DNA of 64,000 bases from positions 4,836,001-4,900,000 of the forward strand of contig NZ_CP108046.1 of assembly GCF_041435115.1 (NCBI RefSeq), read 5' to 3'. Below the pieces are notes generated by a model. It ran no database searches and was not told the origin of the DNA. It was given only the letters and a program-made list of their open reading frames with translations. The position numbers and the translations under genes were made by a program. This document shows, piece after piece, positions 1 through 64,000 of this stretch. The stretch's first letter is position 1. The number at the start of each line of letters is the position of its first letter. The DNA is from Streptomyces sp. NBC_00289 (GTDB lineage: Bacteria; Actinomycetota; Actinomycetes; Streptomycetales; Streptomycetaceae).

Positions 1-2
1 GG

Positions 3-2012
3 GACCTGGCCGCCATCGTCGGCCCGACGATGGCAGACACCGGCCTGGCGATCATCGGCGCGTTCGCCCCGGTGGGCGACACAGTCAACAAGACGGCCGG
101 ACCGCTGCAGCGCCTCAACGGATGGATCAACAACAACAAGGGCGCCATCATGGAGGCGAGCCGGGTCTTCGCCAACGGCTCCATCCTGATGGTGTCGGCC
201 GCGATCCAGATGGCCCCGCCTGTGATCAAGGCCTTCCGCATCATGTCCACGGGTGTCCTTGCCGCGATGTCCGTGATGCTGCACGGGGCGGAGGCCGCGT
301 TCGGCTGGCTGCCCGGCATCGGCGGCAAGGTCAAGGCGGCGAGCAAGGCGTTCGACCAGTTCGCCACCGTCTACATCGGCGCCCTCAACGTGGCGGAGCG
401 GAAGGCCAACGACTTCGCCTCGAGCACCCAGCAGCGGCTGGCCGCCGGGAAGCTGAAGCTGGACATCAACAACTGGCAGTCGCAGATCGAGGCGGCCAAG
501 GCGAAGCTGAAGACGGTGCCGCCGTCCAAGCAGGCCGCACTGCGGGCGACCATCGCCGACCTGCAGAACAAGGTCGCCCAGGCCAAGGGCGCACTGGCCA
601 GCATCCAGTCCCGGTCGGTGACCATCACCGCGTTCGTCCAGTACAAGGGCCGCAGCATCGCCGCGGTGTCCGCCGGCCGGATGGCGACCGGCGGCCCGAT
701 CGGATTCCCCGGCGGCGGCCCAATCCGGGGTGCGGGCACGGGCACCTCGGACAGCATCCCGATCATGGCCTCGAACGGCGAGTACATGATCAACGCCAAG
801 TCGACGTCGAAGTACCGGCCGATCATCGAGGCCATCAACCAGGACACCCTTGGCTCCGGCCAGGGCATGGCGGGCGCGGGCGCGGCTGTGGGCCAGGGCC
901 TGATCTCCGGCATGTCCGGCTCGGCGGCCGGAGTCGGCGCGGCTGCCCGGTCGATGGCGGCCGCGGTGACGGCCGGCGTGAAGACCGAGCTGGAGATCGC
1001 CTCCCCGTCGAAGAAGATGAAGGCGCTCGCCAAGGACGTCGGCAAGGGCCTGATCATCGGACTCACCGGTTCCCGCGACAAGATCAAGGCGACGGCCAAG
1101 GATCTGGCGACGGACATCCGTACCGCGTTCTCCGGGCGGAAGGAGTCCAGTCTCCTCAAGTACGTCGACCATCACACGGACCGACTGCTGAAGGCGGCGA
1201 AGAAGCGGGACGCCGTCGCCTCCCGGATCGCCGAGGCGAAGGCGTTCGCCGCCGACGTCACGCACGGGGCGAAGGAGTCCGCGTCCCTGTCCAACCTGGG
1301 CATGGGCGAGGGTGAGGTCACCGCGGGCGGCATCAGGGCGGGCCTCGCGGGCAAGCTGTCGCAGGTCAAGCAGTTCACCCGGTACATCGAGATCCTCGCG
1401 AAGAAGGGCCTGTCCAAGACCCTGCTGAAGCAGATCCTCAACATGGGCCCGGACGCGGGTTTCGCCTACGCGAGCGCCCTGGTCGGCGCGGACAAGGGAA
1501 CTTTCTCCTCGATCAACAAGCTGCAGGGCCGGGTCAACGACGCCAGCGGCCGACTCGGCAAGGTGGGCGCCGACCGGCTGTACGACAGCGGCAAGAACGC
1601 CAGCAAGGGCTTCCTCGCTGGTCTGCAGTCGCAGCAGAAGTCGATCGAGAAGCTCATGACCGACATCGCCAAGGGCATGCAGAAAGCCCTGCGCAGAGCG
1701 CTGGGGATCAAGAGCCCGTCCACGGTCATGGCCCGCCTCGGCGCCTACTCGACGCAGGGCCTGGCCCGCGGCCTGGTCGACGGCCTGCCCGTCCTCGACC
1801 GGGCCCTCGGCACGGTGTCAGGCCGGGTCGCCGCGACGCAGCCCGTCATCGGCCGGCCCGCCGTCGCGGCCGGTGGTGGCGGGGCGACGGTGATTCAACT
1901 GCACGTCGAGGTGCGGCCGGGCGCGGATGCCGAGGCGGTGTGGTCGGAGATCCGGACCGGCCTGCTCTCTCTGAAGCGCCACCACGGCCTGGCCGAACTG
2001 GGCCTCGCGTAG
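3..2012 (+). CDS. Phage tail tape-measure protein, 5'-truncated by window edge
   Basis: The frame is open to the left edge, so this is the C-terminal part (about 669 residues) of a longer protein. It is Ala/Gly/Lys rich and has two copies of the module typical of tape-measure C termini: a Gly-Leu-rich amphipathic stretch followed by an SPSK or SPST motif (IASPSKKM and GIKSPSTVM) and a GL..GL segment. A coiled-coil-like Lys/Ala stretch lies near residues 145-200. Tape-measure proteins set siphophage tail length and are ejected during DNA delivery. The start of the real gene is outside the window. The next gene follows after 33 bases. Confidence 0.85.
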   Translation, partial: DLAAIVGPTMADTGLAIIGAFAPVGDTVNKTAGPLQRLNGWINNNKGAIMEASRVFANGSILMVSAAIQMAPPVIKAFRIMSTGVLAAMSVMLHGAEAAFGWLPGIGGKVKAASKAFDQFATVYIGALNVAERKANDFASSTQQRLAAGKLKLDINNWQSQIEAAKAKLKTVPPSKQAALRATIADLQNKVAQAKGALASIQSRSVTITAFVQYKGRSIAAVSAGRMATGGPIGFPGGGPIRGAGTGTSDSIPIMASNGEYMINAKSTSKYRPIIEAINQDTLGSGQGMAGAGAAVGQGLISGMSGSAAGVGAAARSMAAAVTAGVKTELEIASPSKKMKALAKDVGKGLIIGLTGSRDKIKATAKDLATDIRTAFSGRKESSLLKYVDHHTDRLLKAAKKRDAVASRIAEAKAFAADVTHGAKESASLSNLGMGEGEVTAGGIRAGLAGKLSQVKQFTRYIEILAKKGLSKTLLKQILNMGPDAGFAYASALVGADKGTFSSINKLQGRVNDASGRLGKVGADRLYDSGKNASKGFLAGLQSQQKSIEKLMTDIAKGMQKALRRALGIKSPSTVMARLGAYSTQGLARGLVDGLPVLDRALGTVSGRVAATQPVIGRPAVAAGGGGATVIQLHVEVRPGADAEAVWSEIRTGLLSLKRHHGLAELGLA

Positions 2013-2045
2013 ACCGATCGCACAACTGAAGAGAAGGGGCATCGC

Positions 2046-4781
2046 ATGCCATTGCTGGTCGAGATGGGATTCGGCGGCCTGGTGACCGCGCCCGAGACCA
2101 TCCCGTGGGTTGACGTCAGCCGACGTGTCGACGTCCTCAAGGCAGGCGTCACCATTACCCGGGGCGCGGCCGACGAGCTGTCCGAGACGCAGCCCGGATC
2201 GGCGACGATGCGCCTGGAAAACCAGGACGGCTACCTGACCCCGGGCAACTCGGCGTCGCCGTACAACGTGCGCCGCAACACGCCGGTGAGGATCAGTCAG
2301 GGGATCATGCCGACCCTCACCGGATCGGCGCCCTACCCGCTGGCCATGCTCGGCGATGATTTCGACGACGGCACGGTCAACTCGACGCTGTGGCCCACGA
2401 ACGTCGGGGGCGCCACCGAGACCAGCGAGGGCCGCCTGCGCATCCCGATGACGCCAGGCGTGGACACCAATTTCACCAGCGCCCGGCAATGGACGCTGGT
2501 GGGCAGCACGCTGACCGCGAAGCTGTGCGCCGTCCCCGCGGTGAACGGGTCCAGCAACGCGGCCGCCTCGATGTGGGTCACGAGCACCACGGCCGGCACC
2601 CGGATCGGCTGGCGCTACGACGCCCTCACCGGCGTCATCAGCGCCCAGTCCCAGGTCGGCTTCGCCGACGGCGCCCCGCTCAACCTCACCTACGACCCGT
2701 TCGATCACGCCTGGCTGCGCGTGTGGCAGGTGGGCGGCCTGGTGTACTGGATGACCAGCAGCGACGGCTACAGCTGGACGGCACGCCGATCCATCGCCAC
2801 CCCCGCCTGGGTCACCAGCCAGACCCACGCCGCGGATTTCCCCACCACCCGCACCGGCGGCACGGCCGGCTACGTCGAGTGGGATCTGGTCGGCGCCACC
2901 ATGCGCCCGCGCTTCCACGGCCTGGTCAACGAGTTCCCCGTCGACTGGGAAGGCCTCGTATCCCACGTCAAGATCACGGCGACGGATCTCTTCAAGCGCC
3001 TCAACCGGCAGCCCGCCCTGCGCTCGATGCTCGCGCAGGAGATCATCGAGCAGACACCGATGGTGTACTACCCGCTCACCGAGGACAGCGCCTCCACCAC
3101 CGCCGGCGACATCGGCGGCAACGGCGCTCCCTCGCTGGCCATCACCCAGTCCGGGGCGGGCGGCACCCTCACCCTGGGCAGCGCGGACGGCCCGGTCGAG
3201 ACGGGCGAGCAGGCCCCGGTGTTCACGCCGTCGTCGGCGACCGCCGGCAAATGGCTCAGCGTGGACCTCGGCCCCGCCTTCGAGGACCCGCCCATGCAGG
3301 CGTACCTGTGCTTCGAAGCCTGGTTCAAGACGACGACCACGGGCCGGTGCATCCTCGGCGTGCACACCCCCGACCTTGTCGACCAGCACCTGCTGTCCAT
3401 CGCCCCGACCGGCGGACTACAGATCGAGTGGACCTCCGGCAACACCCCCACGATGACCACGGAAACCGTCGGCGGCCCCACAACCCTCGCCGACGGGAAC
3501 TGGCACCACGTCGTGTACGACCAGCGCGAGGGCGAGATCTACCTCGACGGCGTCATGGTCGACAACTCGCTCGCCGTCCCCCGGCGGTGGGGCGAGCGGA
3601 TGCTGCACGTCGGCGGCTACCGCAACAGCCGCTTGTGGTCGGGATCGATCGGGCACGTCGCCATCTACTCGACACTCACCATCAGCATGGGCTCGATCGT
3701 CGCCGACCACTACACGGCGGGCATGACCGGGTACGCGGGCGAGGACGCCGACGTGCGGATGCAGCGCCTGGCCCGCTACGCCGGCGTGGACTCTGTGACC
3801 ATCCTCGGCTCGACGCACGACCCGATCGCCTCGCAGGGCCCGGCCGGCTCCACCGTCGTTGCCCGCATGCGGGAGGTCGAGTCGACCGAGTCCGGCCGGC
3901 TGTATGCGGAGCGCGACTACTACGGGCTGGCCTACCAATCCCGCGACGTCCGCTACAACCCAGACCCGGCAGGCGAAGTGTTCACGATCGCCTACGCCGA
4001 CACGGAGACGGGCAACGTCGAGCTGTCCGACGACGACCAGAAGCTGACCAACTCGATTGAGGCTTCGCGGCCGGGCGGCGCGACCCAGCGGGTGACCTCA
4101 CCGACGAGCATCGCCGACAACGGGCTCTACGACGCGGGCGCCCTGTCCATCCTCAAGACCTCCGACAACTCGGTGCTGGACGCCGCGAACTGGCGGGTGT
4201 CGCGCTATGCGGACCCGGAGCCCGAGCTGCGCGAGGTGGCGATCGAGGCGTACACGATGGCCAACTACCTCGACATCCTCGACGCCGACATCAGTTCGTA
4301 CTTCTCCGTCACCTCGATGCCGTCGCAGGCGCCGGCGTCGACAGCCCGCGTCACCGTCGAGGGCTACACCGAGACGATCAAAGAGAAGTCGCACGTCATC
4401 CAGTTCCACACCAGCGCCACGAACAACGACTCGGTCTGGGTTCTCGGTGACAGCACGTACTCCGTCCTCGACTCCACGACGAGGTTGGCGTATGCCGAGT
4501 CGCTGTCAGCTCTCGCGCTGACGTCGGCGTTCCTGGGCTCGCAGTCGACCACACTCACGGCACTGCCAGCCGCTGCTGCCGTACTTCTTGCCGTACTCGG
4601 CACGCGGGTGGCCCGCCGGACACGTCGGGCTCTCCGGCTTCGGATGCGGGACGTACCGCGCCCTGAGCTTGATCCGGTTGCACTCAGTGCACCACCACTT
4701 CCCACGAGAGTCCCGCTTGCCGAACGCCTCGCGCGGGTGGCCCGCCGGACAGGCCGTGCGTCCCGCGTAGCGGACGGCTAG
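2046..4781 (+). CDS. Phage minor tail protein with LamG-like domains, 3' end altered
   Basis: Start ATG follows a purine-rich AGAAGGGG site. The protein (911 residues) begins like a distal tail or tail-associated protein and contains two concanavalin/LamG-like segments, roughly residues 100-290 (starting GDDFDDGTVNSTLWP) and 400-560 (with DGNWHHVVYDQ, a typical LamG strand). The family usually ends soon after a segment like VWVLGDSTYSVLDSTTRLAY, here near residue 818 (position 4,500). The last 90 or so residues are Arg/Ala/Leu-rich and are the antisense of the HNH gene, so the C terminus is probably not ancestral. Likely a virion structural protein involved in receptor or carbohydrate contact; exact role unknown. 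Confidence 0.75.
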   Translation: MPLLVEMGFGGLVTAPETIPWVDVSRRVDVLKAGVTITRGAADELSETQPGSATMRLENQDGYLTPGNSASPYNVRRNTPVRISQGIMPTLTGSAPYPLAMLGDDFDDGTVNSTLWPTNVGGATETSEGRLRIPMTPGVDTNFTSARQWTLVGSTLTAKLCAVPAVNGSSNAAASMWVTSTTAGTRIGWRYDALTGVISAQSQVGFADGAPLNLTYDPFDHAWLRVWQVGGLVYWMTSSDGYSWTARRSIATPAWVTSQTHAADFPTTRTGGTAGYVEWDLVGATMRPRFHGLVNEFPVDWEGLVSHVKITATDLFKRLNRQPALRSMLAQEIIEQTPMVYYPLTEDSASTTAGDIGGNGAPSLAITQSGAGGTLTLGSADGPVETGEQAPVFTPSSATAGKWLSVDLGPAFEDPPMQAYLCFEAWFKTTTTGRCILGVHTPDLVDQHLLSIAPTGGLQIEWTSGNTPTMTTETVGGPTTLADGNWHHVVYDQREGEIYLDGVMVDNSLAVPRRWGERMLHVGGYRNSRLWSGSIGHVAIYSTLTISMGSIVADHYTAGMTGYAGEDADVRMQRLARYAGVDSVTILGSTHDPIASQGPAGSTVVARMREVESTESGRLYAERDYYGLAYQSRDVRYNPDPAGEVFTIAYADTETGNVELSDDDQKLTNSIEASRPGGATQRVTSPTSIADNGLYDAGALSILKTSDNSVLDAANWRVSRYADPEPELREVAIEAYTMANYLDILDADISSYFSVTSMPSQAPASTARVTVEGYTETIKEKSHVIQFHTSATNNDSVWVLGDSTYSVLDSTTRLAYAESLSALALTSAFLGSQSTTLTALPAAAAVLLAVLGTRVARRTRRALRLRMRDVPRPELDPVALSAPPLPTRVPLAERLARVARRTGRASRVADG

Positions 4782-5042
4782 GCCGCGGCGGACGTTGTCG
4801 CTGCTCGTGGCAGGAGTGCAGTGCGCCGGGTTCACGCAGCGCCCGTTGTCGCAGGTGTGGTCGAGCGTCATGCCCTCCGGTATCGGCCCGACGAACCACG
4901 TGTAGAGCAGGCGGTACACGTACCAGGGTCGGCTGTCGTAGTGGACCTGCGGTCGGCCCTCGGCGGTGTGGCTCCCGTTCCATGACCAGCAGACTTCCGT
5001 CTGGTTGACCTTCAACATGACCGACTCACGGGTGTGCTTCAT
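4506..5042 (-). CDS. HNH homing-type endonuclease
   Basis: 178 residues. The HNH core is LDHTCDNGRCVNPAHC followed by TSSDNVRRG, which gives the His/Asn/His metal site (DH, N, H). After it come two near-identical zinc-ribbon-like units, CPAGHPREAFGKR...WWCTEC and CPAGHPRAEYGKK...WQCREC, about 35 residues apart. Such single-gene HNH enzymes are mobile in phage genomes and cut allelic sites lacking them. It is antisense to the tail gene and overlaps its last 276 bases. Two starts are possible, ATG 5,042 or ATG 5,018; neither has a strong ribosome site. Function as a nuclease is secure from the motif; homing is inferred. Confidence 0.85.
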   Translation of the reverse strand: MKHTRESVMLKVNQTEVCWSWNGSHTAEGRPQVHYDSRPWYVYRLLYTWFVGPIPEGMTLDHTCDNGRCVNPAHCTPATSSDNVRRGLAVRYAGRTACPAGHPREAFGKRDSRGKWWCTECNRIKLRARYVPHPKPESPTCPAGHPRAEYGKKYGSSGWQCRECGRLRAQERRRQRES

Positions 5043-5103
5043 TCATCCAGTTTACCGAGACGAGTAATTATCCCGAGGACGTTTCGGGAGATTGGACCCC
5101 TGC

Positions 5104-5538
5104 ATGCCCATCGCCGTCGTGCGCGCCGAGACGTACTACACGCCGCCACCGCGTGAGCCGGACTCCTGGGTTGGCGTGCCCGCCGCCGAGCTGGTGTGGC
5201 GGTGGATGGAGTACCGGACCGGCCGCCGCCTGATCCCGCCCGTCGACACCGTCGACGAGGTCTACTTCGCACGCATCAACCAAAACCGCTGGCTGGCGGA
5301 CTGCACGTCCTGCGGGTCCGCCGCGATCGTCTCGCCCACCGACCCGCGCTTTGCCTGTACGGAATGCCAGTGGGGCTGGTGCGCGCTGGTGTTCCCCGCA
5401 GACCCGGCCGCCATCGAGGCCTCGCTGCTCGCGCTGAAGCCGGGCATGCGGAACTGGTGGAACGAGTTGGACCCCAACAACCCTGACCGGCCGGCCCCGC
5501 CCGCACCGGACCCCGGACCGATGGGTGAGAAGGCATGA
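5104..5538 (+). CDS. Phage hypothetical protein with CxxC-CxxC zinc motif
   Basis: 144 residues. Between about residues 60 and 90 it has CTSCGSA and, 17 residues on, FACTECQWGW, a four-cysteine zinc-ribbon arrangement. The tail is Pro-rich. It sits between the tail gene and a fibre-like gene and its stop overlaps the next start as ATGA, so it belongs to the late operon. ATG 5,104 is chosen; a TTG at 5,092 is also open but is too close to the GGGAGA upstream. I do not recognise a specific function; it could be a small virion or regulatory protein. Confidence 0.6.
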   Translation: MPIAVVRAETYYTPPPREPDSWVGVPAAELVWRWMEYRTGRRLIPPVDTVDEVYFARINQNRWLADCTSCGSAAIVSPTDPRFACTECQWGWCALVFPADPAAIEASLLALKPGMRNWWNELDPNNPDRPAPPAPDPGPMGEKA

Positions 5539-6032
5539 CGTTCGCACCGCGTACCTGGGTCGTCGGCGAGGTCGTCTCCGCCGCGATCATGAACCAGGAG
5601 ATCCGCGATCAGTTCAACTCGATCTTCAGCGCGTGGACGACGTACACGCCGGCCTGGTCGAGTACGGGCACCGCGCCCGTCCTGAACAACGGCACCATGC
5701 TCGGCCGCTACCTGAAGATCGGCCGCCTGGTCATCTGCGAGATCCACATGACCTGCGGGACGACGACGACCTACGGCACCGGCAACTACAACTGGTCGCT
5801 GCCCGTCGCGGCCGCCAGCTCCGGCATCGCCCAGGTCGGCACCGCGCAGCTGCTCGGCACCGCCCGCTGGTGCGGAGAGATCGTCATCTCCAGCGCGGCC
5901 AGCAACTGCGGCGCGTTCCTGCCGATCTCCGCCACGAACACCCGCACCGACTTCCTCACCGCGACCAGCCCCGAAACCCTCGCTTCCACCGCACAGGTCC
6001 GGCTGACGTTCCTATACGAAGCCGCCTCCTGA
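5535..6032 (+). CDS. Phage tail fibre or receptor-region protein, hypothetical
   Basis: 165 residues starting MTFAPRTWVVGEVVSAAIMNQEIRDQFN, cut here to its recognisable opening: this beginning (commitment to new particle positions, AAIMNxEIRDxFN) is common in small fibre-like proteins placed near the end of actinophage tail modules. The rest is a beta-rich, Thr/Ser/Gly-rich sequence without catalytic motifs. It overlaps the previous gene by ATGA, giving translational coupling. Role in host contact is inferred from position and composition only. Confidence 0.55.
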   Translation: MTFAPRTWVVGEVVSAAIMNQEIRDQFNSIFSAWTTYTPAWSSTGTAPVLNNGTMLGRYLKIGRLVICEIHMTCGTTTTYGTGNYNWSLPVAAASSGIAQVGTAQLLGTARWCGEIVISSAASNCGAFLPISATNTRTDFLTATSPETLASTAQVRLTFLYEAAS

Positions 6033-6050
6033 TCTTTCCCCGTCCCGCTC

Positions 6051-6072
6051 GCCCCGCGCCGTTGGCCGGGGC
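6051..6072 (+). terminator. Short GC-rich hairpin between tail and lysis genes
   Basis: GCCCCG (6,051-6,056) pairs with CGGGGC (6,067-6,072), with an additional GCC/GGC pair inside. There is only a weak T-rich stretch after it, so it could be an attenuator or a processing site rather than a full terminator. Confidence 0.35.
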
Positions 6073-6094
6073 TCTCGTCATTTCTGGAGCACCC

Positions 6095-6976
6095 ATGCCT
6101 GACCTGTGGATGCCGGGCGCGACCCGGCTCGACATAGGCGACCACGCCGCCACCGACGGCGGCCCGGCCAAGGCGATCGCCCACATCACGTGGGACCGCA
6201 ATGCCACCGCCGCGAAGCCCGCCGACCTGGTCCCCTACGAGAACCTGCGCTCGTACTTCGCAGGCGGCGGCAAGGGCGTCGCCCCTCACATCCTGTGGGA
6301 CCCGTTCACCGGCCGGATCACCCAGTTCGTCCCGGCGACCTCCCGGTCCAAGTCCCTCGTGGACACGGCGGGCGGCACCCGCACCAACCGGGCCGGGCGG
6401 GTCGTCCTGCAGATCGAGGCACTGTTCTTCCCGTACTGCCGGGTCGGGAAGAGCGTCTACCCGAAGCTCACCGACACCCCGCAGAAGGGGTGGGCGGACC
6501 TGCACGCCTGGGTGAAGTCCTGGGGTGTGGCCGACGCCTGGCCCAACGGCCGGCCCGAGAACTGCACGCGCAGCGAGCAGACGTGGGAGACGAAGTCCGG
6601 CTGGTACCCGCACAAGGGCGTCCCCGAGAACAGCCACGACGACCCGCTGTCCTGGCCTGCGTTCCCGGCGACGGCCACGCCGAAAGTGTCGCTGGCCCAC
6701 GTCGTGTACGCGGCCCGCCACGACCCGGCCGCCGCCCAGGGCCACACCTCGCATAAGGCCGCAGTGCTGATCGTCGAGAAGGCGCTCAAGGCCGAGGGCC
6801 TGCTGCCCTCGCAGTACGTGGACGGCTCCTTCGGAACGAAGACCGTCACCGCCTACGCCCGCTGGCAGCGTTCCCCGGCCGGCGGCGGCTACACCGGCGA
6901 CGCCGCCGACGGCATCCCCGGCAAGTCCTCTCTGCGGCTGCTCGCCGCCCGGCACGGCTTCACCGTCACCGACTGA
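6095..6976 (+). CDS. Phage endolysin, amidase/PGRP-like with C-terminal peptidoglycan-binding domain
   Basis: Start ATG 6,095 has GGAG six bases upstream. 293 residues. The N-terminal part (to about 180) has the pattern of a peptidoglycan amidase of the PGRP/amidase-2 fold: HITWD near residue 28, APHILWD, then AGGTRTNR, QIE and GWYPHKGVPENSHDDP, which supplies zinc-binding His residues. The C-terminal part (about 205-290) has the helical repeat look of a PG_binding_1 domain (VDGSFGTKTVTAYARWQ). It would cut host peptidoglycan at lysis. The adjacent downstream holin fits a lysis cassette. Confidence 0.85.
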   Translation: MPDLWMPGATRLDIGDHAATDGGPAKAIAHITWDRNATAAKPADLVPYENLRSYFAGGGKGVAPHILWDPFTGRITQFVPATSRSKSLVDTAGGTRTNRAGRVVLQIEALFFPYCRVGKSVYPKLTDTPQKGWADLHAWVKSWGVADAWPNGRPENCTRSEQTWETKSGWYPHKGVPENSHDDPLSWPAFPATATPKVSLAHVVYAARHDPAAAQGHTSHKAAVLIVEKALKAEGLLPSQYVDGSFGTKTVTAYARWQRSPAGGGYTGDAADGIPGKSSLRLLAARHGFTVTD

Positions 6977-6996
6977 CCCGGAAGGAACGATCCCCC

Positions 6997-7224
6997 ATGG
7001 CATCTCCCTCTGCCCCGATCGAGAAGAAGGTCAAGGCGTCCTCGGCGCTCGCCTACGTGGCGAGCCTCGCCGGCCTCGCGATCCTCGGCGCCCTCACCGA
7101 CGACCCGTCCCTCATCTCCGGCATGCCCGACGCGCTGGAACCGTTCGTCCTCGCCCTCGTCCCGGCCGCCGCGTCGTGGATCGCCGGATGGGCGGCGCCG
7201 CACACACCGCGCTCGGACGTCTGA
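6997..7224 (+). CDS. Putative holin
   Basis: 75 residues with two hydrophobic segments (about 18-35 and 47-66) separated by a short acidic turn, and charged ends, the usual class II holin layout. A GGAAGGA ribosome site lies before the start. It directly follows the endolysin by 20 bases. Holins form the membrane lesion that releases endolysin. Call rests on size, topology and position. Confidence 0.65.
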   Translation: MASPSAPIEKKVKASSALAYVASLAGLAILGALTDDPSLISGMPDALEPFVLALVPAAASWIAGWAAPHTPRSDV

Positions 7225-7655
7225 TGCGTGCGGCGGTCCGGCGGCTCCGGCAGCAGCTGGGCCGCCGCGGAGCATTGCTCACCCTCAAGGGCACCATCAC
7301 GACCCTGTACGGGTGTGCGCAGCTGGTCACGCCGCAGCCGGATCAGCGCGGCCTGTGCCTGCTGCTGCACCTGATGCCACTCCGGGCGTGGGCGGGACTG
7401 TGGGTCGCAGCCGGGATCACCGCCCTCGTCTGCGCGTGGCTGAGGCCTCGGGTCGACTGGCCCGGCTTCTGTGCCGTCTGGGCCATCACCGCGGCCTGGT
7501 CCGGGTCGTACCTCGTTTCATGGTGGCCGCTCGGCGAATACCCGCGCGGCTGGGTAGCGGCCATCATCTGGGCCGCGTTCGGAGGGGTGTGCCTGGTGGC
7601 CATCGGCTGGAGGGAGCCCACCCCCAGCAGATCGGAGACCACCGTTGAGCACTGA
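7224..7655 (+). CDS. Phage membrane protein, hypothetical
   Basis: 143 residues with a basic N terminus and three likely membrane helices (about residues 53-75, 80-98 and 107-127). ATG 7,224 overlaps the TGA of the holin gene by one base, showing coupled translation. It could be a second holin or antiholin-like protein; the family is not recognised. Confidence 0.5.
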   Translation: MRAAVRRLRQQLGRRGALLTLKGTITTLYGCAQLVTPQPDQRGLCLLLHLMPLRAWAGLWVAAGITALVCAWLRPRVDWPGFCAVWAITAAWSGSYLVSWWPLGEYPRGWVAAIIWAAFGGVCLVAIGWREPTPSRSETTVEH

Positions 7656-8013
7656 AATGGTGACCGCGTTCAGCGCCCTGGCCGTCGCCGTGGTGACCGC
7701 GCTCGGCGGCGTCATCACCGCCGTCGTCGGGCGCAGGCAACCCCGTCGTGCGGCACGGCGGGACGACTTCACCGCCGTCACCGACAAGCTCGGCGAGCAC
7801 ATCGCCCGCCTGGAACGCGAGGCAGAGCAGGACCGGCAGCAGGCCGAACACGACCGGACCCGCATCACCACCCAGGACGCCGCACTCCGATACCTCGCCG
7901 GATGGGCGCGCTCCCTCGTGGCCTACATGCGGCAGGCCCAGCTCGAACCGCCCCCGCCGCCGCAGCCCGTGCCCGACGAAGTGCGCCCGTTCCTGCACGA
8001 CATCAACAACTGA
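7645..8013 (+). CDS. Phage small membrane/coiled-coil protein
   Basis: 122 residues: one hydrophobic N-terminal helix (about residues 5-27), then a charged coiled-coil-like stretch (about 40-80, KLGEHIARLEREAEQDRQQ) and a Pro-rich tail. TTG 7,645 is chosen because GGAGA lies six bases before it; ATG 7,657 is the alternative. It overlaps the preceding gene by 11 bases. The topology resembles spanin-like or structural accessory proteins, but no function can be assigned. Confidence 0.5.
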   Translation: MSTEMVTAFSALAVAVVTALGGVITAVVGRRQPRRAARRDDFTAVTDKLGEHIARLEREAEQDRQQAEHDRTRITTQDAALRYLAGWARSLVAYMRQAQLEPPPPPQPVPDEVRPFLHDINN

Positions 8014-8022
8014 GGAGACGCG

Positions 8023-8982
8023 ATGCCGCTGCCCGCAGGCGTGGAGACGGTGACCGTATCGGCGGGCGAGCCGCTGACTCTGCCCGACGGCACGGCGATG
8101 ACGGGAACCCTCCTGTTCACAGGCCCCGACCTGGTGACGATCGCCGGACAGGACACCATCGCCGGCGGCACCGTCGAAGCGCCGCTGGTCAACGGCGAGT
8201 TCACCAAGACTCTGGTGGCCACGGACGCGACGGGCATGTCCCCGACCGCGTGGACGTACCGAGTCGAGGCCGTCCTCAGCAACGCGCCGGGCTGGGTCAG
8301 GTACATCTCGCTGCCCAAGGCTTCACCGGCCGTCGTCCTCGCCGACGTCCTGGTGCCCGACCCCGTGGCCGGCACGTACACCACCCTCGTCGACCCGGCC
8401 TCGGTACTGGCAGGGGTCACGGTCACCGGCACGGCGTCGGCAGGGAAGGTGCTGACCGCGAGTTCGAGCAGCGCCGCATCGTGGCAGACGCCGTCGAGTG
8501 GAGGCGGGGCGGCGCAGCCCCGGACGGCGCGCGTGCGGATCACGAACGATGATCTCTCCGGCCTCCCGGAGGCTGCATCGTGGGCGGTCGTGCAGACCTC
8601 GGCCGGCACCCAGCTGAAGTGCTCGATCGCGGCGAGCGCGGGTGACCGGATCCTGGTGTGCCCCAACTTTCTCTACCTCGGCTCGCACTACCTCGACTGG
8701 GTGCTGCTCGACTCCGGCGGATCGATCGCCGAGTACGCGACCTCGGAGTCGTCCTCACCACCATCCGAGGGCAACCCGGCGATGTATCCCCTCACGACCC
8801 TGAGCAGGAACTCATCGTCGGAAATGTTCACCGCAGGCCCCGCGCACATCGACGGCTCCGGCAGCGTGACGATCGCGCTCGCGCATCAGGGATTGGGGAC
8901 GGGATCCGGCAACCGGGTCTACGCACACCCCACGTATCCGTGGCGGCTGCGGCTGGAGAACATCTACGCCCAGCCTGCCTGA
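8023..8982 (+). CDS. Phage tail/baseplate-type protein, hypothetical
   Basis: 319 residues, beta-rich, low in Cys and charged residues, with a Ser-rich linker around residue 145-165. It starts with an immunoglobulin-like segment (PLPAGVETVTVSAGEPLTLP) common in fibre proteins of Streptomyces phages. Ribosome site GAGGAG precedes ATG 8,023. It is the last gene before a strong terminator and probably the last late gene. A receptor-binding or decoration role is inferred only from composition. Confidence 0.5.
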   Translation: MPLPAGVETVTVSAGEPLTLPDGTAMTGTLLFTGPDLVTIAGQDTIAGGTVEAPLVNGEFTKTLVATDATGMSPTAWTYRVEAVLSNAPGWVRYISLPKASPAVVLADVLVPDPVAGTYTTLVDPASVLAGVTVTGTASAGKVLTASSSSAASWQTPSSGGGAAQPRTARVRITNDDLSGLPEAASWAVVQTSAGTQLKCSIAASAGDRILVCPNFLYLGSHYLDWVLLDSGGSIAEYATSESSSPPSEGNPAMYPLTTLSRNSSSEMFTAGPAHIDGSGSVTIALAHQGLGTGSGNRVYAHPTYPWRLRLENIYAQPA

Positions 8983-8990
8983 CGCACGAC

Positions 8991-9027
8991 GCGGCCCCGC
9001 TCTCCTCCGGGAGGGCGGGGCCGCTTT
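8991..9027 (+). terminator. Rho-independent terminator of the late operon
   Basis: Perfect 10-bp stem GCGGCCCCGC (8,991-9,000) with GCGGGGCCGC (9,015-9,024), followed by TTT. It sits between convergent genes and probably serves both strands. Confidence 0.85.
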
Positions 9028-9028
9028 G

Positions 9029-9262
9029 TCATGGTCGGGGGTCGGAGACGAAGCTGCCCATGCCGGGCGTGGTGGTGAGCAGGCCCTCCTCGCGCAGCGC
9101 GGCCGTGGCCTTTCGCACGGTCCCGCGGGCGACGTCGAACTCCGCTTCGAGCTGCACCTCTGAGACGAGGGCGCGGGGCGGGAGTTCGCCGCTGGCGATG
9201 CGAGCGCGCAGCACGTCGGCGATCTGCTCCCACTTGGGCCGCGTCGGGTCAAAGTCGATCAC
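9029..9262 (-). CDS. Small GntR-type HTH regulator
   Basis: 77 residues, essentially only the winged helix of the GntR family: KWEQIADVLRARIASGELPP, then VARGTVRKATAALREEGLL (recognition helix and wing), ending GMGSFVSDPRP. There is no ligand-binding domain, as in many actinophage and plasmid regulators such as the KorSA type. It stands alone at the prophage edge, transcribed against the late genes, so it may control lysogeny or a neighbouring accessory gene. DNA binding is sure from sequence; its targets are not known. Confidence 0.8.
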   Translation of the reverse strand: MIDFDPTRPKWEQIADVLRARIASGELPPRALVSEVQLEAEFDVARGTVRKATAALREEGLLTTTPGMGSFVSDPRP

Positions 9263-9420
9263 CCGTCCGACTGTAGATATTCGGGCTTATCGGGGCATAG
9301 AGATGCACATCCATAGGTAGGCATGGACAGGTGTGTACAGGCTGCCTACGGTGGCTCACACACAGCAGACCCCCGCGCCGTGCGACCGGCCGGGGGCGTG
9401 GACGACTGGTTGGAGTCGAC

Positions 9421-9618
9421 ATGGCAGAGCCTACGCAAGCCCCTGGTATCGAGAACACCCCCACCGCCTACGGCTACTGCTCGTGGCACGCGGGCTACGC
9501 CGAGGGCGTGCGCCTCATCCACGCCATCGAGCAGGGATCCGGTCCGGGCCGGACCGTCTTCGCCTGCGCGCCGTGCCGCGAGCAGTTCCGCCTGGTCCCG
9601 CTCGCCGACCAGCCGTGA
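9421..9618 (+). CDS. Small phage-edge protein with Cys/His motif
   Basis: 65 residues. It has CSWHAGY near residue 20 and FACAPCREQF near residue 48, a possible CxxH...CxxC zinc site. GGAG lies 5 bases before ATG 9,421. Its stop overlaps the next start as GTGA. Proteins like this are common as unknown small genes at the ends of actinophage genomes; function unknown. Confidence 0.55.
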   Translation: MAEPTQAPGIENTPTAYGYCSWHAGYAEGVRLIHAIEQGSGPGRTVFACAPCREQFRLVPLADQP

Positions 9619-9791
9619 GCACGGCAGAGAAGGCCGACGAAAAGACGGCCGAATGCCAGCTGAGCGAGCACGCCCTGTGCTCCGGGCCGCGCGTCATCCG
9701 ACGGCAGGGCGCCCCGGCCTGGGAGGTACCCATCCTCACCATCCGCTGCAGCTGCCGCTGTCACAGGACCGCCCGCCCCCGCACCCCGTGA
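9615..9791 (+). CDS. Tiny Cys-rich hypothetical protein
   Basis: 58 residues from GTG 9,615, overlapping the previous stop (GTGA). It contains CQLSEHALC and a C-terminal IRCSCRCHRT cluster, so metal binding is likely. It is the last gene before a strong terminator and the prophage junction. Function unknown. Confidence 0.5.
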   Translation: MSTAEKADEKTAECQLSEHALCSGPRVIRRQGAPAWEVPILTIRCSCRCHRTARPRTP

Positions 9792-9816
9792 GCATGTAGG
9801 GGGTCGGGCGAGACGG

Positions 9817-9852
9817 GGCCCCGGTCGTAGCGCGTCACGACCGGGGCCTTTT
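9817..9852 (+). terminator. Strong rho-independent terminator at prophage right end
   Basis: Perfect 12-bp stem GGCCCCGGTCGT (9,817-9,828) with ACGACCGGGGCC (9,837-9,848), an 8-base loop and TTTT. It closes the two-gene unit and insulates the chromosome from prophage transcription. Confidence 0.9.
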
Positions 9853-9964
9853 CCGTGCCTCCTTCGATTCGAAGGTTCGAGCAGCGTCCGCCGATGGCGC
9901 GTACAAACATGCAGGTCAGAGGGGGTATTACGGGCCTCCGCGAGAGTCTCGGAGCAAGATCCTT

Positions 9965-10660
9965 TTAGAGGTGTCGTAGCGGCATATTGGGGTTGCCGCT
10001 CCCGGTCCCACCGCTGACGAGGAAGGACAGCCGCGCCTCGACCAGCGCCCGCAGCACCCGGTCCCCACCCGGCGGCACCGTGCCCGCGGCCACCAGCTCG
10101 TCGAGGGTGAACGCACGCGGCCGTACGACCCGCAGCGACAGGCAGGTGCAGCCGACGGCGACCGGTGGCAGCACCGCGTGCAGCCGGGTCCCGTCGGGCA
10201 GCCGGGCATCCGCCCAGGGCCGTGCGTCGTCCAGCCGGCGGCCGGCCACGGCGGCCAGGCGCTGCGCGAGGCGTCGTACGGCCGCCGCGTCCGGGAAGGA
10301 CACGGCGGACAGCTCCAGACCACCTCCCCGGTCGACCCAGACCCGGTCGGGGGCGGACACCAGCACGTCCGTCACCGACGGGTCCGCGAGCAACGGTTCC
10401 AGGGGGCCACTGCCCACCAGCTCGGAGCGCAACTGTTCGGCGGCGCCGAGGACTTCGGCGTCCCCGAGCACCCGTCCCTGCTCCCGCAGAGCCTGAGCCA
10501 CCCGCGCCGGTGTCGGCTCGGCCCCGCTCTCGGCCAGCCACTGCCGCACCCCGTCCAGAAGCCCGGAGGAGGTGCTCGAGGGCGTGTCCCGGCCGGCCGC
10601 CGAATCGGACGCGGCCCCACCCCGGCGTCCCGGCCACTCGAGCCCGGAGACCGTACTCAT
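9965..10660 (-). pseudogene. cpaF/tadA-type secretion ATPase, truncated by prophage
   Basis: The 231-residue frame is the N-terminal part of a CpaF/TadA ATPase, which drives Flp/Tad pilus assembly. Seen: a helical N terminus, ELVGSGPLEPLLADPSVTD (residues about 80-98) and the PPGGDRVLRAL segment that precedes Walker A in the family. Then it reads SGGTGSG and, instead of K-T-T, continues NPNMPLRHL and stops. Intact relatives are clearly longer and carry Walker A, Asp and His boxes after this point. The start overlaps the stop of the upstream cpaE-like gene (ATGA), so the pair was an operon. The missing half should lie beyond the left end of the prophage. Certainly inactive as an ATPase as it stands. 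Confidence 0.85.
9985..10004. other. Prophage-chromosome junction (attachment site region)
   Basis: On the minus strand the sequence follows the expected cpaF codons up to AGCGGCAA (9,993-10,000), where a Lys-Thr-Thr should begin, and then diverges. The core is therefore short and lies around here. Its full extent needs the left junction or an unoccupied attB. Confidence 0.6.
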
Positions 10661-11760
10661 ACCGCACCCGCTTCCAGCAGCGCCCGCTCCCAGAACTCCC
10701 GGCAGAAGCGCGCGAGTGGGCCGCGGGCGGCCGCCCCGGGCGGTGTCCTGCCCCCGTCCGGCCGCAGCAGCGCGGACTCGACGGGCACCTCTCCCGCCAG
10801 GGGCAGCCCCAGAAGCCGGGCCACCTCCCGGTCGTCGAGTCCGGGCGCGTACGGCCCGCGCACCGCCAGCCGCAGGTCGCGCAGGACCATTCCGACGGCT
10901 GAGGCGACGCGACCGGCCGCCGCGACGGACCGCAGTTCGGCGGGGACCACGAGGATTCCGAGGTCGAGCTGGGCGAGGATCTCGGCGACCCCGTCGTCGA
11001 CGCGGCGGGGAAGGTCGACGACGACCGCGCCTCCACGTCGCCTCGCGGCGGCGAGCACCGCCCGGACGGCCTGCGGCGGGACGGCCACGCAGTCGCCACG
11101 GTCCCAGCTGAGCACCCGCAGCGAGTGCAGCCGCGGCAGCGACTCCTCCAGCGCGCCCCCACCGACCCTCCCCCGGGAGGCGGCGAACGCGGGCCAGCGC
11201 AGTCCTTCAGCCGTCTCCCCGCCGAGGAGCACGTCGAGTCCGCCGCCCAGCGGATCGGCGTCGACGAGGAGGGTGCGCAGTCCTTCGCGCGCCGAGGTGA
11301 CGGCGAGCGCACAGGCCAACGTGGATGCTCCCGCCCCGCCCCGGCCGCCGATGACGCCGACGGTGAGGGCGGGCCGACCCACCCCCTCGGCCACGTCGGC
11401 GATGCGGTCGACCAGCCACTGCTCGCCGTCGGGCAGCATCAGGACATGGTCGGCGCCGATCTCGACGGCCCTCCGCCAGACGCCCGAGTCGTCCTGGTCA
11501 CGGCCGACCAGCACCACCCCGCGTCTGCGCGCGGCTCCCCGCACCCGCCGTGCGGCGTCGTCGCCGACCAGGACGAGCGGCGCGGCCTCCCAGCGGCCCC
11601 TGCGCTCGGGCACTCCGTGATGTACCTCGGGTGTGGCGCCGGCCGCCGCGCACAGGCGCAGCAGGTCGTCGAGCAGTTCGGCGTCCTCGGTGACGATCAG
11701 CGGTGCGCCCGCCCGCCCTCCGGCGGCGGGTGTCGGATCGTGTGTGACGGTTCCGGCCAC
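10657..11760 (-). CDS. CpaE/Ssd-like septum-site or pilus-locus ATPase
   Basis: GTG 11,760 is chosen because AAGGGGG lies about 8 bases upstream; longer frames start in poor sequence. 367 residues: an N-terminal receiver-like domain (to about 130) and a C-terminal ParA/MinD-like ATPase with the deviant P-loop GGRGGAGAST (about residue 148), DADPLGGGLD (switch region) and a run matching CpaE proteins. The family places Tad pili or acts at division sites; the M. tuberculosis relative is Ssd (Rv3660c). It is the upstream partner of the broken cpaF gene, so its pilus-related role has probably been lost here or uncoupled. Confidence 0.8.
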   Translation of the reverse strand: MAGTVTHDPTPAAGGRAGAPLIVTEDAELLDDLLRLCAAAGATPEVHHGVPERRGRWEAAPLVLVGDDAARRVRGAARRRGVVLVGRDQDDSGVWRRAVEIGADHVLMLPDGEQWLVDRIADVAEGVGRPALTVGVIGGRGGAGASTLACALAVTSAREGLRTLLVDADPLGGGLDVLLGGETAEGLRWPAFAASRGRVGGGALEESLPRLHSLRVLSWDRGDCVAVPPQAVRAVLAAARRRGGAVVVDLPRRVDDGVAEILAQLDLGILVVPAELRSVAAAGRVASAVGMVLRDLRLAVRGPYAPGLDDREVARLLGLPLAGEVPVESALLRPDGGRTPPGAAARGPLARFCREFWERALLEAGAV

Positions 11761-12353
11761 GGTCTGGTCCCCCTTCGCTGCATCTCTCGCGCAGCCCCTG
11801 CGGCCACGCGATTCCCAAACGTGTGAAGAACCGGCAAGCGGCCTCCCTATGAACGGCCGATACGAACCGGCCAAACGCCTCCGCCTAACCGGAACCGGTC
11901 GTGAAGTCGGCACCGGCGGGAAGCGCTGCAATCACGGTGCAGCCATCCGGGAAATCGAGTGGATCTTGGTCGATAACTGTGGACAACTCGACGCCTGTGA
12001 ATATCGCCGTCACCCATACCGGTGACGCCCGCACCGGTTGCTGCGCGACTTCCACAGAGCAGCGCACCGACTACACACGGTGATGAATCGCGGGCATGCG
12101 AAGGGGGCGACCTCGGCCGCCTCACAGCGGCATCGCGGCCGCGCACAGAAAGGGAGAAACCCATCCGGACATGCGACGACCCCCGCCGGGGGGGAGAGCG
12201 GGGGTCGCCTTCACGGCCGACTCGGGGGGGAGGAGTCGGACCGCGTTAGCACGGTCGCGAACGATCCGTGACTTCCATGGTGTACCCGAGAGGCTTCTCA
12301 GGCAAACCAACGCGCCTACCTTACGCCGAATGGGCTGCGCCTATGCTCGGGGC
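11761..12353. other. Divergent intergenic region with two hairpins
   Basis: 593 bases between the CpaE-like and HAD genes. It holds two hairpins reading toward the HAD gene: GACCCCCGC (12,178-12,186) with GCGGGGGTC (12,198-12,206), and CGACTC with GAGTCG between 12,219 and 12,238. Several short open frames at 11,885-12,083 have no ribosome site and were not called. Confidence 0.5.
12342..12347 (+). promoter_or_regulatory. -10 box TATGCT for a leaderless HAD-hydrolase mRNA
   Basis: TATGCT ends 6 bases before GTG 12,354, so transcription should begin at or next to the start codon. No ribosome site is present, which fits a leaderless message. Confidence 0.5.
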
Positions 12354-13175
12354 GTGGAAAACCACTCCTTGCCCCGCACAGCGGCCTTCTTTGACCTGGA
12401 CAAGACGGTCATTGCGAAGTCGAGCACGCTCACCTTCAGCAAGTCCTTCTACCAAGGCGGCCTGATCAACCGCAGAGCCGCCTTGCGCACCGCATATGCC
12501 CAGTTCGTCTTCCTCGCGGGCGGCGCCGACCACGACCAGATCGAGCGCATGCGCAAGTACCTGTCAGCGCTGTGCCGAGGATGGAACGTCCAGCAGGTCA
12601 AGGAGATCGTCGCCGAGACGCTGCACGACATCATCGACCCGATCATCTACGACGAGGCCGCCTCCCTCATCGAGGAGCACCACACCGCCGGCCGTGACGT
12701 CGTGATCGTGTCCACCTCGGGGGCCGAGGTGGTCGAGCCGATCGGCGAACTGCTCGGCGCGGACCGTGTGGTGGCGACCCGCATGGTCGTGGGAGACGAC
12801 GGCTGCTTCACCGGAGAGGTGGAGTACTACGCCTACGGGCCCACGAAGGCGGAGGCGGTCAGGGAACTCGCCCAGTCGGAGGGGTACGACCTGGAGCGCT
12901 GCTTCGCCTACAGCGACTCGGCCACCGACCTGCCGATGCTGAAGTCGGTCGGCCACCCGCACGCCGTGAACCCGGACCGCGCGCTGCGCCGGGAGGCACT
13001 CGCGCGCGGGTGGCCGATCCTGGACTTCCACCGACCGGTGCGGCTCAAGCAGCGGTTCCCCGCGTTCTCCGTGCCGCCCCGTCCGGCGCTCGTGGCGGCC
13101 GCGGCCATAGGCGCCGCGGCCGCCACGGCCGGTCTTGTCTGGTACGCCAGCCGACGCCGGGCCGTGATTGCCTGA
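12354..13175 (+). CDS. HAD-IB family hydrolase with C-terminal membrane anchor
   Basis: 273 residues. Motif I FFDLDKT puts the nucleophile Asp at residue 14 and the acid/base Asp at 16; motif II is VIVSTSG and motif IV AYSDSATDLPML, as in SerB-like phosphatases. After about residue 243 comes a hydrophobic Ala/Gly-rich helix followed by SRRR at the very C terminus, so the protein may be tail-anchored in the membrane with its catalytic domain in the cytoplasm. S. coelicolor has a relative annotated as linked to morphological differentiation; the syntenic M. tuberculosis gene is Rv3661. Substrate unknown. GTG 12,354 is chosen because conserved sequence starts there. Confidence 0.85.
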   Translation: MENHSLPRTAAFFDLDKTVIAKSSTLTFSKSFYQGGLINRRAALRTAYAQFVFLAGGADHDQIERMRKYLSALCRGWNVQQVKEIVAETLHDIIDPIIYDEAASLIEEHHTAGRDVVIVSTSGAEVVEPIGELLGADRVVATRMVVGDDGCFTGEVEYYAYGPTKAEAVRELAQSEGYDLERCFAYSDSATDLPMLKSVGHPHAVNPDRALRREALARGWPILDFHRPVRLKQRFPAFSVPPRPALVAAAAIGAAAATAGLVWYASRRRAVIA

Positions 13176-13580
13176 CGGCCCCTCCAGCACGGTCGGCTGA
13201 CGCGCCTTCAGCACGGCGACCCGACTGAGCCCACCGCCGGTCCACGACTCTGTCGACGACCTGAGCGCCCGTGCGGCGATCACACGGAATTCAACCAGTC
13301 CGTTTTTGAATCGTTTAGACCTAAAAGTAAAGATGTGCAGCCAGGGGTTCCGCTTGCCCTGGACCAGGAGTACAAAGGGATTAACGGCCCGCGAGACCAA
13401 GGACATCCGAGAGGATCACCTTCAATAACGCATTCCGGCCCCACGGACCGCGCATGAACACTGAGCACCCACGCGACGTCGACCCGTCGATTACGGGCCA
13501 GCCGCACCAGGTGACGGGCAAAGTCCCGACCTGATGGGCGACACACAGAGGACGCTTGGTAACCCGGTGAACATGCCAGC

Positions 13581-13604
13581 GGCGGTACGAGTCCTCGTAC
13601 CGCC
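13581..13604. repeat. Perfect inverted repeat
   Basis: GGCGGTACGA (13,581-13,590) and TCGTACCGCC (13,595-13,604) around GTCC. It lies in the otherwise gene-free stretch 13,176-13,643, between convergent genes, next to a terminator-like hairpin. No gene was supported in that 468-base stretch; its left half is unusually AT-rich for this genome. Confidence 0.6.
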
Positions 13605-13616
13605 GCAACCCTTGTG

Positions 13617-13638
13617 GGCCCCCTTCGCTGGGGCCTTT
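13617..13638 (+). terminator. Terminator-like hairpin between convergent genes
   Basis: GGCCCC (13,617-13,622) pairs with GGGGCC (13,630-13,635), followed by TTT. Likely ends transcription coming from the HAD gene side. Confidence 0.5.
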
Positions 13639-13643
13639 CCTCG

Positions 13644-14468
13644 TTATGCCGCGCCGCGCTGCAGCGCCTCGCACACCGCGGTCGACTCGCGCGCCCCCAA
13701 CTCCGCCGCCCGGCCGCAGTGGCCGATCCAGGCGGCCATGCCCTCGGGAGTGCCGGAGACATAACCTTCGAGCGCCGCCAGGTAGGCCGCGCGGCCCAGT
13801 TCGGCGTGGCCGACCTCCGCCGGGCAGACGGACTTGGGGTCGAGACCACTACCGACCAGGACGATCCGCTCGGCCGCGCGCGCGACCAGGCCGTTGTGGG
13901 AAGTGAAGGGGCGCAGCGCGAGAAGTTCGCCGTGCACGACCGCGGCCGTCACCAGGGCCGGGGCCGAACCGCCCGCGATGATCAGCTCGGAGAGCCCTTC
14001 GAGACGGCCCGACACCTCGGCCGCGCCCGGCAGCGGCAGCTCGATCAGCGGCTCGTCCACCGGCTCGCCGTCCTGGCGCGGGCGGCCGACCTCGTCGTTC
14101 TTGCCCGCGGCCGCGACCAGATGCAGCCGGGCCAGCACGCGCAGGGGTGACTGGCGCCAGATCGAGAGCAGCTGCCCCGCCTCGGCACTCAGCCGGAGCG
14201 ACGCGCCCACCACACGCGCCTCGTCGTCACCACTGAAGTCGGTACGCCGACGTACCTCTTCCAGGGCCCAGTCGGCGCCGGACAGCGCGGCCGAGCCGCG
14301 GGAACCACGCAGGGCCGCCTCAGCGGTGATCTCGTTGCTGCGGCGCCGCATGACCCGGTGCCCGTAGACCCGGTCCACGGCCTTGCGCATGGACTCCACG
14401 GACTCGGCCACCCCGGGCAGCGAACCCAGGGCCGCGAGCGGATCGGCGGTCGCGCCTGTCGTACTCAT
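13644..14468 (-). CDS. Fic-fold-like protein with degenerate active site
   Basis: ATG 14,468 (MSTTGATADPLAALG) is chosen; upstream frame is not protein-like. 274 residues, mostly helical. The segment LRPFTSHNGLVARA (about residue 195) has the spacing of a Fic motif (HxFx[DE]GNGRxxR) but lacks the His and the GNGR core, so AMP-transfer activity is doubtful. Streptomyces relatives are often labelled oxidoreductase without evidence. The syntenic M. tuberculosis gene would be Rv3662c. It is convergent with the HAD gene and divergent from the P-loop gene at 14,576. Function unknown. Confidence 0.65.
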   Translation of the reverse strand: MSTTGATADPLAALGSLPGVAESVESMRKAVDRVYGHRVMRRRSNEITAEAALRGSRGSAALSGADWALEEVRRRTDFSGDDEARVVGASLRLSAEAGQLLSIWRQSPLRVLARLHLVAAAGKNDEVGRPRQDGEPVDEPLIELPLPGAAEVSGRLEGLSELIIAGGSAPALVTAAVVHGELLALRPFTSHNGLVARAAERIVLVGSGLDPKSVCPAEVGHAELGRAAYLAALEGYVSGTPEGMAAWIGHCGRAAELGARESTAVCEALQRGAA

Positions 14469-14575
14469 GAGTACGACCCTACGCACCCCGAGGGGCTCCG
14501 CTCTCCCCACGATGGAGTGGTCTTCTTCACGCCCGCCTGCCACACAAAGCTATCGCTCGACTACCCTTGGTGAAC

Positions 14576-15556
14576 ATGAAAATTGCTTTCGTCGGGAAGG
14601 GCGGCAGCGGCAAGACCACCCTGTCCTCCCTGTTCATCCGCCACCTCGCGGCGTCCGGCGCCCCGGTCATCGCGGTCGACGCCGACATCAACCAGCACTT
14701 GGGCCCCGCCCTCGGCCTGGACGAGGCGGCCGCCGCCGCGCTGCCCGCGATGGGCGAGCGACTGCCGCTGATCAAGGACCACCTGCGCGGCTCCAACCCA
14801 CGGATCGCCTCCGCCGAGGTGATGATCAAGACGACTCCGCCCGGCGAGGGCTCACGGCTGCTGCGGGTGTGCGAGAACAATCCGGTCTACGACGCCTGCG
14901 CCCGGCCGGTGGAACTCGACGGCGGCGCCGTCCGTTTGATGGTCACCGGCCCGTTCACCGAGGCCGATCTGGGAGTGGCCTGCTACCACTCCAAGACCGG
15001 CGCGGTGGAGCTCTGCCTGAACCACCTCGTCGACGGCCCCGGCGAGTACGTCGTCGTCGACATGACGGCGGGCTCCGACTCCTTCGCCTCCGGCATGTTC
15101 ACCCGCTTCGACATCACGTTCCTCGTCGCCGAACCGACTCGTAAGGGGGTCTCCGTCTATCGCCAGTACAAGGAGTACGCCCGCGACTTCGGCGTTGTCC
15201 TGAAGGTCGTCGGCAACAAGGTGCAGGGCCAGGACGACCTCGACTTCCTCCGCGCCGAGGTCGGGGACGACCTGCTCGCGACGGTCGGGCACTCGGACTG
15301 GGTGCGTGCCCTGGAGAAGGGCCGGCCGCCCCGGTTCGACCTCCTGGAGGACGCCAACCGCCGCGCCCTGCGCCTGCTGCACACGGCCGTCGACGCGACG
15401 TACGAGCTGCGCGACTGGGAGCGCTACACACGGCAGACGGTGCACTTCCACCTGAGGAACGCCCAGTCCTGGGGCAACGCGCGTACCGGGATCGACCTGG
15501 CGGCGCAGATCGACCCCGGATTCGTACTCGGCGAGGGAGTGACAGCGAACGCCTGA
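14576..15556 (+). CDS. P-loop ATPase of the CooC/ParA (SIMIBI) type
   Basis: 326 residues from ATG 14,576. N-terminal FVGKGGSGKTT is a deviant Walker A with the signature Lys, and AVDADINQHLG is the switch I region; VVVDMTAG is Walker B. CooC-like proteins insert metal or mature enzymes, and related proteins partition cargo; substrate here is unknown. TTG 14,567 and GTG 14,570 are also in frame. A TACCCT box at 14,562-14,567 and no ribosome site suggest a leaderless message. The sequence lacks a membrane segment, so it is cytoplasmic. Confidence 0.75.
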   Translation: MKIAFVGKGGSGKTTLSSLFIRHLAASGAPVIAVDADINQHLGPALGLDEAAAAALPAMGERLPLIKDHLRGSNPRIASAEVMIKTTPPGEGSRLLRVCENNPVYDACARPVELDGGAVRLMVTGPFTEADLGVACYHSKTGAVELCLNHLVDGPGEYVVVDMTAGSDSFASGMFTRFDITFLVAEPTRKGVSVYRQYKEYARDFGVVLKVVGNKVQGQDDLDFLRAEVGDDLLATVGHSDWVRALEKGRPPRFDLLEDANRRALRLLHTAVDATYELRDWERYTRQTVHFHLRNAQSWGNARTGIDLAAQIDPGFVLGEGVTANA

Positions 15557-15632
15557 CACCGATCCGGCCGAACACCGGACGGCGGACCGGACAGACGCCT
15601 ACGTATGACGCCTCACGCGTACTCCGGACGGC

Positions 15633-16904
15633 CTACCGCTTGACCGCCGGCGCCCCGGGCACGCCCTTCGGGGCCGGGGCGGGGTGGCCCGTCAGGAAGG
15701 ATGCCCAGCCCTGCTTCGGGGCCTCGCCGACCTTGAGGGTGCCCAACTTCCGGATCACCTGCGGGTCCTGGGCATCCAGCCAGTCGGCGAGCTGCCGGAA
15801 GGACAGGCACCGCACCTCCGCCTTGGTGCACACCCGCTCGACGACCTCCTCGACGGCACGCATGTAGGTGCCGCCGTTCCAGGACTCGAAGTGGTTGCCG
15901 ATGACCAGGGGCGCCCGGTTGCCGTCGTAGGCCCGGTCGAAGCCCTTGAGCAGGCCGTCGCGCATCTGGTCACCCCAGAAGTCGTACTTACCGGGGTCGC
16001 CCTGGGTCGTGGTGCCGGACTGGTTGACCATGAAGTTGTAGTCCATGGTGAGCTGCTGGTAGGAGTGCCCGGGGAAGGGCACGAGCTGCATGGACAGGTC
16101 CCACAGGCCACTCTTCTTCGTCGGCCAGAGCTGCTCGTTGACGCCGCTGGTGTCATAGCGGAAGCCCAGTTCGCGAGCGGCGGTCATGAAGTTCTTCTGG
16201 CCTTCGAGGCAGGGGGTCCGGGCGCCGACGAGTTCCTTGTCGTAGTCGAAGGGCAGTGGGGCCGCCTTCTTCATGCCGGTGTTGGTCTTCCAGGACTTCA
16301 CGAACTGCTTCGCCTGGGAGATCTCGTCCTTCCAGTCGTCCACCGACCACTCGCCCACTCCGCCGTTCTTGCCGCAGAAGTGGCCGTTGAAGTGGGTGCC
16401 GATCTCGTTGCCCTCGAGCCATGCCAGGCGCAGCTGCTTCACCGTGTCGGAGATGCCCCGCTCGTCGTTGAAGCCGATGTCGGAGCGGCCCGGGGAGTGC
16501 TGCGGCGGCCGGTAGAGGTCGCGCTTGTCCTCCGGCAACATGTACACGCCGCTGAGGAAGTAGGTCATGGTCGCGTCGTTCGCCCTGGCGACCTTGCGGA
16601 AGTGGGAGAAGAGCCGCTGGCTGTCCTCGCCGGCGCCGTCCCAGGAGAAGACCACGAACTGGGGTGGCCGCTGACCGGGCTTGAGGCGCTCGGCTCTGGG
16701 CAGGTGGGGCTGCGCTCCGGTGTACGCGGTGGAGCCGTCGCCGATCAGGCGCAGCACGTTCTTCGGTGCCGGGGCCGGCTTCGCCTTCTGCGGGCCGGAA
16801 GCCCCTGCTCTGGAACCGTCGGAGCCGATCGCACAGCCGGCGAGCGACGCCGCACAGACCGCGGCTAGAGCGGCGCCCGCGGCGAACCTCTGGGTGGTGG
16901 CCAT
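15633..16904 (-). CDS. NodB-like polysaccharide deacetylase-type lipoprotein
   Basis: 423 residues. The N terminus has a signal peptide with lipobox LAGC (Cys about residue 25), so the protein is exported and lipidated. FVVFSWDGAGED supplies the NodB motif 1 aspartate and EIGTHFNGHFCG the HxxxH metal motif 2, both in the family order. The catalytic pattern is therefore that of a metal-dependent deacetylase acting on cell-wall or extracellular polysaccharide, though the exact substrate is unknown. It stands alone with a 340-base upstream region shared with the divergent SulP gene. Length is more than the usual 200-residue NodB domain. Confidence 0.75.
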   Translation of the reverse strand: MATTQRFAAGAALAAVCAASLAGCAIGSDGSRAGASGPQKAKPAPAPKNVLRLIGDGSTAYTGAQPHLPRAERLKPGQRPPQFVVFSWDGAGEDSQRLFSHFRKVARANDATMTYFLSGVYMLPEDKRDLYRPPQHSPGRSDIGFNDERGISDTVKQLRLAWLEGNEIGTHFNGHFCGKNGGVGEWSVDDWKDEISQAKQFVKSWKTNTGMKKAAPLPFDYDKELVGARTPCLEGQKNFMTAARELGFRYDTSGVNEQLWPTKKSGLWDLSMQLVPFPGHSYQQLTMDYNFMVNQSGTTTQGDPGKYDFWGDQMRDGLLKGFDRAYDGNRAPLVIGNHFESWNGGTYMRAVEEVVERVCTKAEVRCLSFRQLADWLDAQDPQVIRKLGTLKVGEAPKQGWASFLTGHPAPAPKGVPGAPAVKR

Positions 16905-17244
16905 GTTCCGCCCACCTTCTTCCTTCTCTCAGGCCAACGCCGGTGAGGGCGTTTTCTGGTGCTGCCTGCCGGGACGGGCCGCAGCGCCGCCAAGGTCGCA
17001 CGCGACCGAGAAGGAATTAGTACGACAAGCCGATGAAATGGCCGCATCACCCCTCTGGGTGACTTATTAACCCATTTGCACAGAAAGTCTATGCCAGCCC
17101 TTTACTCTGAATTACGATCCATTTACTGAGCGTTGAATCATCCCGCCGCTGCACGCCGTGACCCCACGGCCGCGACCCGACCCCCCGTCGTCGACGGGGG
17201 ACCACCTGATCCGCGACCGCGCTGCCCCGGAGGAGACGGGAACC
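16905..17244. other. Divergent promoter region, partly AT-rich
   Basis: 340 bases between two divergent start codons. The part around 17,020-17,130 is clearly richer in A and T than its surroundings, as expected for promoters. No operator or RNA was recognised. Confidence 0.5.
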
Positions 17245-19794
17245 ATGTCAGCCTGCGTCCCCACCCGCGCCGCCGACTCGAGTCGGACCGAGCGCGCCCA
17301 CCAAGCCCACAGCCCGCCACCGGCCCCGCCCCGCCGCTTCCGTGTAGCGGGCGCCGACCTCTCGGCCTCGATCGCGGTCTTCCTGATCGCCCTACCGCTG
17401 TCTCTCGGCATCGCCCTTGCCACGGGCGCGCCCCTTCAGGCCGGCCTCGTGGCGGCCGCCGTCGGAGGGCTGGTCGCCGGATGGCTCGGCGGCGCCCCGC
17501 TCCAGGTCAGCGGCCCCGCCGCCGGCCTCACGGTCGTCACGGCCGACCTCATCCACCACTACGGATGGCGTACGACGTGCGCCATCACCGTGCTCGCCGG
17601 ATTCGCCCAGATCGGCCTCGGCTGCCTGCGCGTGGCCCGCACCGCCCTCGCCGTCAGCCCCGCCATCGTGCACGGAATGCTCGCGGGCATCGGCGTCACC
17701 ATCGCCGTCGCCCAACTGCACATCGTTCTCGGCGGCACTCCGCAGAGCTCCGTCCTCGACAACCTGCGCTCGCTGCCTCACCAACTGGCCAACCTGCAGC
17801 CTGCCGCCGTCTCGGCGAGTGTGCTGACCCTCACCCTGTTGCTGCTCTGGCCGCGGATTCCGGGGCGGGCAGGGCGTCTGCTGCGCAGAGTTCCGGCCGC
17901 GCTCGTGGCGGTCGCCGGGGCGACGCTGGCCGTCTCACTCGCCGGGCTGACCCTGCCCAAGGTCGATCTGCCCTCCTGGAGCAGCCACGCCCTGGCCGGA
18001 CTCCCCGAGGGTCCGCTGCTCGGCCTCGTCGCCGCCGTACTCACCACCACGCTGGTGTGCAGCGTGCAGTCACTGCTCGGGGCGGTCGCCGTGGACAAGT
18101 TGGTGACGGGGCGTCCGGGTCTGCCCGCCCGGGTCGGCCGGTCCGACCTGAACCGCGAACTGTTCGGACAGGGCGCCGCCAACATCGTCTCCGGCACACT
18201 CGGCGGCCTCCCGGTCGCGGGGGTCGCCGTCCGCAGTTCGGCGAACGTGAACGCGGGTGCCGTGAGTCGGAACTCCACGATGCTGCACGGCGTTCTCGTA
18301 GTAGTCGCCGCACTGCTGATGGTCCCGATCCTGGAGTTCATCCCGCTCGCCTCGCTCGCCGCCCTGGTGATGGCCGTCGGCATCCAGATGGTGTCCCTGC
18401 ACCACATCCGTACGGTGACCCGCCACCGAGAAGTACTCGTCTACGTCGTCACCACACTCGGCGTGGTGGTCCTCGGCGTCCTGGAGGGCGTCGCGCTGGG
18501 GATCGCCGTCGCCGTCTCCGTCGCCCTGAACCGCCTCGCCCACACCCGGATCACCCACGAGGAGAAGGAAGGAGCCCATTACGTACACGTACGGGGGCAG
18601 TTGACGTTTCTCGCGGTTCCGCGGCTCAGCCGGACCCTGCACCTCGTCCCCCAGGGGACCCATGCGGTCGTCGAGTTGGACGGATCGTTCATGGACCACG
18701 CGGCGTACGAGGCTTTGCACGACTGGCAGAACACGCACATCGCGCGGAGCGGCTCCGTCGAGCTGACCGGCTGCCGCGCCGCGACCCGCAACGCCGAGCC
18801 CCCGGTCCCCCTACCTCCCGATCTCGCTCCGGTCGGCGTGATCCCGATGGCGGGCTGCCGTTGCCGCCCCTGGACCCCCTGGCGCAACCACCAGTGCGAG
18901 CTTCCCCAGCTCGCACCCGCACCGGGCGGGCACCTGGACGGAGCAGCCGCAAAGGGTCCCGACGGGGACGGCGGGACCGACCAGTCCGGAACAAGCGGAC
19001 CGGGCGGATCCGCAGTCGCGTCGGGCACGGGGGTCGTGTCGGGCGCGGGAGTCGGCTCGGGCACCAGTTCCGACGGCGACGTCAAGGCCAGGTCCAACGC
19101 CGGCTCCGGAGCAGGCCGCGGATCCAGTGGGCACGAACTGGCGCGAGGCATCAGTGCGTTCCACCGCAACACCGCCCCCCTGGTCAGGGACGAGCTGGCG
19201 CGGCTGGCGCGCGAGGGGCAGCGGCCGACTCAGCTCTTCCTCACCTGTGCCGACTCGCGGCTGGTCACCTCGATGATCACCTCCAGTGGTCCCGGCGACC
19301 TCTTCGTGGTGCGCAACGTGGGCAACCTCGTCCCGCTGCCCGGCCAGGAGAGCGGGGACGACTCGGTAGGAGCGGCCATCGAGTACGCGGTGGACGTGCT
19401 GAAGGTGCGCTCCATCACGGTGTGCGGGCACTCCGGGTGCGGGGCCATACAGGCCCTGCTCAGCTCCGAGCCGGGCGGTGCCCAGACACCGCTCAAGCGG
19501 TGGCTGCGACACGGGTTGCCCAGTCTGGAGCGCATGGCCGACGAGAGCCGGCCGTGGGCCGGGATCGCCGGACGGGCGCCCGCCGACGCCGTCGAGCAAC
19601 TCTGCCTGACCAACGTGGTCCAGCAGTTGGAGCACCTGCGTGGCCACGAGTCGGTGGACAGGGCCCTGCGCGAGGGGGAGTTGGAGCTTCACGGGATGTA
19701 CTTCCACGTGGGCGAGGCACAGGCCTACCTGCTCGTCGGGGCGGACGACGGTGAGCTGTTCGACCACGTCCGGTCGGCCGACCTGCCCGCGTGA
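17245..19794 (+). CDS. SulP-family anion transporter fused to beta-carbonic anhydrase
   Basis: 849 residues from ATG 17,245, with AGGAGACGG just upstream. Residues about 30-420 form a SulP transporter with 10-12 membrane helices, followed by a STAS-like domain (about 420-520). A low-complexity Gly/Ser/Thr linker (about 580-640) leads to a beta-carbonic anhydrase: CADSR gives zinc ligand Cys668 with Asp670/Arg672, and HSGCGA gives His729 and Cys732. The logical role is bicarbonate uptake coupled to CO2/bicarbonate conversion at the membrane. Mycobacteria have a comparable fusion (Rv3273). All carbonic anhydrase ligands are present, so that domain should be active. Confidence 0.9.
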   Translation: MSACVPTRAADSSRTERAHQAHSPPPAPPRRFRVAGADLSASIAVFLIALPLSLGIALATGAPLQAGLVAAAVGGLVAGWLGGAPLQVSGPAAGLTVVTADLIHHYGWRTTCAITVLAGFAQIGLGCLRVARTALAVSPAIVHGMLAGIGVTIAVAQLHIVLGGTPQSSVLDNLRSLPHQLANLQPAAVSASVLTLTLLLLWPRIPGRAGRLLRRVPAALVAVAGATLAVSLAGLTLPKVDLPSWSSHALAGLPEGPLLGLVAAVLTTTLVCSVQSLLGAVAVDKLVTGRPGLPARVGRSDLNRELFGQGAANIVSGTLGGLPVAGVAVRSSANVNAGAVSRNSTMLHGVLVVVAALLMVPILEFIPLASLAALVMAVGIQMVSLHHIRTVTRHREVLVYVVTTLGVVVLGVLEGVALGIAVAVSVALNRLAHTRITHEEKEGAHYVHVRGQLTFLAVPRLSRTLHLVPQGTHAVVELDGSFMDHAAYEALHDWQNTHIARSGSVELTGCRAATRNAEPPVPLPPDLAPVGVIPMAGCRCRPWTPWRNHQCELPQLAPAPGGHLDGAAAKGPDGDGGTDQSGTSGPGGSAVASGTGVVSGAGVGSGTSSDGDVKARSNAGSGAGRGSSGHELARGISAFHRNTAPLVRDELARLAREGQRPTQLFLTCADSRLVTSMITSSGPGDLFVVRNVGNLVPLPGQESGDDSVGAAIEYAVDVLKVRSITVCGHSGCGAIQALLSSEPGGAQTPLKRWLRHGLPSLERMADESRPWAGIAGRAPADAVEQLCLTNVVQQLEHLRGHESVDRALREGELELHGMYFHVGEAQAYLLVGADDGELFDHVRSADLPA

Positions 19795-20006
19795 GAAATC
19801 CCTCGTCCGGTCCCGGGACCGCGTCCGGGGTCACGGGACCGTTCCTGTGGCCCTGGGCCGGCCGCCCGAGGAGTGAGGGGGTGCCTCGCGCCCCGATCGG
19901 CGGCCGGGCCGGGAAGGATGTGACGGAAAGGCGTACCGAGGGATGAACTCCGGCTGATCGGCGTCCGTGGGAACGGATGACTCCGGCCACGGAAACCATC
20001 CCGCAC

Positions 20007-20022
20007 AGAGGTCTAAACCAAT
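20007..20022. promoter_or_regulatory. dre-like (DasR-type) operator upstream of acs
   Basis: AGAGGTCTAAACCAAT matches the DasR-responsive element consensus (AGTGGTCTAGACCACT) at 13 of 16 positions and is an imperfect palindrome. It lies 86 bases before the acs start. The surrounding 19,795-20,107 stretch has no gene. Regulation by N-acetylglucosamine-linked DasR is an inference. Confidence 0.45.
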
Positions 20023-20107
20023 TGTCGGTCGACCCTTGTCATCGGACCCCCCGGTCTGATGAGCTGTGGCCTGGGACACAACGGACACCCCGGGAAAGGC
20101 AGATGCC

Positions 20108-22066
<1,959 letters not shown>

Positions 22067-22077
22067 GTACGACCGTC

Positions 22078-22112
22078 GAGGGCACCCGGCGACACGTGCG
22101 CCGGGTGCCCTC
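22078..22112 (+). terminator. Rho-independent terminator after acs
   Basis: Perfect 14-bp stem GAGGGCACCCGGCG (22,078-22,091) with its complement (22,099-22,112), 7-base loop. The T stretch is short, as usual in Streptomyces. Confidence 0.85.
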
Positions 22113-22270
22113 TCCGTGCCCGGGGCCAGGACTGATGAGAGAATTGCCGGGTTCCTCCCGGGCCCTCGCAGCGCACGTTAGGTAAACTAAACAAAGCAAC
22201 AGCAGTAAAGGTGCGCCGGGAAGTCTGGTCGGCATGTGATCCGTCCTGCCCACCGACTGGAGGTCTCCCC

Positions 22271-23746
22271 GTGGCCGCCCCTCGCTCCTCTCCTCCCCGC
22301 AGTGTCCTCGGACGGCTGTCCCTGCCCGAGCGGAACTTCGTGGCGGACGCGCTGCGCACCGAGACAGTCGGCGGCGTACTGCTGCTCATCGCCACGATCG
22401 CGGCGCTGACCTGGGCGAACGTTCCCGCACTGCAGGAGAGCTATGCGAGCGTCAGCCACTTCCACTTCGGCCCCGCAGCCCTCGGCCTGGATCTGTCGGT
22501 GGCGCACTGGGCCGCCGACGGGCTCCTCGCGATCTTCTTCTTCGTCGCCGGTATCGAGCTCAAGCGCGAGCTGGTAGCCGGCGACCTGCGTGACCCGAGG
22601 GCCGCCGCACTGCCCGTGGTGGCGGCGCTGTGCGGCATGGCCGTACCGGCGCTCGTCTACACCCTCACCAACCTCCCCGGCGGCGGCTCGACGGCGGGCT
22701 GGGCGGTGCCCACCGCCACGGACATCGCCTTCGCGCTGGCCGTGCTCGCCGTCATCGGGACGTCCCTGCCCAGCGCCCTGCGCGCCTTCCTGCTGACGCT
22801 CGCCGTCGTCGACGACCTCTTCGCGATCCTGATCATCGCGGTGTTCTTCACCGACACCATCGACTTCGCCGCGCTCGGCGGTGCCGTCGCCGGTCTCGTC
22901 GTGTTCTGGCTGCTGCTGCGCAAGGGCGTGCACGGCTGGTACGTGTACGTGCCGCTCGCCCTCGTCGTCTGGGGGCTGATGTACAACAGCGGCATCCACG
23001 CCACCATCGCCGGCGTGGCCATGGGCCTGATGCTGCGCTGCACCACCCGCGAGGTCGAGGGCCCCAGCGGGCCGGAGAGGGAGGCGCACTCCCCCGGCGA
23101 GCACATCGAGCACCTGGTGCGTCCCCTGTCGGCGGGCCTGGCCGTGCCGCTGTTCGCGCTGTTCAGTGCGGGCGTGTCGATCTCCGGCGGCGCGCTGGGC
23201 GACGTGTTCGGCAGGCCGGAGACGCTCGGCGTGGTCCTCGGGCTCGTCGTCGGCAAGACGCTCGGCATCTTCGGCGGGACCTGGCTGACGGCCCGTTTCA
23301 CCCGGGCCTCGCTCAGCGACGACCTCGAATGGGCGGACGTCTTCGCGGTGGCGACCCTGGCCGGCATCGGGTTCACCGTCTCCCTGCTCATCGGCGAGCT
23401 CGCCTTCGACGGCGACGCCGTACTGACAAGTGAGGTCAAGGCCGCCGTCCTGGTCGGCTCACTCATCGCGGCCGTTCTGGCGAGCGTCGTGCTGAAGATA
23501 CGGAACGCGAAGTACCGCAGGCTGTGCGAGGACGAGGAACGCGACGAGGACCTCGACGGCATCCCGGACATCTACGAGGAGCACGACCCCGCGTACCACC
23601 TGCGGATGGCCGACATCCACGAACGCAAGGCCGCCGAGCACCGCCGGATCGCGGAGCTCAGGGCCGCGGAACGGGAGGCCGCCGCGCGCCACGGGCTTGC
23701 CGAAGTGACGGGCGGGGCGGGCGAGGACGGCAACCGTCCGGCATGA
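22271..23746 (+). CDS. nhaA: Na+/H+ antiporter NhaA
   Basis: 491 residues from GTG 22,271, which has GGAGGT six bases upstream. The membrane part (about 25-400) has the NhaA signatures FFFVAGIELKRE and WAVPTATDIAFALAV, and VVDDLFAILIIA carries the ion-binding Asp pair. The protein continues with a charged C-terminal extension (about 410-491, EDEERDEDLDGIPDIYEEHDP and an Arg/Glu/Ala helix) absent from E. coli NhaA. It exports Na+ in exchange for protons. The extension may be regulatory; this is inference. Confidence 0.9.
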   Translation: MAAPRSSPPRSVLGRLSLPERNFVADALRTETVGGVLLLIATIAALTWANVPALQESYASVSHFHFGPAALGLDLSVAHWAADGLLAIFFFVAGIELKRELVAGDLRDPRAAALPVVAALCGMAVPALVYTLTNLPGGGSTAGWAVPTATDIAFALAVLAVIGTSLPSALRAFLLTLAVVDDLFAILIIAVFFTDTIDFAALGGAVAGLVVFWLLLRKGVHGWYVYVPLALVVWGLMYNSGIHATIAGVAMGLMLRCTTREVEGPSGPEREAHSPGEHIEHLVRPLSAGLAVPLFALFSAGVSISGGALGDVFGRPETLGVVLGLVVGKTLGIFGGTWLTARFTRASLSDDLEWADVFAVATLAGIGFTVSLLIGELAFDGDAVLTSEVKAAVLVGSLIAAVLASVVLKIRNAKYRRLCEDEERDEDLDGIPDIYEEHDPAYHLRMADIHERKAAEHRRIAELRAAEREAAARHGLAEVTGGAGEDGNRPA

Positions 23747-23824
23747 TCTGACGGGACGGTACAAAAGAACACCGTCCGCAGCCACAGAAGTCACGCAGAA
23801 GTCAGGCAGATGAGGGAGACCGCG

Positions 23825-24313
23825 ATGAGCGCACCCGACGGCAGCCCGGTCGGCGCCGAACGCAGCATCGGCCAGCTGTTCGCCTCGGCGACGACCGAGA
23901 TGTCAGCGCTGGTGCACGACGAGATCGCGCTGGCCAAGGCGCAACTCAAACAGGACGTCAAGCGGGGCGCGACGAGCGGCGGCGCGTTCTCGCTGGCCGG
24001 CGCGGTCCTGGTGTTCTCCCTGCCGATGCTGAACTTCGCCCTGGCGTACGGCATCCGGACCTGGAGCGACTGGAACCTCGCGGTCTGCTTCCTGCTGTCC
24101 TTCGCGGCGAACGTGCTCGTCGCGGGCGTCCTCGCGCTGATCGGTGTCGTCTTCGCGAAGAAGGCCAAGAAGGGTCAGGGCGCGCAGAAGGTCGCCGCCT
24201 CGATGAAGGAGTCGGCGGGCGTTCTGCAGAACGCCAAGCCGCACCCGCGGCAGGAGCTGCCGCGGGACCGGGCCCCGGAGGCCATCGAGGCTGTGGCACG
24301 CTCGACGTCATGA
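23825..24313 (+). CDS. Actinobacterial holin-X/phage-holin-like membrane protein
   Basis: 162 residues from ATG 23,825 (GGGAGA upstream). It begins with an amphipathic stretch (IGQLFASATTEMSALVHDEIALAKAQLKQD, described here by its position at residues 13-42), followed by two membrane helices (about 52-74 and 84-107) and a Lys-rich tail. This is the chromosomal holin-X superfamily pattern, not a phage gene in context. It overlaps the next gene as ATGA. M. tuberculosis Rv3669 holds the same place. Function unknown, perhaps membrane stress. Confidence 0.75.
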   Translation: MSAPDGSPVGAERSIGQLFASATTEMSALVHDEIALAKAQLKQDVKRGATSGGAFSLAGAVLVFSLPMLNFALAYGIRTWSDWNLAVCFLLSFAANVLVAGVLALIGVVFAKKAKKGQGAQKVAASMKESAGVLQNAKPHPRQELPRDRAPEAIEAVARSTS

Positions 24314-25260
24314 CGGATCCCGCCGCCCCCTGGGCGCAACCTGCCTCGGTCGTACGACTCGACCTTCCCGGCGGGCACCAGGTCACCCACCGGGATGTCG
24401 CAGCCAACGGCGCCCGTTTCCACATCGCCGAACTCGGCGACGGGCCGCTGGTGATGCTGCTGCACGGCTTCCCGCAGTTCTGGTGGGCCTGGCGGCACCA
24501 GCTGGTGGCGCTGGCCGACGCCGGGTTCCGGGCCGTCGCCATGGACCTACGGGGCGTCGGCGGCAGCGACCGCACCCCACGGGGCTACGACCCGGCCAAC
24601 CTCGCGCTCGACGTCACCGGCGTGATCCGCTCCCTGGGGGAGCCCGACGCCGCGCTGGTCGGCCACGACCTGGGCGGATATCTGGCGTGGACGGCGGCCG
24701 TGATGCGTCCCAAGCTGGTACGGCGGCTCGCGGTCTCGTCCATGCCGCATCCCCGGCGCTGGCGCTCGGCGATGCTCTCGGACGTCAAGCAGACGACCGC
24801 GGGTTCCTACATCTGGGGCTTCCAGCGGCCCTGGATCCCGGAGCGGCAGCTCCTCGCCGACGACGGCGCGTTGGTGTCCCGGCTGCTGCGGGACTGGTCG
24901 GGGCCGGGCCTGCCGGACGACGAGGCGGTGGAGACGTACCGGCGCGCGATGTGCATCCCCTCGACGGCGCACTGCTCGATCGAGCCGTACCGCTGGATGG
25001 TGCGGTCGATGGCGCGTCCGGACGGCATTCAGTTCAATCGCCGGATGAAGCGGCCGGTGCGCGTGCCGACCCTCCACCTGCACGGCTCGCTCGATCCCGT
25101 GATGCGCACCAGGAGCGCGGCCGGCTCCGGCGAGTACGTCGAAGCGCCGTACCGCTGGCGGCTGTTCGACGGGCTCGGACACTTCCCGCACGAGGAGGAC
25201 CCGGTGGCGTTCTCCACGGAACTCGTCAACTGGCTGAAGGACCCCGAACCCGATCGGTGA
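24310..25260 (+). CDS. Alpha/beta hydrolase, epoxide hydrolase-like
   Basis: 316 residues. HGFPQFWWAWRHQ is the oxyanion-hole motif HGxPxxxxxW of epoxide hydrolases, VGHDLGGYLAW carries the nucleophile Asp in the GHDxGG elbow, LHGSLDPV gives the acid Asp and GHFPHEE the base His. Tyr residues in the lid region support epoxide hydrolysis. The syntenic M. tuberculosis gene is ephE (Rv3670). It shares an operon with the preceding membrane protein through a 4-base overlap. Substrate not known. Confidence 0.85.
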   Translation: MTDPAAPWAQPASVVRLDLPGGHQVTHRDVAANGARFHIAELGDGPLVMLLHGFPQFWWAWRHQLVALADAGFRAVAMDLRGVGGSDRTPRGYDPANLALDVTGVIRSLGEPDAALVGHDLGGYLAWTAAVMRPKLVRRLAVSSMPHPRRWRSAMLSDVKQTTAGSYIWGFQRPWIPERQLLADDGALVSRLLRDWSGPGLPDDEAVETYRRAMCIPSTAHCSIEPYRWMVRSMARPDGIQFNRRMKRPVRVPTLHLHGSLDPVMRTRSAAGSGEYVEAPYRWRLFDGLGHFPHEEDPVAFSTELVNWLKDPEPDR

Positions 25261-25389
25261 CCGGGTCGACGCGCCCGGTATCCGGGGACGGGAACACCTG
25301 TCCTACGAACGGCCAATTGCCCGGCGCATAGGCCGATTGGGCGTCCCGGGGGCGGTTATCGACCTTGGGGCGGGGGCAGACGTCGGGGT

Positions 25390-25572
25390 ATGGGCTGGAC
25401 GCACGACTACAGTGACGCGGCACGCAATCGGCGCTCGGGCGGTGGCCTGAGCTCCCACCAGCGAGGCGGTGTCCCGCAACTTCCGGGCACGGACCTCCGC
25501 GTAGGAATTCCGCGCATTCTGCGCCGCCGGGCCCGCTGGGTCTCGGTACGCCTGCGGCATCCTCGAGGCTGA
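25390..25572 (+). CDS. Possible small basic protein
   Basis: 60 residues, Arg-rich (GIPRILRRRARWVSVRLRHPRG at the end), in the 320-base gap between convergent genes. GC at third codon positions looks moderately coding. There is no clear ribosome site. Weak call; it may be noise. Confidence 0.25.
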   Translation: MGWTHDYSDAARNRRSGGGLSSHQRGGVPQLPGTDLRVGIPRILRRRARWVSVRLRHPRG

Positions 25573-25583
25573 CCCGGTCGGGC

Positions 25584-26783
25584 TCACAGCGCGCAGCTGT
25601 CGCTGTCCACCTGCTGGTTGGCCGTGCGTCCCTTGACGATGTCCTGCTGGATCTCGTCGGCGGTCAGGGCGTATCCCGTGTCGGCGTCGTCCCGCGACTT
25701 CGCGAACACCACGCCGTACACCTTGCCCTGCGGGGTGAGCAGCGGGCCGCCGGAGTTGCCCTGACGGACGGTCGCGTACAGCGAGTACACGTCGCGGCGC
25801 ACGGTGCTGCGGCGGTAGATGTCCGGGCCGCTGGCCGTGATGCGCCCGCGCACGCGCGCGGCACGGACGTCGTACGACCCGTTCTCCGGGAAGCCCGCCA
25901 CGATCGCGCTGTCGTTGCCGGCCGCGTCCTCCGACGCGAACCGCAGGACGGGCGCGCTCAGATCAGGTACGTCGAGTACGGCGATGTCGCGCCGCCAGTC
26001 GTAGAGGACGACCGTGGCGTCGTACTTCCTGCCCTCGCCGCCTATCTGGACGGTGGGCTCGTCGACGCCGCCCACGACGTGCGCGTTGGTCATCACACGG
26101 CGCTGGCCGAAGACGAAGCCGGTTCCCTCCAGAACCTTGCCGCAGCTCTGGGCGGTGCCCATGACCTTGACGATCGAACGCTGCGCCCGGGCGGCCACCG
26201 CGCTGTTGGCGAGGGCCGGGTCGGGCGGCTGGACGTCGGTGATCGGTTCGTTCGCGAACGGGCTGAAGACCTGCGGGAAGCCGTTCTGCGCGAGGACGGA
26301 GGAGAAGTCCGCGAACCAGGTGTCGGCCTGGTCGGGCAGTGCCCGGGCAACCCCGGTCAGCACCTTGGAGTTGCGGACCTCCTTGCCGAGCGTCGGCAGG
26401 GTGGTGCCCGCGAGCGCGGAGCCGATCAGCCAGGCCACCAGGAGCATCGCGACGACGTTCACGAGGGAGCCGCCGGTCGCGTCGAGGGCGCGGGCCGGGG
26501 ACCAACTGATGTGGCGGCGCAGCTTGTTGCCGAGATGGGTGGTCAGGGCCTGGCCGACCGAGGCGCAGACGATGACGACGACCACCGCGATGACGGCGGC
26601 GGTCGTGCTGACCTCCGCGTTGTCGGTCAGGGCGTCCCAGACGACAGGCAGCAGGTAGACGGCGACGAGGCCGCCACCCAGGAAACCGATCACCGACAGG
26701 ATGCCGACGACGAAGCCCTGGCGGTAGCCGACGATCGCGAACCACACGGCGGCGACCAGCAAAAGGATGTCGAGCACGTTCAC
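25584..26783 (-). CDS. MarP-like membrane serine protease (CvpA domain plus trypsin-like protease)
   Basis: 399 residues. Four N-terminal membrane helices (to about 130) have the colicin V production (CvpA) pattern, and the C-terminal domain is a trypsin-like periplasmic protease with TNAHVVGG (His), DIAVLDV (Asp) and GNSGGPL (Ser). Two Cys (AQSCGK and DSDSC near the C terminus) may form a disulfide as in MarP. M. tuberculosis Rv3671c (marP), needed for acid resistance, lies in the same order next to ephE and nth. The role in this organism, probably cell envelope stress, is inferred. It converges with the hydrolase gene. Confidence 0.85.
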   Translation of the reverse strand: MNVLDILLLVAAVWFAIVGYRQGFVVGILSVIGFLGGGLVAVYLLPVVWDALTDNAEVSTTAAVIAVVVVIVCASVGQALTTHLGNKLRRHISWSPARALDATGGSLVNVVAMLLVAWLIGSALAGTTLPTLGKEVRNSKVLTGVARALPDQADTWFADFSSVLAQNGFPQVFSPFANEPITDVQPPDPALANSAVAARAQRSIVKVMGTAQSCGKVLEGTGFVFGQRRVMTNAHVVGGVDEPTVQIGGEGRKYDATVVLYDWRRDIAVLDVPDLSAPVLRFASEDAAGNDSAIVAGFPENGSYDVRAARVRGRITASGPDIYRRSTVRRDVYSLYATVRQGNSGGPLLTPQGKVYGVVFAKSRDDADTGYALTADEIQQDIVKGRTANQQVDSDSCAL

Positions 26784-26903
26784 CGGTTCGAGCCTCGCCT
26801 CATCACTTCGCGGTCACCTCAGGTCGGCCGAGGGGCCGGCCCGCCGCGAAGCGGCACTCGGACACAACATCCCCCGGGAAGACAGAGCACGGCAGACAGC
26901 CTG

Positions 26904-27599
26904 TCATGACCGCCAGTCGAGCGGGACCTGCTTCTCACGGTCCCAGGGGCGCTCCCAGCCCGCGTAGTGCAGCAGGCGGTCGATGACGCCGGCCGTGAAG
27001 CCCCACACAAGGGCGGATTCGACCAGGAATGCCGGACCTCGGTGACCGCTGGGGTGGACGGTGGTGGCGCGGTTGGCGGGGTCCGTGAGATCGGCCACGG
27101 GGACCGTGAAGACGCGGGCGGTTTCGTTCGGGTCGACGACCGAGACCGGGCTGGGCTCGCGCCACCAGCCGAGCACGGGCGTGACGACGAAGCCGCTGAC
27201 CGGGATGTACAGCGTGGGCAGCACCCCGAAGAGCTGGACGCCGCTCGGATCGAGCCCGGTCTCCTCCTCGGCCTCGCGTAGGGCCGCCCGCAGCGCTCCG
27301 TCGGCCTTCGGGTCGCCGTCCTCCGGGTCGAGGGCACCGCCGGGGAAGGAGGGCTGGCCGGCGTGGGAGCGCAGGGAGGTGGCCCGCTCCATGAGCAGCA
27401 GCTCGGGGCCGCGCTCGCCCTCGCCGAACAGGATGAGCACGGCGGACTGGCGCCCCGCACCGTCCTCCGGGGGCAGGAAGCGGCTCAGCTGGACCGGCTT
27501 CACCGTCTCGGCGGCGTGCGCCACCGGGTCCAGCCAGGCGGGCAGGCCCTCCTTGCTGAGTGTCACCGGGCCGCCCTGGGTATGGCTCGCTCGCGTCAT
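26904..27599 (-). CDS. Nudix hydrolase, CoA pyrophosphatase-like
   Basis: 231 residues from ATG 27,599 (GTG 27,605 two codons earlier is also possible, with GGAGAG upstream). Nudix box: GGALDPEDGDPK, then ALREAEEETGLDP, in the order G(5x)E(7x)REUXEEXGU with small changes; preceded by SFPGG, a hallmark of CoA-type Nudix proteins (LLMERATSLRSHAGQPSFPG region). It likely hydrolyses CoA or a related nucleotide. Same position as M. tuberculosis Rv3672c. Lies 52 bases downstream of nth and is probably cotranscribed. Confidence 0.8.
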   Translation of the reverse strand: MTRASHTQGGPVTLSKEGLPAWLDPVAHAAETVKPVQLSRFLPPEDGAGRQSAVLILFGEGERGPELLLMERATSLRSHAGQPSFPGGALDPEDGDPKADGALRAALREAEEETGLDPSGVQLFGVLPTLYIPVSGFVVTPVLGWWREPSPVSVVDPNETARVFTVPVADLTDPANRATTVHPSGHRGPAFLVESALVWGFTAGVIDRLLHYAGWERPWDREKQVPLDWRS

Positions 27600-27651
27600 C
27601 TCCACCCCCGTTCTCTCCTGCTCAACGCCCGGCCCCCCAGAGATCGTTCCG

Positions 27652-28770
27652 TCATCCCGCCCCCAGCGGCGGGGCGGGCCTGCCGCCGGCGTCGAGGTAC
27701 GCCTGCGGGGGCTTGAGGCGCTGGCCCGGGAAGCCGCCCTTCTCGTACTTGAGCAGCTTCTTCGCCTTCTCCGGGTCCGTCTCGCCCTCACCGAACGCGG
27801 GGCAGAGCGGGGCGATGGGACAGGCGCCGCAGGCGGGTTTGCGGGCGTGGCAGATGCGGCGGCCGTGGAAGATCACGTGGTGGGAGAGCATCGTCCACTC
27901 GCTCTTGGGGAAGAGCGCGCCGACGGCGGCCTCGATCTTGTCGGGTTCGGTCTCCTCGGTCCACCGCCACCGCCGCACCAGCCGCTGGAAGTGGGTGTCC
28001 ACGGTGACGCCGGGACGCCCGAAGGCGTTGCCGAGCACGACGAACGCGGTCTTGCGGCCGACGCCGGGCAGCTTGACGAGGTCCTCGAGCCGGCCGGGCA
28101 CCTCGCCGCCGAACTCCTCCACCAGGGCCTTGGACAGCCCTATGACGGACCGGGTCTTGGCCCGGAAGAACCCGGTCGGCCGGAGGATCTCCTCGACCTC
28201 CTCCGGGTTGGCCGCCGCCAGGTCCTCGGGGGTGGGGTACCTGGCGAAGAGTCCGGGCGTCGTCTGGTTGACCCGCAGGTCGGTGGTCTGCGCGGACAGC
28301 ACCGTGGCGACGATCAGCTGGAAGGGGTTCTCGAAGTCCAGCTCCGGGTGGGCGTACGGGTACACCTCGGCGAGCTCGCGGTTGATACGGCGGGCGCGAC
28401 GGACCAGGGACGTGCGCGACTCGTCCTTCGGGGGCTTGCGGAGGGCCGCCCGGGCCTGGGACTCGGCGGGCGCCTCATCGCCGGCCCCGGTGGTGGCGCC
28501 GGCGGCGGCGCGCTTCGCCGGGGCGGCCTTCTTTGCCGGGGCGGCCTTCTTCTTGCCGACCGCGGCCTTTCTGGCCGCGGCCTTTCCCGGAGCCGCCGTG
28601 GCCTCCCCGGGGGACGTCGTCGCCTGGTTCTTCGGAGTCACCGGCGCCTTCTTTGTTGCTTTTGCCGTTTTCCCGTCACCACCGGGGGCCTGTTCGCCCA
28701 CAGCGGAATCGCGACGTACAACCACCCGTTCAGCCCCTTCGGTCTGTGCTCCCACCGGCGATTTGGACAC
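27652..28770 (-). CDS. nth: Endonuclease III (DNA glycosylase/AP lyase)
   Basis: 372 residues, of which the last 255 are a standard Nth protein. The helix-hairpin-helix is LPGVGRKTA, the catalytic Lys lies in the [11 protein letters not shown] region upstream and the Asp in VDTHFQR; the iron-sulfur site is [17 protein letters not shown] (Cx6Cx2Cx5C). The first 110 residues are a Lys/Ala/Pro-rich extension ([24 protein letters not shown]), much longer than typical Nth. It removes oxidised pyrimidines. Synteny with Rv3674c. The extension may be histone-like DNA-binding or a start artefact; internal alternative starts exist. Confidence 0.9.
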
Positions 28771-28872
28771 CCGGCCAGCCTAAAGCCCGTCACTGACATC
28801 CGCCCCGGACCCCGAAGATCGGCCCCCAATTGGACCCCTGCCGCTTACCTCGGGACACGTGTGCGGCATCCT

Positions 28873-28886
28873 TGTGACAGATCACA
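28873..28886. promoter_or_regulatory. Inverted repeat TGTGA-N4-TCACA upstream of crp
   Basis: TGTGACAGATCACA has Crp-type half-sites but with 4 rather than 6 bases between them. It lies about 90 bases before the crp start. Autoregulation is possible, but the spacing is not canonical. Confidence 0.4.
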
Positions 28887-28975
28887 CTGTTTGGACCGTC
28901 CGGCAAAATGGGGAACACGGTCCCCTGGTAGCGGGGGAGCAAGATCCCCTGAGCAGGTCGACAAGGAGAGAACTC

Positions 28976-29650
28976 GTGGACGACGTTCTGCGGCGCAACC
29001 CGCTCTTCGCTGCTCTCGACGACGAGCAGGCCGCGGAGCTCCGCGCCTCCATGAGTGAGGTGACCCTCGCCCGCGGAGACTCGCTGTTCCACGAAGGCGA
29101 CCCCGGTGACCGGCTCTATGTCGTCACCGAGGGCAAGGTGAAGCTTCACCGCACGTCCCCCGACGGCCGCGAGAACATGCTGGCCGTGGTCGGTCCGGGC
29201 GAGCTGATCGGCGAGCTGTCGCTCTTCGACCCCGGCCCGCGCACGGCGACCGCCACCGCGCTGACCGAGGTCAAGCTCCTCGCCCTCGGCCACGGCGACC
29301 TCCAGCCCTGGCTGAACGCCCGCCCCGAGGTGGCCACAGCCCTGCTGCGCGCCGTCGCCCGCCGACTGCGCAAGACCAACGACGCCATGTCCGACCTGGT
29401 GTTCTCGGACGTCCCGGGCCGCGTGGCACGCGCGCTCCTCGACCTGTCCCGCCGCTTCGGCGTGCAGTCGGAGGAGGGCATCCACGTCGTCCACGACCTC
29501 ACGCAGGAGGAGCTGGCCCAGCTGGTCGGCGCGTCCCGCGAGACCGTGAACAAGGCGCTGGCCGACTTCGCCCAACGCGGCTGGCTCCGCCTCGAGGCGC
29601 GAGCCGTGATCCTGCTGGACGTGGAGCGGCTGGCGAAGCGGTCCCGCTGA
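28976..29650 (+). CDS. crp: Cyclic AMP receptor protein (Crp)
   Basis: 224 residues from GTG 28,976, AAGGAG upstream, the length of S. coelicolor Crp. N-terminal cyclic-nucleotide-binding beta-roll with GELIGELSLFDPGPRTATATAL (binding pocket, described by position at about residues 70-90), then a winged HTH with TQEELAQLVGASRETVNKAL as recognition helix. In Streptomyces Crp controls germination, development and antibiotic production. Synteny with Rv3676c. A hairpin terminator follows. Confidence 0.9.
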   Translation: MDDVLRRNPLFAALDDEQAAELRASMSEVTLARGDSLFHEGDPGDRLYVVTEGKVKLHRTSPDGRENMLAVVGPGELIGELSLFDPGPRTATATALTEVKLLALGHGDLQPWLNARPEVATALLRAVARRLRKTNDAMSDLVFSDVPGRVARALLDLSRRFGVQSEEGIHVVHDLTQEELAQLVGASRETVNKALADFAQRGWLRLEARAVILLDVERLAKRSR

Positions 29651-29673
29651 CCGCGTCCGGCATGCGTCGCCGT

Positions 29674-29700
29674 ATGGGGTGCCGGCCGCCGGCACCCCAT
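29674..29700 (+). terminator. Terminator after crp
   Basis: Perfect 12-bp stem ATGGGGTGCCGG (29,674-29,685) with CCGGCACCCCAT (29,689-29,700), 3-base loop. Confidence 0.75.
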
Positions 29701-29876
29701 GTGGCCGTACGGCACCGCGGCGCACGCACGGCGTGACACTGCCCAGCGCCCCTCTGACCGTCGGGCGCACCCGGACTGTCCAGCACCGGAACTGCCCGGG
29801 GCCGTACATGCTGCTCCGCCGCCGCCCCGGCCGTAAATGAGCTGCCCCGAGGCCTCCGTCCGGGCACAGTGCGCTC

Positions 29877-30707
29877 ATGACCGAGACGTCGCGGTGCAGA
29901 GGGCTGGACGCGCAGGGGTACATCGAGCGTGAGGGAGCACACGCGCGTGTGCCGCACGCCTTCCGGCCCGTGGTCGCCTCCGCGCGGGAGCGACTCCTCG
30001 ACGTCTTCGGGACACGGCTGCACAGCGCGTACGTCTACGGCTCGATCCCACGGGGCACCGCGCGCGTGGGGCGCAGCGACCTGGACCTGCTGCTCGCTCT
30101 GCGCGCGGAGCCGGCCGACCCGGACCGGGAGGACGCCCGGGCCCTGTGCGAGGCCCTCGACAGGGTGTTCCCGCAGATCGACGGTGTCGGCACTCTGCTG
30201 TTCAGCCAGGCACGATTGCTGAGCGAGGCGGAGACGTACGACCTGGGCTGGTTCGTGGCCTGTCTGTGCACTCCGCTGCTGGGCGAGGACCTCGCCCAGC
30301 AGCTGCCGCGCTATCGGCCCGACTCACTGCTCGCCCGGGAGACCAACGGGGACCTCGCACTGTTCTTGCCCCGCTGGCGCGAGCGGATCGCCGCGGCCGA
30401 GCACGGTGCCGACCCGGAAGAGGCCCGGCGTCGGCTCGTCCGTTTCATGTCACGGCACCTCGTCCGTACCGGGTTCACGCTCGTGATGCCCCGCTGGAAC
30501 GGCTGGACCAGTGACCTGACGGAGATGGCCGCGGCCTTCGGCACCTACTACCCCCTGCGCGCCGCACAGCTGCGGGCGGCCGCCGTCCTCGGGTACCAGC
30601 CCACCGGCGACCGTGCCGTCCTCGCGTCCTACGTCGACGATCTGGGCCCCTGGCTCGCCGAGGAGTACGCACACGTGCACGGCGTCAAGGCACCGCGCCC
30701 CGACTGA
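29877..30707 (+). CDS. Nucleotidyltransferase-fold protein
   Basis: 276 residues. GSIPRGTARVGRSDLDLLLAL is the nucleotidyltransferase motif with the metal-binding Asp-x-Asp (DLD). The rest is helical and resembles aminoglycoside nucleotidyltransferase-like or MNT-type proteins. It stands apart from the crp operon after a terminator, and has no counterpart in the M. tuberculosis order, so it is an insertion in the backbone. Substrate unknown; an antibiotic-modifying role is possible but not shown. ATG 29,877 is used; the upstream region has no strong ribosome site. Confidence 0.7.
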   Translation: MTETSRCRGLDAQGYIEREGAHARVPHAFRPVVASARERLLDVFGTRLHSAYVYGSIPRGTARVGRSDLDLLLALRAEPADPDREDARALCEALDRVFPQIDGVGTLLFSQARLLSEAETYDLGWFVACLCTPLLGEDLAQQLPRYRPDSLLARETNGDLALFLPRWRERIAAAEHGADPEEARRRLVRFMSRHLVRTGFTLVMPRWNGWTSDLTEMAAAFGTYYPLRAAQLRAAAVLGYQPTGDRAVLASYVDDLGPWLAEEYAHVHGVKAPRPD

Positions 30708-30726
30708 CCCCGGGCCGAGCCCCCGG

Positions 30727-31557
30727 TCAGATGAGCCCGTGCTCTTCCAGGTACTCCAGCTGTGCCCGCACCGACAGCTCCGCTGCCGGCCACAGGGAGC
30801 GGTCCACGTCCGCGTACACGTGCGCGACGACCTCGGACGGCGTCCGGTGGCCGTTCTCCACCGCCGTCTCGATCTGCGCGAGCCGGTGGGCGCGGTGGGC
30901 CAGGTAGAACTCGACGGCGCCCTGCGCGTCCTCCAGGACCGGGCCGTGGCCGGGCAGCACCGTGTGGACGCCGTCGTCGACGGTCAGGGAGCGCAGGCGT
31001 CGCAGCGTGTCCAGATAGTCGCCGAGGCGGCCGTCCGGGTGCGCCACGAGCGTCGTACCGCGGCCGAGGACGGTGTCACCGGTCAGGATCGCCCGGTCGG
31101 CCGGGATGTGGAAGGAGAGGGAGTCCGCGGTGTGGCCCGGGGTCGGCACAACCCTCAGTTCCAGGCCGCCGACCCCGACCGCGTCCCCGGCGCCCAGCCC
31201 CTCGTCGCCCAGCCGCAGCGCCGGGTCGAGCGCCCGCACCTTCGTACCGGTCAGTCCGGCGAAACGTACGGCGCCCTCGGCGTGGTCCGGGTGGCCGTGC
31301 GTCAGCAGCGTCAGGGCGACGCGCTTGCCCGCCTTCTCGGCCGTGTCGACGACGTTGGCCAGGTGCCCCTCGTCCAGCGGGCCCGGGTCCACCACGACCG
31401 CCAGCTCGGAGCCGGGCTCGGAGAGGATCCAGGTGTTCGTCCCGTCCAGGGTCATCGGCGAGGCGTTGGGCGCGAGGACGTTGACGGCGCGCGGGGTGGC
31501 GGGCCCCGACAGGACTCCGTCCCGCGGCCGGCCAGGCAGGGCTGCTGCGTCCGTCAT
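30727..31557 (-). CDS. Metallo-beta-lactamase-fold hydrolase
   Basis: 276 residues from ATG 31,557, which overlaps the stop of the upstream Nudix gene (ATGA). Motif LTHGHPDHAEGA provides HxHxDH; a further His (GHTADS) and an Asp (LTGD) and HGP complete the two-metal site of glyoxalase II-like proteins. The substrate is unknown. In M. tuberculosis the equivalent gene (Rv3677c) also sits between crp and a RidA gene. Operon with the Nudix, RidA and DUF4177 genes is likely. Confidence 0.8.
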   Translation of the reverse strand: MTDAAALPGRPRDGVLSGPATPRAVNVLAPNASPMTLDGTNTWILSEPGSELAVVVDPGPLDEGHLANVVDTAEKAGKRVALTLLTHGHPDHAEGAVRFAGLTGTKVRALDPALRLGDEGLGAGDAVGVGGLELRVVPTPGHTADSLSFHIPADRAILTGDTVLGRGTTLVAHPDGRLGDYLDTLRRLRSLTVDDGVHTVLPGHGPVLEDAQGAVEFYLAHRAHRLAQIETAVENGHRTPSEVVAHVYADVDRSLWPAAELSVRAQLEYLEEHGLI

Positions 31558-32423
31558 GCGGGGGCTCCACCGGTCGGGATGTGCTTGGTGAACTCGTCGT
31601 GGCCCGGCCAGGACAGCACGATCTCGCCGTCCTCCAGGCGGGCCCGCGCCAGGACCGGGGTCAGATCCCGCTCGGGGGCCGCGGCGAGCGCCTCGGCGGC
31701 CGTGGCGTACGGGAGCAGGCGGCGCAGGGTCGCGATGGTGGGCGGCAGCATCAGCAGCTCGCCCTTGTCGTACCCGGCTGCCGCGTCCTGCGGCCGGATC
31801 CACACCGTGCGGTCGGCCTCCGTGGAGGCGTTGCGGGTGCGCTGTCCCTCGGGGAGGGCGGCCACGAAGAACCAGGTGTCGTAGCGGCGGGCCTCGAACT
31901 CGGGGGTGATCCATCGGGTCCAGGCGCCGAGCAGGTCCGAGCGCAGGACCAGCCCGCGCCGGTCGAGGAACTCGGCGAAGGAGAGATCGCGGGCGACCAG
32001 CGCCGCGCGGTCAGCCTCCCAGTCCTCGCCAGTGGTGTCGCCGACCACGGATTCGGCGGTCGGACCGGCGAGCAGGACGCCCGCCTCCTCGTACGTCTCC
32101 CGGACGGCCGCGCAGACGATCGCCTGGGCCGCGGTCTCGTCGACGCCGAGCCGGTCCGCCCACCACGCGCGCGCGGGACCCGCCCAGCGGACGTGGTGGT
32201 CGTCGTCGCGCGGGTCGACGCCGCCGCCGGGATACGCGTACGCGCCTCCGGCGAAGGCCATGGAGGCGCGTCTGCGCAGCATGTGGACGGCCGGGCCGCC
32301 GTCGGTGTCCTTGAGGAGCATGACGGTGGCCGCACGCTTCGGGGTGACCGGCGTGAGGGTTCCGTTCGTCAGCGCGCGGATGCGATCGGGCCACTCCTGC
32401 GGATACCACTGACCGTTCGCCAT
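31554..32423 (-). CDS. Nudix hydrolase
   Basis: 289 residues. Preceded by PGGGVDPRDDD the Nudix box reads with AVRETYEEAGVLLAG (REUXEEXGU as RETYEEAGV). N-terminal part ends at PKRAATVMLLKDTDGG (strand to the active site). It overlaps the next gene by 4 bases. Type of nucleotide substrate unknown. Part of the Nudix-MBL pair conserved in Streptomyces; the promoter probably lies upstream of the RidA/DUF4177 genes or in the 67-base gap. Confidence 0.75.
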   Translation of the reverse strand: MANGQWYPQEWPDRIRALTNGTLTPVTPKRAATVMLLKDTDGGPAVHMLRRRASMAFAGGAYAYPGGGVDPRDDDHHVRWAGPARAWWADRLGVDETAAQAIVCAAVRETYEEAGVLLAGPTAESVVGDTTGEDWEADRAALVARDLSFAEFLDRRGLVLRSDLLGAWTRWITPEFEARRYDTWFFVAALPEGQRTRNASTEADRTVWIRPQDAAAGYDKGELLMLPPTIATLRRLLPYATAAEALAAAPERDLTPVLARARLEDGEIVLSWPGHDEFTKHIPTGGAPA

Positions 32424-32490
32424 GGTCGGAGGCTATCCCGTGGCGCGCTGATGTTCGAGAGGCGGCTGTGATCCTCCCCTGGGCAGGCGA

Positions 32491-32958
32491 TCAGACCCCG
32501 GTCAGCTCCACCTGGATCTCGACCTCCACCGGCGCGTCCAGCGGCAGCACGGCCACACCCACGGCGCTCCGGGCGTGCACGCCCTTGTCGCCGAGGACCT
32601 CGCCCAGCAGCTCGCTCGCACCGTTCACCACGCCCGGCTGGCCCGTGAAGTCCGCAGCCGAGGCGACGAAGCCGACGACCTTCACCACGCGCGCGATGCG
32701 GTCCAGGTCGCCGGTCACCGACTTGACGGCGGCCAGGGCGTTCAGCGCGCACCTACGCGCGAGCTCCTTGGCCTCCTCCGCTGTGACCTCCGCGCCCACC
32801 TTGCCGGTGACCGGGAGCTTGCCCTCGACCATCGGCAGCTGGCCGGACGTGTACACGTACACGCCCGACTGGACGGCCGGCTGGTAAGCGGCGAGCGGCG
32901 GCACGACCGTCGGCAGGGTCAGGCCGATTTCGGCCAGCTTCGCCTCGACCGCGCTCAC
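32491..32958 (-). CDS. RidA family enamine/imine deaminase-like protein
   Basis: 155 residues from GTG 32,958 (overlaps the stop of the DUF4177 gene as GTGA). The chorismate-mutase-like RidA fold is shown by YVYTSGQLPMVEGKLP, the conserved CALNALAAVKSV and VGVAVLPLDAPVEVEIQV ending. The catalytic Arg of RidA (R in the RSAVGVA part) is present. RidA clears reactive enamines from PLP enzymes. Synteny with Rv3678c. Confidence 0.85.
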   Translation of the reverse strand: MSAVEAKLAEIGLTLPTVVPPLAAYQPAVQSGVYVYTSGQLPMVEGKLPVTGKVGAEVTAEEAKELARRCALNALAAVKSVTGDLDRIARVVKVVGFVASAADFTGQPGVVNGASELLGEVLGDKGVHARSAVGVAVLPLDAPVEVEIQVELTGV

Positions 32959-33113
32959 GCCTTCTCCCGCTTCAGGTAGGCCACGAGCTGCTCGGGGTTG
33001 TTCGGCCCGGGCACGACCTGGACGAGCTCCCAGCCGTCCTCGCCCCAGGTGTCCAGAATCTGCTTCGTGGCATGGACGAGCAGCGGCACGGTTGCGTATT
33101 CCCACTTGGTCAT
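32955..33113 (-). CDS. Small DUF4177 protein
   Basis: 52 residues from ATG 33,113, MTKWEYATVPLLVHATKQIL at its start and an aromatic, acidic core (DTWGEDGWELVQVVPGP). Matches the DUF4177 pattern. Its M. tuberculosis equivalent (Rv3678A) also lies beside the RidA gene. Short beta-sheet protein of unknown role, translationally coupled to RidA. Confidence 0.75.
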   Translation of the reverse strand: MTKWEYATVPLLVHATKQILDTWGEDGWELVQVVPGPNNPEQLVAYLKREKA

Positions 33114-33219
33114 GCGGCCGACTTTAGCCGCTGCCCAGGGCCGCCAGGACGGCCGACCACAGCCACGTTGTCCACAGCCTCCCGCGTAGCACGGACGCGG
33201 ACTGGTTAGGCTCGAAGAC

Positions 33220-34197
33220 GTGAGCAGGCTCCAGGTCGTCAGCGGCAAGGGCGGGACCGGAAAGACGACGGTCGCCGCCGCCCTCGCGCTGGCCCTGGCC
33301 ACCGAGGGGAAGCGGACGCTTCTCGTCGAGGTCGAGGGTCGGCAGGGCATCGCGCAGCTCTTCGAAGCGGAGGCGCTGCCTTATGAGGAGCGGAAGATCG
33401 CCGTCGCTCCCGGGGGCGGGGAGGTGTACGCCCTCGCCATAGACGCCGAACTGGCCCTTCTGGACTACCTCCAGATGTTCTACAAGCTGGGAAGCGCCGG
33501 ACGGGCCCTGAAGAAACTCGGCGCGATCGACTTCGCCACCACCGTCGCGCCCGGGATCAGAGACGTACTCCTCACGGGCAAGGCGTGCGAGGCGGTCCGC
33601 AGAAAAGACAAGGCAGGACGTTTCACCTACGACTACGTCATCATGGACGCGCCGCCCACCGGGCGCATCACCCGCTTCCTCAACGTCAACGACGAGGTCG
33701 CCGGGCTCGCGAAGATCGGGCCGATACACAATCAGGCGCAGGCCGTGATGCGCGTGCTGAAGTCGCCGCAGACGGCCGTCCACCTGGTGACACTCCTCGA
33801 GGAGATGCCCGTCCAGGAGACCGTGGACGGGATCGCCGAGCTGCGCTCCGCGCGGCTGCCGGTCGGGCGGGTCATCGTGAACATGGTGCGGCCACAGGTG
33901 TTGGACGCCACCGATCTGGAACTCGTACGGAGTGTGCCGCGCACCGCCGTCGCCAAGTCGCTGTCCGCCGCCGGGCTGGGCGGGGCGCGGCGGGGCGGGC
34001 ACGCCGAGAAACTGGTGGCCCCGCTCCTCCGGCAGGCCGAGGAGTACGCCGAGCGGTACGAGCTCGAACACGAGCAGCGGGCCGTCCTCGGCGAACTGGG
34101 CCTGCCGCTCAACGAACTGCCGCTGCTCACCGAGGGCATGGACCTGGCCGGCCTGTACGAACTGGCCGGCGAGCTGCGGAACCAGGGCCTGGCATGA
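33220..34197 (+). CDS. ArsA/Get3-like ATPase 1
   Basis: 325 residues from GTG 33,220. Deviant Walker A GKGGTGKTT at residues 9-17, VDVEGR-like switch (EVEGRQGIAQLFEAE), and VIMDAPPTGR as Walker B/A-loop. TAGGCT ends 7 bases before the GTG, so a leaderless message is likely. The two ATPases form a conserved actinobacterial pair (M. tuberculosis Rv3679 and Rv3680, BagA/BagB) next to a whiB gene and a PBP. Get3-like proteins move membrane proteins or metal-linked cargo; here the cargo is unknown. Confidence 0.85.
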   Translation: MSRLQVVSGKGGTGKTTVAAALALALATEGKRTLLVEVEGRQGIAQLFEAEALPYEERKIAVAPGGGEVYALAIDAELALLDYLQMFYKLGSAGRALKKLGAIDFATTVAPGIRDVLLTGKACEAVRRKDKAGRFTYDYVIMDAPPTGRITRFLNVNDEVAGLAKIGPIHNQAQAVMRVLKSPQTAVHLVTLLEEMPVQETVDGIAELRSARLPVGRVIVNMVRPQVLDATDLELVRSVPRTAVAKSLSAAGLGGARRGGHAEKLVAPLLRQAEEYAERYELEHEQRAVLGELGLPLNELPLLTEGMDLAGLYELAGELRNQGLA

Positions 34198-34423
34198 GCT
34201 CGTTCACCTGTCGGAGGCAGGAACCGGCCCGCGCCGGAACAGCGGCCGCGGGCCGGGCCGCGTGTCCCGGACCACGGCCCGCGACGCGGACCGGACCCGG
34301 CACGCGCGTCGCGGGCGGGAACCGTCGCGCACGGCACCTCCGGTCGACGCCAGGGCGCCGCAAGTCGACGCCGCCCGTCATGAACCGCAGCACGAGTCGG
34401 AAGCATCGGAAGCAGGGGATGTC
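34198..34423 (+). other. Spacer between the ATPase genes, Arg-rich open frame
   Basis: 226 bases. An open frame from ATG 34,194 runs through to 34,427 with an Arg/Ala/Pro-rich sequence (77 residues) that looks like non-coding GC-rich DNA. No ribosome site or homology; not called as a gene. Confidence 0.4.
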
Positions 34424-35806
34424 ATGAGCCGTCCGGAACCGGCCCGCGCGCACGACCCCGCGGCCCGCCGCCTCTCCCCCGCGCGCGTGCTCGACCTCGA
34501 TCCGCTGATCGACGACCCGAAGACCCGCATCGTCGTGTGCTGCGGCTCGGGCGGGGTCGGCAAGACCACCACCGCGGCGGCGCTGGGGCTGCGCGCCGCC
34601 GAGCGGGGCCGCAAGGTGGTGGTCCTCACCATCGACCCGGCCCGTCGGCTCGCCCAGTCGATGGGCATCGACTCGCTGGACAACGTGCCCCGCCGGGTGA
34701 AGGGCCTCGACGACTCCGCGACCGGCGAACTGCACGCCATGATGCTCGACATGAAGCGGACCTTCGACGAGATCGTCGAGGCGCACGCCGACCCTGAGCG
34801 GGCCGCCACGATCCTGAACAACCCCTTCTACCAGTCGCTCTCCGCGGGGTTCGCCGGCACGCAGGAGTACATGGCGATGGAGAAGCTGGGGCAGTTGCGC
34901 GCCCGGGACGAGTGGGACCTGATCGTCGTGGACACGCCGCCGTCCCGCTCGGCGCTGGACTTCCTGGACGCCCCGAAGCGGCTCGGATCCTTCCTGGACG
35001 GGCGGCTGATCCGGCTGCTGACGGCCCCGGCGAAGCTGGGGGGGCGAGCCGGGATGAAGTTCCTGAACGTCGGGATGTCGATGATGACCGGCACCCTCGG
35101 CAAACTGCTCGGCGGGCAGCTCCTCAAGGACGTCCAGACGTTCGTGGCCGCGATGGACACCACCTTCGGCGGGTTCCGCACACGCGCGGACGCCACGTAC
35201 AAGCTGCTTCAGGCGCCGGGGACGGCGTTTCTGGTCGTCGCGGCGCCTGAGCGGGACGCGCTGCGCGAGGCGGCGTACTTCGTGCAGCGGCTGGCCGCCG
35301 AGGACATGCCGTTCGCCGGTCTGGTACTCAACCGGGTGCACGGCAGCGAGGCCGCCCAACTGTCGGCCGAGCGGGCGCTGGCCGCCGCGGAGACCCTTGA
35401 CCTCGTCGAACCCGCCGCTGCGGAAAATCTTGAAGAGCCCGGCATTGTGGATCAGGACGGCGGGAAAGCTGGACTTCGTAACTCTCCCGACACGTACGGC
35501 AGTTCAGAACCGCCCGCACCCGATCGGGCACCCGAGCCGTCGCCCGGTCCAACGCCCGATCCAGCACCCGATCCAGGCTCCCCCGCCCAGCTCACCGCAG
35601 GCCTGCTGAGGCTGCATGCCGAGCGCATGCGGCTGCTCTCCCGCGAGCAGCGCACACGTGACCGCTTCAGCGCGCTCCACCCCGAGGTGGCCGTGGCCGA
35701 AGTGGCCGCGCTGCCCGGCGATGTGCACGACCTCGCGGGACTGCGGGACATCGGCGACCGGCTCGCGGCCGGGCGGCCGGAGCTGCCCGAGCCCGCCGGA
35801 AGCTGA
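34424..35806 (+). CDS. ArsA/Get3-like ATPase 2
   Basis: 460 residues from ATG 34,424. Walker A CGSGGVGKTTTAA near residue 43, TIDPARRLAQSMGI as switch I (Asp), VVDTPPSRSALDFLD as Walker B. Between about residues 330 and 385 a Pro/Asp/Ala-rich insertion with PDP-type repeats (APDRAPEPSPGPTPDPAPDP) interrupts the family fold, followed by a helical C terminus. The pair with ATPase 1 probably forms a heterodimer. It ends just before wblA, which is convergent. Confidence 0.85.
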   Translation: MSRPEPARAHDPAARRLSPARVLDLDPLIDDPKTRIVVCCGSGGVGKTTTAAALGLRAAERGRKVVVLTIDPARRLAQSMGIDSLDNVPRRVKGLDDSATGELHAMMLDMKRTFDEIVEAHADPERAATILNNPFYQSLSAGFAGTQEYMAMEKLGQLRARDEWDLIVVDTPPSRSALDFLDAPKRLGSFLDGRLIRLLTAPAKLGGRAGMKFLNVGMSMMTGTLGKLLGGQLLKDVQTFVAAMDTTFGGFRTRADATYKLLQAPGTAFLVVAAPERDALREAAYFVQRLAAEDMPFAGLVLNRVHGSEAAQLSAERALAAAETLDLVEPAAAENLEEPGIVDQDGGKAGLRNSPDTYGSSEPPAPDRAPEPSPGPTPDPAPDPGSPAQLTAGLLRLHAERMRLLSREQRTRDRFSALHPEVAVAEVAALPGDVHDLAGLRDIGDRLAAGRPELPEPAGS

Positions 35807-35827
35807 ACCGAGGGGGCGCCCGCCCCC

Positions 35828-36166
35828 TCAGCTGACCGCCGCGTAGTTCTCGTACACCTCGTCGTCGTCGAGGGGCAGGATGCCGGCCCCCCGCTCGTAT
35901 TCCGTTCGCGCGGTCTCAAGGAGTCGGCGCCACGAAGTCACAGTGGGCCGCCTGCGCAGCAGTGCGCGGCGCTCCCGCTCCGTCATGCCTCCCCACACGC
36001 CGAACTCGACGCGGTTGTCGAGCGCATCAGCCAGGCATTCGGTGCGTACCGGACATCCGGTGCACACTGCCTTGGCCCTGTTCTGCGCTGCTCCTTGCAC
36101 GAACAGTTCATCTGGATCGGTAGTGCGGCAGGCCGCCTGCGCACTCCAGTCGGTTACCCAGCCCAT
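35828..36166 (-). CDS. wblA: WhiB-like iron-sulfur regulator WblA
   Basis: 112 residues from ATG 36,166 (GGGAGAGGA upstream; a second ATG at 36,223 adds 19 residues). Cys13, Cys35, Cys38 and Cys44 are the four ligands of the 4Fe-4S cluster, with the GVWGG turn after them and a basic C-terminal tail (ERERRALLRRR). WblA is a global regulator that represses antibiotic production and is needed for sporulation in Streptomyces; its mycobacterial relative WhiB4 lies in the same place. It converges with the ATPase 2 gene. Confidence 0.9.
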   Translation of the reverse strand: MGWVTDWSAQAACRTTDPDELFVQGAAQNRAKAVCTGCPVRTECLADALDNRVEFGVWGGMTERERRALLRRRPTVTSWRRLLETARTEYERGAGILPLDDDEVYENYAAVS

Positions 36167-36223
36167 ACCGGCGCCGTCCTCTCCCGAATCGAGGCTCCCC
36201 CACGGCGGCAGCGGCATATTCAC

Positions 36224-36574
36224 CGCCGCCAGTTGAGGACGTTACGGAAGGCGGGCACAGCGCAACACCCCCTTCGGGCCCAATCTTGAATGGCCCGAAC
36301 GGACTATGGGTAAGCGGCAGATCACCCGGGGGAGTGAGCTGGCGACATACGTGACCTTCCCGACAAACCGGGATAGTTATGTTGAGTCACAACGGGCGCC
36401 AGGTGACACACGAGGCGGATTCGGACACGCCACCCCCAAAAAAGTTGGGGAACTTCCGGAACGATTCGGGGTCGCCGGACGTATTGATACGTGGACCTAC
36501 TGCTGTGACAGTTGAGAGCAGCTTAGGCCAAGGCATATACGCGTGTCCGGCGAATGAGAACGTAGGCTGCCCCC
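36224..36574. other. Intergenic region between wblA and the PBP gene
   Basis: 351 bases with divergent promoters. It contains the inverted repeat listed separately and a locally AT-rich stretch (about 36,480-36,560). TAGGCT at 36,563-36,568 ends 6 bases before the PBP start. Confidence 0.6.
36273..36299. promoter_or_regulatory. Inverted repeat upstream of wblA
   Basis: TTCGGGCC (36,273-36,280) and GGCCCGAA (36,292-36,299) with 11 bases between. It lies about 107-133 bases from the chosen wblA start, a position suited to a dimeric regulator. Its binder is unknown. Confidence 0.45.
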
Positions 36575-38839
36575 ATGCCAAAGAAGCGCTCGGGCGGTGG
36601 TCTGTCCACCACGCAGCAGGCCGCCAAGTTCCTCGGTGTCAGTGTGCTCGCGGGAGCCGTGATGGCCGGCATCGCGTTGCCCGCGGCCGGCGCACTGGGC
36701 CTCGCGGCCAAGGGGTCGGTCGAGGGCTTCGACGAGATCCCGGCCAATCTGAAGAGCCCGCCACTGAGCCAGCGGACCACGATCCTCGACAGCAAGGGCC
36801 ACCAGATCGCCACGGTCTACTCACGCGACCGCACGGTGGTGGGGCTCAAGGACATGTCGCCGTTCATACAGAAGGCGATCGTCGCGATCGAGGACGCGCG
36901 CTTCTACCAGCACGGCGCGATCGACCTGAAGGGCGTCCTGCGCGCCCTCAACAAGAACGCGCAGAGCGGCGGGGTGTCCCAGGGCGCGTCCACGCTCACC
37001 CAGCAGTTGGTCAAGAACGTCTTCGTGGAGGAGGCCGGCGACGACCCGACGAAGGTCGCCCAGGCCACCCAGCAGACCCTCGGCCGCAAGATCAAGGAAC
37101 TGAAGTACGCGATCCAGGTCGAAGAGGAACTGGGCAAGAAGAAGATCCTCGAGAACTACCTGAACATCACGTTCTTCGGCGAGCAGGCCTACGGAGTCGA
37201 GGCCGCCGCCGAGCGCTACTTCTCCAAGCACGCCAAGGACCTGAACCTGCAGGAGTCGGCGCTGCTCGCCGGCATCGTGCAGTCCCCGAGCCGCTACGAC
37301 CCGGTCAACGACGAGGCCGAGGCGACCAAGCGGCGCAACACCGTCCTGGACCGGATGGCCGAGGTCGGCGACGTCTCCCGGGCGGACGCCGACAGGGCCA
37401 AGAAGGCCCCGCTCGGCCTCAAGGTCAGCCAGCCCAAGAACGGCTGCATCACGGCCGTCAACGGCGCCAGTTTCTTCTGCAAGTACGTCGAGAAGGTCTT
37501 CCTCAGCGACCCGGTCTTCGGCAAGACCAAGGAAGCCCGCGCCAAGGTCTGGAACCGGGGCGGCCTGACGATCCGTACGACCCTGGACCCGCAGGCGCAG
37601 GAATCGGTGCAGGCCTCGCTCAAGGACCACGTCTACAAGTCCGACTCGGTCGCCGCCGCCGCCACCCTGGTGGAGCCGGGCACCGGCAAGATCGTCGGAA
37701 TGGGCCAGTCGAAGCCGTACGGCTACGGCAAGAACGAGACCGAGTACAACTACTCGGTCGACGCGGCCATGGGCGGCTCCAACTTCGGCTTCCCGACGGG
37801 TTCGACGTTCAAGCCCTTCGTGGCCGCGGCCGCGCTGGAGCAGGGCCGGCCGGCCACGCAGCAGTACTCGTCGCCGTACGAGATGGAGTACCCGAGCCCC
37901 GTACAGACCTGCGAGAACAAGCCGTGGACCAACCAGGGCGCGCAGAAGGTCTCGAACGAGAGCGAGTCGGAGGTCGGGCCGTACCCGCTGAAGGAGGCGA
38001 TGGCCAAGTCGGTCAACACCTACTTCGTGCAGATGATCTCCGACATCGGCCTGTGCCCCGTGGTCAACATGACCGACAAGTTGCAGGTCAGGCAGGGCAA
38101 CGGCACCAAGCTGCCGGAGCGGCCCGCCATCGCGCTCGGCTCGGTGGGCCTGTCACCGCTGACGATGGCGAGCGCGTACGCCGCCTTCGCCTCCCGCGGT
38201 ATGTACTGCACGCCGATCGCCATCGAGTCGATCACGCAGAAGCTCGCCGACGAGCAGAAGTCGCTCGAGGTGCCGAAGTCGACGTGCTCGCGGGCGATGA
38301 GTGAGAAGACCGCGGACACCGTCAACACCCTGCTGCGCGGAGTGATCGACTCCGGTACGGGTCAGCAGGCCGGCCTCACCGACCGCGAGAGCGCCGGCAA
38401 GACCGGTACGACGGACGAGCGCAAGAACGCCTGGTTCGTCGGCTACACCCCGAACATGTCGGGCGCCGTCTGGGTCGGCAGTGCCACCCAGAAGGTCCAG
38501 ATGAGGCAGATCAACATCGGCGGCGTCTACCACGAACTCGTCTACGGCGGTCAGGTCCCGGGCCCGATCTGGAAGGACGCCATGGCCGGCGCCCTCTCGG
38601 GCAAGAACGCCGAGTCCTTCAACCTCGTCAACATCCCGGACCCGCAGAAGGACAAGGACAAGGACAAGGACGACGACGACAGCGACGACGGGAACGGAAA
38701 CGGCAACGGGGACGGGAACAACGGCGACAACAACGGTGGCACCAACGGCGACACCTTCCCGAACCCGACCATCTCCATCCCGGACAACTTCTTCCAGGGG
38801 CAGGGCAACGGGGGGAACGGGAACGGGGGGCGCGGCTGA
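36575..38839 (+). CDS. Class A penicillin-binding protein
   Basis: 754 residues from ATG 36,575. N-terminal membrane helix (about 12-40), then glycosyltransferase domain with EDARFYQHGAIDLKG (catalytic Glu106) and QGASTLTQQLVKN, then transpeptidase with GSTFKPF (Ser410) and KTGTT (Lys609), SVNTYF as the SxN motif. The tail (about 690-754) is Asp/Asn/Gly-rich low-complexity (KDKDKDKDDDD and repeated GNGNGD). It builds cell-wall peptidoglycan. PonA2 (Rv3682) occupies this position in M. tuberculosis. A leaderless start is likely. Confidence 0.9.
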   Translation: MPKKRSGGGLSTTQQAAKFLGVSVLAGAVMAGIALPAAGALGLAAKGSVEGFDEIPANLKSPPLSQRTTILDSKGHQIATVYSRDRTVVGLKDMSPFIQKAIVAIEDARFYQHGAIDLKGVLRALNKNAQSGGVSQGASTLTQQLVKNVFVEEAGDDPTKVAQATQQTLGRKIKELKYAIQVEEELGKKKILENYLNITFFGEQAYGVEAAAERYFSKHAKDLNLQESALLAGIVQSPSRYDPVNDEAEATKRRNTVLDRMAEVGDVSRADADRAKKAPLGLKVSQPKNGCITAVNGASFFCKYVEKVFLSDPVFGKTKEARAKVWNRGGLTIRTTLDPQAQESVQASLKDHVYKSDSVAAAATLVEPGTGKIVGMGQSKPYGYGKNETEYNYSVDAAMGGSNFGFPTGSTFKPFVAAAALEQGRPATQQYSSPYEMEYPSPVQTCENKPWTNQGAQKVSNESESEVGPYPLKEAMAKSVNTYFVQMISDIGLCPVVNMTDKLQVRQGNGTKLPERPAIALGSVGLSPLTMASAYAAFASRGMYCTPIAIESITQKLADEQKSLEVPKSTCSRAMSEKTADTVNTLLRGVIDSGTGQQAGLTDRESAGKTGTTDERKNAWFVGYTPNMSGAVWVGSATQKVQMRQINIGGVYHELVYGGQVPGPIWKDAMAGALSGKNAESFNLVNIPDPQKDKDKDKDDDDSDDGNGNGNGDGNNGDNNGGTNGDTFPNPTISIPDNFFQGQGNGGNGNGGRG

Positions 38840-38985
38840 GGCGGCGGGCCCGGGGTTCGTTCGCCTACCCGGCCTGCGGCTCCGCTGGTCTGCTAGCGGC
38901 TAACGGCTAGCAGCTTGGTGCGCCGTTCCGCCGTTCCCTCAGCCGCTGGTCTGGCCGTTCCGCCGGTCCGAGCAAGGTAAAGACG

Positions 38986-39024
38986 AAGGGCGCCTTTCCC
39001 GTCGTACGACGGAAAAGGCGCCCT
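38986..39024. terminator. Bidirectional terminator between PBP and yqeY genes
   Basis: Near-perfect stem: AAGGGCGCC (38,987-38,995) and the T run pair with GGCGCCCTT (39,016-39,024), extended by CCGTCG/CGACGG in the middle. Convergent gene ends on both sides. Confidence 0.85.
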
Positions 39025-39037
39025 TGTCGTCCTCGGG

Positions 39038-39502
39038 TCAGCCGGCCAGGAGCTTCTTGACCACCGCGGCGACGCGGCCGCCCTCGGCCTGACCGGCGAC
39101 CTTCGGGTTCACGATCTTCATGACCGCGCCCATGGCCCGCGGGCCCTCGGCCCCGGCAGCCTTCGCCTCCTCGACGGCCTGGCCGACGATCCGGTTCAGC
39201 TCCTCGTCGCTGAGCTGCTGGGGCAGGTACGCGGCGAGCAGCTGGCCCTCCGCCTTCTCCCGCTCGGCCGACTCGGGACGACCACCCTGAGCAAAGGCGT
39301 CCGCGGCCTCGCGACGCTTCTTCGCCTCCTTGGTGATCACCTTGAGGACCTCGTCGTCGGAGAGCACGCGCTTCTCCTTGCCCGCGACCTCCTCCTTCGT
39401 GATCGCGGCGAGGGTCAGCCGGAGCGTCGAGGAGCGGAGCTCGTCGCGCTCCTTGATCGCGGCGTTGAGGTCTGCCTGCAGCTTCGACTTGAGCGTGGTC
39501 AT
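39038..39502 (-). CDS. GatB/YqeY domain protein
   Basis: 154 residues from ATG 39,502. TLKSKLQADLNAAIKERDE and RSSTLRLTLAAI at the start, and LLAAYLPQQLSDEELN in the middle, are YqeY signatures; the family is homologous to the tRNA-binding helical domain of GatB. Role probably tRNA-related and nonessential. It has no M. tuberculosis synteny claim here. Good codon use and a single possible start. Confidence 0.85.
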   Translation of the reverse strand: MTTLKSKLQADLNAAIKERDELRSSTLRLTLAAITKEEVAGKEKRVLSDDEVLKVITKEAKKRREAADAFAQGGRPESAEREKAEGQLLAAYLPQQLSDEELNRIVGQAVEEAKAAGAEGPRAMGAVMKIVNPKVAGQAEGGRVAAVVKKLLAG

Positions 39503-39595
39503 GGGTTTGATTGTCGCAGGTGTCGAGCGCCCTACGCCCGTGCATTTCACGGACGGTGGGCACGAGGCACCGAAAGGGTCTGACACGATGGGCGC

Positions 39596-40525
39596 ATGCG
39601 CGCGCGATACGGAGTACCCCTGGGAATCGCGGCGGCTGGCGCCGCCGGGCTGGTCTACGCGGCGGGCTTCGAGGTCCGCTCCTTCCGCCTCCGGCGAGTG
39701 ACGGTGCCCGTCCTCCCCGCCGGCATGCGTCCCCTGCGCGTGCTGCAGGTCTCCGACATCCACATGGTGGGCGGCCAGCGCAAGAAGCAGCGCTGGCTGC
39801 GCTCGCTGGCCGGGCTGCGTCCCGACTTCGTGATCAACACGGGCGACAACCTGTCCGACCCGGAGGGCGTCCCGGAGGTCCTGGACGCACTGGGCCCCCT
39901 GATGGAGTTCCCGGGGGCGTACGTCTTCGGCTCCAACGACTACTACGGCCCCAAGATGCGCAACCCCGCCCGCTACCTGCTGGAGCGGGCCAGCGGAAGC
40001 CACGGCCTCAACGGAAACGCGCCGGCAGTCAACGTCCTCCACAACCCGTGGGAGGACCTGCGCGAAGGCTTCGACGGCGCCGGCTGGCTGAACCTGACGA
40101 ACACACGGGGGACGCTGAAGATCGAGGGCATGTCGCTGGAGCTGACCGGCCTGGACGACCCGCACATCAAGCGGGACCGGTACCAGCGGGTGGCCGGCGG
40201 CCCGTCGGACTCGGCCGACTTCTCGATGGGCGTGGTGCACGCCCCGTACCTGCGGGTGCTGGACGCCTTCACGGCGGACGACTATCCCCTGATCCTGGCC
40301 GGCCACACGCACGGCGGCCAGTTGTGCATCCCCTTCTACGGCGCCCTGGTCACCAACTGCGACCTGGACCCGGACCGCGTCAAGGGCCTCTCGACGCACA
40401 CGGCGGAGGACCGCACGGCGTACCTGCACGTGTCGGCGGGCTGCGGAACGAGCAGGTACACACCGGTCCGGTTCGCATGCCCCCCGGAGGCGACGCTGCT
40501 GACGCTGGTGAGCCGGGAGCAGTGA
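39596..40525 (+). CDS. Membrane-associated metallophosphoesterase
   Basis: 309 residues. N-terminal helix (residues 8-26) probably anchors the protein. VSDIHMVGG, NTGDNLSD, GSNDYYGPK and GHTHGGQLC are the calcineurin-like metallophosphoesterase motifs I-V (Asp-x-His, Gly-Asp, GN[D/H], GHxHGG), so two-metal catalysis is intact. The substrate is unknown. Start ATG 39,596 with a CACGAT box 6 bases before, possibly leaderless. Synteny with Rv3683. Confidence 0.85.
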   Translation: MRARYGVPLGIAAAGAAGLVYAAGFEVRSFRLRRVTVPVLPAGMRPLRVLQVSDIHMVGGQRKKQRWLRSLAGLRPDFVINTGDNLSDPEGVPEVLDALGPLMEFPGAYVFGSNDYYGPKMRNPARYLLERASGSHGLNGNAPAVNVLHNPWEDLREGFDGAGWLNLTNTRGTLKIEGMSLELTGLDDPHIKRDRYQRVAGGPSDSADFSMGVVHAPYLRVLDAFTADDYPLILAGHTHGGQLCIPFYGALVTNCDLDPDRVKGLSTHTAEDRTAYLHVSAGCGTSRYTPVRFACPPEATLLTLVSREQ

Positions 40526-40559
40526 GCAGAGGGGCTGGGGGGAGCTAGAGAGGCGCCGG

Positions 40560-40715
40560 GGGGCGTTTCGGGCACGGGGGGCGCCTTCGGGCGCGGAGGG
40601 CACCTCGGGGTGCGGAGGGCAGAGGGCACCTCGGGGCGCGGAGGGCACCTCGGGGCGCGGAGGGCAGAGGGCACCTCGGGCACGGAGGGCGCCTCGGGGC
40701 GCGGGGGCACGGGGC
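40560..40715. repeat. Degenerate tandem repeats, GC-rich
   Basis: A unit close to GGCACCTCGGGGCGCGGAG occurs about five times, at 19- or 26-base spacing (26 when GGCAGAG is inserted), from about 40,600 to 40,690, with related pieces on both sides. It lies in the 278-base gap between two genes. No gene is supported there. Confidence 0.7.
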
Positions 40716-40803
40716 GCGGACGGGTCAGTGGAGGCCTGCCAGGGGTAACCCGCTCAGCCCGCCCGTATCGCCCCTTTTGCCGGTCTTGCTTAGCGTTGAT
40801 GGC

Positions 40804-41589
40804 ATGACCGCCCCGATACCCAGGGACATCCCGGACCTTCCCGCGCTCCCGGGCATGCCCGCACTGCTGCCGTCATCCGTCCCCGCCTCGGCCGTGGTGG
40901 CGCCCGTCCGCCGTCCCCTGGTCGCCGTCTACCGCCTGGTGGTCGCCCTGACGGCGGCCGCCGGCGTGACGATCGACCTGCTGTTGGGCAGCCCCGTGCG
41001 GGTCCTGAGCCACTTCGCGATCCAGAGCAACATTCTTCTGGCCCTGGTCTTCCTCTTTTCGGCCCGCCGAGCCTGGACGGCCCGCCGCCCCCTGCCGTCA
41101 CTCGTGACCGGCGCCACGCTGCTCTACATCGCGATCACCGGCCTGGTCTACCACCTGCTCCTGGCAGATGCTGCGAGCCCGTTCTCCCTGATCGGCGGCA
41201 CCACGGAGCCGGCGGGCCGGCAGGCGATCGCCAACCAGATCCTCCATACGGTGATCCCGATCGCGGCGGTACTGGACTGGCTGCTCCTGACCGCCCCCGG
41301 CCGCCTGCACCTGCGCCAGGCCTCGACGTGGCTGGTCTACCCCATGGCCTACCTGGCGTTCTCCCTCGTCCGCGGCGAGCTGATCCTGCCCGGCACCAAC
41401 GGCCGTTACCTCTACCCGTTCCTGGACGTCGACCACCACGGCTACAAGAGCGTCCTGGCCAACGCGCTCCTCCTCGGGCTCTCCTTCTACGCCCTCGCCC
41501 TCCTCCTCGTAGCCCTCGACCACGTCCGCCCGAACCCCACCCGCCACCGCGGGAAAACCGGATTTCGTCTCCAGCCACCGGTGGGCTAA
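40804..41589 (+). CDS. Pr6Pr family membrane protein
   Basis: 261 residues from ATG 40,804, with TAGCGT ending 7 bases upstream. Five or six membrane helices (for example 45-66, 78-98, 108-128, 150-170, 178-200, 232-252) and conserved His/Tyr (YHLLL, HHGYKSV) give the FAR-17a/Pr6Pr pattern. No catalytic motif. Function unknown. It is the last backbone gene before tRNA-Pro. Confidence 0.75.
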   Translation: MTAPIPRDIPDLPALPGMPALLPSSVPASAVVAPVRRPLVAVYRLVVALTAAAGVTIDLLLGSPVRVLSHFAIQSNILLALVFLFSARRAWTARRPLPSLVTGATLLYIAITGLVYHLLLADAASPFSLIGGTTEPAGRQAIANQILHTVIPIAAVLDWLLLTAPGRLHLRQASTWLVYPMAYLAFSLVRGELILPGTNGRYLYPFLDVDHHGYKSVLANALLLGLSFYALALLLVALDHVRPNPTRHRGKTGFRLQPPVG

Positions 41590-41623
41590 AGTAAACGACG
41601 TCGCCGCGACGAGCAGCGACAAT

Positions 41624-41697
41624 CGGGGTGTAGCGCAGCTTGGCAGCGCGCTTCGTTCGGGACGAAGAGGTCGTGGGTTCAAATCCCGCCACCCCGA
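41624..41697 (+). tRNA. tRNA-Pro, anticodon CGG
   Basis: Cloverleaf reads CGGGGTG (acceptor), D-arm with GCGC, anticodon stem CTTCG with loop TTCGGGA (anticodon CGG at loop positions 34-36), variable AGGTC, T-arm GTGGG TTCAAAT CCCGC and CACCCCG. CCA is not encoded. The 3' end serves as attachment site for the AICE and remains intact because the core repeat supplies the same bases. Confidence 0.95.
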
Positions 41698-41701
41698 CAG
41701 T
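41656..41701 (+). repeat. AICE attL core (46-bp direct repeat)
   Basis: Starts TTCGGGACGAAGAGG, the anticodon-loop to 3' end of tRNA-Pro plus GACAGT. Identical to 61,436-61,481. Confidence 0.95.
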
Positions 41702-41711
41702 GAAGTACCAG

Positions 41712-41749
41712 GTCAGGACCACATACCGTTTTTGGGATGTGGTCCTGAC
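41712..41749. terminator. Hairpin terminator between tRNA-Pro and int
   Basis: Perfect 13-bp stem GTCAGGACCACAT (41,712-41,724) with ATGTGGTCCTGAC (41,737-41,749), 12-base loop. Probably ends both the tRNA and the int transcripts. Confidence 0.75.
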
Positions 41750-41767
41750 TCGTTCCATAGGGTCCCT

Positions 41768-41799
41768 GGGGAGTGAGCGGGGAGTGGATCAAGGAAATC
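41768..41799. repeat. Left arm-type repeat inside attL
   Basis: 32 bases beginning GGGGAGTGAGCGGGGAGTGG; repeated with 30 of 32 identical bases at 61,311-61,342 near attR, same orientation. It holds two GGGGAGTG units 12 bases apart. Candidate arm site for integrase or Xis. Confidence 0.65.
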
Positions 41800-41812
41800 G
41801 ACTCCCCGGATG

Positions 41813-43324
41813 TCACGCCTGCCGCGCTCTCAGCAGCACATCGAGCGCGCGCACCGGTGACCGCGGGTGCATGGCAGACCGTGCCGCCAACGCTTCCTCC
41901 CACTGCTCGGTCAGTTCCTCCATGAGCCGGTTTCTCATCCGCGCCGTGATGTGCGAGTAGCGGGCTTGCACTGAGCCGTCCTCGTGTCCCATGCGTTCAT
42001 CCATGAGTTTGGGTGGGATCCCGAGTTCCTCCATGACTGTCTTGTGGGAGTGCCTCAGCCCGTGCGGAGTGAGACCTCGCGCGATCGGCAGCCAACATGC
42101 GTCGGCGCGGCCCGAGGCATTCCGGCCCCGCGCTGGCAACCCTGGCCACGGGTGCGCCATCACCGGTACGGGGCGCGCCTCCTGCGGGGCCTTCTTCGGA
42201 TACCACCCCGTGACGGCCGGATGGAACAGCCAGGTGGCGAAGCCAGTGCGACGCCAGTGCGCAGCCGTCTCTCCCGACTGGCCGGCACGGACGTAGCCGA
42301 GTTCCGCGATGGCTGTCTCCACCCTGATCCGGGTCTGTTCCGCGACCGTGCCCGGCCGGTTCAGCACGTTCGAGACCGTTGCCGCGGAGACATCGGCACG
42401 GCGGGCGACATCGACCAGCTTTGCTCCTACGTGGCGGACAGCCCCGTTGGCGGGACCGTGGCCACGGAACACGTAAGTCTGTTCGTGGCACGGGCAGGGT
42501 GCCGACTCGGTCCGGGCGATATGGCTTGCCACCAACCCAGACAGCCACTTCGGCGTGTCGATGGTCCGGTAAGAGTCGTCCTTGGGCGGGCAGCGCTCGA
42601 ACTTCCCCGAGTCGAGTTCGTAGAGCTGCCACTCCACCCGCACCGAGGTGGGGCGCACGAACTTGCGTTCCAGGCCGACGACTTCGCCCCATCGCATGCC
42701 CGTGTAGCCCTTCAGCATTACGGCTACGAATTCGTCGTCACGGCCAGACAGCAGCGCAGCCCGCTCGGCTGTCAGCAGGATCCCGAGAGCGTCGGTCACT
42801 ACCTTCTCGGGGCCGCGGTTCCGGGAGCGGCCGGCGCGCTTACCTCGGCCGCGCCGCTTGGTTGCCGGGTTGGAGTCGCAAAGTCCTTCATCCATGGCAT
42901 CGGCGAGGATGAGGTGCAAGGTACCGTGCCAGGTCTTCACACTGGACGGGGCGTAGAGCTTCCGCTCCTTCTTCTCCCAGGCACCGACGTCCGTGGGCTG
43001 GATGTCGGCGATGGCCTTGTCCTCGAAGGCCGGGAGGAGGTGCTCCTCGATGTGCCGCTTGTAGTTCTGCATAGTAGAAGCGGCCAACTCCTGCGCCGCG
43101 TACCAGCGGTTCACGTACTGGCCGAAGGTTTCCTTCCCGGCTTTCGGGTCGCGATAGCCAACCTCTCGGACCTTGGCCTCCGCATCGTTCGCTGCCTTCG
43201 CGGCCTCGCGCTTGGTGGCGAATCGGAGCGTGACACCGTTGGCGTCTACGACGGTGCGGAGCACACCGGGTGCAATCCAGTATCGGCCTCGGTAGTAGTC
43301 GACGCGCTTCTCGCCGTAGCCCAT
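41813..43324 (-). CDS. int: Tyrosine integrase with inserted LacI-type HTH
   Basis: 503 residues from ATG 43,324 (GAGAGGTGACC before it). N-terminal arm-binding part (about 1-65), core-binding helices (about 66-145), then the catalytic domain: TGMRWGE (Arg211), HGLRHSH (His421, Arg424), MGHED (His447) and ARYSH (Tyr456 nucleophile). Between Arg211 and the HxxR box, residues 299-345 form a complete LacI-type DNA-binding domain (KLVDVARRADVSAATVSNVL, then RPGTVAEQTRIRV and AELGYV). It integrates the element into tRNA-Pro and, with Xis, excises it. The inserted HTH is unusual for this enzyme family. Downstream of xis in the element operon. Confidence 0.9.
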   Translation of the reverse strand: MGYGEKRVDYYRGRYWIAPGVLRTVVDANGVTLRFATKREAAKAANDAEAKVREVGYRDPKAGKETFGQYVNRWYAAQELAASTMQNYKRHIEEHLLPAFEDKAIADIQPTDVGAWEKKERKLYAPSSVKTWHGTLHLILADAMDEGLCDSNPATKRRGRGKRAGRSRNRGPEKVVTDALGILLTAERAALLSGRDDEFVAVMLKGYTGMRWGEVVGLERKFVRPTSVRVEWQLYELDSGKFERCPPKDDSYRTIDTPKWLSGLVASHIARTESAPCPCHEQTYVFRGHGPANGAVRHVGAKLVDVARRADVSAATVSNVLNRPGTVAEQTRIRVETAIAELGYVRAGQSGETAAHWRRTGFATWLFHPAVTGWYPKKAPQEARPVPVMAHPWPGLPARGRNASGRADACWLPIARGLTPHGLRHSHKTVMEELGIPPKLMDERMGHEDGSVQARYSHITARMRNRLMEELTEQWEEALAARSAMHPRSPVRALDVLLRARQA

Positions 43325-43389
43325 GGTCACCTCTCGCAACAAGCGAGGGGTGGAGGCCGCGGCCTCCACCCCTCATGATCGGCTCTTCT

Positions 43390-43698
43390 TTACGCGGCGT
43401 TCCGTGTGCGACGCGGGCGGCGTGCACTGAGACTCACCACTGGCCCTGCCTTCTGCGTTGTGGCGCGGCGCCGGGGTGCTGTGTCGACCTCGGTGGCGTT
43501 TGCCGGGTTGGGCCGTTCCTCAAGGATGTGGAAGATCTCTCGGACGTGATCGCTGGTGAAGCGGTAACCGCCACCGCTCCTCAGGAAAGGGATGCGCCGT
43601 CGGCGGACTTGTTCCTTCACCCACCACTCCGAGCACCCCAGTGATGTCGCTACCTCCGCAGCCGAATAGCTCGGGGGAAGTCCACTCTCCTTCGACAC
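43390..43698 (-). CDS. xis: Excisionase (Xis), MerR-like/HTH_17 type
   Basis: 102 residues from GTG 43,698 (GAGGAG 7 bases upstream). PPSYSAAEVATSLGCSEWWV is the winged-helix DNA-binding motif of AICE Xis proteins, followed by RRRRIPFLRSGGGYRFT, the beta wing. The C-terminal part is Arg/Thr-rich. It directs excision and probably stops reintegration. It lies 65 bases before int and right after the replication genes, the standard AICE position. Confidence 0.85.
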   Translation of the reverse strand: MSKESGLPPSYSAAEVATSLGCSEWWVKEQVRRRRIPFLRSGGGYRFTSDHVREIFHILEERPNPANATEVDTAPRRRATTQKAGPVVSLSARRPRRTRNAA

Positions 43699-43729
43699 CT
43701 TCGTGACTCCTCGTCTTGGCCTTCTGGGG

Positions 43730-43981
43730 ATCCGCAACATCCGCCACGCCGCAACATTGCTGGTCAGCGGCTTGAATCTGTGGCGGATGCCGTTTCTGTT
43801 GCGGATAGGTCCCGCCGCGCGGGGCGGCGCGGCGGGACCTGCGGGTATGGCTGGTCAGCCGGCGATGCGGAGTTGGCGTGTGTCGGTTTCCGCGGACATG
43901 TGGCGGCTCTCAGAAGGGGCATCCGCCACAGATTCACCCCCGTTGACCTGCGATGTTGCGGACGTTGCGGATGTTGCGGAT
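43730..43981. repeat. Iteron-like array of GTTGCGGAT/GTGGCGGAT motifs
   Basis: Eight near-identical 9-mers, some inverted: 43,730-43,738 and 43,739-43,747 (inverted, abutting), 43,780-43,788, 43,798-43,806, 43,921-43,929 (inverted), and three in tandem at 43,955-43,981. The last three encode the SATSATSATS tail of the DUF3631 protein. Candidate origin or Rep-binding region. Confidence 0.6.
43808..43839. terminator. Perfect hairpin downstream of the DUF3631 gene
   Basis: 13-bp stem GGTCCCGCCGCGC (43,808-43,820) with GCGCGGCGGGACC (43,827-43,839), 6-base loop GGGGCG. No T run; could be an attenuator, or an origin structure within the iteron array. Confidence 0.6.
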
Positions 43982-45102
43982 TCTCCGGGGGGAGGGGGGC
44001 AGTAGCGGGCCCAGGCGTCGGAGAGGTCCTCCGCGTAGTAGCCCTTCGGGGTGCCGCTGCCCACCCGGATGCCGCGGGGCTTGATGGGGGTGTTGTCGGG
44101 TCGCACGTACTGGCTCAGCAGCCTGGAGAGGGTGCGCGCGGTGAGGGGCTTGATGCTCTGCCCGTCCTCGCTCATGTCGGCCCACGGCGCGTCATCGAGC
44201 CCTAGAAGGACTTCGAGGATGGCCGCGGTCGGCATGCGGTCGGCACCGCAGTAGACCTTGTCGCGCAGGTCCGTCAGCAGGCGCACCCCGAGGGATGCCT
44301 CACCGCCCTGCGCTGCGGCCTTGATGAGCGCGATGCAGGCGGCGCGTGCTCGCTCGGGCCAGTGCCCGCCGGCAGCGTCCGCCACCGCCAGCAGCGGCTC
44401 CCAGACGTCGGCCGGCCGGTCCGTGACGCCCTCGGGCATGTCCGGCCAGGCGTTGGCGATCTGGTCGTGCAGGGGGGTGGCCCAGTCCGCGAGCCGGTCT
44501 CGCAGGATGTGGCCTTGCTTCTCGTGGACGCGGCGCCGGTAGGGCTCGCACTTCTCGTTGGGTGCCTTCTTGCGCATGCGGATGATGACCGACCTGGTCA
44601 GGATCGTGTCCGGCAGCGAGCCGAGTCCCGCCATGGCGACCGCGCAGAACGAAGGCAGGAAGGCGGCCTTCTGGTCAGATCCGTCGCCGATGCAGCGCAG
44701 GGACTTGGCCCCGCGCCGGTAGCCGGAGTTGAGGAACCCGCGGACTTCCTCGTTCCCGCCCGCTTTGGGCCCGAACACGGTGTCGATCTCGTCAAACAGG
44801 AGAGTCGGGGTGCCCTCATCTGCGGAGACGAGCCGGAACAGGGCGTTGGCGGAGGCGTTGACGGTGGTCGCGGAGCGTGGCGTGAGGGTCTCGATGATCT
44901 CCAGTGCCCGTGACTTCCCCGAGCCCGGTTCGGGGCTGAGGAAGGCGATCCGGGCTGTTCCATCGAGCGCGTCCATCAGGTGGGCGTGTGCGTCCCACAG
45001 GGTGACGGCGACGTAGGCGTGTTCGGTGGGGAAGACGTTGAAGCGGCGGTGGAAGGCTTCCACCTCGTCCAGCAGCGCGGCCCCGTCGATGATCTCGGTC
45101 AT
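43855..45102 (-). CDS. Replication-associated ATPase (DUF3631)
   Basis: 415 residues from ATG 45,102 with AAGGAGGG before it. Walker A is EPGSGKSRALE (residues about 47-56), Walker B TLLFDEIDTVFGP. The rest matches the DUF3631 helicase-like proteins found beside Prim-Pol in AICEs and plasmids. It overlaps the upstream small gene (ATGA). The C terminus has a SATSATSATSQ repeat, unusual for the family. Likely opens or unwinds the element origin together with Prim-Pol. Confidence 0.8.
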   Translation of the reverse strand: MTEIIDGAALLDEVEAFHRRFNVFPTEHAYVAVTLWDAHAHLMDALDGTARIAFLSPEPGSGKSRALEIIETLTPRSATTVNASANALFRLVSADEGTPTLLFDEIDTVFGPKAGGNEEVRGFLNSGYRRGAKSLRCIGDGSDQKAAFLPSFCAVAMAGLGSLPDTILTRSVIIRMRKKAPNEKCEPYRRRVHEKQGHILRDRLADWATPLHDQIANAWPDMPEGVTDRPADVWEPLLAVADAAGGHWPERARAACIALIKAAAQGGEASLGVRLLTDLRDKVYCGADRMPTAAILEVLLGLDDAPWADMSEDGQSIKPLTARTLSRLLSQYVRPDNTPIKPRGIRVGSGTPKGYYAEDLSDAWARYCPPPPGESATSATSATSQVNGGESVADAPSESRHMSAETDTRQLRIAG

Positions 45103-45521
45103 GCGGCGGCCCTCCTTTCGGGCAAGGTCACGGACTCTCCCGTGCAGACGGACTTGTGAGCCGCGTAGTCGTCCGCGAGCGCGGCCACGTTCGGGGCTCC
45201 GGTGGCGGTGCCGGTCTGTCCGCACGCGCATGCGTAGGCGGCGTTCGGACTGTCGCCGGGGCGTGTGGACCAGCGGGCCCCGTCCCAGTGGTGGCGGTAG
45301 AGCGGTGGGGCGTAGATGCGGATGCCGGGCCGCTCCGGGGCCGGGTCGGGGGTGGTGTGGCGGGCCTGGTCGCTGCGGAACTTCTCAGGACGAACAGCAG
45401 TGGGGACGCCCTTGCGGGCGGCGCCTTTCGGCTCGCCTGCGGCCGACGTGTCCACAGTCTGTGGAGCGGCTGACGCCGGGCGGGGGCCGTTGAGGCTCTT
45501 AGTAGGTGGGGGGCTGGTCAT
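45099..45521 (-). CDS. Small AICE hypothetical protein
   Basis: 140 residues. Pro/Ala-rich N terminus, then YRHHWDGARWSTRPGD and YACACGQTGTAT...C, with three Cys that could bind metal. It overlaps its neighbours by ATGA on both sides, so it is part of the replication operon. Seen in several AICEs as an unknown gene. Function unknown. Confidence 0.65.
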   Translation of the reverse strand: MTSPPPTKSLNGPRPASAAPQTVDTSAAGEPKGAARKGVPTAVRPEKFRSDQARHTTPDPAPERPGIRIYAPPLYRHHWDGARWSTRPGDSPNAAYACACGQTGTATGAPNVAALADDYAAHKSVCTGESVTLPERRAAA

Positions 45522-46441
45522 GCGGCCCTCCCACCAGGCGTGTTGTGAGCGATGGACCAGTCCAGACCACGGGTGATGACGTCGTCGTAGTAGCGCTGGG
45601 ACTGTGTCGCGTTGCCCGCTGCCGCCCTACTAAGAGCCTCCTGAACCTCCCCGCGGTCCAGGTCGCCGGACGCGATCAGCCGCCCCAGAGCGCGTGCGGC
45701 CCGCAGCAAAACAGCGTTGCGGGTGCCGTCCGCGGCGGTGGCCACGTTGCCGACCTCGCCCCGCAGTGCCGCCGCGGCGTACCCGCTCGCACGGGTCGTC
45801 ACGGCGACCGTGCTGCCATGGACCGGCCGGGGACGGGGCTTGAGCGCGTCGTGCAGCCAGTCCGGCAGCACGACGGGCTCACGGTCGTCTAAAACCTCGT
45901 AGGCGCCGTCTGGGGTGGTGCTGCCGGGGGCGACGACGTATCCGCCCCATCCCCGGGTGTCGATCTTCTTTGCGAGCCGTCCGGCAGTGGAGTGCAGCGC
46001 GGCGCCGGGAGGTTGGGTGAAGTACAGATGCTCGCCGCCGCGTGCGGTCCGCACCCGGTAGGTAGCGGGTGCTTCCTGCCCGGCGCGCTCGCAGAGCGCT
46101 GCAAAGGAAGTCGCGCCGTCAGGCGTTCCTTTCGGATCTTGTGGCTTGAGCGTGTCCAGGTCGACTACCAACAGCCCGGACGGACCGGTGGCGATGCCGA
46201 GGTTGTAGGGCTGTTGCGTCCACGCCGCAACGAGCAGGTCTTTGTCCCTGGTGGCGCGCTGCTCGGGTGTCTTGTGCCCGTCCGCGCAGCGTCCGGTAGC
46301 GAGGCAGTATCGCTCCGCGTGGCCGGCGGGCCGTTTGTCGTGGGGCCGTAAGGGGATGACGTGCCAACCGCGTTGGGCGGCCTGCGTCGCACGCGCCAGG
46401 AGTCTCAACCCGATCTGGTCCGTGCCCGGCAGCGTGCTCAC
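45518..46441 (-). CDS. Bifunctional primase/polymerase (Prim-Pol), replication initiator
   Basis: 307 residues from GTG 46,441. Prim-Pol pattern: WHVIPLRPHDKRPAGH at the start, LGIATGPSGLLVVDLDTL (metal-binding Asp-x-Asp), TARGGEHLYF with a conserved His, and GGYVVAPGS. The C-terminal part is helical. RepPP-type replication starts from this enzyme in AICEs. Its start overlaps the methyltransferase stop. With DUF3631 it makes the element's replication module. Confidence 0.85.
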   Translation of the reverse strand: MSTLPGTDQIGLRLLARATQAAQRGWHVIPLRPHDKRPAGHAERYCLATGRCADGHKTPEQRATRDKDLLVAAWTQQPYNLGIATGPSGLLVVDLDTLKPQDPKGTPDGATSFAALCERAGQEAPATYRVRTARGGEHLYFTQPPGAALHSTAGRLAKKIDTRGWGGYVVAPGSTTPDGAYEVLDDREPVVLPDWLHDALKPRPRPVHGSTVAVTTRASGYAAAALRGEVGNVATAADGTRNAVLLRAARALGRLIASGDLDRGEVQEALSRAAAGNATQSQRYYDDVITRGLDWSIAHNTPGGRAA

Positions 46442-47166
46442 GCCGCGGCCTCCATCTCGAGTACGGGCACGGCGGCGAGGAACGCGCGGCCGATCCATGC
46501 GGTGTACGCGGGCGGGAGTGCTTCGCGCAGGCGGAGGTGGTGGGTGGACCAGTCGATGCCCTTGGCGGCGCGGATCTCGTCCACGGTGGCCTTACCGCCA
46601 CCCTTGCCGTAGGCGGCGACGTAGGGGCCCTCGCGGTATTCGCCGTGGCGGTAGCCGCGGTGACGGGGGTGGGCCGGTTGCGTGGTGCTCCAGCCTCCGA
46701 GTTCGAAGTAGCGGTGCATCAGCACCCCGAGGCCGAACTGTTCCCCGCACAGGCGAATGTCTTTGCGGACCTCGGAGCCGGGCACGTTCTCCATCACGTA
46801 CGGCCGGCCCGTGGCCTCCAGTGCGGACCTGGTCGGCGCGATGAGGCGGGGGTAGATGCGGCCGATCGCAGCGTTGCGCGCCTTGTTGGTGCCCTTGGTC
46901 GGTGCGCCCTCGCCCTGGCAGGGGGGCGAGGCGTGGATGAAGTCGTATTCGTGGCCGTGGGCGCGGATGTACTCGATCGCGTCCGCCTGGTGGAAGGCGT
47001 CACCGCAGTAGTCCGGCTGCGTCTCGTGGTCGACGCCGGTGATGTGGCAGTTGCCGAACGCGCGCCGGTAGCCCTTGGCGGCGCCGCCGATGCAGCAGTA
47101 CGCGTCGAGCACGCGGACAGGTTCGAGCAGAGCGAGCAGTCGCCCGAGGTCGGGTCGATGGGTCAT
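46438..47166 (-). CDS. Solitary DNA (cytosine-5) methyltransferase-like protein
   Basis: 242 residues from ATG 47,166 (GGAGGT, 8-base spacing). DAYCCIGGAAKGYRRAFG is motif I (SAM binding), ASPPCQGEG is motif IV with the catalytic Cys, and YVMENVPGS motif VI (ENV). It is shorter than typical Dcm enzymes and the target-recognition domain is small. No restriction partner is nearby. It may protect the element from host enzymes or regulate replication; function is inferred. Confidence 0.8.
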   Translation of the reverse strand: MTHRPDLGRLLALLEPVRVLDAYCCIGGAAKGYRRAFGNCHITGVDHETQPDYCGDAFHQADAIEYIRAHGHEYDFIHASPPCQGEGAPTKGTNKARNAAIGRIYPRLIAPTRSALEATGRPYVMENVPGSEVRKDIRLCGEQFGLGVLMHRYFELGGWSTTQPAHPRHRGYRHGEYREGPYVAAYGKGGGKATVDEIRAAKGIDWSTHHLRLREALPPAYTAWIGRAFLAAVPVLEMEAAA

Positions 47167-47255
47167 GCTGGGAGACCTCCACAGGTCAGTTCGTGGCAGG
47201 TGGACAAGGGCGGCCCCAGTTCTTTGGCGAGATGCGGGGGCCGCCCTTGGCGTAG

Positions 47256-47567
47256 CTAGGCGCCCTTGTTGCGGGCGAGTTTGAGGGTGATGCCGCCGAC
47301 GCCGATGGGTCCGGCGGCGCCGGCGATGACGGTGAAGGTGTGGGCCGCGGCGTCGAGCAGGAAGCACAGGGCAGCGACCAGTCCCCAACCGCCGAGGACG
47401 GCAGCCCCGGCGATCGCGAACGGGACGACGATCCGACGCAGCGTGATGGCGTTCTCGTTGGTCGCCGGGGCCACGATGACGACCGGCTGACCGGTGGCCT
47501 GCGCGCGGTTCCAGACGTCGACGGGTATGTGCGGGGCGATGATCCCGGGCGGGTGATTGGGGTCCAT
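47256..47567 (-). CDS. Small membrane protein, SpdD-like
   Basis: 103 residues. Pro-rich start (MDPNHPPGIIAPHIP) and two hydrophobic helices (about 46-66 and 71-93). GAGGGAG precedes the ATG. Position between methyltransferase and TraB suggests the SpdD class of AICE spread proteins. The exact function of these in intramycelial spread is unknown. Confidence 0.6.
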   Translation of the reverse strand: MDPNHPPGIIAPHIPVDVWNRAQATGQPVVIVAPATNENAITLRRIVVPFAIAGAAVLGGWGLVAALCFLLDAAAHTFTVIAGAAGPIGVGGITLKLARNKGA

Positions 47568-47638
47568 GGCGGGCTCCCTCGGGGTGTGCCGCGGGCCCGC
47601 ACCGAAGGTGGTGCGGGCCCGTGTGGCGGGTGGGTTTG

Positions 47639-47797
47639 CTTGTCGCGTTGCTTGTCGTCTTCCTTGTCGTGCGGCTTGTCGCTTGTCTTGTCTTGTCGCT
47701 TGTCTTGTCGCTTGTCGCCTCCCAGGTCACAAGCCGTATCCGCGCCCCACAGGCCCGCTGCACGGCTTCTCTTCGGGTAGGGGCGACAAGCGACAAG
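47639..47797. repeat. CTTGTCG heptamer array, candidate clt/TRS
   Basis: Ten direct copies of CTTGTC(G) between 47,639 and 47,717 (the first four exactly 12 bases apart) and two inverted copies (CGACAAG) at 47,784-47,797, immediately beyond the stop of the traB gene. In Streptomyces plasmids the TraB-recognised clt locus also consists of short repeats at the 3' end of traB. Confidence 0.65.
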
Positions 47798-47798
47798 G

Positions 47799-49907
47799 TC
47801 AGCTCTCGGGAGGCGTTTGGGGGGCGTTGTCGCGGTGGACGTAGCGGGCTTTGGTGCCCTCCCCGACGCGGACGGCGGTGCCGTCCTTGGACCAGTCCTG
47901 GAGCCAGCGAACGACCGTCTGCCGGGTGGTGCCGTACTCATCGGTGAGCGCGCGGGCGATCGCGGAGGCTCCGGTGCCCTCGGTTCCGGAGGCGCGCAGC
48001 AGGGCGAGCGCGGCCCGCTGGGCGGGACTGTCCTGCTCGGGCTCCCGGTTGAGTGCGGACAGGTTCAGCCCGCCCGGCGCGGGAGGTTCGGCTGCCGTCG
48101 CGGTCGGTTCTGGTGCGGTGCCGAACTGGGCGTCGATCTCCGCCCGGAAGCGGCGCAGCATCTCGTCTTCCTGCGAAGCCTCCGGCCCCTCGGGGCGCAG
48201 GGCGGACAGGTTCAGCCCCGACCCGTCCGCGGACGACTCGCTGCCAGCGCTGGTGTCGGGGGTGAGGTCGCGCATCCATGCGGTGCGGTCGGCGTCCCAG
48301 CGGCGCGCGTAGGCGGGCCCGGCCGCTTTGGCGGACACGTCGTCCAACCGCGGATGCCGTTCGGAGGTCGCGGCGGTGATCTCCCGGATCTGGTTGGGGA
48401 GGATGCGCCACGCCTTGAACAGCGCGGCCGGTGACTCCGGGGTGCCCATGAACCCTGCGCCCTGGTAGGGGGCTTGGTCGACGCGCAGTCCGCGCCGGCC
48501 GGGGAACATCTTGCCCAGGTCCATGCCCTCGGTCTCTCCGCCGGTGAGGGCGACGCGCACCTTGCCCTCACGGCGGATCATCAAATTCCCGAGCACGCTG
48601 CCGGTGGCTCCGAGGGCGGTCAGGACGGTGCGCAGGCCCATGGCGCGCAGCATGCGGATGACTTCCAGGATCTTCTTGGCGAGTTCCTTCATCTGCCGGT
48701 CGGTGCTGACCAGGATCTCCGCGCCCTCATCGATGACCAGCATGATCTGCGGAATCTTCGCGCTGATCGGCAGCAGATCGGTGTTCGCCCTGGACAGCAC
48801 GTCCTGGTACGCCTTCTTGCGGTGCAGCCCGATCGCGAGGGCCGCATCGAGCATGGTGAGGGCTTCCTCGTAGGTGCCGGCGAGCCAGTCGATACCGGGC
48901 CGGACCGGCTTGCCATTTCCCTGCTCCAGCTCCCCGTTCAGGGCGGGCAGCACCCAGGGCAGGCCGGCTGATCCTGCGTTGAGGTCGATCACCCAGGTGA
49001 GGACGTCCTCGGCGCGGGCGAAGCCGGCGAGGATCGTGTGGACCATGTTCGTCTTGCCCGACCCGGTCGGGCCCACGACCAGGGCGCACTGCTCGCGCAG
49101 GTAGGCGGGCACCAACTCTCCGTTGGTGCGCAGCCCCCACGGAATCCCGGTGAGCACGGACAAGGGCCCGTAGTCGGTGGGGTAGGGGCAGTCGTCTGCA
49201 AGGACGTTGACGGTGGTCACGTCCAGGATGGTGCGGCCCTGATGGATGCCGGGCCCGGCGGTGGCGGTGCAGCCGTGCGGCAGCTTCGCATCCGCCGACA
49301 GGGCTACGGAGTGCTGGGCGATGCGGTCGTAGGTGATGCCGCCCTGCGGTTCGAGATCTAGGGAGTAGCCGGCCCCCGTCTCCCACTTCTCCACTCCGAG
49401 GACGCGCACGGTGATGTGGCAGATCCGCTGAATGCGTTCGATCCACTCCGCGGCGATCGCCCGCCGCTCCGCCGACAACTCCCGCGCGATCACCCGCTGC
49501 TCCGCGGCGATGGCTTCTTCTTCGCGGGCTTCTTCGTAGAGGGCGACGGAGCGGGCGGTGGCGCCGATGCCGACGCCGATGGTGGCCAGGGAGCCGAGGG
49601 CGGCCCAGGTGAGCGGCCCGTGGGTCATGGCCCACGTGGTCCAGCCGGCACCGACCAGCCAGGACGCGGCGCGGGTGGCGAGGGTGCGGCCGGCGTTGCG
49701 CACCCGCAGGCCGGCGACGGTGTGTCCCAGGGCGCCCGCGGCGCCGACGGCGAGTGCCCAGCCGGGGGGCATGGAGGTTGCGGCGCCGGTGGTGGCGACG
49801 GCGAAGGCTCCGGTGGTGGCGGACAGGGCGCCGGTCACGGGTCCGTGACCGGCACTCCAGTCCAGCACCGGGCCACTGCCCTGCTGTTTGGCGGTGGTGG
49901 TGGTCAT
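47799..49907 (-). CDS. TraB/FtsK-type conjugation translocase
   Basis: 702 residues. Membrane helices in the first 120 residues, then the FtsK/SpoIIIE motor: GPTGSGKTN (Walker A, about residue 280), VIDEGAEI (Walker B). The C terminus (about 640-702) is a winged helix, EYGTTRQTVVRWLQDW, the type that recognises clt repeats. Linker carries two GLNLSAL repeats. TraB alone moves double-stranded DNA between mycelia. It is coupled to the preceding gene (2-base spacing). The clt-like array follows it directly. Confidence 0.9.
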   Translation of the reverse strand: MTTTTAKQQGSGPVLDWSAGHGPVTGALSATTGAFAVATTGAATSMPPGWALAVGAAGALGHTVAGLRVRNAGRTLATRAASWLVGAGWTTWAMTHGPLTWAALGSLATIGVGIGATARSVALYEEAREEEAIAAEQRVIARELSAERRAIAAEWIERIQRICHITVRVLGVEKWETGAGYSLDLEPQGGITYDRIAQHSVALSADAKLPHGCTATAGPGIHQGRTILDVTTVNVLADDCPYPTDYGPLSVLTGIPWGLRTNGELVPAYLREQCALVVGPTGSGKTNMVHTILAGFARAEDVLTWVIDLNAGSAGLPWVLPALNGELEQGNGKPVRPGIDWLAGTYEEALTMLDAALAIGLHRKKAYQDVLSRANTDLLPISAKIPQIMLVIDEGAEILVSTDRQMKELAKKILEVIRMLRAMGLRTVLTALGATGSVLGNLMIRREGKVRVALTGGETEGMDLGKMFPGRRGLRVDQAPYQGAGFMGTPESPAALFKAWRILPNQIREITAATSERHPRLDDVSAKAAGPAYARRWDADRTAWMRDLTPDTSAGSESSADGSGLNLSALRPEGPEASQEDEMLRRFRAEIDAQFGTAPEPTATAAEPPAPGGLNLSALNREPEQDSPAQRAALALLRASGTEGTGASAIARALTDEYGTTRQTVVRWLQDWSKDGTAVRVGEGTKARYVHRDNAPQTPPES

Positions 49908-49908
49908 C

Positions 49909-51501
49909 TCAGACGTTCCAGCCCTTCTCTGCCTCGGGGCCGTTGCGGGGGTCTTCGTGTCGGGCGATGTCCTGCGCGTGGACCTGCCGGAACAGTGGGC
50001 CCATGTCCTCCGCGACGGCGACGGCGCTCATCAGGGCGCCGAAGATGTCGTTGAAGGCGTCCGCGACCTCCTTTTCCAGCGGAAACTCCGAGTCGGAGCG
50101 TTCCGCGAGGATCTTCATCACGTTCGCCACCGAGGTGAGGGCGGCGGGCAGTCCCTCGACCATGGCGAGGATCTCCATGGCGTTGTCGGGGTCGTAGGCG
50201 TTGGCGGCCTGCTCCATCTCGGAAGCGGCCTCTTCGAACTGGAAGCCGGACACGTTCTCTCCTTCACTCACAGAGGTGTTCGTGCTGGTCGGGACTCGTT
50301 CGGCGGGGCGCTTCACGTCACCGGCGATGCCGCTGCTGCCGTCGGTGGCGGCCTCGGCATCCGCTGCCGTCTCCTTGTCGTGCAGCTCCTCGCGGATCGC
50401 GTCGTCGCGGAGGGTGCGCTGCTCGCGGGCCGCCCCGCCGATCCGCCGGTACAGGCGCCGGCCGGGGTGGATGAGCCAGGGCAGGTTCAACTTGCGGCCG
50501 ATCGGGCTGGTGATCAGCCCGAGCAGACCCAGCGGCAGCGCGAGCAGCGCGGCGAGCAGGCGCCGGCCCTGGAAGCGGGCCGCCGACCTGCGCAACGCCT
50601 GCCGGGCCGCCTTGCGGGCGGGTGCCTTGCGGACCGCGCCGCGCTGCGCGTCGACCGTGACGCCGGCCTTCCGGTCCCGACGCGCACGGTTCTTGCTGAT
50701 CGCCGCATCCCGCCCCGCGCGGGCCTTGCGGGCGGCGCCTGCGAGCATCCGCCCGGCCACACCGGACTTGTGTCCGGCACGGGCGGTCAGGCCCGCACCG
50801 CTGCCGGCTGCTTTGGCGTTGCGGCGGGCATCCGCGACCGCGCGGCGAGCCGCGGTGGTCTGCGCCCGCTGACTACCGCGCGGGCCGGCCGCAGCCTGCT
50901 GGGCGGCGCGCAGTGCCTTGACCTGCCCGACCCGGCTCGCCGCTTTACCCGCGGCGCCGGCCGCGTGCTTGGACGCGCCGTGACCGGCCTTGCCGTGAGT
51001 CTTGGCGCCGGTGGCGGTGCTGGCGTGCCGGGCGGTCGGGCCTGCGTTACGGCGGTGCTGGCCCGGCAGCCGGCCGGAGCCCGCGCCGCCGCGGCCGGAG
51101 CGGGAACCGTGCGAGCGACCCCCGGCTCCGGTCCTGCTCGCGCCGCCGCGGTGCAGGCCCGCGCTCCGTGCCGCGGCACGTCCAGCGGTTTGGGCCGCGG
51201 CGCGTCGGGTGTCACGGCGTTTGCTGGGGGTGCGGGAGCGGGCAGCCGCGACGGTGCCGATGACCACGGCCCCGGTCGCGGCGATCATGGCGGCGATGGG
51301 TCCGCCCGCCAATGATGCGGCGGCGACCATGCCGACGGTGCTGTTCGTGCCGGTCAAGGCGAGCGGGACGATCGGCCAGCCGCCGGGGGTGTGGTCGACC
51401 TCCTTCACGTGCTGCGCTGTGCTGGCTGGCGGTTCCGGCGGGGGCGGTGGTGTGACCGCCGCAGCATCAAGGGCTACCGGCTCGGTCGTGAGGTCCGTCA
51501 T
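49909..51501 (-). CDS. Basic membrane-associated transfer protein (Spd-like)
   Basis: 530 residues from ATG 51,501 (AAGGAG upstream). Three parts: Pro-rich start with two hydrophobic helices (about 45-85), a long Arg/Ala/Gly-rich region (about 90-310) like a disordered nucleic-acid-binding segment, and, after another hydrophobic segment (about 320-340), an acidic C-terminal helical domain. It precedes TraB directly. The pattern fits an AICE transfer accessory protein but its family is uncertain. Confidence 0.6.
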   Translation of the reverse strand: MTDLTTEPVALDAAAVTPPPPPEPPASTAQHVKEVDHTPGGWPIVPLALTGTNSTVGMVAAASLAGGPIAAMIAATGAVVIGTVAAARSRTPSKRRDTRRAAAQTAGRAAARSAGLHRGGASRTGAGGRSHGSRSGRGGAGSGRLPGQHRRNAGPTARHASTATGAKTHGKAGHGASKHAAGAAGKAASRVGQVKALRAAQQAAAGPRGSQRAQTTAARRAVADARRNAKAAGSGAGLTARAGHKSGVAGRMLAGAARKARAGRDAAISKNRARRDRKAGVTVDAQRGAVRKAPARKAARQALRRSAARFQGRRLLAALLALPLGLLGLITSPIGRKLNLPWLIHPGRRLYRRIGGAAREQRTLRDDAIREELHDKETAADAEAATDGSSGIAGDVKRPAERVPTSTNTSVSEGENVSGFQFEEAASEMEQAANAYDPDNAMEILAMVEGLPAALTSVANVMKILAERSDSEFPLEKEVADAFNDIFGALMSAVAVAEDMGPLFRQVHAQDIARHEDPRNGPEAEKGWNV

Positions 51502-51591
51502 GCTGAGAGCACTCCTTTGGGGAGTCAAAGGGCCCGACCGTGTCGCTTGGCAAGGTGGACGGTCGGGCCCGGCAAGTGGTGTTCGGGCGGG

Positions 51592-51834
51592 TCAGAGCCG
51601 GTTGGGCTCCATCGAGAAGAAGCCCACCGAGGCACCGGACAGATTCGGGTCCTGAGCGGTGACGGACTGGTAGATCAGCCGGTACATGTCCCGTCGGCTG
51701 CTGCCGGGCGGCGGGGTGCAGGTGCCTTCCTGCGTCATCGAAAACCGGCCCGGCTTCTCCAGGGTCAGGACGAAGAAATGCGTGTCCTCGGCTGGCGGGG
51801 CGGCGGGTGCGGTGGGCTGCGGCGTGGTGCTCAC
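51592..51834 (-). CDS. Small AICE protein
   Basis: 80 residues from GTG 51,834 (GGGAGG upstream). Pro/Ala-rich start, then FFVLTLEKPGRFSMTQEGTC and YRLIYQ. Unrecognised; lies between a zinc protein and the basic transfer protein, in the same operon. Confidence 0.55.
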   Translation of the reverse strand: MSTTPQPTAPAAPPAEDTHFFVLTLEKPGRFSMTQEGTCTPPPGSSRRDMYRLIYQSVTAQDPNLSGASVGFFSMEPNRL

Positions 51835-51860
51835 GAGTCCTCCCGGACGTCGAAGAGGGG

Positions 51861-52244
51861 TCAGGCGGCGTGCTGTTCTTCGGCGGCGATGCACAGGCCG
51901 CAGATGCCGTAGGAGGTCGGGATGCAGTAGCCGACGTCCAGTTGGCAGCGGGGGCAGGTGCGGCGGGCCAGCATCGCCAGCGCGAGCGCGCCCCACTTGC
52001 GTGAGGTCATGGGACGCACGGGCTTGGCGAGGTCGAGGCGGTAGAGGTAGGCGACCTGGTGGCCACCCGAGCGTCGGCGGATGCGCATCACCTGCGCGGC
52101 GATCGGCTGCCCGCCCGGTCGCAGTCCGCGGGCGCGGAGTTGGCGGCGGGTGGCAAGCCCCTCCGGGGCCAGCCGGAAGGGGTAGGTAGGCACTCCGTAA
52201 CGGGCGCCGGCCGGGTCGAAGCAGTCGGCGAACGCGCTGGGCAT
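51861..52244 (-). CDS. RRQRL-motif zinc-binding protein
   Basis: 127 residues. It contains RRQLRARGLRPGGQ (the RRQxL-type motif of AICE proteins) and, at the end, CPRCQLDVGYCIP...CGLC, a four-Cys zinc site. Start ATG 52,244 overlaps the stop of the DUF2637 gene by one base. Conserved in many AICEs; probably a transfer or DNA-binding accessory. Function not known. Confidence 0.75.
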   Translation of the reverse strand: MPSAFADCFDPAGARYGVPTYPFRLAPEGLATRRQLRARGLRPGGQPIAAQVMRIRRRSGGHQVAYLYRLDLAKPVRPMTSRKWGALALAMLARRTCPRCQLDVGYCIPTSYGICGLCIAAEEQHAA

Positions 52245-53167
52245 CAGTGCCTGCCCCCGCTAGCGAGCGCCAGGTTGGAAGGCTGCTCACCGCCGTTCAC
52301 GGCCACCAGGTGCGGCCGCTCGCTGTCGTCAGCGTCGCGCACGGCGAGGATCTGCTTGCGTGCCCACGACTCGCTCATGCCGTACGCCTCACCCAGCGCA
52401 CGGGCGGACAGCGGGCGCTCCGCCTGTGCGGATTCGGCGTACGTACGGCGCGCGTCCTGCCGCATCCGCTCCAGTTCCGCTTCCTCGAACTGAGCCTGAC
52501 GGGCTGCCTCTTCCTCCGCATTCGGTTCCGGTGTGCGGACCGCGTGCGGGCCGTGCGGAACCTCCCCCCGCACGCTGCCCTCACTCTCCCCGACCAGGCC
52601 CGACGCAACCGGAGCCGCGGACGGCTGAGGATCGGCGGGCGCGTCGAGCGGGCCCGCCTCGGTGGACAGCGCGTCGGCGTGCGGCAGGTGTGCGGGCTCA
52701 TCCGCACGCTGCCCGCCCGCCAGCTCGTTCGCGGATGCTGGGCGGTGGTGGAGCACCTTGGCGACCAGGTCCGAGCCGAAGTAGATGGAGCCGACCGGGA
52801 GCGAGGTGGCCAGCAGTACGAGCACGTAGTTCGCGCTGTCCCAGTCGGCCAGCCGGCCCCAGTCGACCGATGCGCCATGCAGCTCGGGGACCAGGCCGTG
52901 CACGTAGTTGAGGACCAGCGAGGCGAGCGTATAGGTGGCCAGCACCCGCAGCGCGGTCCGCTTGTCCTTCTCGTTGGTCAGGACCAGCGTCGCGATGAGC
53001 GCCAGCGCCATCAGGCCGTCGACCACGAACGGGTACAGGGTGGCCGCGGTGTGGTCCGCGCCGATCGCGCAGGCCACGTCCCGCAGCGCGTTCCACGACA
53101 CCCGGAACGCCATCCCGACCACTACGACCAGGGCAACGACCAGCAGGATCTTGCCCTTGCGGTTCAT
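52244..53167 (-). CDS. DUF2637 membrane protein
   Basis: 307 residues. Four membrane helices in the first 150 residues (about 6-24, 43-64, 72-92, 114-135), the DUF2637 pattern of AICE and plasmid proteins, then a Pro/Glu-rich linker and a C-terminal HTH-like helix (SARALGEAYGMSESWARKQI). It probably couples the membrane to DNA during transfer (Spd class). ATGA overlap at its start. Function inferred from position. Confidence 0.75.
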   Translation of the reverse strand: MNRKGKILLVVALVVVVGMAFRVSWNALRDVACAIGADHTAATLYPFVVDGLMALALIATLVLTNEKDKRTALRVLATYTLASLVLNYVHGLVPELHGASVDWGRLADWDSANYVLVLLATSLPVGSIYFGSDLVAKVLHHRPASANELAGGQRADEPAHLPHADALSTEAGPLDAPADPQPSAAPVASGLVGESEGSVRGEVPHGPHAVRTPEPNAEEEAARQAQFEEAELERMRQDARRTYAESAQAERPLSARALGEAYGMSESWARKQILAVRDADDSERPHLVAVNGGEQPSNLALASGGRH

Positions 53168-53493
53168 GCCGTACCCCCGACCGGTAGCGGGGCGCTGATG
53201 TCGCCGTAGCCGATCAGCTCCAGCTCGGCACCCGCGTAGGTCGTGATCGTGCGCAGGACGCGGGTCCGGCCGTCGCTGTGCTCGCGGTAGGTGACCGCCT
53301 CCGGATCGATCCGCAGCGCCTCACGCCACGCCTCGAAGGTGGGCAGGCCGAAGTGGAGCGAGAGCTCCAGGCGGTCGGGATAGATGGGCGACACGCTCAC
53401 GCACGGAGCGGGAAGGTGTCCGAAGTCCGTGGCCAGCAGGCGCAGGGCCCGCAGCGGAGCCGTCAGATCGTTGAGCGTCACGTCGTCCCTCAT
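53164..53493 (-). CDS. Small AICE hypothetical protein
   Basis: 109 residues, beginning MRDDVTLNDLTAPLRALRLL. Alpha/beta composition without Cys clusters. It overlaps both neighbours by 4 bases. No family recognised. Confidence 0.6.
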   Translation of the reverse strand: MRDDVTLNDLTAPLRALRLLATDFGHLPAPCVSVSPIYPDRLELSLHFGLPTFEAWREALRIDPEAVTYREHSDGRTRVLRTITTYAGAELELIGYGDISAPLPVGGTA

Positions 53494-53801
53494 GCCGCCA
53501 CCGCCGTGACGTCGGCGTGGCTGCGCAGCGGCCGGCGCGTCGACCTCCGGCGCGTCCGGCAGCCGGCGGCCCGCACGTTCGTGAGCGGGCTGGTCCGCAG
53601 CAGGAACTCCGCGTATGCGGCGGCCCCGGGATCCACCTCGCGCAGCTCCGCGAGGACCTCGCGGGCCACGTCCAGCCGCGCCGCCCGATCACTATCGGAC
53701 TCCGCGGCCAGGCCGGTGAACAGCTCCTGATCGATACCGAACGCCAGCTCCGCGAACTCTGTCGCGGTAACAGCTTCATGACCAGCAACGATGCACTTCA
53801 T
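53490..53801 (-). CDS. Small AICE hypothetical protein, first gene of transfer operon
   Basis: 103 residues from ATG 53,801 with AAGGAG upstream. Acidic helical middle (ELFTGLAAESDSDRAARLDV) and an Arg-rich end. As the first gene of the minus-strand operon it should lie near the main promoter. Function unknown. Confidence 0.6.
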   Translation of the reverse strand: MKCIVAGHEAVTATEFAELAFGIDQELFTGLAAESDSDRAARLDVAREVLAELREVDPGAAAYAEFLLRTSPLTNVRAAGCRTRRRSTRRPLRSHADVTAVAA

Positions 53802-54470
53802 GGGTCGTGTCTCCTTAGTCGGTGGAACGGCCCGAACAGTGCCCCGGAGTTGCAGCTCCGGGGCGCGCGCCGTTGAAAGTGACCTCTCGTACTGCACGAG
53901 CGGCCACGGCTTCCCGACACCGGGGCGCCGCGGTGGACGCCGGTGTCGGGGACCGTGAGCACTGGTGCTCAGAAAGGCGGCTTTGCTGACCCGCCCTTGC
54001 TGTGGGCGGGCCGGCCCCGAGCCGGTGAATCGGGTGCGTCATCGTCACTGCTCTGACGCCAGCAGGGCGGCCTGCACGAATCGGTGCAGGGTGGCGAGCC
54101 GCCGACGACATCACCCGGTCGTCACGGGGGCGGTCTCACTCTTGCCGCCACGTGCGTTGGAGCCCCGCTGTACTTCCCCACACCCAAAGACCAGGTGGCG
54201 CTGCCAGGCGCGTAGGGAGAGACGGTGTCCATCACGGCGGTTTGCCCCCGGACCCTCGCCCTAGGCACCTACCGCGACCGCCGACTCGCGTCAGCCCCGC
54301 ACGATCACTTTTCAGTTTTCAAACGGACGCTTCCTCGGTGCACGCCTCTCGACATCAGTGTGCACTAGTGCGCCCTGATGCGCTTCACAATGACACTCAA
54401 CTGATGGCCAGTCAAGCCCACCGACTGATGCGCCCTAGTGCGGACTGGGTGACCTTGGTACGGTGGCTAT
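53802..54470. other. Regulatory region between divergent transcripts of the AICE
   Basis: 669 bases with no supported gene. Contains two hairpins (CCCCGGAG at 53,842-53,849 with CTCCGGGG at 53,856-53,863; CCCGCCC at 53,990-53,996 with GGGCGGG at 54,004-54,010), the palindrome GAGCACTGGTGCTC near 53,957-53,970, and the paired operators listed separately. It likely carries the promoters of the transfer operon and of the GntR gene. Confidence 0.6.
54367..54442 (+). promoter_or_regulatory. Paired operator-like repeats upstream of the GntR gene
   Basis: AGTGCGCCCTGATGCG (54,367-54,382) and GATGCGCCCTAGTGCG (54,427-54,442) both read RRTGCG-CCCT-RRTGCG. The half-sites are one helical turn (10 bases) apart and the two copies exactly 60 bases apart. 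The second lies just above the -10 box TACGGT (54,459-54,464). Confidence 0.6.
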
Positions 54471-54836
54471 GTGCCGATCAGTAGAGATGCCCCCAGTCCG
54501 CTGCACCTTCAGATCGCAGAAGACTTGCGACAGCGAATTCGAGCTGGCGAGTTTGAGCAAAATAGCTTTCCTTCACTCCGGTCTTTGGCTAAGCACTACG
54601 AGACCGCGCAGGTTACGGTGCACGATGCCGTGAAAGCGCTTCAGCAGGAAAAGTTGATCGTTTCCGTAAGCGGCAAAGGGACTTTTGTTCTCCCAATAGG
54701 GGAGAACACAACGGCCGGAGCAAACGAGCCCGAAGATCTGGCGGAGCAGATTGCTTCGTTGCGCACAGAGCTCGAAGACGTAAAAGGGCGCCTCAGCCGC
54801 CTTGAAAGTGGTGAGAGTCAGGACAAAAGTCCCTGA
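54471..54836 (+). CDS. GntR-type regulator of the AICE (KorSA-like)
   Basis: 121 residues from GTG 54,471. N-terminal winged helix: SPLHLQIAEDLRQRIRAGEF, SFPSLRSLAKHYETAQVTVH and KGTFV, then a coiled-coil C terminus (IASLRTELEDVKGRLSRLES) for dimerisation instead of a ligand domain. TACGGT ends 6 bases before the start, so it is likely leaderless. Position opposite the transfer operon and codon use like the accessory genes support its role as element repressor. Confidence 0.8.
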   Translation: MPISRDAPSPLHLQIAEDLRQRIRAGEFEQNSFPSLRSLAKHYETAQVTVHDAVKALQQEKLIVSVSGKGTFVLPIGENTTAGANEPEDLAEQIASLRTELEDVKGRLSRLESGESQDKSP

Positions 54837-54963
54837 ACTTCGACCGTTTGGGTTTCCGCTTCTTCATGAGAAGAGTCAATCGCATGTCTCGGTAAATCAA
54901 CATGAAGCGAGAGTGCAGTCAGAGTGCAGCCGGAGTGCAGACCACTGACCGCAGGGGGATTAG

Positions 54964-56538
54964 TTGGACGTCGTTGACACGTGGACCGGCCAAAACGCAA
55001 GCGCACTGAAAAAGGCGTTTCGCGAAACAAACGAAGGATTCGCTGGCCGTCTCGGGACATCTGTAAGGACAGTCGCCGCGTGGAGCGCTAACCCACAGTT
55101 GGCCCCAACGGCGGAGATTCAGCGCGCCTTAGACACACTGCTCTTTCATGCGGCGGCTGACGTGAAGGCGCGATTTGCGTTGCTAGTCGGGATTCGTCAA
55201 CAAGACTCAAGTGAACAAGTCACCACACGTCGCCAGACGCCTGCGCAACTGCGTTTGGCAACGGACCCTCACATCGCGGCCGCCTTATCCTGGCTCGAAT
55301 CGAGATTTGCGTGGGCACCCAAAAGCGCACGAGAGCGGGTCACGGAAGAACTCGCCGCGTTAGACCCGCGCGCCATGGAAGCGCAGGCTCAGCGACTCGC
55401 ACAGGTGACTAGGGAACAGGCTGCTGCGGCGGCACGGCGCTATTACCAGGCGGGGTTCAGCCAATGGCGTCCATACAAGGCGCAGGTAGCCGGTCACGTG
55501 CTTGCGACAACCGTCCTGACGCAGGATTCATGGTTGGACCTGGCACAGCCAGTGGGCGACGGACAGGACAGCTTTCAGTTTCGGCCCGACATGCGGCAAG
55601 GAATGAGACTTAGCCGCAGCGTGGCGGAAGAAGCAGCGCGAAGCTTGGCCGAATCTATTGAAAAGGGCAGTCAGATCGTCAACTCTGAGATTTATACCCT
55701 AACTTCTTTAGATATTCGGCCTGGGATTATCTCTGGCGGTGTAGGCGTCATCGATTTTGTAGAATTCGCACTCACGCTCAATCTCTTGGAGAGTGAGCTT
55801 ATGCGGTCGATCGCCGAAGAATCAGACCGACGACCAACGATGCCAATACGAGACGAACTGCTACCTGATGTGACAGCAGTCTTGGACTTCTCCGGACGCG
55901 TTTGCGCAGGCGGAGCGTTAGCCCTGACCGCGATCGCGCGGCCACGTGGACGCGGCCACGCCCCCGACTACCTACTCCTGATTCAAGAGCGGTCCGGCAG
56001 CGTACTCAACGCAAACCGACGCCTGGCAGTAATTCCCAAAGCGTTCCACGGACCGATGGCTGACTACGGTGAGGATGCTCGCTTCTCAGCAACAGTCGAG
56101 CGCGAGATGGAGGAGGAGCTTTTCGGACGGACCGATGTCGACTCGACTGTCGGCGAGCAGCTCCATGCCGATCCGATGCACCCCAGTCTCCTGTCCGACC
56201 CAATGCATTGGCTCATGGACCGGCAAGGCAGCGATGCGTGGCGGATGGAGTCCACAGCCGTGGGGATCAACCTCGTGAGCGGCAACTACGAGTTCGCGAG
56301 CCTGATCGTTATCGATGACGAAGAGTGGTGGGTCAAATACGGGGGGCAAGTCAGAGCGAACTGGGAATCGAGCGGGCTGCACCGATACTCCAGTCTAGAT
56401 ACTGCGCGGCTAGAGTCGCTTGCGCTCGACCCGCGCTGGAGTAACGAAGGTTTCTTCGCATTTACCCAAGGGTGCCGACGGCTTGCCAGGATTGGCGGGC
56501 AGCGTGTTCGGATGCCTTCCATCGAACTGGAGTCGTAG
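54964..56538 (+). CDS. HTH/Nudix-like regulatory protein with five TTA codons
   Basis: 524 residues from TTG 54,964 (AGGGGGA five bases before). N-terminal XRE-like HTH (residues about 12-60, GFAGRLGTSVRTVAAWSANP), helical middle, and a Nudix-like part where YLLLIQERSG...EREMEEELFG matches the REUXEE core without a strict consensus. The pSAM2 immunity factor Pif is also a Nudix protein, so an immunity or regulatory role is possible. TTA codons are rare in Streptomyces; five of them make expression depend on bldA tRNA. Low GC3 codon use differs from the transfer genes. Followed 3 bases later by the cupin gene. Confidence 0.6.
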   Translation: MDVVDTWTGQNASALKKAFRETNEGFAGRLGTSVRTVAAWSANPQLAPTAEIQRALDTLLFHAAADVKARFALLVGIRQQDSSEQVTTRRQTPAQLRLATDPHIAAALSWLESRFAWAPKSARERVTEELAALDPRAMEAQAQRLAQVTREQAAAAARRYYQAGFSQWRPYKAQVAGHVLATTVLTQDSWLDLAQPVGDGQDSFQFRPDMRQGMRLSRSVAEEAARSLAESIEKGSQIVNSEIYTLTSLDIRPGIISGGVGVIDFVEFALTLNLLESELMRSIAEESDRRPTMPIRDELLPDVTAVLDFSGRVCAGGALALTAIARPRGRGHAPDYLLLIQERSGSVLNANRRLAVIPKAFHGPMADYGEDARFSATVEREMEEELFGRTDVDSTVGEQLHADPMHPSLLSDPMHWLMDRQGSDAWRMESTAVGINLVSGNYEFASLIVIDDEEWWVKYGGQVRANWESSGLHRYSSLDTARLESLALDPRWSNEGFFAFTQGCRRLARIGGQRVRMPSIELES

Positions 56539-56541
56539 GTC

Positions 56542-56895
56542 ATGGCTGACAACTGGTATACGGGCAATGCGAACGTCGATGCCGACCAGCACCGCGGTTG
56601 GCTTCTGGGGCATTTCATCGATCCCGCCGAAAGCGCGGTGCGCCAGACGGGGGCGCTGGAAGTGAAGTGGGGTATCCACCCGGCCGGCCAGCAACGGCCG
56701 GAGTGGGTAGCCGATGATCAGCGCACCACCCTGCTCCTCCTCGTCAGTGGCAAGTTCCGGCTAGACCTCGGCCCAGGTAGCGTCACGCTGGAGGAGCAAG
56801 GCGACTATGTGGTGTGGGGGCCAGGGATCGATCACTCGTGGCAGGCAGAAGAAGACTCTGTAGTTGTGACCGTGCGCTGGCCGTCCATCGCCTGA
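56542..56895 (+). CDS. Small cupin-fold protein
   Basis: 117 residues. Beta-rich with cupin strands (WGIHPAGQQRPEW..., TTLLLLVSGKFRLDLG, GDYVVWGPGIDHSWQAEED). HPAG and GIDHSW provide His residues in positions expected for cupin metal binding. Starts 3 bases after the HTH/Nudix-like gene and is surely cotranscribed. In some genomes such genes are mislabelled as signal peptidase. Ligand unknown. Confidence 0.65.
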   Translation: MADNWYTGNANVDADQHRGWLLGHFIDPAESAVRQTGALEVKWGIHPAGQQRPEWVADDQRTTLLLLVSGKFRLDLGPGSVTLEEQGDYVVWGPGIDHSWQAEEDSVVVTVRWPSIA

Positions 56896-56980
56896 CACGT
56901 ACTCCATACAAGAGCGTGTTGTGGGCAACCCCTCACGAGTCCGACTCTGTGTCCGCCGCCAGTGCCTCACCGGGCACGAT

Positions 56981-57018
56981 GTCGAAGGGCCCCGCTGTTC
57001 GCAGCGGGGCCCTTCGAC
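56981..57018. terminator. Very strong hairpin with TTCG tetraloop
   Basis: Perfect 17-bp stem GTCGAAGGGCCCCGCTG (56,981-56,997) with its complement (57,002-57,018) and loop TTCG. It ends the HTH/Nudix-cupin transcript. Confidence 0.85.
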
Positions 57019-57039
57019 GGTTGCAGTCTCATCAACAGT

Positions 57040-57309
57040 CTCAACGCGACCCTGCGGAACCCTCCGGGCCGCCATCGCCGTGGACGACCACCCCATAATC
57101 TGCATCACCACCCGTTCCGGGACTCCAAGGATGAGCAAGATCGTGGCGGCGGTATGCCGGGCACTGTGCGGCCGGCCGTCCCGGACTTTGACGTGAAGAC
57201 GAAACCGGTCTCGCGCCGCTCGCGCGGCCCTCAGACGCTCCCGGTCCTTCTCCTGCGGTGCAGTTCCAACAGCCGGGCCAATGCGGGAGATGCGAACGGC
57301 TGTCCTCAC
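57040..57309 (-). pseudogene. Integrase C-terminal remnant
   Basis: Open frame starting near 57,309 that reads a tyrosine-recombinase C-terminal region: HSARHTAAT (HxxRH), LLILGVPERVVMQIMGW and then diverges. The Tyr nucleophile region is absent or frameshifted. It cannot code for an active enzyme. It shows that another integrating element once lay here. Confidence 0.65.
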
Positions 57310-57624
57310 GTGTCATCAACCTGCCCTCCGGAACTCATCTTGGAGCCACACCCCATTTCAGCATGACCAAAAAGGGGCAACCACGCCCCGCCGTACCGCG
57401 GTTCCGTCCTGCTCACATCGGGGCCGCACTCAGCCCGGCGAGTGCACGTGCCGTGTCTCATTCAGGTGATATGTAAAGGTTTGTTCCTCACGTTTTCGGG
57501 TGATGGTTGGCGATTTTGTTGCAACCCCTTGCGGCGAGTGGTCGAAGCTGGATGATTGTAGGGAACCAGTTGTCGCTCCTGTGTTAGAAAACTCCCAGTA
57601 GGCAAGTCGTGAAGCGAGACGTCT

Positions 57625-58449
57625 TTGACTCAGCCAATTGCCACTCCGCGTTTCAGTGCCGACGAGGTTGCTGACCGTCTAGGCGCTCCAGTTACCTTCC
57701 TAGGGTCCGGCGCGTTTGGTGATACATGGCAGGTTGGCAGCGAAGCCGTAAAAATTATCTGCACTGACGGATATCCTCGGACTCGACTAGAGCGGGAAGT
57801 TGAGGGGCTCTCGCGCGTAAACTCTCCATACGTGGTTAACTTTCGAGGGCTGGAAGAACTCCGACTCGGTGGAGAGCAACGGCCGGCCTTGCGTTTCGAG
57901 TACATCGATGGCGGCGATGTCGAGCGTCGACTAAACGCAGGAAGTCTTGTGCCAAAGGAATCAATACTTGGTTTCCTGAGAGGGTTGCTTCTCGGTGTTC
58001 AGGCCCTCCACAAGGCAGCAACGATTCACCGGGATATCAAGCCAGCCAATATAGCTCTACGCGGCGGTCAGTGGGATCAACCTGTATTGCTGGACCTGGG
58101 GCTGGCCAAGCAGATGGATGCAAGCACAATCACGGTATATCCCGGCCACATCGGCACTATGCCGTATATGGCTCCCGAGCAGCTTGAAGGGCGACGGGCT
58201 CGCAAGGCTGCCGATTTGTGGGCCGTAGGAGTTTCTGTGCGGCAAATGATCACGGGGCGGCACCCTTTTTATTTGCCAGCCGAAAAATACTCCATCAGTG
58301 ACGCCTACGCAAAACTTGAGGGTGGCCCGGAGACTCTTCCTGCCGGCTGCCCGAATACGGTTAAGGAAGTGCTGGAAAGACTGACGTCTGTCGTGGAACA
58401 TGAACGCGGAAGCAGCGCCAGTAATCTCATGCGGCTCAAGGCGGAATGA
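57625..58449 (+). CDS. Serine/threonine protein kinase
   Basis: 274 residues from TTG 57,625. Gly-rich loop LGSGAFGDTWQ, VAIK-type Lys43 (EAVKII), catalytic HRDIKPAN (Asp137), DLG (Asp157, DLG instead of DFG), and MAPEQ as APE. It has no membrane helix or extracellular sensor, so it is cytosolic, unlike most PASTA kinases. The kinase domain stands almost alone, with a short helical tail. The next gene begins 9 bases after it, so the pair is one operon. Codon use is low-GC like the neighbouring accessory genes. Confidence 0.85.
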   Translation: MTQPIATPRFSADEVADRLGAPVTFLGSGAFGDTWQVGSEAVKIICTDGYPRTRLEREVEGLSRVNSPYVVNFRGLEELRLGGEQRPALRFEYIDGGDVERRLNAGSLVPKESILGFLRGLLLGVQALHKAATIHRDIKPANIALRGGQWDQPVLLDLGLAKQMDASTITVYPGHIGTMPYMAPEQLEGRRARKAADLWAVGVSVRQMITGRHPFYLPAEKYSISDAYAKLEGGPETLPAGCPNTVKEVLERLTSVVEHERGSSASNLMRLKAE

Positions 58450-58458
58450 GGGGGAAGC

Positions 58459-59880
58459 ATGGCCCATGAAGAGCCAGACTCGATGCCTGGGGACGACTTG
58501 GAATGGCTGGAGGACGAAGACAGCCTGACCGAGGTAGTGGACGAGGAGCAACTGCAAGGCCAGGCAGCTAATGCATGGCTAGCCGCCGAAGAAGCGTATG
58601 TTCCGCTCGATGACGGAGACGGGTACTTGGCTGTTGGTGGAGCTGACGCGGGAAGCGTGGTGTCGGCATTGCCAGCAGGGTCTACCGTAAGTGAGATCTC
58701 TACCGCTCCCGCGGTTGCTAGCCGAGATGACGCTTTGGCCGGTGATCGTCCGGTCTACCTTGTGCATCACGGAGCTCGTCACGCGAATTTCCTTCCCGTA
58801 GTGATGGGCGACCTGCATCACAAGAAAGGTCGTTCGCTAACACTGGGGGCCGTCGCTAACCTGCCATCCGCTAAAGCAGCCAAGATTTCTTCCTTCTTTC
58901 AGCAGGCGTCTGTGGCGGCACTCCGCATTGCTGACCCACAGTGTTATCGCCTCGATGACAAGATTCTTCGTCTGCCTCCCAGCCCAATCGGGAAGCGCGC
59001 GCTAGAGTATTCTCCATATCTCGCATCGCCTGAAGAGCCCGATTGGTTGCGCCAGGTACTGAATGCACAGCGAGCCGTTGGTGCCAACCTTTTGTTGACG
59101 CCTGGCCGTGCGCTCAATCCGGATGATCCGCAGAATTCGCTCGATGCAGCCTTCCAACAAGCGGACGAAGCGCTGGCGCTGACAGAACGAGGGGAGCGGG
59201 TGGCCCTCAACCTCACCGTACCGTCTCGGTGGCTTGCCAGCGGAGCTCTTCGTAATCGACTGCTGGACGAGATTCTGGACCAAGACCAGTTCGACGTTCT
59301 GCATATTCGAATCCAGTGGGGTGCATCGAAAGCATTTGCTCCCACGGTCGATGCTGATCTACTCATGGGAATTAGGCGACTCGCCAACCTCTGCGTAGAT
59401 GAAGGGCGATCGCTGCTACTTCCGCAGACGGGACTAACCGGCTGGTTCGCTCTTGCTCACGGCGCCACAGGCTTTGGGTTGGGTGTTAGCGGTTCCGAAC
59501 AGGCATTTACGGAGCATGCTTTTCGGAGAAGTCAGCCCGGCCGGCAGCAGGCTCAGAGGTACTTTGAGAAGCAAATGCTGCACACAGTGGACCGTAGCGC
59601 CCACGACGTCTTCCAGCATGCGGCTGGCTACATCAACTGTGACTGCGTCTACTGTCCTGCTCTTTTCGACAGCCAGCCATGGTCTCACCCCCTTGCCGCA
59701 CTTCACCATATTTTTTCGATGGGTGCTTTGACGGCAAGGGTTCATGAGGACTCTGAGAGGGGCGGGCGCCATGCGGCGGTCCGTCGTATTGTGGCTGTCG
59801 CTAGGAGGTGGTCGAGTGGGCTACCTCTCGGTTCGGACGACGTCCCACGACACTTGCCCGTCTGGGGTCAGGCCCTGTAG
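58459..59880 (+). CDS. Unknown protein with TGT-like zinc motif
   Basis: 473 residues. N-terminal acidic tail (to about 60), then a predicted alpha/beta barrel-like body. At residues 394-399 is CDCVYC, followed by His410, HH416-417 and His429 in ALHHIF...ARVHED; this resembles the CxCxxC...H zinc site of tRNA-guanine transglycosylases and their DNA-modifying relative DpdA. No catalytic Asp pair was confirmed. It may exchange a base in nucleic acid, or use the fold otherwise. Cotranscribed with the kinase (9-base gap) and overlaps the convergent gene by 80 bases. Confidence 0.45.
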   Translation: MAHEEPDSMPGDDLEWLEDEDSLTEVVDEEQLQGQAANAWLAAEEAYVPLDDGDGYLAVGGADAGSVVSALPAGSTVSEISTAPAVASRDDALAGDRPVYLVHHGARHANFLPVVMGDLHHKKGRSLTLGAVANLPSAKAAKISSFFQQASVAALRIADPQCYRLDDKILRLPPSPIGKRALEYSPYLASPEEPDWLRQVLNAQRAVGANLLLTPGRALNPDDPQNSLDAAFQQADEALALTERGERVALNLTVPSRWLASGALRNRLLDEILDQDQFDVLHIRIQWGASKAFAPTVDADLLMGIRRLANLCVDEGRSLLLPQTGLTGWFALAHGATGFGLGVSGSEQAFTEHAFRRSQPGRQQAQRYFEKQMLHTVDRSAHDVFQHAAGYINCDCVYCPALFDSQPWSHPLAALHHIFSMGALTARVHEDSERGGRHAAVRRIVAVARRWSSGLPLGSDDVPRHLPVWGQAL

Positions 59881-60622
59881 TAGTTGTTAGATCTTCGCCG
59901 AACACAAGCCCGATTGAGCCGCTCACCTTACCCAAGGAATAGAGGTGGGCGGCTCTTTCTGCTAGCAGTTCGCGGTATACGTTAATTACGCGGCTACGTT
60001 TCTTAACGGGAGGATCTACAGTGCGCTCTACACCGTCAGTGGGGTGTACAGTTGCCAAACCAATTTCTGCCTGCGTGAACCACGCGTGATGGGCCGATGC
60101 TGGCGCTGAATTGGTGGAGTCCAACACGAGCCAAGATTCATCCGCCGATGCCCTATGGCGCAATGTCTGACTATATCCGCTACGCCAGTCGCGAATCTTA
60201 ACTTCCATTGTGCAGATATATGTAGCCAAGCTTTCAAATTTCGAGATGGCTCGCCAGCGGCCACGGGACTCCTTGTTGACGTGACCGTTTTCTGCCAGTC
60301 TCGGCAAAACAGCCGAGGAGATATAGCCAGCACTCAAGGGCACGTGTGCCGCGAGGGTGGCTGCGGATACTGTTTCCTCGTTAAATGAATTTAGAGCGCG
60401 CAGGGTACACATGTCGGCGAAGTCAACTACGAAGTGCTGAGAATTTTCCGACCTTCGGTTTAGTGCCAACCTGTCAAACTCGATACAAACGATGTCTGGG
60501 ATGCCAGCGGTAGTCTGCACTTCGAAAAGTGTCTCAATTTGACGCCCCGGCAGTAAATTGGCCGTTTGTTCAACAATTGGTGCGAGCATGTCGGCTTCGC
60601 GTGCAAATTTATTTCTCCGCAT
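59801..60622 (-). CDS. wHTH-containing PD-(D/E)xK nuclease-like protein
   Basis: 273 residues from ATG 60,622 (GGAG 7 bases upstream; ATG 60,628 is also open). TLFEVQTTAGIPDIVCIEFD (Asp43) and, about 100 residues later, EVKIRDWRSGYSQTL with Glu140 and Lys142 fit a PD...ExK nuclease core with Gln152 beyond it. Residues about 76-125 between them look like a winged helix (LAAHVPLSAGYISSAVLPRL). The nuclease assignment is inferred from this split pattern. It overlaps the previous gene by 80 bases tail to tail. Confidence 0.4.
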   Translation of the reverse strand: MRRNKFAREADMLAPIVEQTANLLPGRQIETLFEVQTTAGIPDIVCIEFDRLALNRRSENSQHFVVDFADMCTLRALNSFNEETVSAATLAAHVPLSAGYISSAVLPRLAENGHVNKESRGRWRAISKFESLATYICTMEVKIRDWRSGYSQTLRHRASADESWLVLDSTNSAPASAHHAWFTQAEIGLATVHPTDGVERTVDPPVKKRSRVINVYRELLAERAAHLYSLGKVSGSIGLVFGEDLTTTTGPDPRRASVVGRRPNREVAHSTTS

Positions 60623-61310
60623 GCTCATGCTCCTTCAAGTTGGGACACTCGGTACCAGTATAGACTTATTGGGCTTCCGCTGCTATATGCGCGCAGGGCG
60701 ATTGTATTTGTATCCGAATCGTTTCCTTGGCGGTAGGGAATTTCAAACTTTCAGCATGGTCGAAGCCGGCGACCACATTGTGGCGCGCGGTGGGCTGTGC
60801 CGTGCTCGCCGCGGACGGTTGTTCACCCCCGCTTCCCCTGTACGTAGGAAGTCAACCGTCGCCTCAGTTCTGCCGAGGCGCAGCCGCATGGTGTGGTTGT
60901 GGTGCTCCTGCCCCTTGCCGTACCGGCCCTGTGGGCCAGAGAGACAGTTCCGGGCCGCCGGAGAGAAGTCAGAGGAGGTCACAGGGGCTATGGATGCGGG
61001 TTCAGCGACGCTCTTGAGAATCGTCGTGCTCTCCCAGCGCGGTATACCTGCTCTCCTCCATGAAGGCCGGCGCATTGAGCGGGCACGCGTCGACTCTGCG
61101 GCGCTGCCTCCTTGTCTCCGTTCCGGCTGGCCGCGCCGGCGGCGCGCTACATGCAGTGGGGCAGAAGCTGGGGAACCGCTCTGTAGCTGGGACGGTCGAT
61201 CAGGTCGGACACCAGGCCTGCGAGATGCATCCCGAACTGACCAAGCGCACCCTCAAATTGACGAGGCACTTCAATCGAGCGTCGCAACCGTGTATCGAGG
61301 GCCAAGCCCC
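60623..61310. other. Gene-free region of the AICE before attR
   Basis: 688 bases. Several short frames on both strands were inspected; none has ribosome sites, family features or good codon use, and the region looks degenerate. It includes an AT-rich stretch (60,650-60,760) that may be a promoter of the leftward gene. Confidence 0.5.
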
Positions 61311-61342
61311 GGGGAGTGAACGGGGAGTGGATCAAGAAAATC
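61311..61342. repeat. Right arm-type repeat inside attR
   Basis: 32 bases beginning GGGGAGTGAACGGGGAGTGG, 30 of 32 identical to 41,768-41,799. Together with that copy, a candidate pair of integrase/Xis arm sites, direct orientation, 93 bases from the core. Confidence 0.65.
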
Positions 61343-61435
61343 AGGCCGCGCGTCACCTACGCTGACCAACGCACACCGAGGCCCTGACCTGCGCATACAT
61401 CCAACAACCCTGGTCAGTGATCTTCCCGCACATTA

Positions 61436-61481
61436 TTCGGGACGAAGAGGTCGTGGGTTCAAATCCCGCCACCCCGACAGT
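61436..61481 (+). repeat. AICE attR core (46-bp direct repeat)
   Basis: Identical to 41,656-41,701; reproduces the 3' end of tRNA-Pro. Beyond it ordinary chromosome resumes. Confidence 0.95.
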
Positions 61482-61493
61482 TGAATCGCAGTT

Positions 61494-61528
61494 CAGAGGG
61501 CCCTTACCTAATCGGTAGGGGCCCTCTG
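61494..61528 (+). terminator. Displaced terminator of tRNA-Pro
   Basis: CAGAGGGCCC (61,494-61,503) with GGGCCCTCTG (61,519-61,528) and an inner TACC/GGTA pair. Before integration this hairpin would have directly followed the tRNA. Confidence 0.75.
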
Positions 61529-61698
61529 GCGTTGCTGGTGCCTCCGCGCCTCGGGCGGGGCGCTTGGGCTCCGATGTGGAGGGGCGCCGCTCGGCAGTGC
61601 TGGCCTGTAGTGGTGTGCGCGGAAGCCGTCGTGTGTCGTCGCGGAGCCGGTCCCACGAGGGGCTCCGCCCGAGCGGCTGATGCGGTCCCCGCTGTCTC

Positions 61699-62457
61699 TC
61701 AGGTGTTCCACGTCTCGTCGTACGGGTCCTTCGGGGTCGGGATCGGGGTCGCTTCGGTGATCTGGAGGTAGGGGATTCTGCCGTTGTTGACCGGGTCCTT
61801 GGTCTGGCGGGGCGTGTAGGTGCCGGTGATCTGCAGCCAGGTGTCCGGCTGGAGGACCGGGGGGATGTGGCCGGTCAGGCCGATCTTCACCGGCTGGGCG
61901 TCCGCCGCGCAGCAGTTGAGGGCCATGCGGATCAGGTAGGGGGCGCCGCTCTTGTCCAGGGCGACGAAGCCGGTGACGCTGAGCTGTCGGCCGCGGAGTG
62001 TGCGGCCGTGGTCGTAGGCGGCGCGGCTCGCGTAGTCGACGAGGCTGAGGTGCAGGGGCTTGTCGGTGGCGGCGGGCAGGGGTGGGTAGCCGTACGACTG
62101 CTGCAGGGCCGTACCGGTGCGCATGGCGCTGTACGAGCCGAGGGCCGGCGGGGCCACCAGGATGAGCGCGAAGAGGGGGAGGACCAGGAGCCAGGAGATC
62201 CGAGGTTCGCGGTGGCCCTCCTCGTGGTCGTGGGCGTCGCGCTCGGGTTGTTCTGCGGCGTCCTTCTTCCTTGCTCTCTCTTGTCGCCACTCGTACCACG
62301 CCGTCGCCAGCGCCGCCGCGATCAGGATCGCGCCGGACGCCAGCAGCATCGGGCGCAGCCCCGCCTTGACGTAGCGCAGGTAGAGGTCGGTGAAGCCGGC
62401 GTGCAGGAGGGCCGCACCCATCAGGAACAGGACCGCCGCCTGCGCCTGCCGGTTCAC
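61699..62457 (-). CDS. TIGR03943/UPF0703-type membrane protein
   Basis: 252 residues from GTG 62,457, which overlaps the permease stop (GTGA). N-terminal helices (about 7-25 and 35-55, then 90-115), then a beta-rich domain with the LNCCAADAQP motif, the conserved double Cys of the family. It partners the following permease. In other bacteria the pair is linked to metal homeostasis; here no Zur box was seen. Confidence 0.75.
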   Translation of the reverse strand: MNRQAQAAVLFLMGAALLHAGFTDLYLRYVKAGLRPMLLASGAILIAAALATAWYEWRQERARKKDAAEQPERDAHDHEEGHREPRISWLLVLPLFALILVAPPALGSYSAMRTGTALQQSYGYPPLPAATDKPLHLSLVDYASRAAYDHGRTLRGRQLSVTGFVALDKSGAPYLIRMALNCCAADAQPVKIGLTGHIPPVLQPDTWLQITGTYTPRQTKDPVNNGRIPYLQITEATPIPTPKDPYDETWNT

Positions 62458-63545
62458 AGCAGCACCGCCCCGGTCAGGACAGACACCAGGATGGCGAGGC
62501 CGAAGGTGGCGGGCGCGAAGCGCAGGGCGAAGCCGCGGCCGAACGTACCGGCCTGCATCGCGAAGAGCTTCAGGTCGATCATCGGGCCGACGACCAGGAA
62601 CGCCAGCCGCGCGGTGAGCGAGAACTGCGACAGCGACGCCGCCACGAACGCGTCCGCCTCCGAGCAGATCGACAGCAGGACGGCGAGGATCGCGAGGGCC
62701 AGCACCGACACGACCGGGTTGCCCGCCGCCGTGCGCAGCCACTCCGCGGGCACCACGGCCTTGAGGGTCGCCGCCGCCATCGCGCCGACCACCAGGAAGC
62801 CGCCCGCGTGCATCACGTCGTGCCGCACGGAGCCCCAGAACGCCGCACCCTTGCCCTGACCCTCGTACGACGTCCGGGCCGGCGGGCGCAGCCAGTCGGC
62901 GCGGCCGACGCGCAGCCACAGCCAGCCCATCGCGCACGCCACCAGCAGGCTCGCGACCAGCCGCGCGAGGACCATCTCCGGGTTGCGCGGGAACGCGACG
63001 GCCGTCGCGGTCAGCACGATCGGGTTGATCGCGGGCGCCGACAGCAGGAACGCCAGCGCCGCGGCCGGGGTGACGCCCCGCCGGACGAGCGCTCCGGCCA
63101 CGGGCACGGACGCGCACTCGCAGCCCGGCAGCACCACGCCCGCGAGGCCCGCGACCGGAACGGCGAGCGCGGGCCTGCTGGGCAGGGCACGGGCGAAGAA
63201 CGACGGCGGTACGAACACCGCGATGGCCGCCGACAGCAGCACCCCCAGCACGAGGAACGGCAGCGCCTGGACGATCACCGCCACGAAGACCGTCATCCAG
63301 CTCTGCATCACCGGCGCGCCGAGCGCCCGCCGGACCGGGCCCTGCAGGAGTACGGCCCCGAGCAGCAGCATGACCAGGATGAGGGGGGACTTCGTGTCCG
63401 GCTTCGGGGTGGGGTGCGGCTTCGAGTCCGGTGTCGTGTCCGGCTTCGCGTCCACGGGGCCGTTGTGTGCCGGCTGGGGGGCGCTTTGCGGTTTGTCCGG
63501 TTCCGCTTTTTCCGGACCCGTCGGAGCTGGTCTGGTGATGGCCAC
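62454..63545 (-). CDS. UPF0718-type permease
   Basis: 363 residues from GTG 63,545 (GGAGGT upstream). Eight or more membrane helices. PGCECASVPVAGAL (family signature), LSAPAINPIVL and SICSEADAFVAASL match UPF0718 permeases, which have a Cys/Glu-rich motif thought to bind metal or thiols. N-terminal 50 residues are Pro/Lys/Asp-rich (PKPDTKSPL). With the UPF0703 protein it forms one operon. Substrate unknown. Confidence 0.8.
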   Translation of the reverse strand: MAITRPAPTGPEKAEPDKPQSAPQPAHNGPVDAKPDTTPDSKPHPTPKPDTKSPLILVMLLLGAVLLQGPVRRALGAPVMQSWMTVFVAVIVQALPFLVLGVLLSAAIAVFVPPSFFARALPSRPALAVPVAGLAGVVLPGCECASVPVAGALVRRGVTPAAALAFLLSAPAINPIVLTATAVAFPRNPEMVLARLVASLLVACAMGWLWLRVGRADWLRPPARTSYEGQGKGAAFWGSVRHDVMHAGGFLVVGAMAAATLKAVVPAEWLRTAAGNPVVSVLALAILAVLLSICSEADAFVAASLSQFSLTARLAFLVVGPMIDLKLFAMQAGTFGRGFALRFAPATFGLAILVSVLTGAVLL

Positions 63546-63713
63546 GGGTGAGGTACCTCCGGTGGAGCGGAAGGGCGCTGGTTTCCCTCCCCTGCCGTAC
63601 GGCGGCCGGGGCACGGTCGTTCAGCGGAACGCCCGGCTTTGACCAGGCTTTGCACCAGGCTTACGCACCCTGTTCCTGGAACCACCCGTCACGGTAGGGC
63701 AGTCTCTTTCCTC

Positions 63714-64000
63714 GTGGGGAGCGTTCCGAATCAAAGTCAGCCCGGTGATGCGCCGGCGCACATGGTGGTGTGCGGCGACGACGGCCTCGCGCACCGGCTC
63801 GCGGCCGAACTGCGCGGTGTGTACGGCGAACAGGTCACGCTCGTCGTACCGCCCTCCGACCGCGGTGTACGACCACCCGTGGTCGGGCGGGCCCGGACGG
63901 GGTCGGCGCTGCTCGACCGCGTGGTGAACGCGGCCGTGGGCCGGACCGGCAACGGCGCCACCGGCGGCACCGGCCCCGGTGGCGCCACGGGCGGGGTTTC
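63714..64000 (+). CDS. TrkA-N/NAD-binding potassium channel-like protein, 3'-truncated
   Basis: 95 residues of a longer protein (window end). GTG 63,714 is in frame; ATG 63,762 is the alternative. HMVVCGDDGLAHRLAAELRG is the first Rossmann strand and turn of a TrkA-N domain (GxDGxA), as in actinobacterial NAD-binding, CASTOR/POLLUX-like proteins. The last visible part is Gly/Thr-rich. Confidence 0.65.
   Translation, partial: MGSVPNQSQPGDAPAHMVVCGDDGLAHRLAAELRGVYGEQVTLVVPPSDRGVRPPVVGRARTGSALLDRVVNAAVGRTGNGATGGTGPGGATGGV

What the first reader, a model, noticed from the sequence alone, without database searches (positions are those of the whole stretch)
57625..60622. Possible undescribed accessory system: kinase, TGT-like zinc protein, split nuclease-like protein
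Seen: a soluble Ser/Thr kinase and a 473-residue protein with a CxCxxC...H site are 9 bases apart, and a convergent wHTH/PD-ExK-like gene overlaps the second by 80 bases; the three share low-GC codon use unlike the transfer genes. Known: AICEs and prophages carry anti-phage cargo in such end positions; kinases, base-modifying TGT relatives (DpdA) and nucleases are components of defence and DNA-modification systems. Inferred: the three act together, for example base exchange or tagging, kinase control and cleavage.
Basis: partly seen in the sequence, partly recalled or inferred. Interest (0 to 1): 0.82.

Follow-up and report, generated by a model that had tools for sequence, protein, structure and literature searches.

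The report
Mobile kinase, TGT-fold, nuclease gene trio
A mobile element in a Streptomyces chromosome carries three genes (a protein kinase, a protein folded like a tRNA-base-swapping enzyme, and a likely DNA-cutting enzyme) that travel together in distantly related bacteria, in some cases beside or inside known defence systems, and that look like a not yet described bacterial defence module.

Summary
Kinase (57625-58449 +), 473-aa protein (58459-59880 +) and convergent 275-aa gene (59801-60628 -) are intact low-GC genes at the end of an AICE bounded by a 46-bp tRNA-Pro repeat. Of 25 loci compared, 24 keep kinase > barrel < nuclease, down to 17-27% identity; the other is decayed. The proteins co-diverge (r 0.92-0.98). 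A nuclease profile over 396 Actinomycetota genomes hit 9; 7 have kinase and barrel next door, three of them co-directional, one of these inside a BREX operon. Another trio adjoins Wadjet JetABC.

The parts
57625..58449 (+). Hanks-type Ser/Thr protein kinase, 274 aa; no other Pfam domain
   Evidence: Pfam Pkinase 9.3e-32; Lys43, HRD (135-137), Asn142, DxG (157-159) invariant in 24 of 24 loci
58459..59880 (+). 473-aa TGT-fold (beta/alpha) barrel protein with zinc-type CxCxxC, nucleophile position not acidic
58933..58935 (+). Asp159 (ADP motif), likely equivalent of TGT Asp102
   Evidence: D in 50 of 50 of A1, 22 of 24 loci; equivalence inferred from strand order and offset, not from superposed coordinates
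59638..59655 (+). CxCxxC (Cys394, 396, 399), presumed zinc site
   Evidence: 50 of 50 in A1; 22 of 24 loci, absent in L046 and L047
59801..60628 (-). 275-aa PD-(D/E)xK nuclease-like protein, convergent with the barrel gene
60227..60433 (-). Winged helix (about residues 66-134) inserted between catalytic motif II (Asp45) and ExK (142-144)
60197..60205 (-). Glu142-x-Lys144 catalytic motif of the nuclease
   Evidence: invariant in A2 (window plus 56 of the 100 hits) and in A4 (13 diverse sequences)
59801..59880 (.). 80-nt tail-to-tail overlap of barrel and nuclease genes
   Evidence: overlap of 4-101 nt in the 24 convergent loci
41656..61481 (.). Integrated AICE that carries the trio as its last cargo
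   Evidence: 46-bp exact repeats at both ends, first copy in tRNA-Pro; integrase etc.
41656..41701 (+). Attachment repeat in tRNA-Pro (CGG)
61436..61481 (+). Second attachment repeat, about 0.8 kb beyond the nuclease start
41813..43369 (-). Tyrosine integrase of the AICE
   Evidence: Phage_integrase 2.6e-8, Phage_int_SAM_3 1.2e-9

Best explanation
A mobile three-gene anti-invader module. SHOWN (by sequence and prediction): a kinase and a PD-(D/E)xK nuclease with complete motifs and a TGT-fold protein without an acid at the nucleophile position (zinc motif and one active-site Asp mostly kept) are inherited together. INFERRED: the TGT-fold protein works as a reader rather than a base exchanger; it binds a nucleic-acid feature of the invader or of the stressed cell (a tRNA anticodon-like loop or altered bases in DNA). 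The winged helix docks the nuclease on DNA, and the phosphorylation state releases its cutting activity. In the convergent form the nuclease must have its own promoter, and the overlap with the barrel gene may keep it low until needed; the co-directional versions show that this layout is optional.
For: Unit: 24 of 25 loci keep the trio; co-divergence r 0.92-0.98; 7 of 9 nuclease hits in 396 genomes have kinase and barrel adjacent. Activity: kinase and nuclease catalytic residues complete. Reader, not exchanger: no acid at the nucleophile position; PF01702 absent in 12 of 18 hosts. Mobility: AICE, three plasmids, TrwC relaxase next door in L013. Defence context: inside a BREX operon in G020, between PglXI (1441 bits) and a BrxH helicase (1582 bits), with BrxF, BrxC, PglZ, BrxA; JetA, JetB, JetC follow the trio in L014; a IIG-like MTase about 2 kb upstream in L068; DUF4209/PDC-S39 near the trio in L005. 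Precedent for kinase plus REase: PglW and some DndF proteins fuse a NERD REase, pseudo-kinase and kinase (passages of PMC12839542 and PMC10853773). No barrel in phage records or viral contigs, no nuclease in phage records.
Against: No phage or plasmid exclusion data exist. Neighbourhoods were only partly typed and no background rate was measured: ten neighbours from six loci gave a defence match in L014 and L005; L007, L008 and L015 gave none and the L013 match is a relaxase. In one search the two L064 neighbours gave one short RT-type match and one blank, and one of two in L068 was blank. A 75-residue piece of a related nuclease does lie in one viral contig (L054). Phosphorylation target, trigger and nuclease activity are inferred. 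Residue equivalences with TGT rest on strand order and offsets; profile-profile comparison with six canonical TGTs gave no significant match. L046 and L047 lack the CxCxxC. Two of the 9 nuclease hits lack kinase and barrel (G305 at a contig end, G239). Whole-genome profile searches were confined to Actinomycetota; the wider scans named only actinobacteria but are limited in reach.
Confidence: 0.5

Rival explanations
1. Modification-restriction pair: the TGT-fold protein (helped or controlled by the kinase) marks resident DNA or tRNA by a base exchange with unusual catalytic residues, and the convergent nuclease cuts what is unmarked, as in R-M systems with convergent R and M genes (recalled).
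For: TGT fold; Asp159 kept in 22 of 24 loci; convergent layout in 24 loci; TGT homologues are central to Dpd and proposed as modifiers in BRC systems (PMC12839542 passages).
Against: No Asp/Glu at the nucleophile position in 50 of 50 or at 214-216; no PF01702 in the host and no clear QueC in 18 hosts; in the BREX-embedded copy a PglXI methyltransferase is already present.
Confidence: 0.15
2. Addiction (toxin-antitoxin-like) module: the nuclease is a toxin held in check by the kinase and/or the TGT-fold protein, and the trio serves to keep plasmids and AICEs in the cell.
For: Found on an AICE and on three plasmids; nuclease on its own transcript in the convergent form; tandem duplicate in G570.
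Against: Also inside a BREX operon and beside JetABC; no small antitoxin co-operonic with the nuclease was seen in the common form; L016 keeps an open barrel frame after the kinase has decayed, though its nuclease is off the contig.
Confidence: 0.13
3. Element-versus-element control: the trio regulates transfer or excludes related AICEs/plasmids, the winged-helix protein acting mainly as a DNA-binding regulator.
For: Terminal cargo of an AICE whose integrase relatives (E<=1e-100) occur in 42 of 179 Streptomyces genomes while the barrel is in 5 of 392; the Kineococcus homologue is annotated as a BadM/Rrf2 regulator.
Against: Complete PD-(D/E)xK residues in the loci compared, not needed for a repressor; BREX and JetABC neighbours.
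Confidence: 0.1
4. Base-removing restriction: the barrel keeps only the acid/base Asp and hydrolyses a glycosidic bond in foreign nucleic acid; the nuclease cuts at the resulting abasic site.
For: Asp159 kept, nucleophile position not acidic; restriction glycosylases are known (PMC10273834, start of abstract in the listing only).
Against: Asp159 is replaced in L048 and L049; no glycosylase family match; purely structural reasoning.
Confidence: 0.07

Closest known systems
tRNA-guanine transglycosylase (TGT, PF01702)
   Different: 11% identity; no Pfam match at E<=1 for the window protein or at E<=10 for four divergent members; no acid at the nucleophile and Asp156 positions; host has no PF01702 gene
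QTRT2, the non-catalytic subunit of eukaryotic TGT
   Same: TGT fold and zinc site kept with catalytic residues replaced; possible binding scaffold (PMC6165067 passages)
   Different: QTRT2 has Cys for the Asp102-type residue and Glu for the nucleophile; here the Asp102-type residue is kept and the nucleophile position is mostly Gly (rarely Ser, Thr, Ala, Cys); no PF01702 partner in 12 of 18 hosts
Dpd 7-deazaguanine DNA modification-restriction (DpdA)
   Same: TGT-type protein in a putative conflict system
   Different: barrel and nuclease have no PADLOC match, no clear preQ0 pathway, three genes with a kinase
BRC systems of PMC12839542 (HerA/FtsK, PglZ, DUF6079, TGT, GNAT)
   Same: TGT homologue joined with BREX parts; one trio here lies in a BREX operon
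   Different: the described set has HerA, STAND NTPase, DUF4007, GNAT; in the passages seen no kinase-TGT-nuclease trio is mentioned; its supplements were not seen
PglW / kinase-bearing DndF
   Same: Ser/Thr kinase tied to a restriction-type nuclease (passages)
   Different: there fused in one large protein with NERD REase and pseudo-kinase; here separate genes with a TGT-fold partner
PD-T4-6 and MADS Mad6 kinases (PADLOC)
   Same: kinase domain matches at 2.2e-37 and 4.1e-38
   Different: general kinase similarity: MADS6 score 96 bits against a cut-off of 460

Membership tests
TGT (PF01702) | match to the family profile | tested here: not met
   no hit at E<=1 for the window protein, none at E<=10 for four divergent members; PF01702 search of the own genome finds nothing
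TGT (PF01702) | TGT-type barrel fold | tested here: met
   predicted model
TGT (PF01702) | zinc site CxCxxC plus His | tested here: inconclusive
   CxCxxC and His416 invariant in A1, but by eye His416 lies upstream of the TGT zinc His (TGT ligands recalled); CxCxxC absent in 2 of 24 loci
TGT (PF01702) | two catalytic Asp (Z. mobilis 102 and 280) | tested here: not met
   Asp159 fits 102 (22 of 24); no Asp/Glu at 335-343 in 50 of 50. Equivalence from strand order and offset, not from coordinates
Dpd system | DpdA, DpdB, DpdC genes | tested here: not met
   PADLOC scan of six proteins at 54471-60628: barrel, nuclease, 524-aa protein and cupin no match, GntR two weak non-Dpd matches; for the kinase only 25 of 35 matches were shown, none Dpd
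Dpd system | preQ0 supply in the host | tested here: inconclusive
   QueC profile: 10 of 18 genomes match at E<=1e-3, 9 over the 22-bit cut-off, best single stretch 27.1 bits; 12 of 13 stretches cover only about residues 1-71 of 210, in 440-878-aa frames, one covers 1-177; salvage not tested
PD-(D/E)xK nuclease | E...D...ExK(...Q) motif | tested here: met
PD-(D/E)xK nuclease | restriction-nuclease core fold | tested here: met
PD-(D/E)xK nuclease | DNA cleavage | not testable with these tools
   needs enzyme assay
Hanks-type Ser/Thr kinase | catalytic Lys, HRD, Asn, DxG | tested here: met
   24 of 24 (L046 and L047 have Ser for the Lys of HRDxKPxN); Pfam 9.3e-32
BREX | BrxC, PglZ, PglX in the locus | tested here: not met
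   not among the window neighbours scanned (six proteins by PADLOC; fourteen by Pfam); of the copies typed only G020 has them
MADS | Mad6 score above curated cut-off | tested here: not met
   96 of 460 bits
AICE | tRNA att repeats, integrase, Xis, Prim-Pol replication, FtsK-like transfer gene | tested here: met
   FtsK match weak (19.3 bits, cut-off 24)
Anti-phage defence system | protection against phage | not testable with these tools
   only neighbourhood evidence

The most novel reading that the evidence does not exclude
An undescribed class of defence module in which a TGT barrel has been turned from a base-exchanging enzyme into a nucleic-acid reader (a prokaryotic counterpart in kind of QTRT2), and a dedicated protein kinase converts that reading into activation of a winged-helix PD-(D/E)xK nuclease. 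It spreads alone on AICEs and plasmids and can be plugged into BREX as an extra sensing-cutting layer.
Probability: 0.35. Interest if true: 0.85.

Novelty: new variant of a known kind. Interest (0 to 1): 0.72.

Why it matters
A dispersed, uncatalogued three-gene unit with two apparently active enzymes and a repurposed TGT fold would add a new way of coupling recognition to nuclease action in bacteria, and would show that the TGT fold serves outside base exchange. The module is compact (3 kb), lives in tractable Streptomyces, and makes direct tests easy: phage plating, point mutants, phosphoproteomics.

Tried and rejected
Profile-profile comparison of the barrel family with six canonical actinobacterial TGTs gave no significant alignment, perhaps because the canonical set is shallow; a profile of A1 against PDB sequences gave none. 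The fold therefore rests on structure prediction. Foldseek against viral models gave no match below 1e-3; families not listed there are not excluded.

The upstream low-GC genes (GntR 54471-54836, 524 aa 54964-56538, cupin-like 56542-56895) were considered as parts: none was found at E 1e-4 in L002-L016 (15 loci); GntR-type stretches of 47-50 bits lie in L051 and L052. They were left out. Promoter/terminator scanning gave nothing above shuffles.

Results that do not fit or were dropped. Nuclease profile, 396 genomes: G305 (hit near a contig end, no kinase or barrel match in the 6.5 kb fetched) and G239 (151-aa nuclease-like gene beside a 465-aa and a 398-aa protein, no kinase match). Genus search: G560 at 6e-4 over the winged helix only, in a 920-aa frame, treated as unrelated. 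Class-of-G347 search with A3: 4 of 199, of which G856 and G798 are marginal (4e-4, 6e-4) with stops and were not counted. L030, L053 and L032 were not counted because contig length or coordinates show them to repeat L002 and L010; L031 and L033 are the same places as L052 and L051. L054, a viral contig with a 75-residue nuclease piece, was not counted. L016 is the one exception among the 25: barrel with a kinase remnant (best piece E 1e-13, with stops) beside tRNA-Arg, nuclease off the contig. L015 was left out of the co-divergence test because its nuclease is cut.

Papers. Searches for the trio or for TGT-type conflict systems; listings only, except passages of PMC12839542, PMC10853773, PMC6884629 and PMC6165067. 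PMC10164549 is not held.
Full report
WHAT IS THERE. One search confirms three intact genes: 57625-58449 + (274 aa), 58459-59880 + (473 aa) and 59801-60628 - (275 aa). Kinase and 473-aa gene are 9 nt apart; the convergent gene overlaps by 80 nt. Their GC (0.53-0.59) and GC3 (0.54-0.58) are well below the eight genes measured at 41813-53167 (0.64-0.74; 0.70-0.90). They are the last genes of an integrated element: a 46-bp exact repeat lies at the 3' end of tRNA-Pro (41656-41701) and at 61436-61481, and the element has a tyrosine integrase, an HTH_17 protein, DUF3631, Prim-Pol, DUF2637 and a weak FtsK-like gene, i.e. an AICE.

THE TRIO IS A UNIT. A scan of one genome per species with the 473-aa family gave 15 loci, two plasmids followed, and further loci came from whole-genome profile searches and from the L039 barrel. 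Of 25 loci examined, 24 have kinase > barrel < nuclease with the two tails overlapping by 4-101 nt (in L015 the nuclease is cut by the contig end). The exception, L016, has the barrel, a decayed kinase piece with stops, a tRNA-Arg upstream, and a contig end where the nuclease would be. Most of these loci were found through the barrel, so the count shows what accompanies a barrel. Identities to the window fall to 27% (kinase), 17% (barrel) and 19% (nuclease), yet pairwise distances of the three proteins correlate at 0.98, 0.95 and 0.92 over 23 trios, the best of 5000 permutations reaching 0.55. Among 392 Streptomyces genomes the barrel is in 5 and the nuclease in 7: the same 5, plus G570, which carries a divergent trio twice, plus one winged-helix hit that I treat as unrelated. 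Among 396 Actinomycetota genomes a barrel profile found 3; a broad nuclease profile found 9, of which 7 have kinase and barrel next door. Four of these 7 are convergent (own, G347, G025, G177); three (G020, G144, G237) are co-directional in the order nuclease, kinase, barrel. The G237 barrel matches the family profile only at 7.5e-4, and the G020 barrel is linked by 2.5e-9 to the G237 barrel and 3.4e-8 to an enlarged profile, in a small database. So the three functions belong together, while the convergent layout is common but not obligatory.

CONTEXT. The trio sits on an AICE (window), a conjugative Arthrobacter plasmid, a Kineococcus plasmid listed as linear, a mobilizable Dietzia plasmid, and next to a TrwC relaxase in L013. 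Neither barrel nor nuclease was found in 50,697 phage records; in viral contigs no barrel and one 75-residue nuclease piece. Relatives of the AICE integrase are in 42 of 179 Streptomyces genomes, own included, against 5 of 392 for the barrel, so the trio is sparse cargo. Defence links: in L014 JetA, JetB and JetC follow the trio; in G020 it lies inside a BREX operon between PglXI and a BrxH helicase, with BrxF, BrxC, PglZ and BrxA. BrxF and PglXI point to type III (compare the passages of PMC12839542), although the best helicase model is described as BrxHI. In L068 a IIG-like MTase is about 2 kb upstream; L005 has a PDC-S39/DUF4209 neighbour. Against this, ten neighbours from six loci gave defence matches in two loci only, and no background rate was measured.

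DOES IT MODIFY BASES? The own genome has no PF01702 gene although 14 of 14 control genomes ring; 12 of 18 module-bearing genomes lack it, 6 have it. QueC hits in the same 18 are marginal: 10 match at E<=1e-3, 9 over the 22-bit cut-off, best 27.1 bits, 12 of 13 stretches covering only about the first 70 of 210 residues; I read them as other PP-loop enzymes (12 of 14 controls ring). Together with the missing acid at the nucleophile position this speaks against queuosine- or deazaguanine-type exchange, without excluding salvage or another chemistry.

MECHANISM. I favour a kinase-gated nuclease with a TGT-fold reader (confidence 0.5); steps shown and inferred are separated in the explanation section. 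The kinase-REase link has precedent in PglW and DndF, and a catalytically dead TGT partner has precedent in QTRT2. That the trio is a functional unit I hold at about 0.95; that it acts against invaders at about 0.6.

NOVELTY. No paper with this trio was found in the searches listed (one library). BRC systems (PMC12839542, passages only, supplements not seen) are the nearest published link of a TGT homologue with BREX parts, but with other partners. The folds are known; the combination and the altered barrel are not in the libraries used: hence a new variant of a known kind, with a bolder reading kept open.

Noticed in passing
L065/L070/L071 (G020:C73): BREX operon (BrxF, BrxC, PglXI, BrxH, PglZ, BrxA) with the nuclease-kinase-barrel trio co-directional between PglXI and BrxH.
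   Followed up: partly
L047 2240-10419 (G570:C15): Two tandem copies, with identical match scores, of a divergent trio about 5.4 kb apart, barrel without CxCxxC; an assembly artefact is not excluded.
   Followed up: no
L069 5757-8816 (G239:C3): A 151-aa nuclease-like gene, then a 465-aa protein with a DPQTH motif and a 398-aa protein that by eye looks SIR2-like (no Pfam match): perhaps a version with the kinase replaced.
   Followed up: no
window 41813-43369: The AICE integrase has a LacI-type HTH match (6.4e-15) at residues 318-360, inside the recombinase; relatives in 42 of 179 Streptomyces genomes.
   Followed up: no
window 54471-56895: Low-GC GntR, a 524-aa protein without a significant family match and a cupin-like protein between the transfer genes and the trio; a second cargo block.
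   Followed up: partly
L010 10001-11415: In Streptomyces fulvorobeus the barrel gene is split over two frames near its N-terminus.
   Followed up: no
L016 8188-9998: Nocardia locus with an open barrel frame, decayed kinase and a tRNA-Arg upstream.
   Followed up: yes
own genome (G000): An 11-Mb Streptomyces genome without any PF01702 TGT match.
   Followed up: partly
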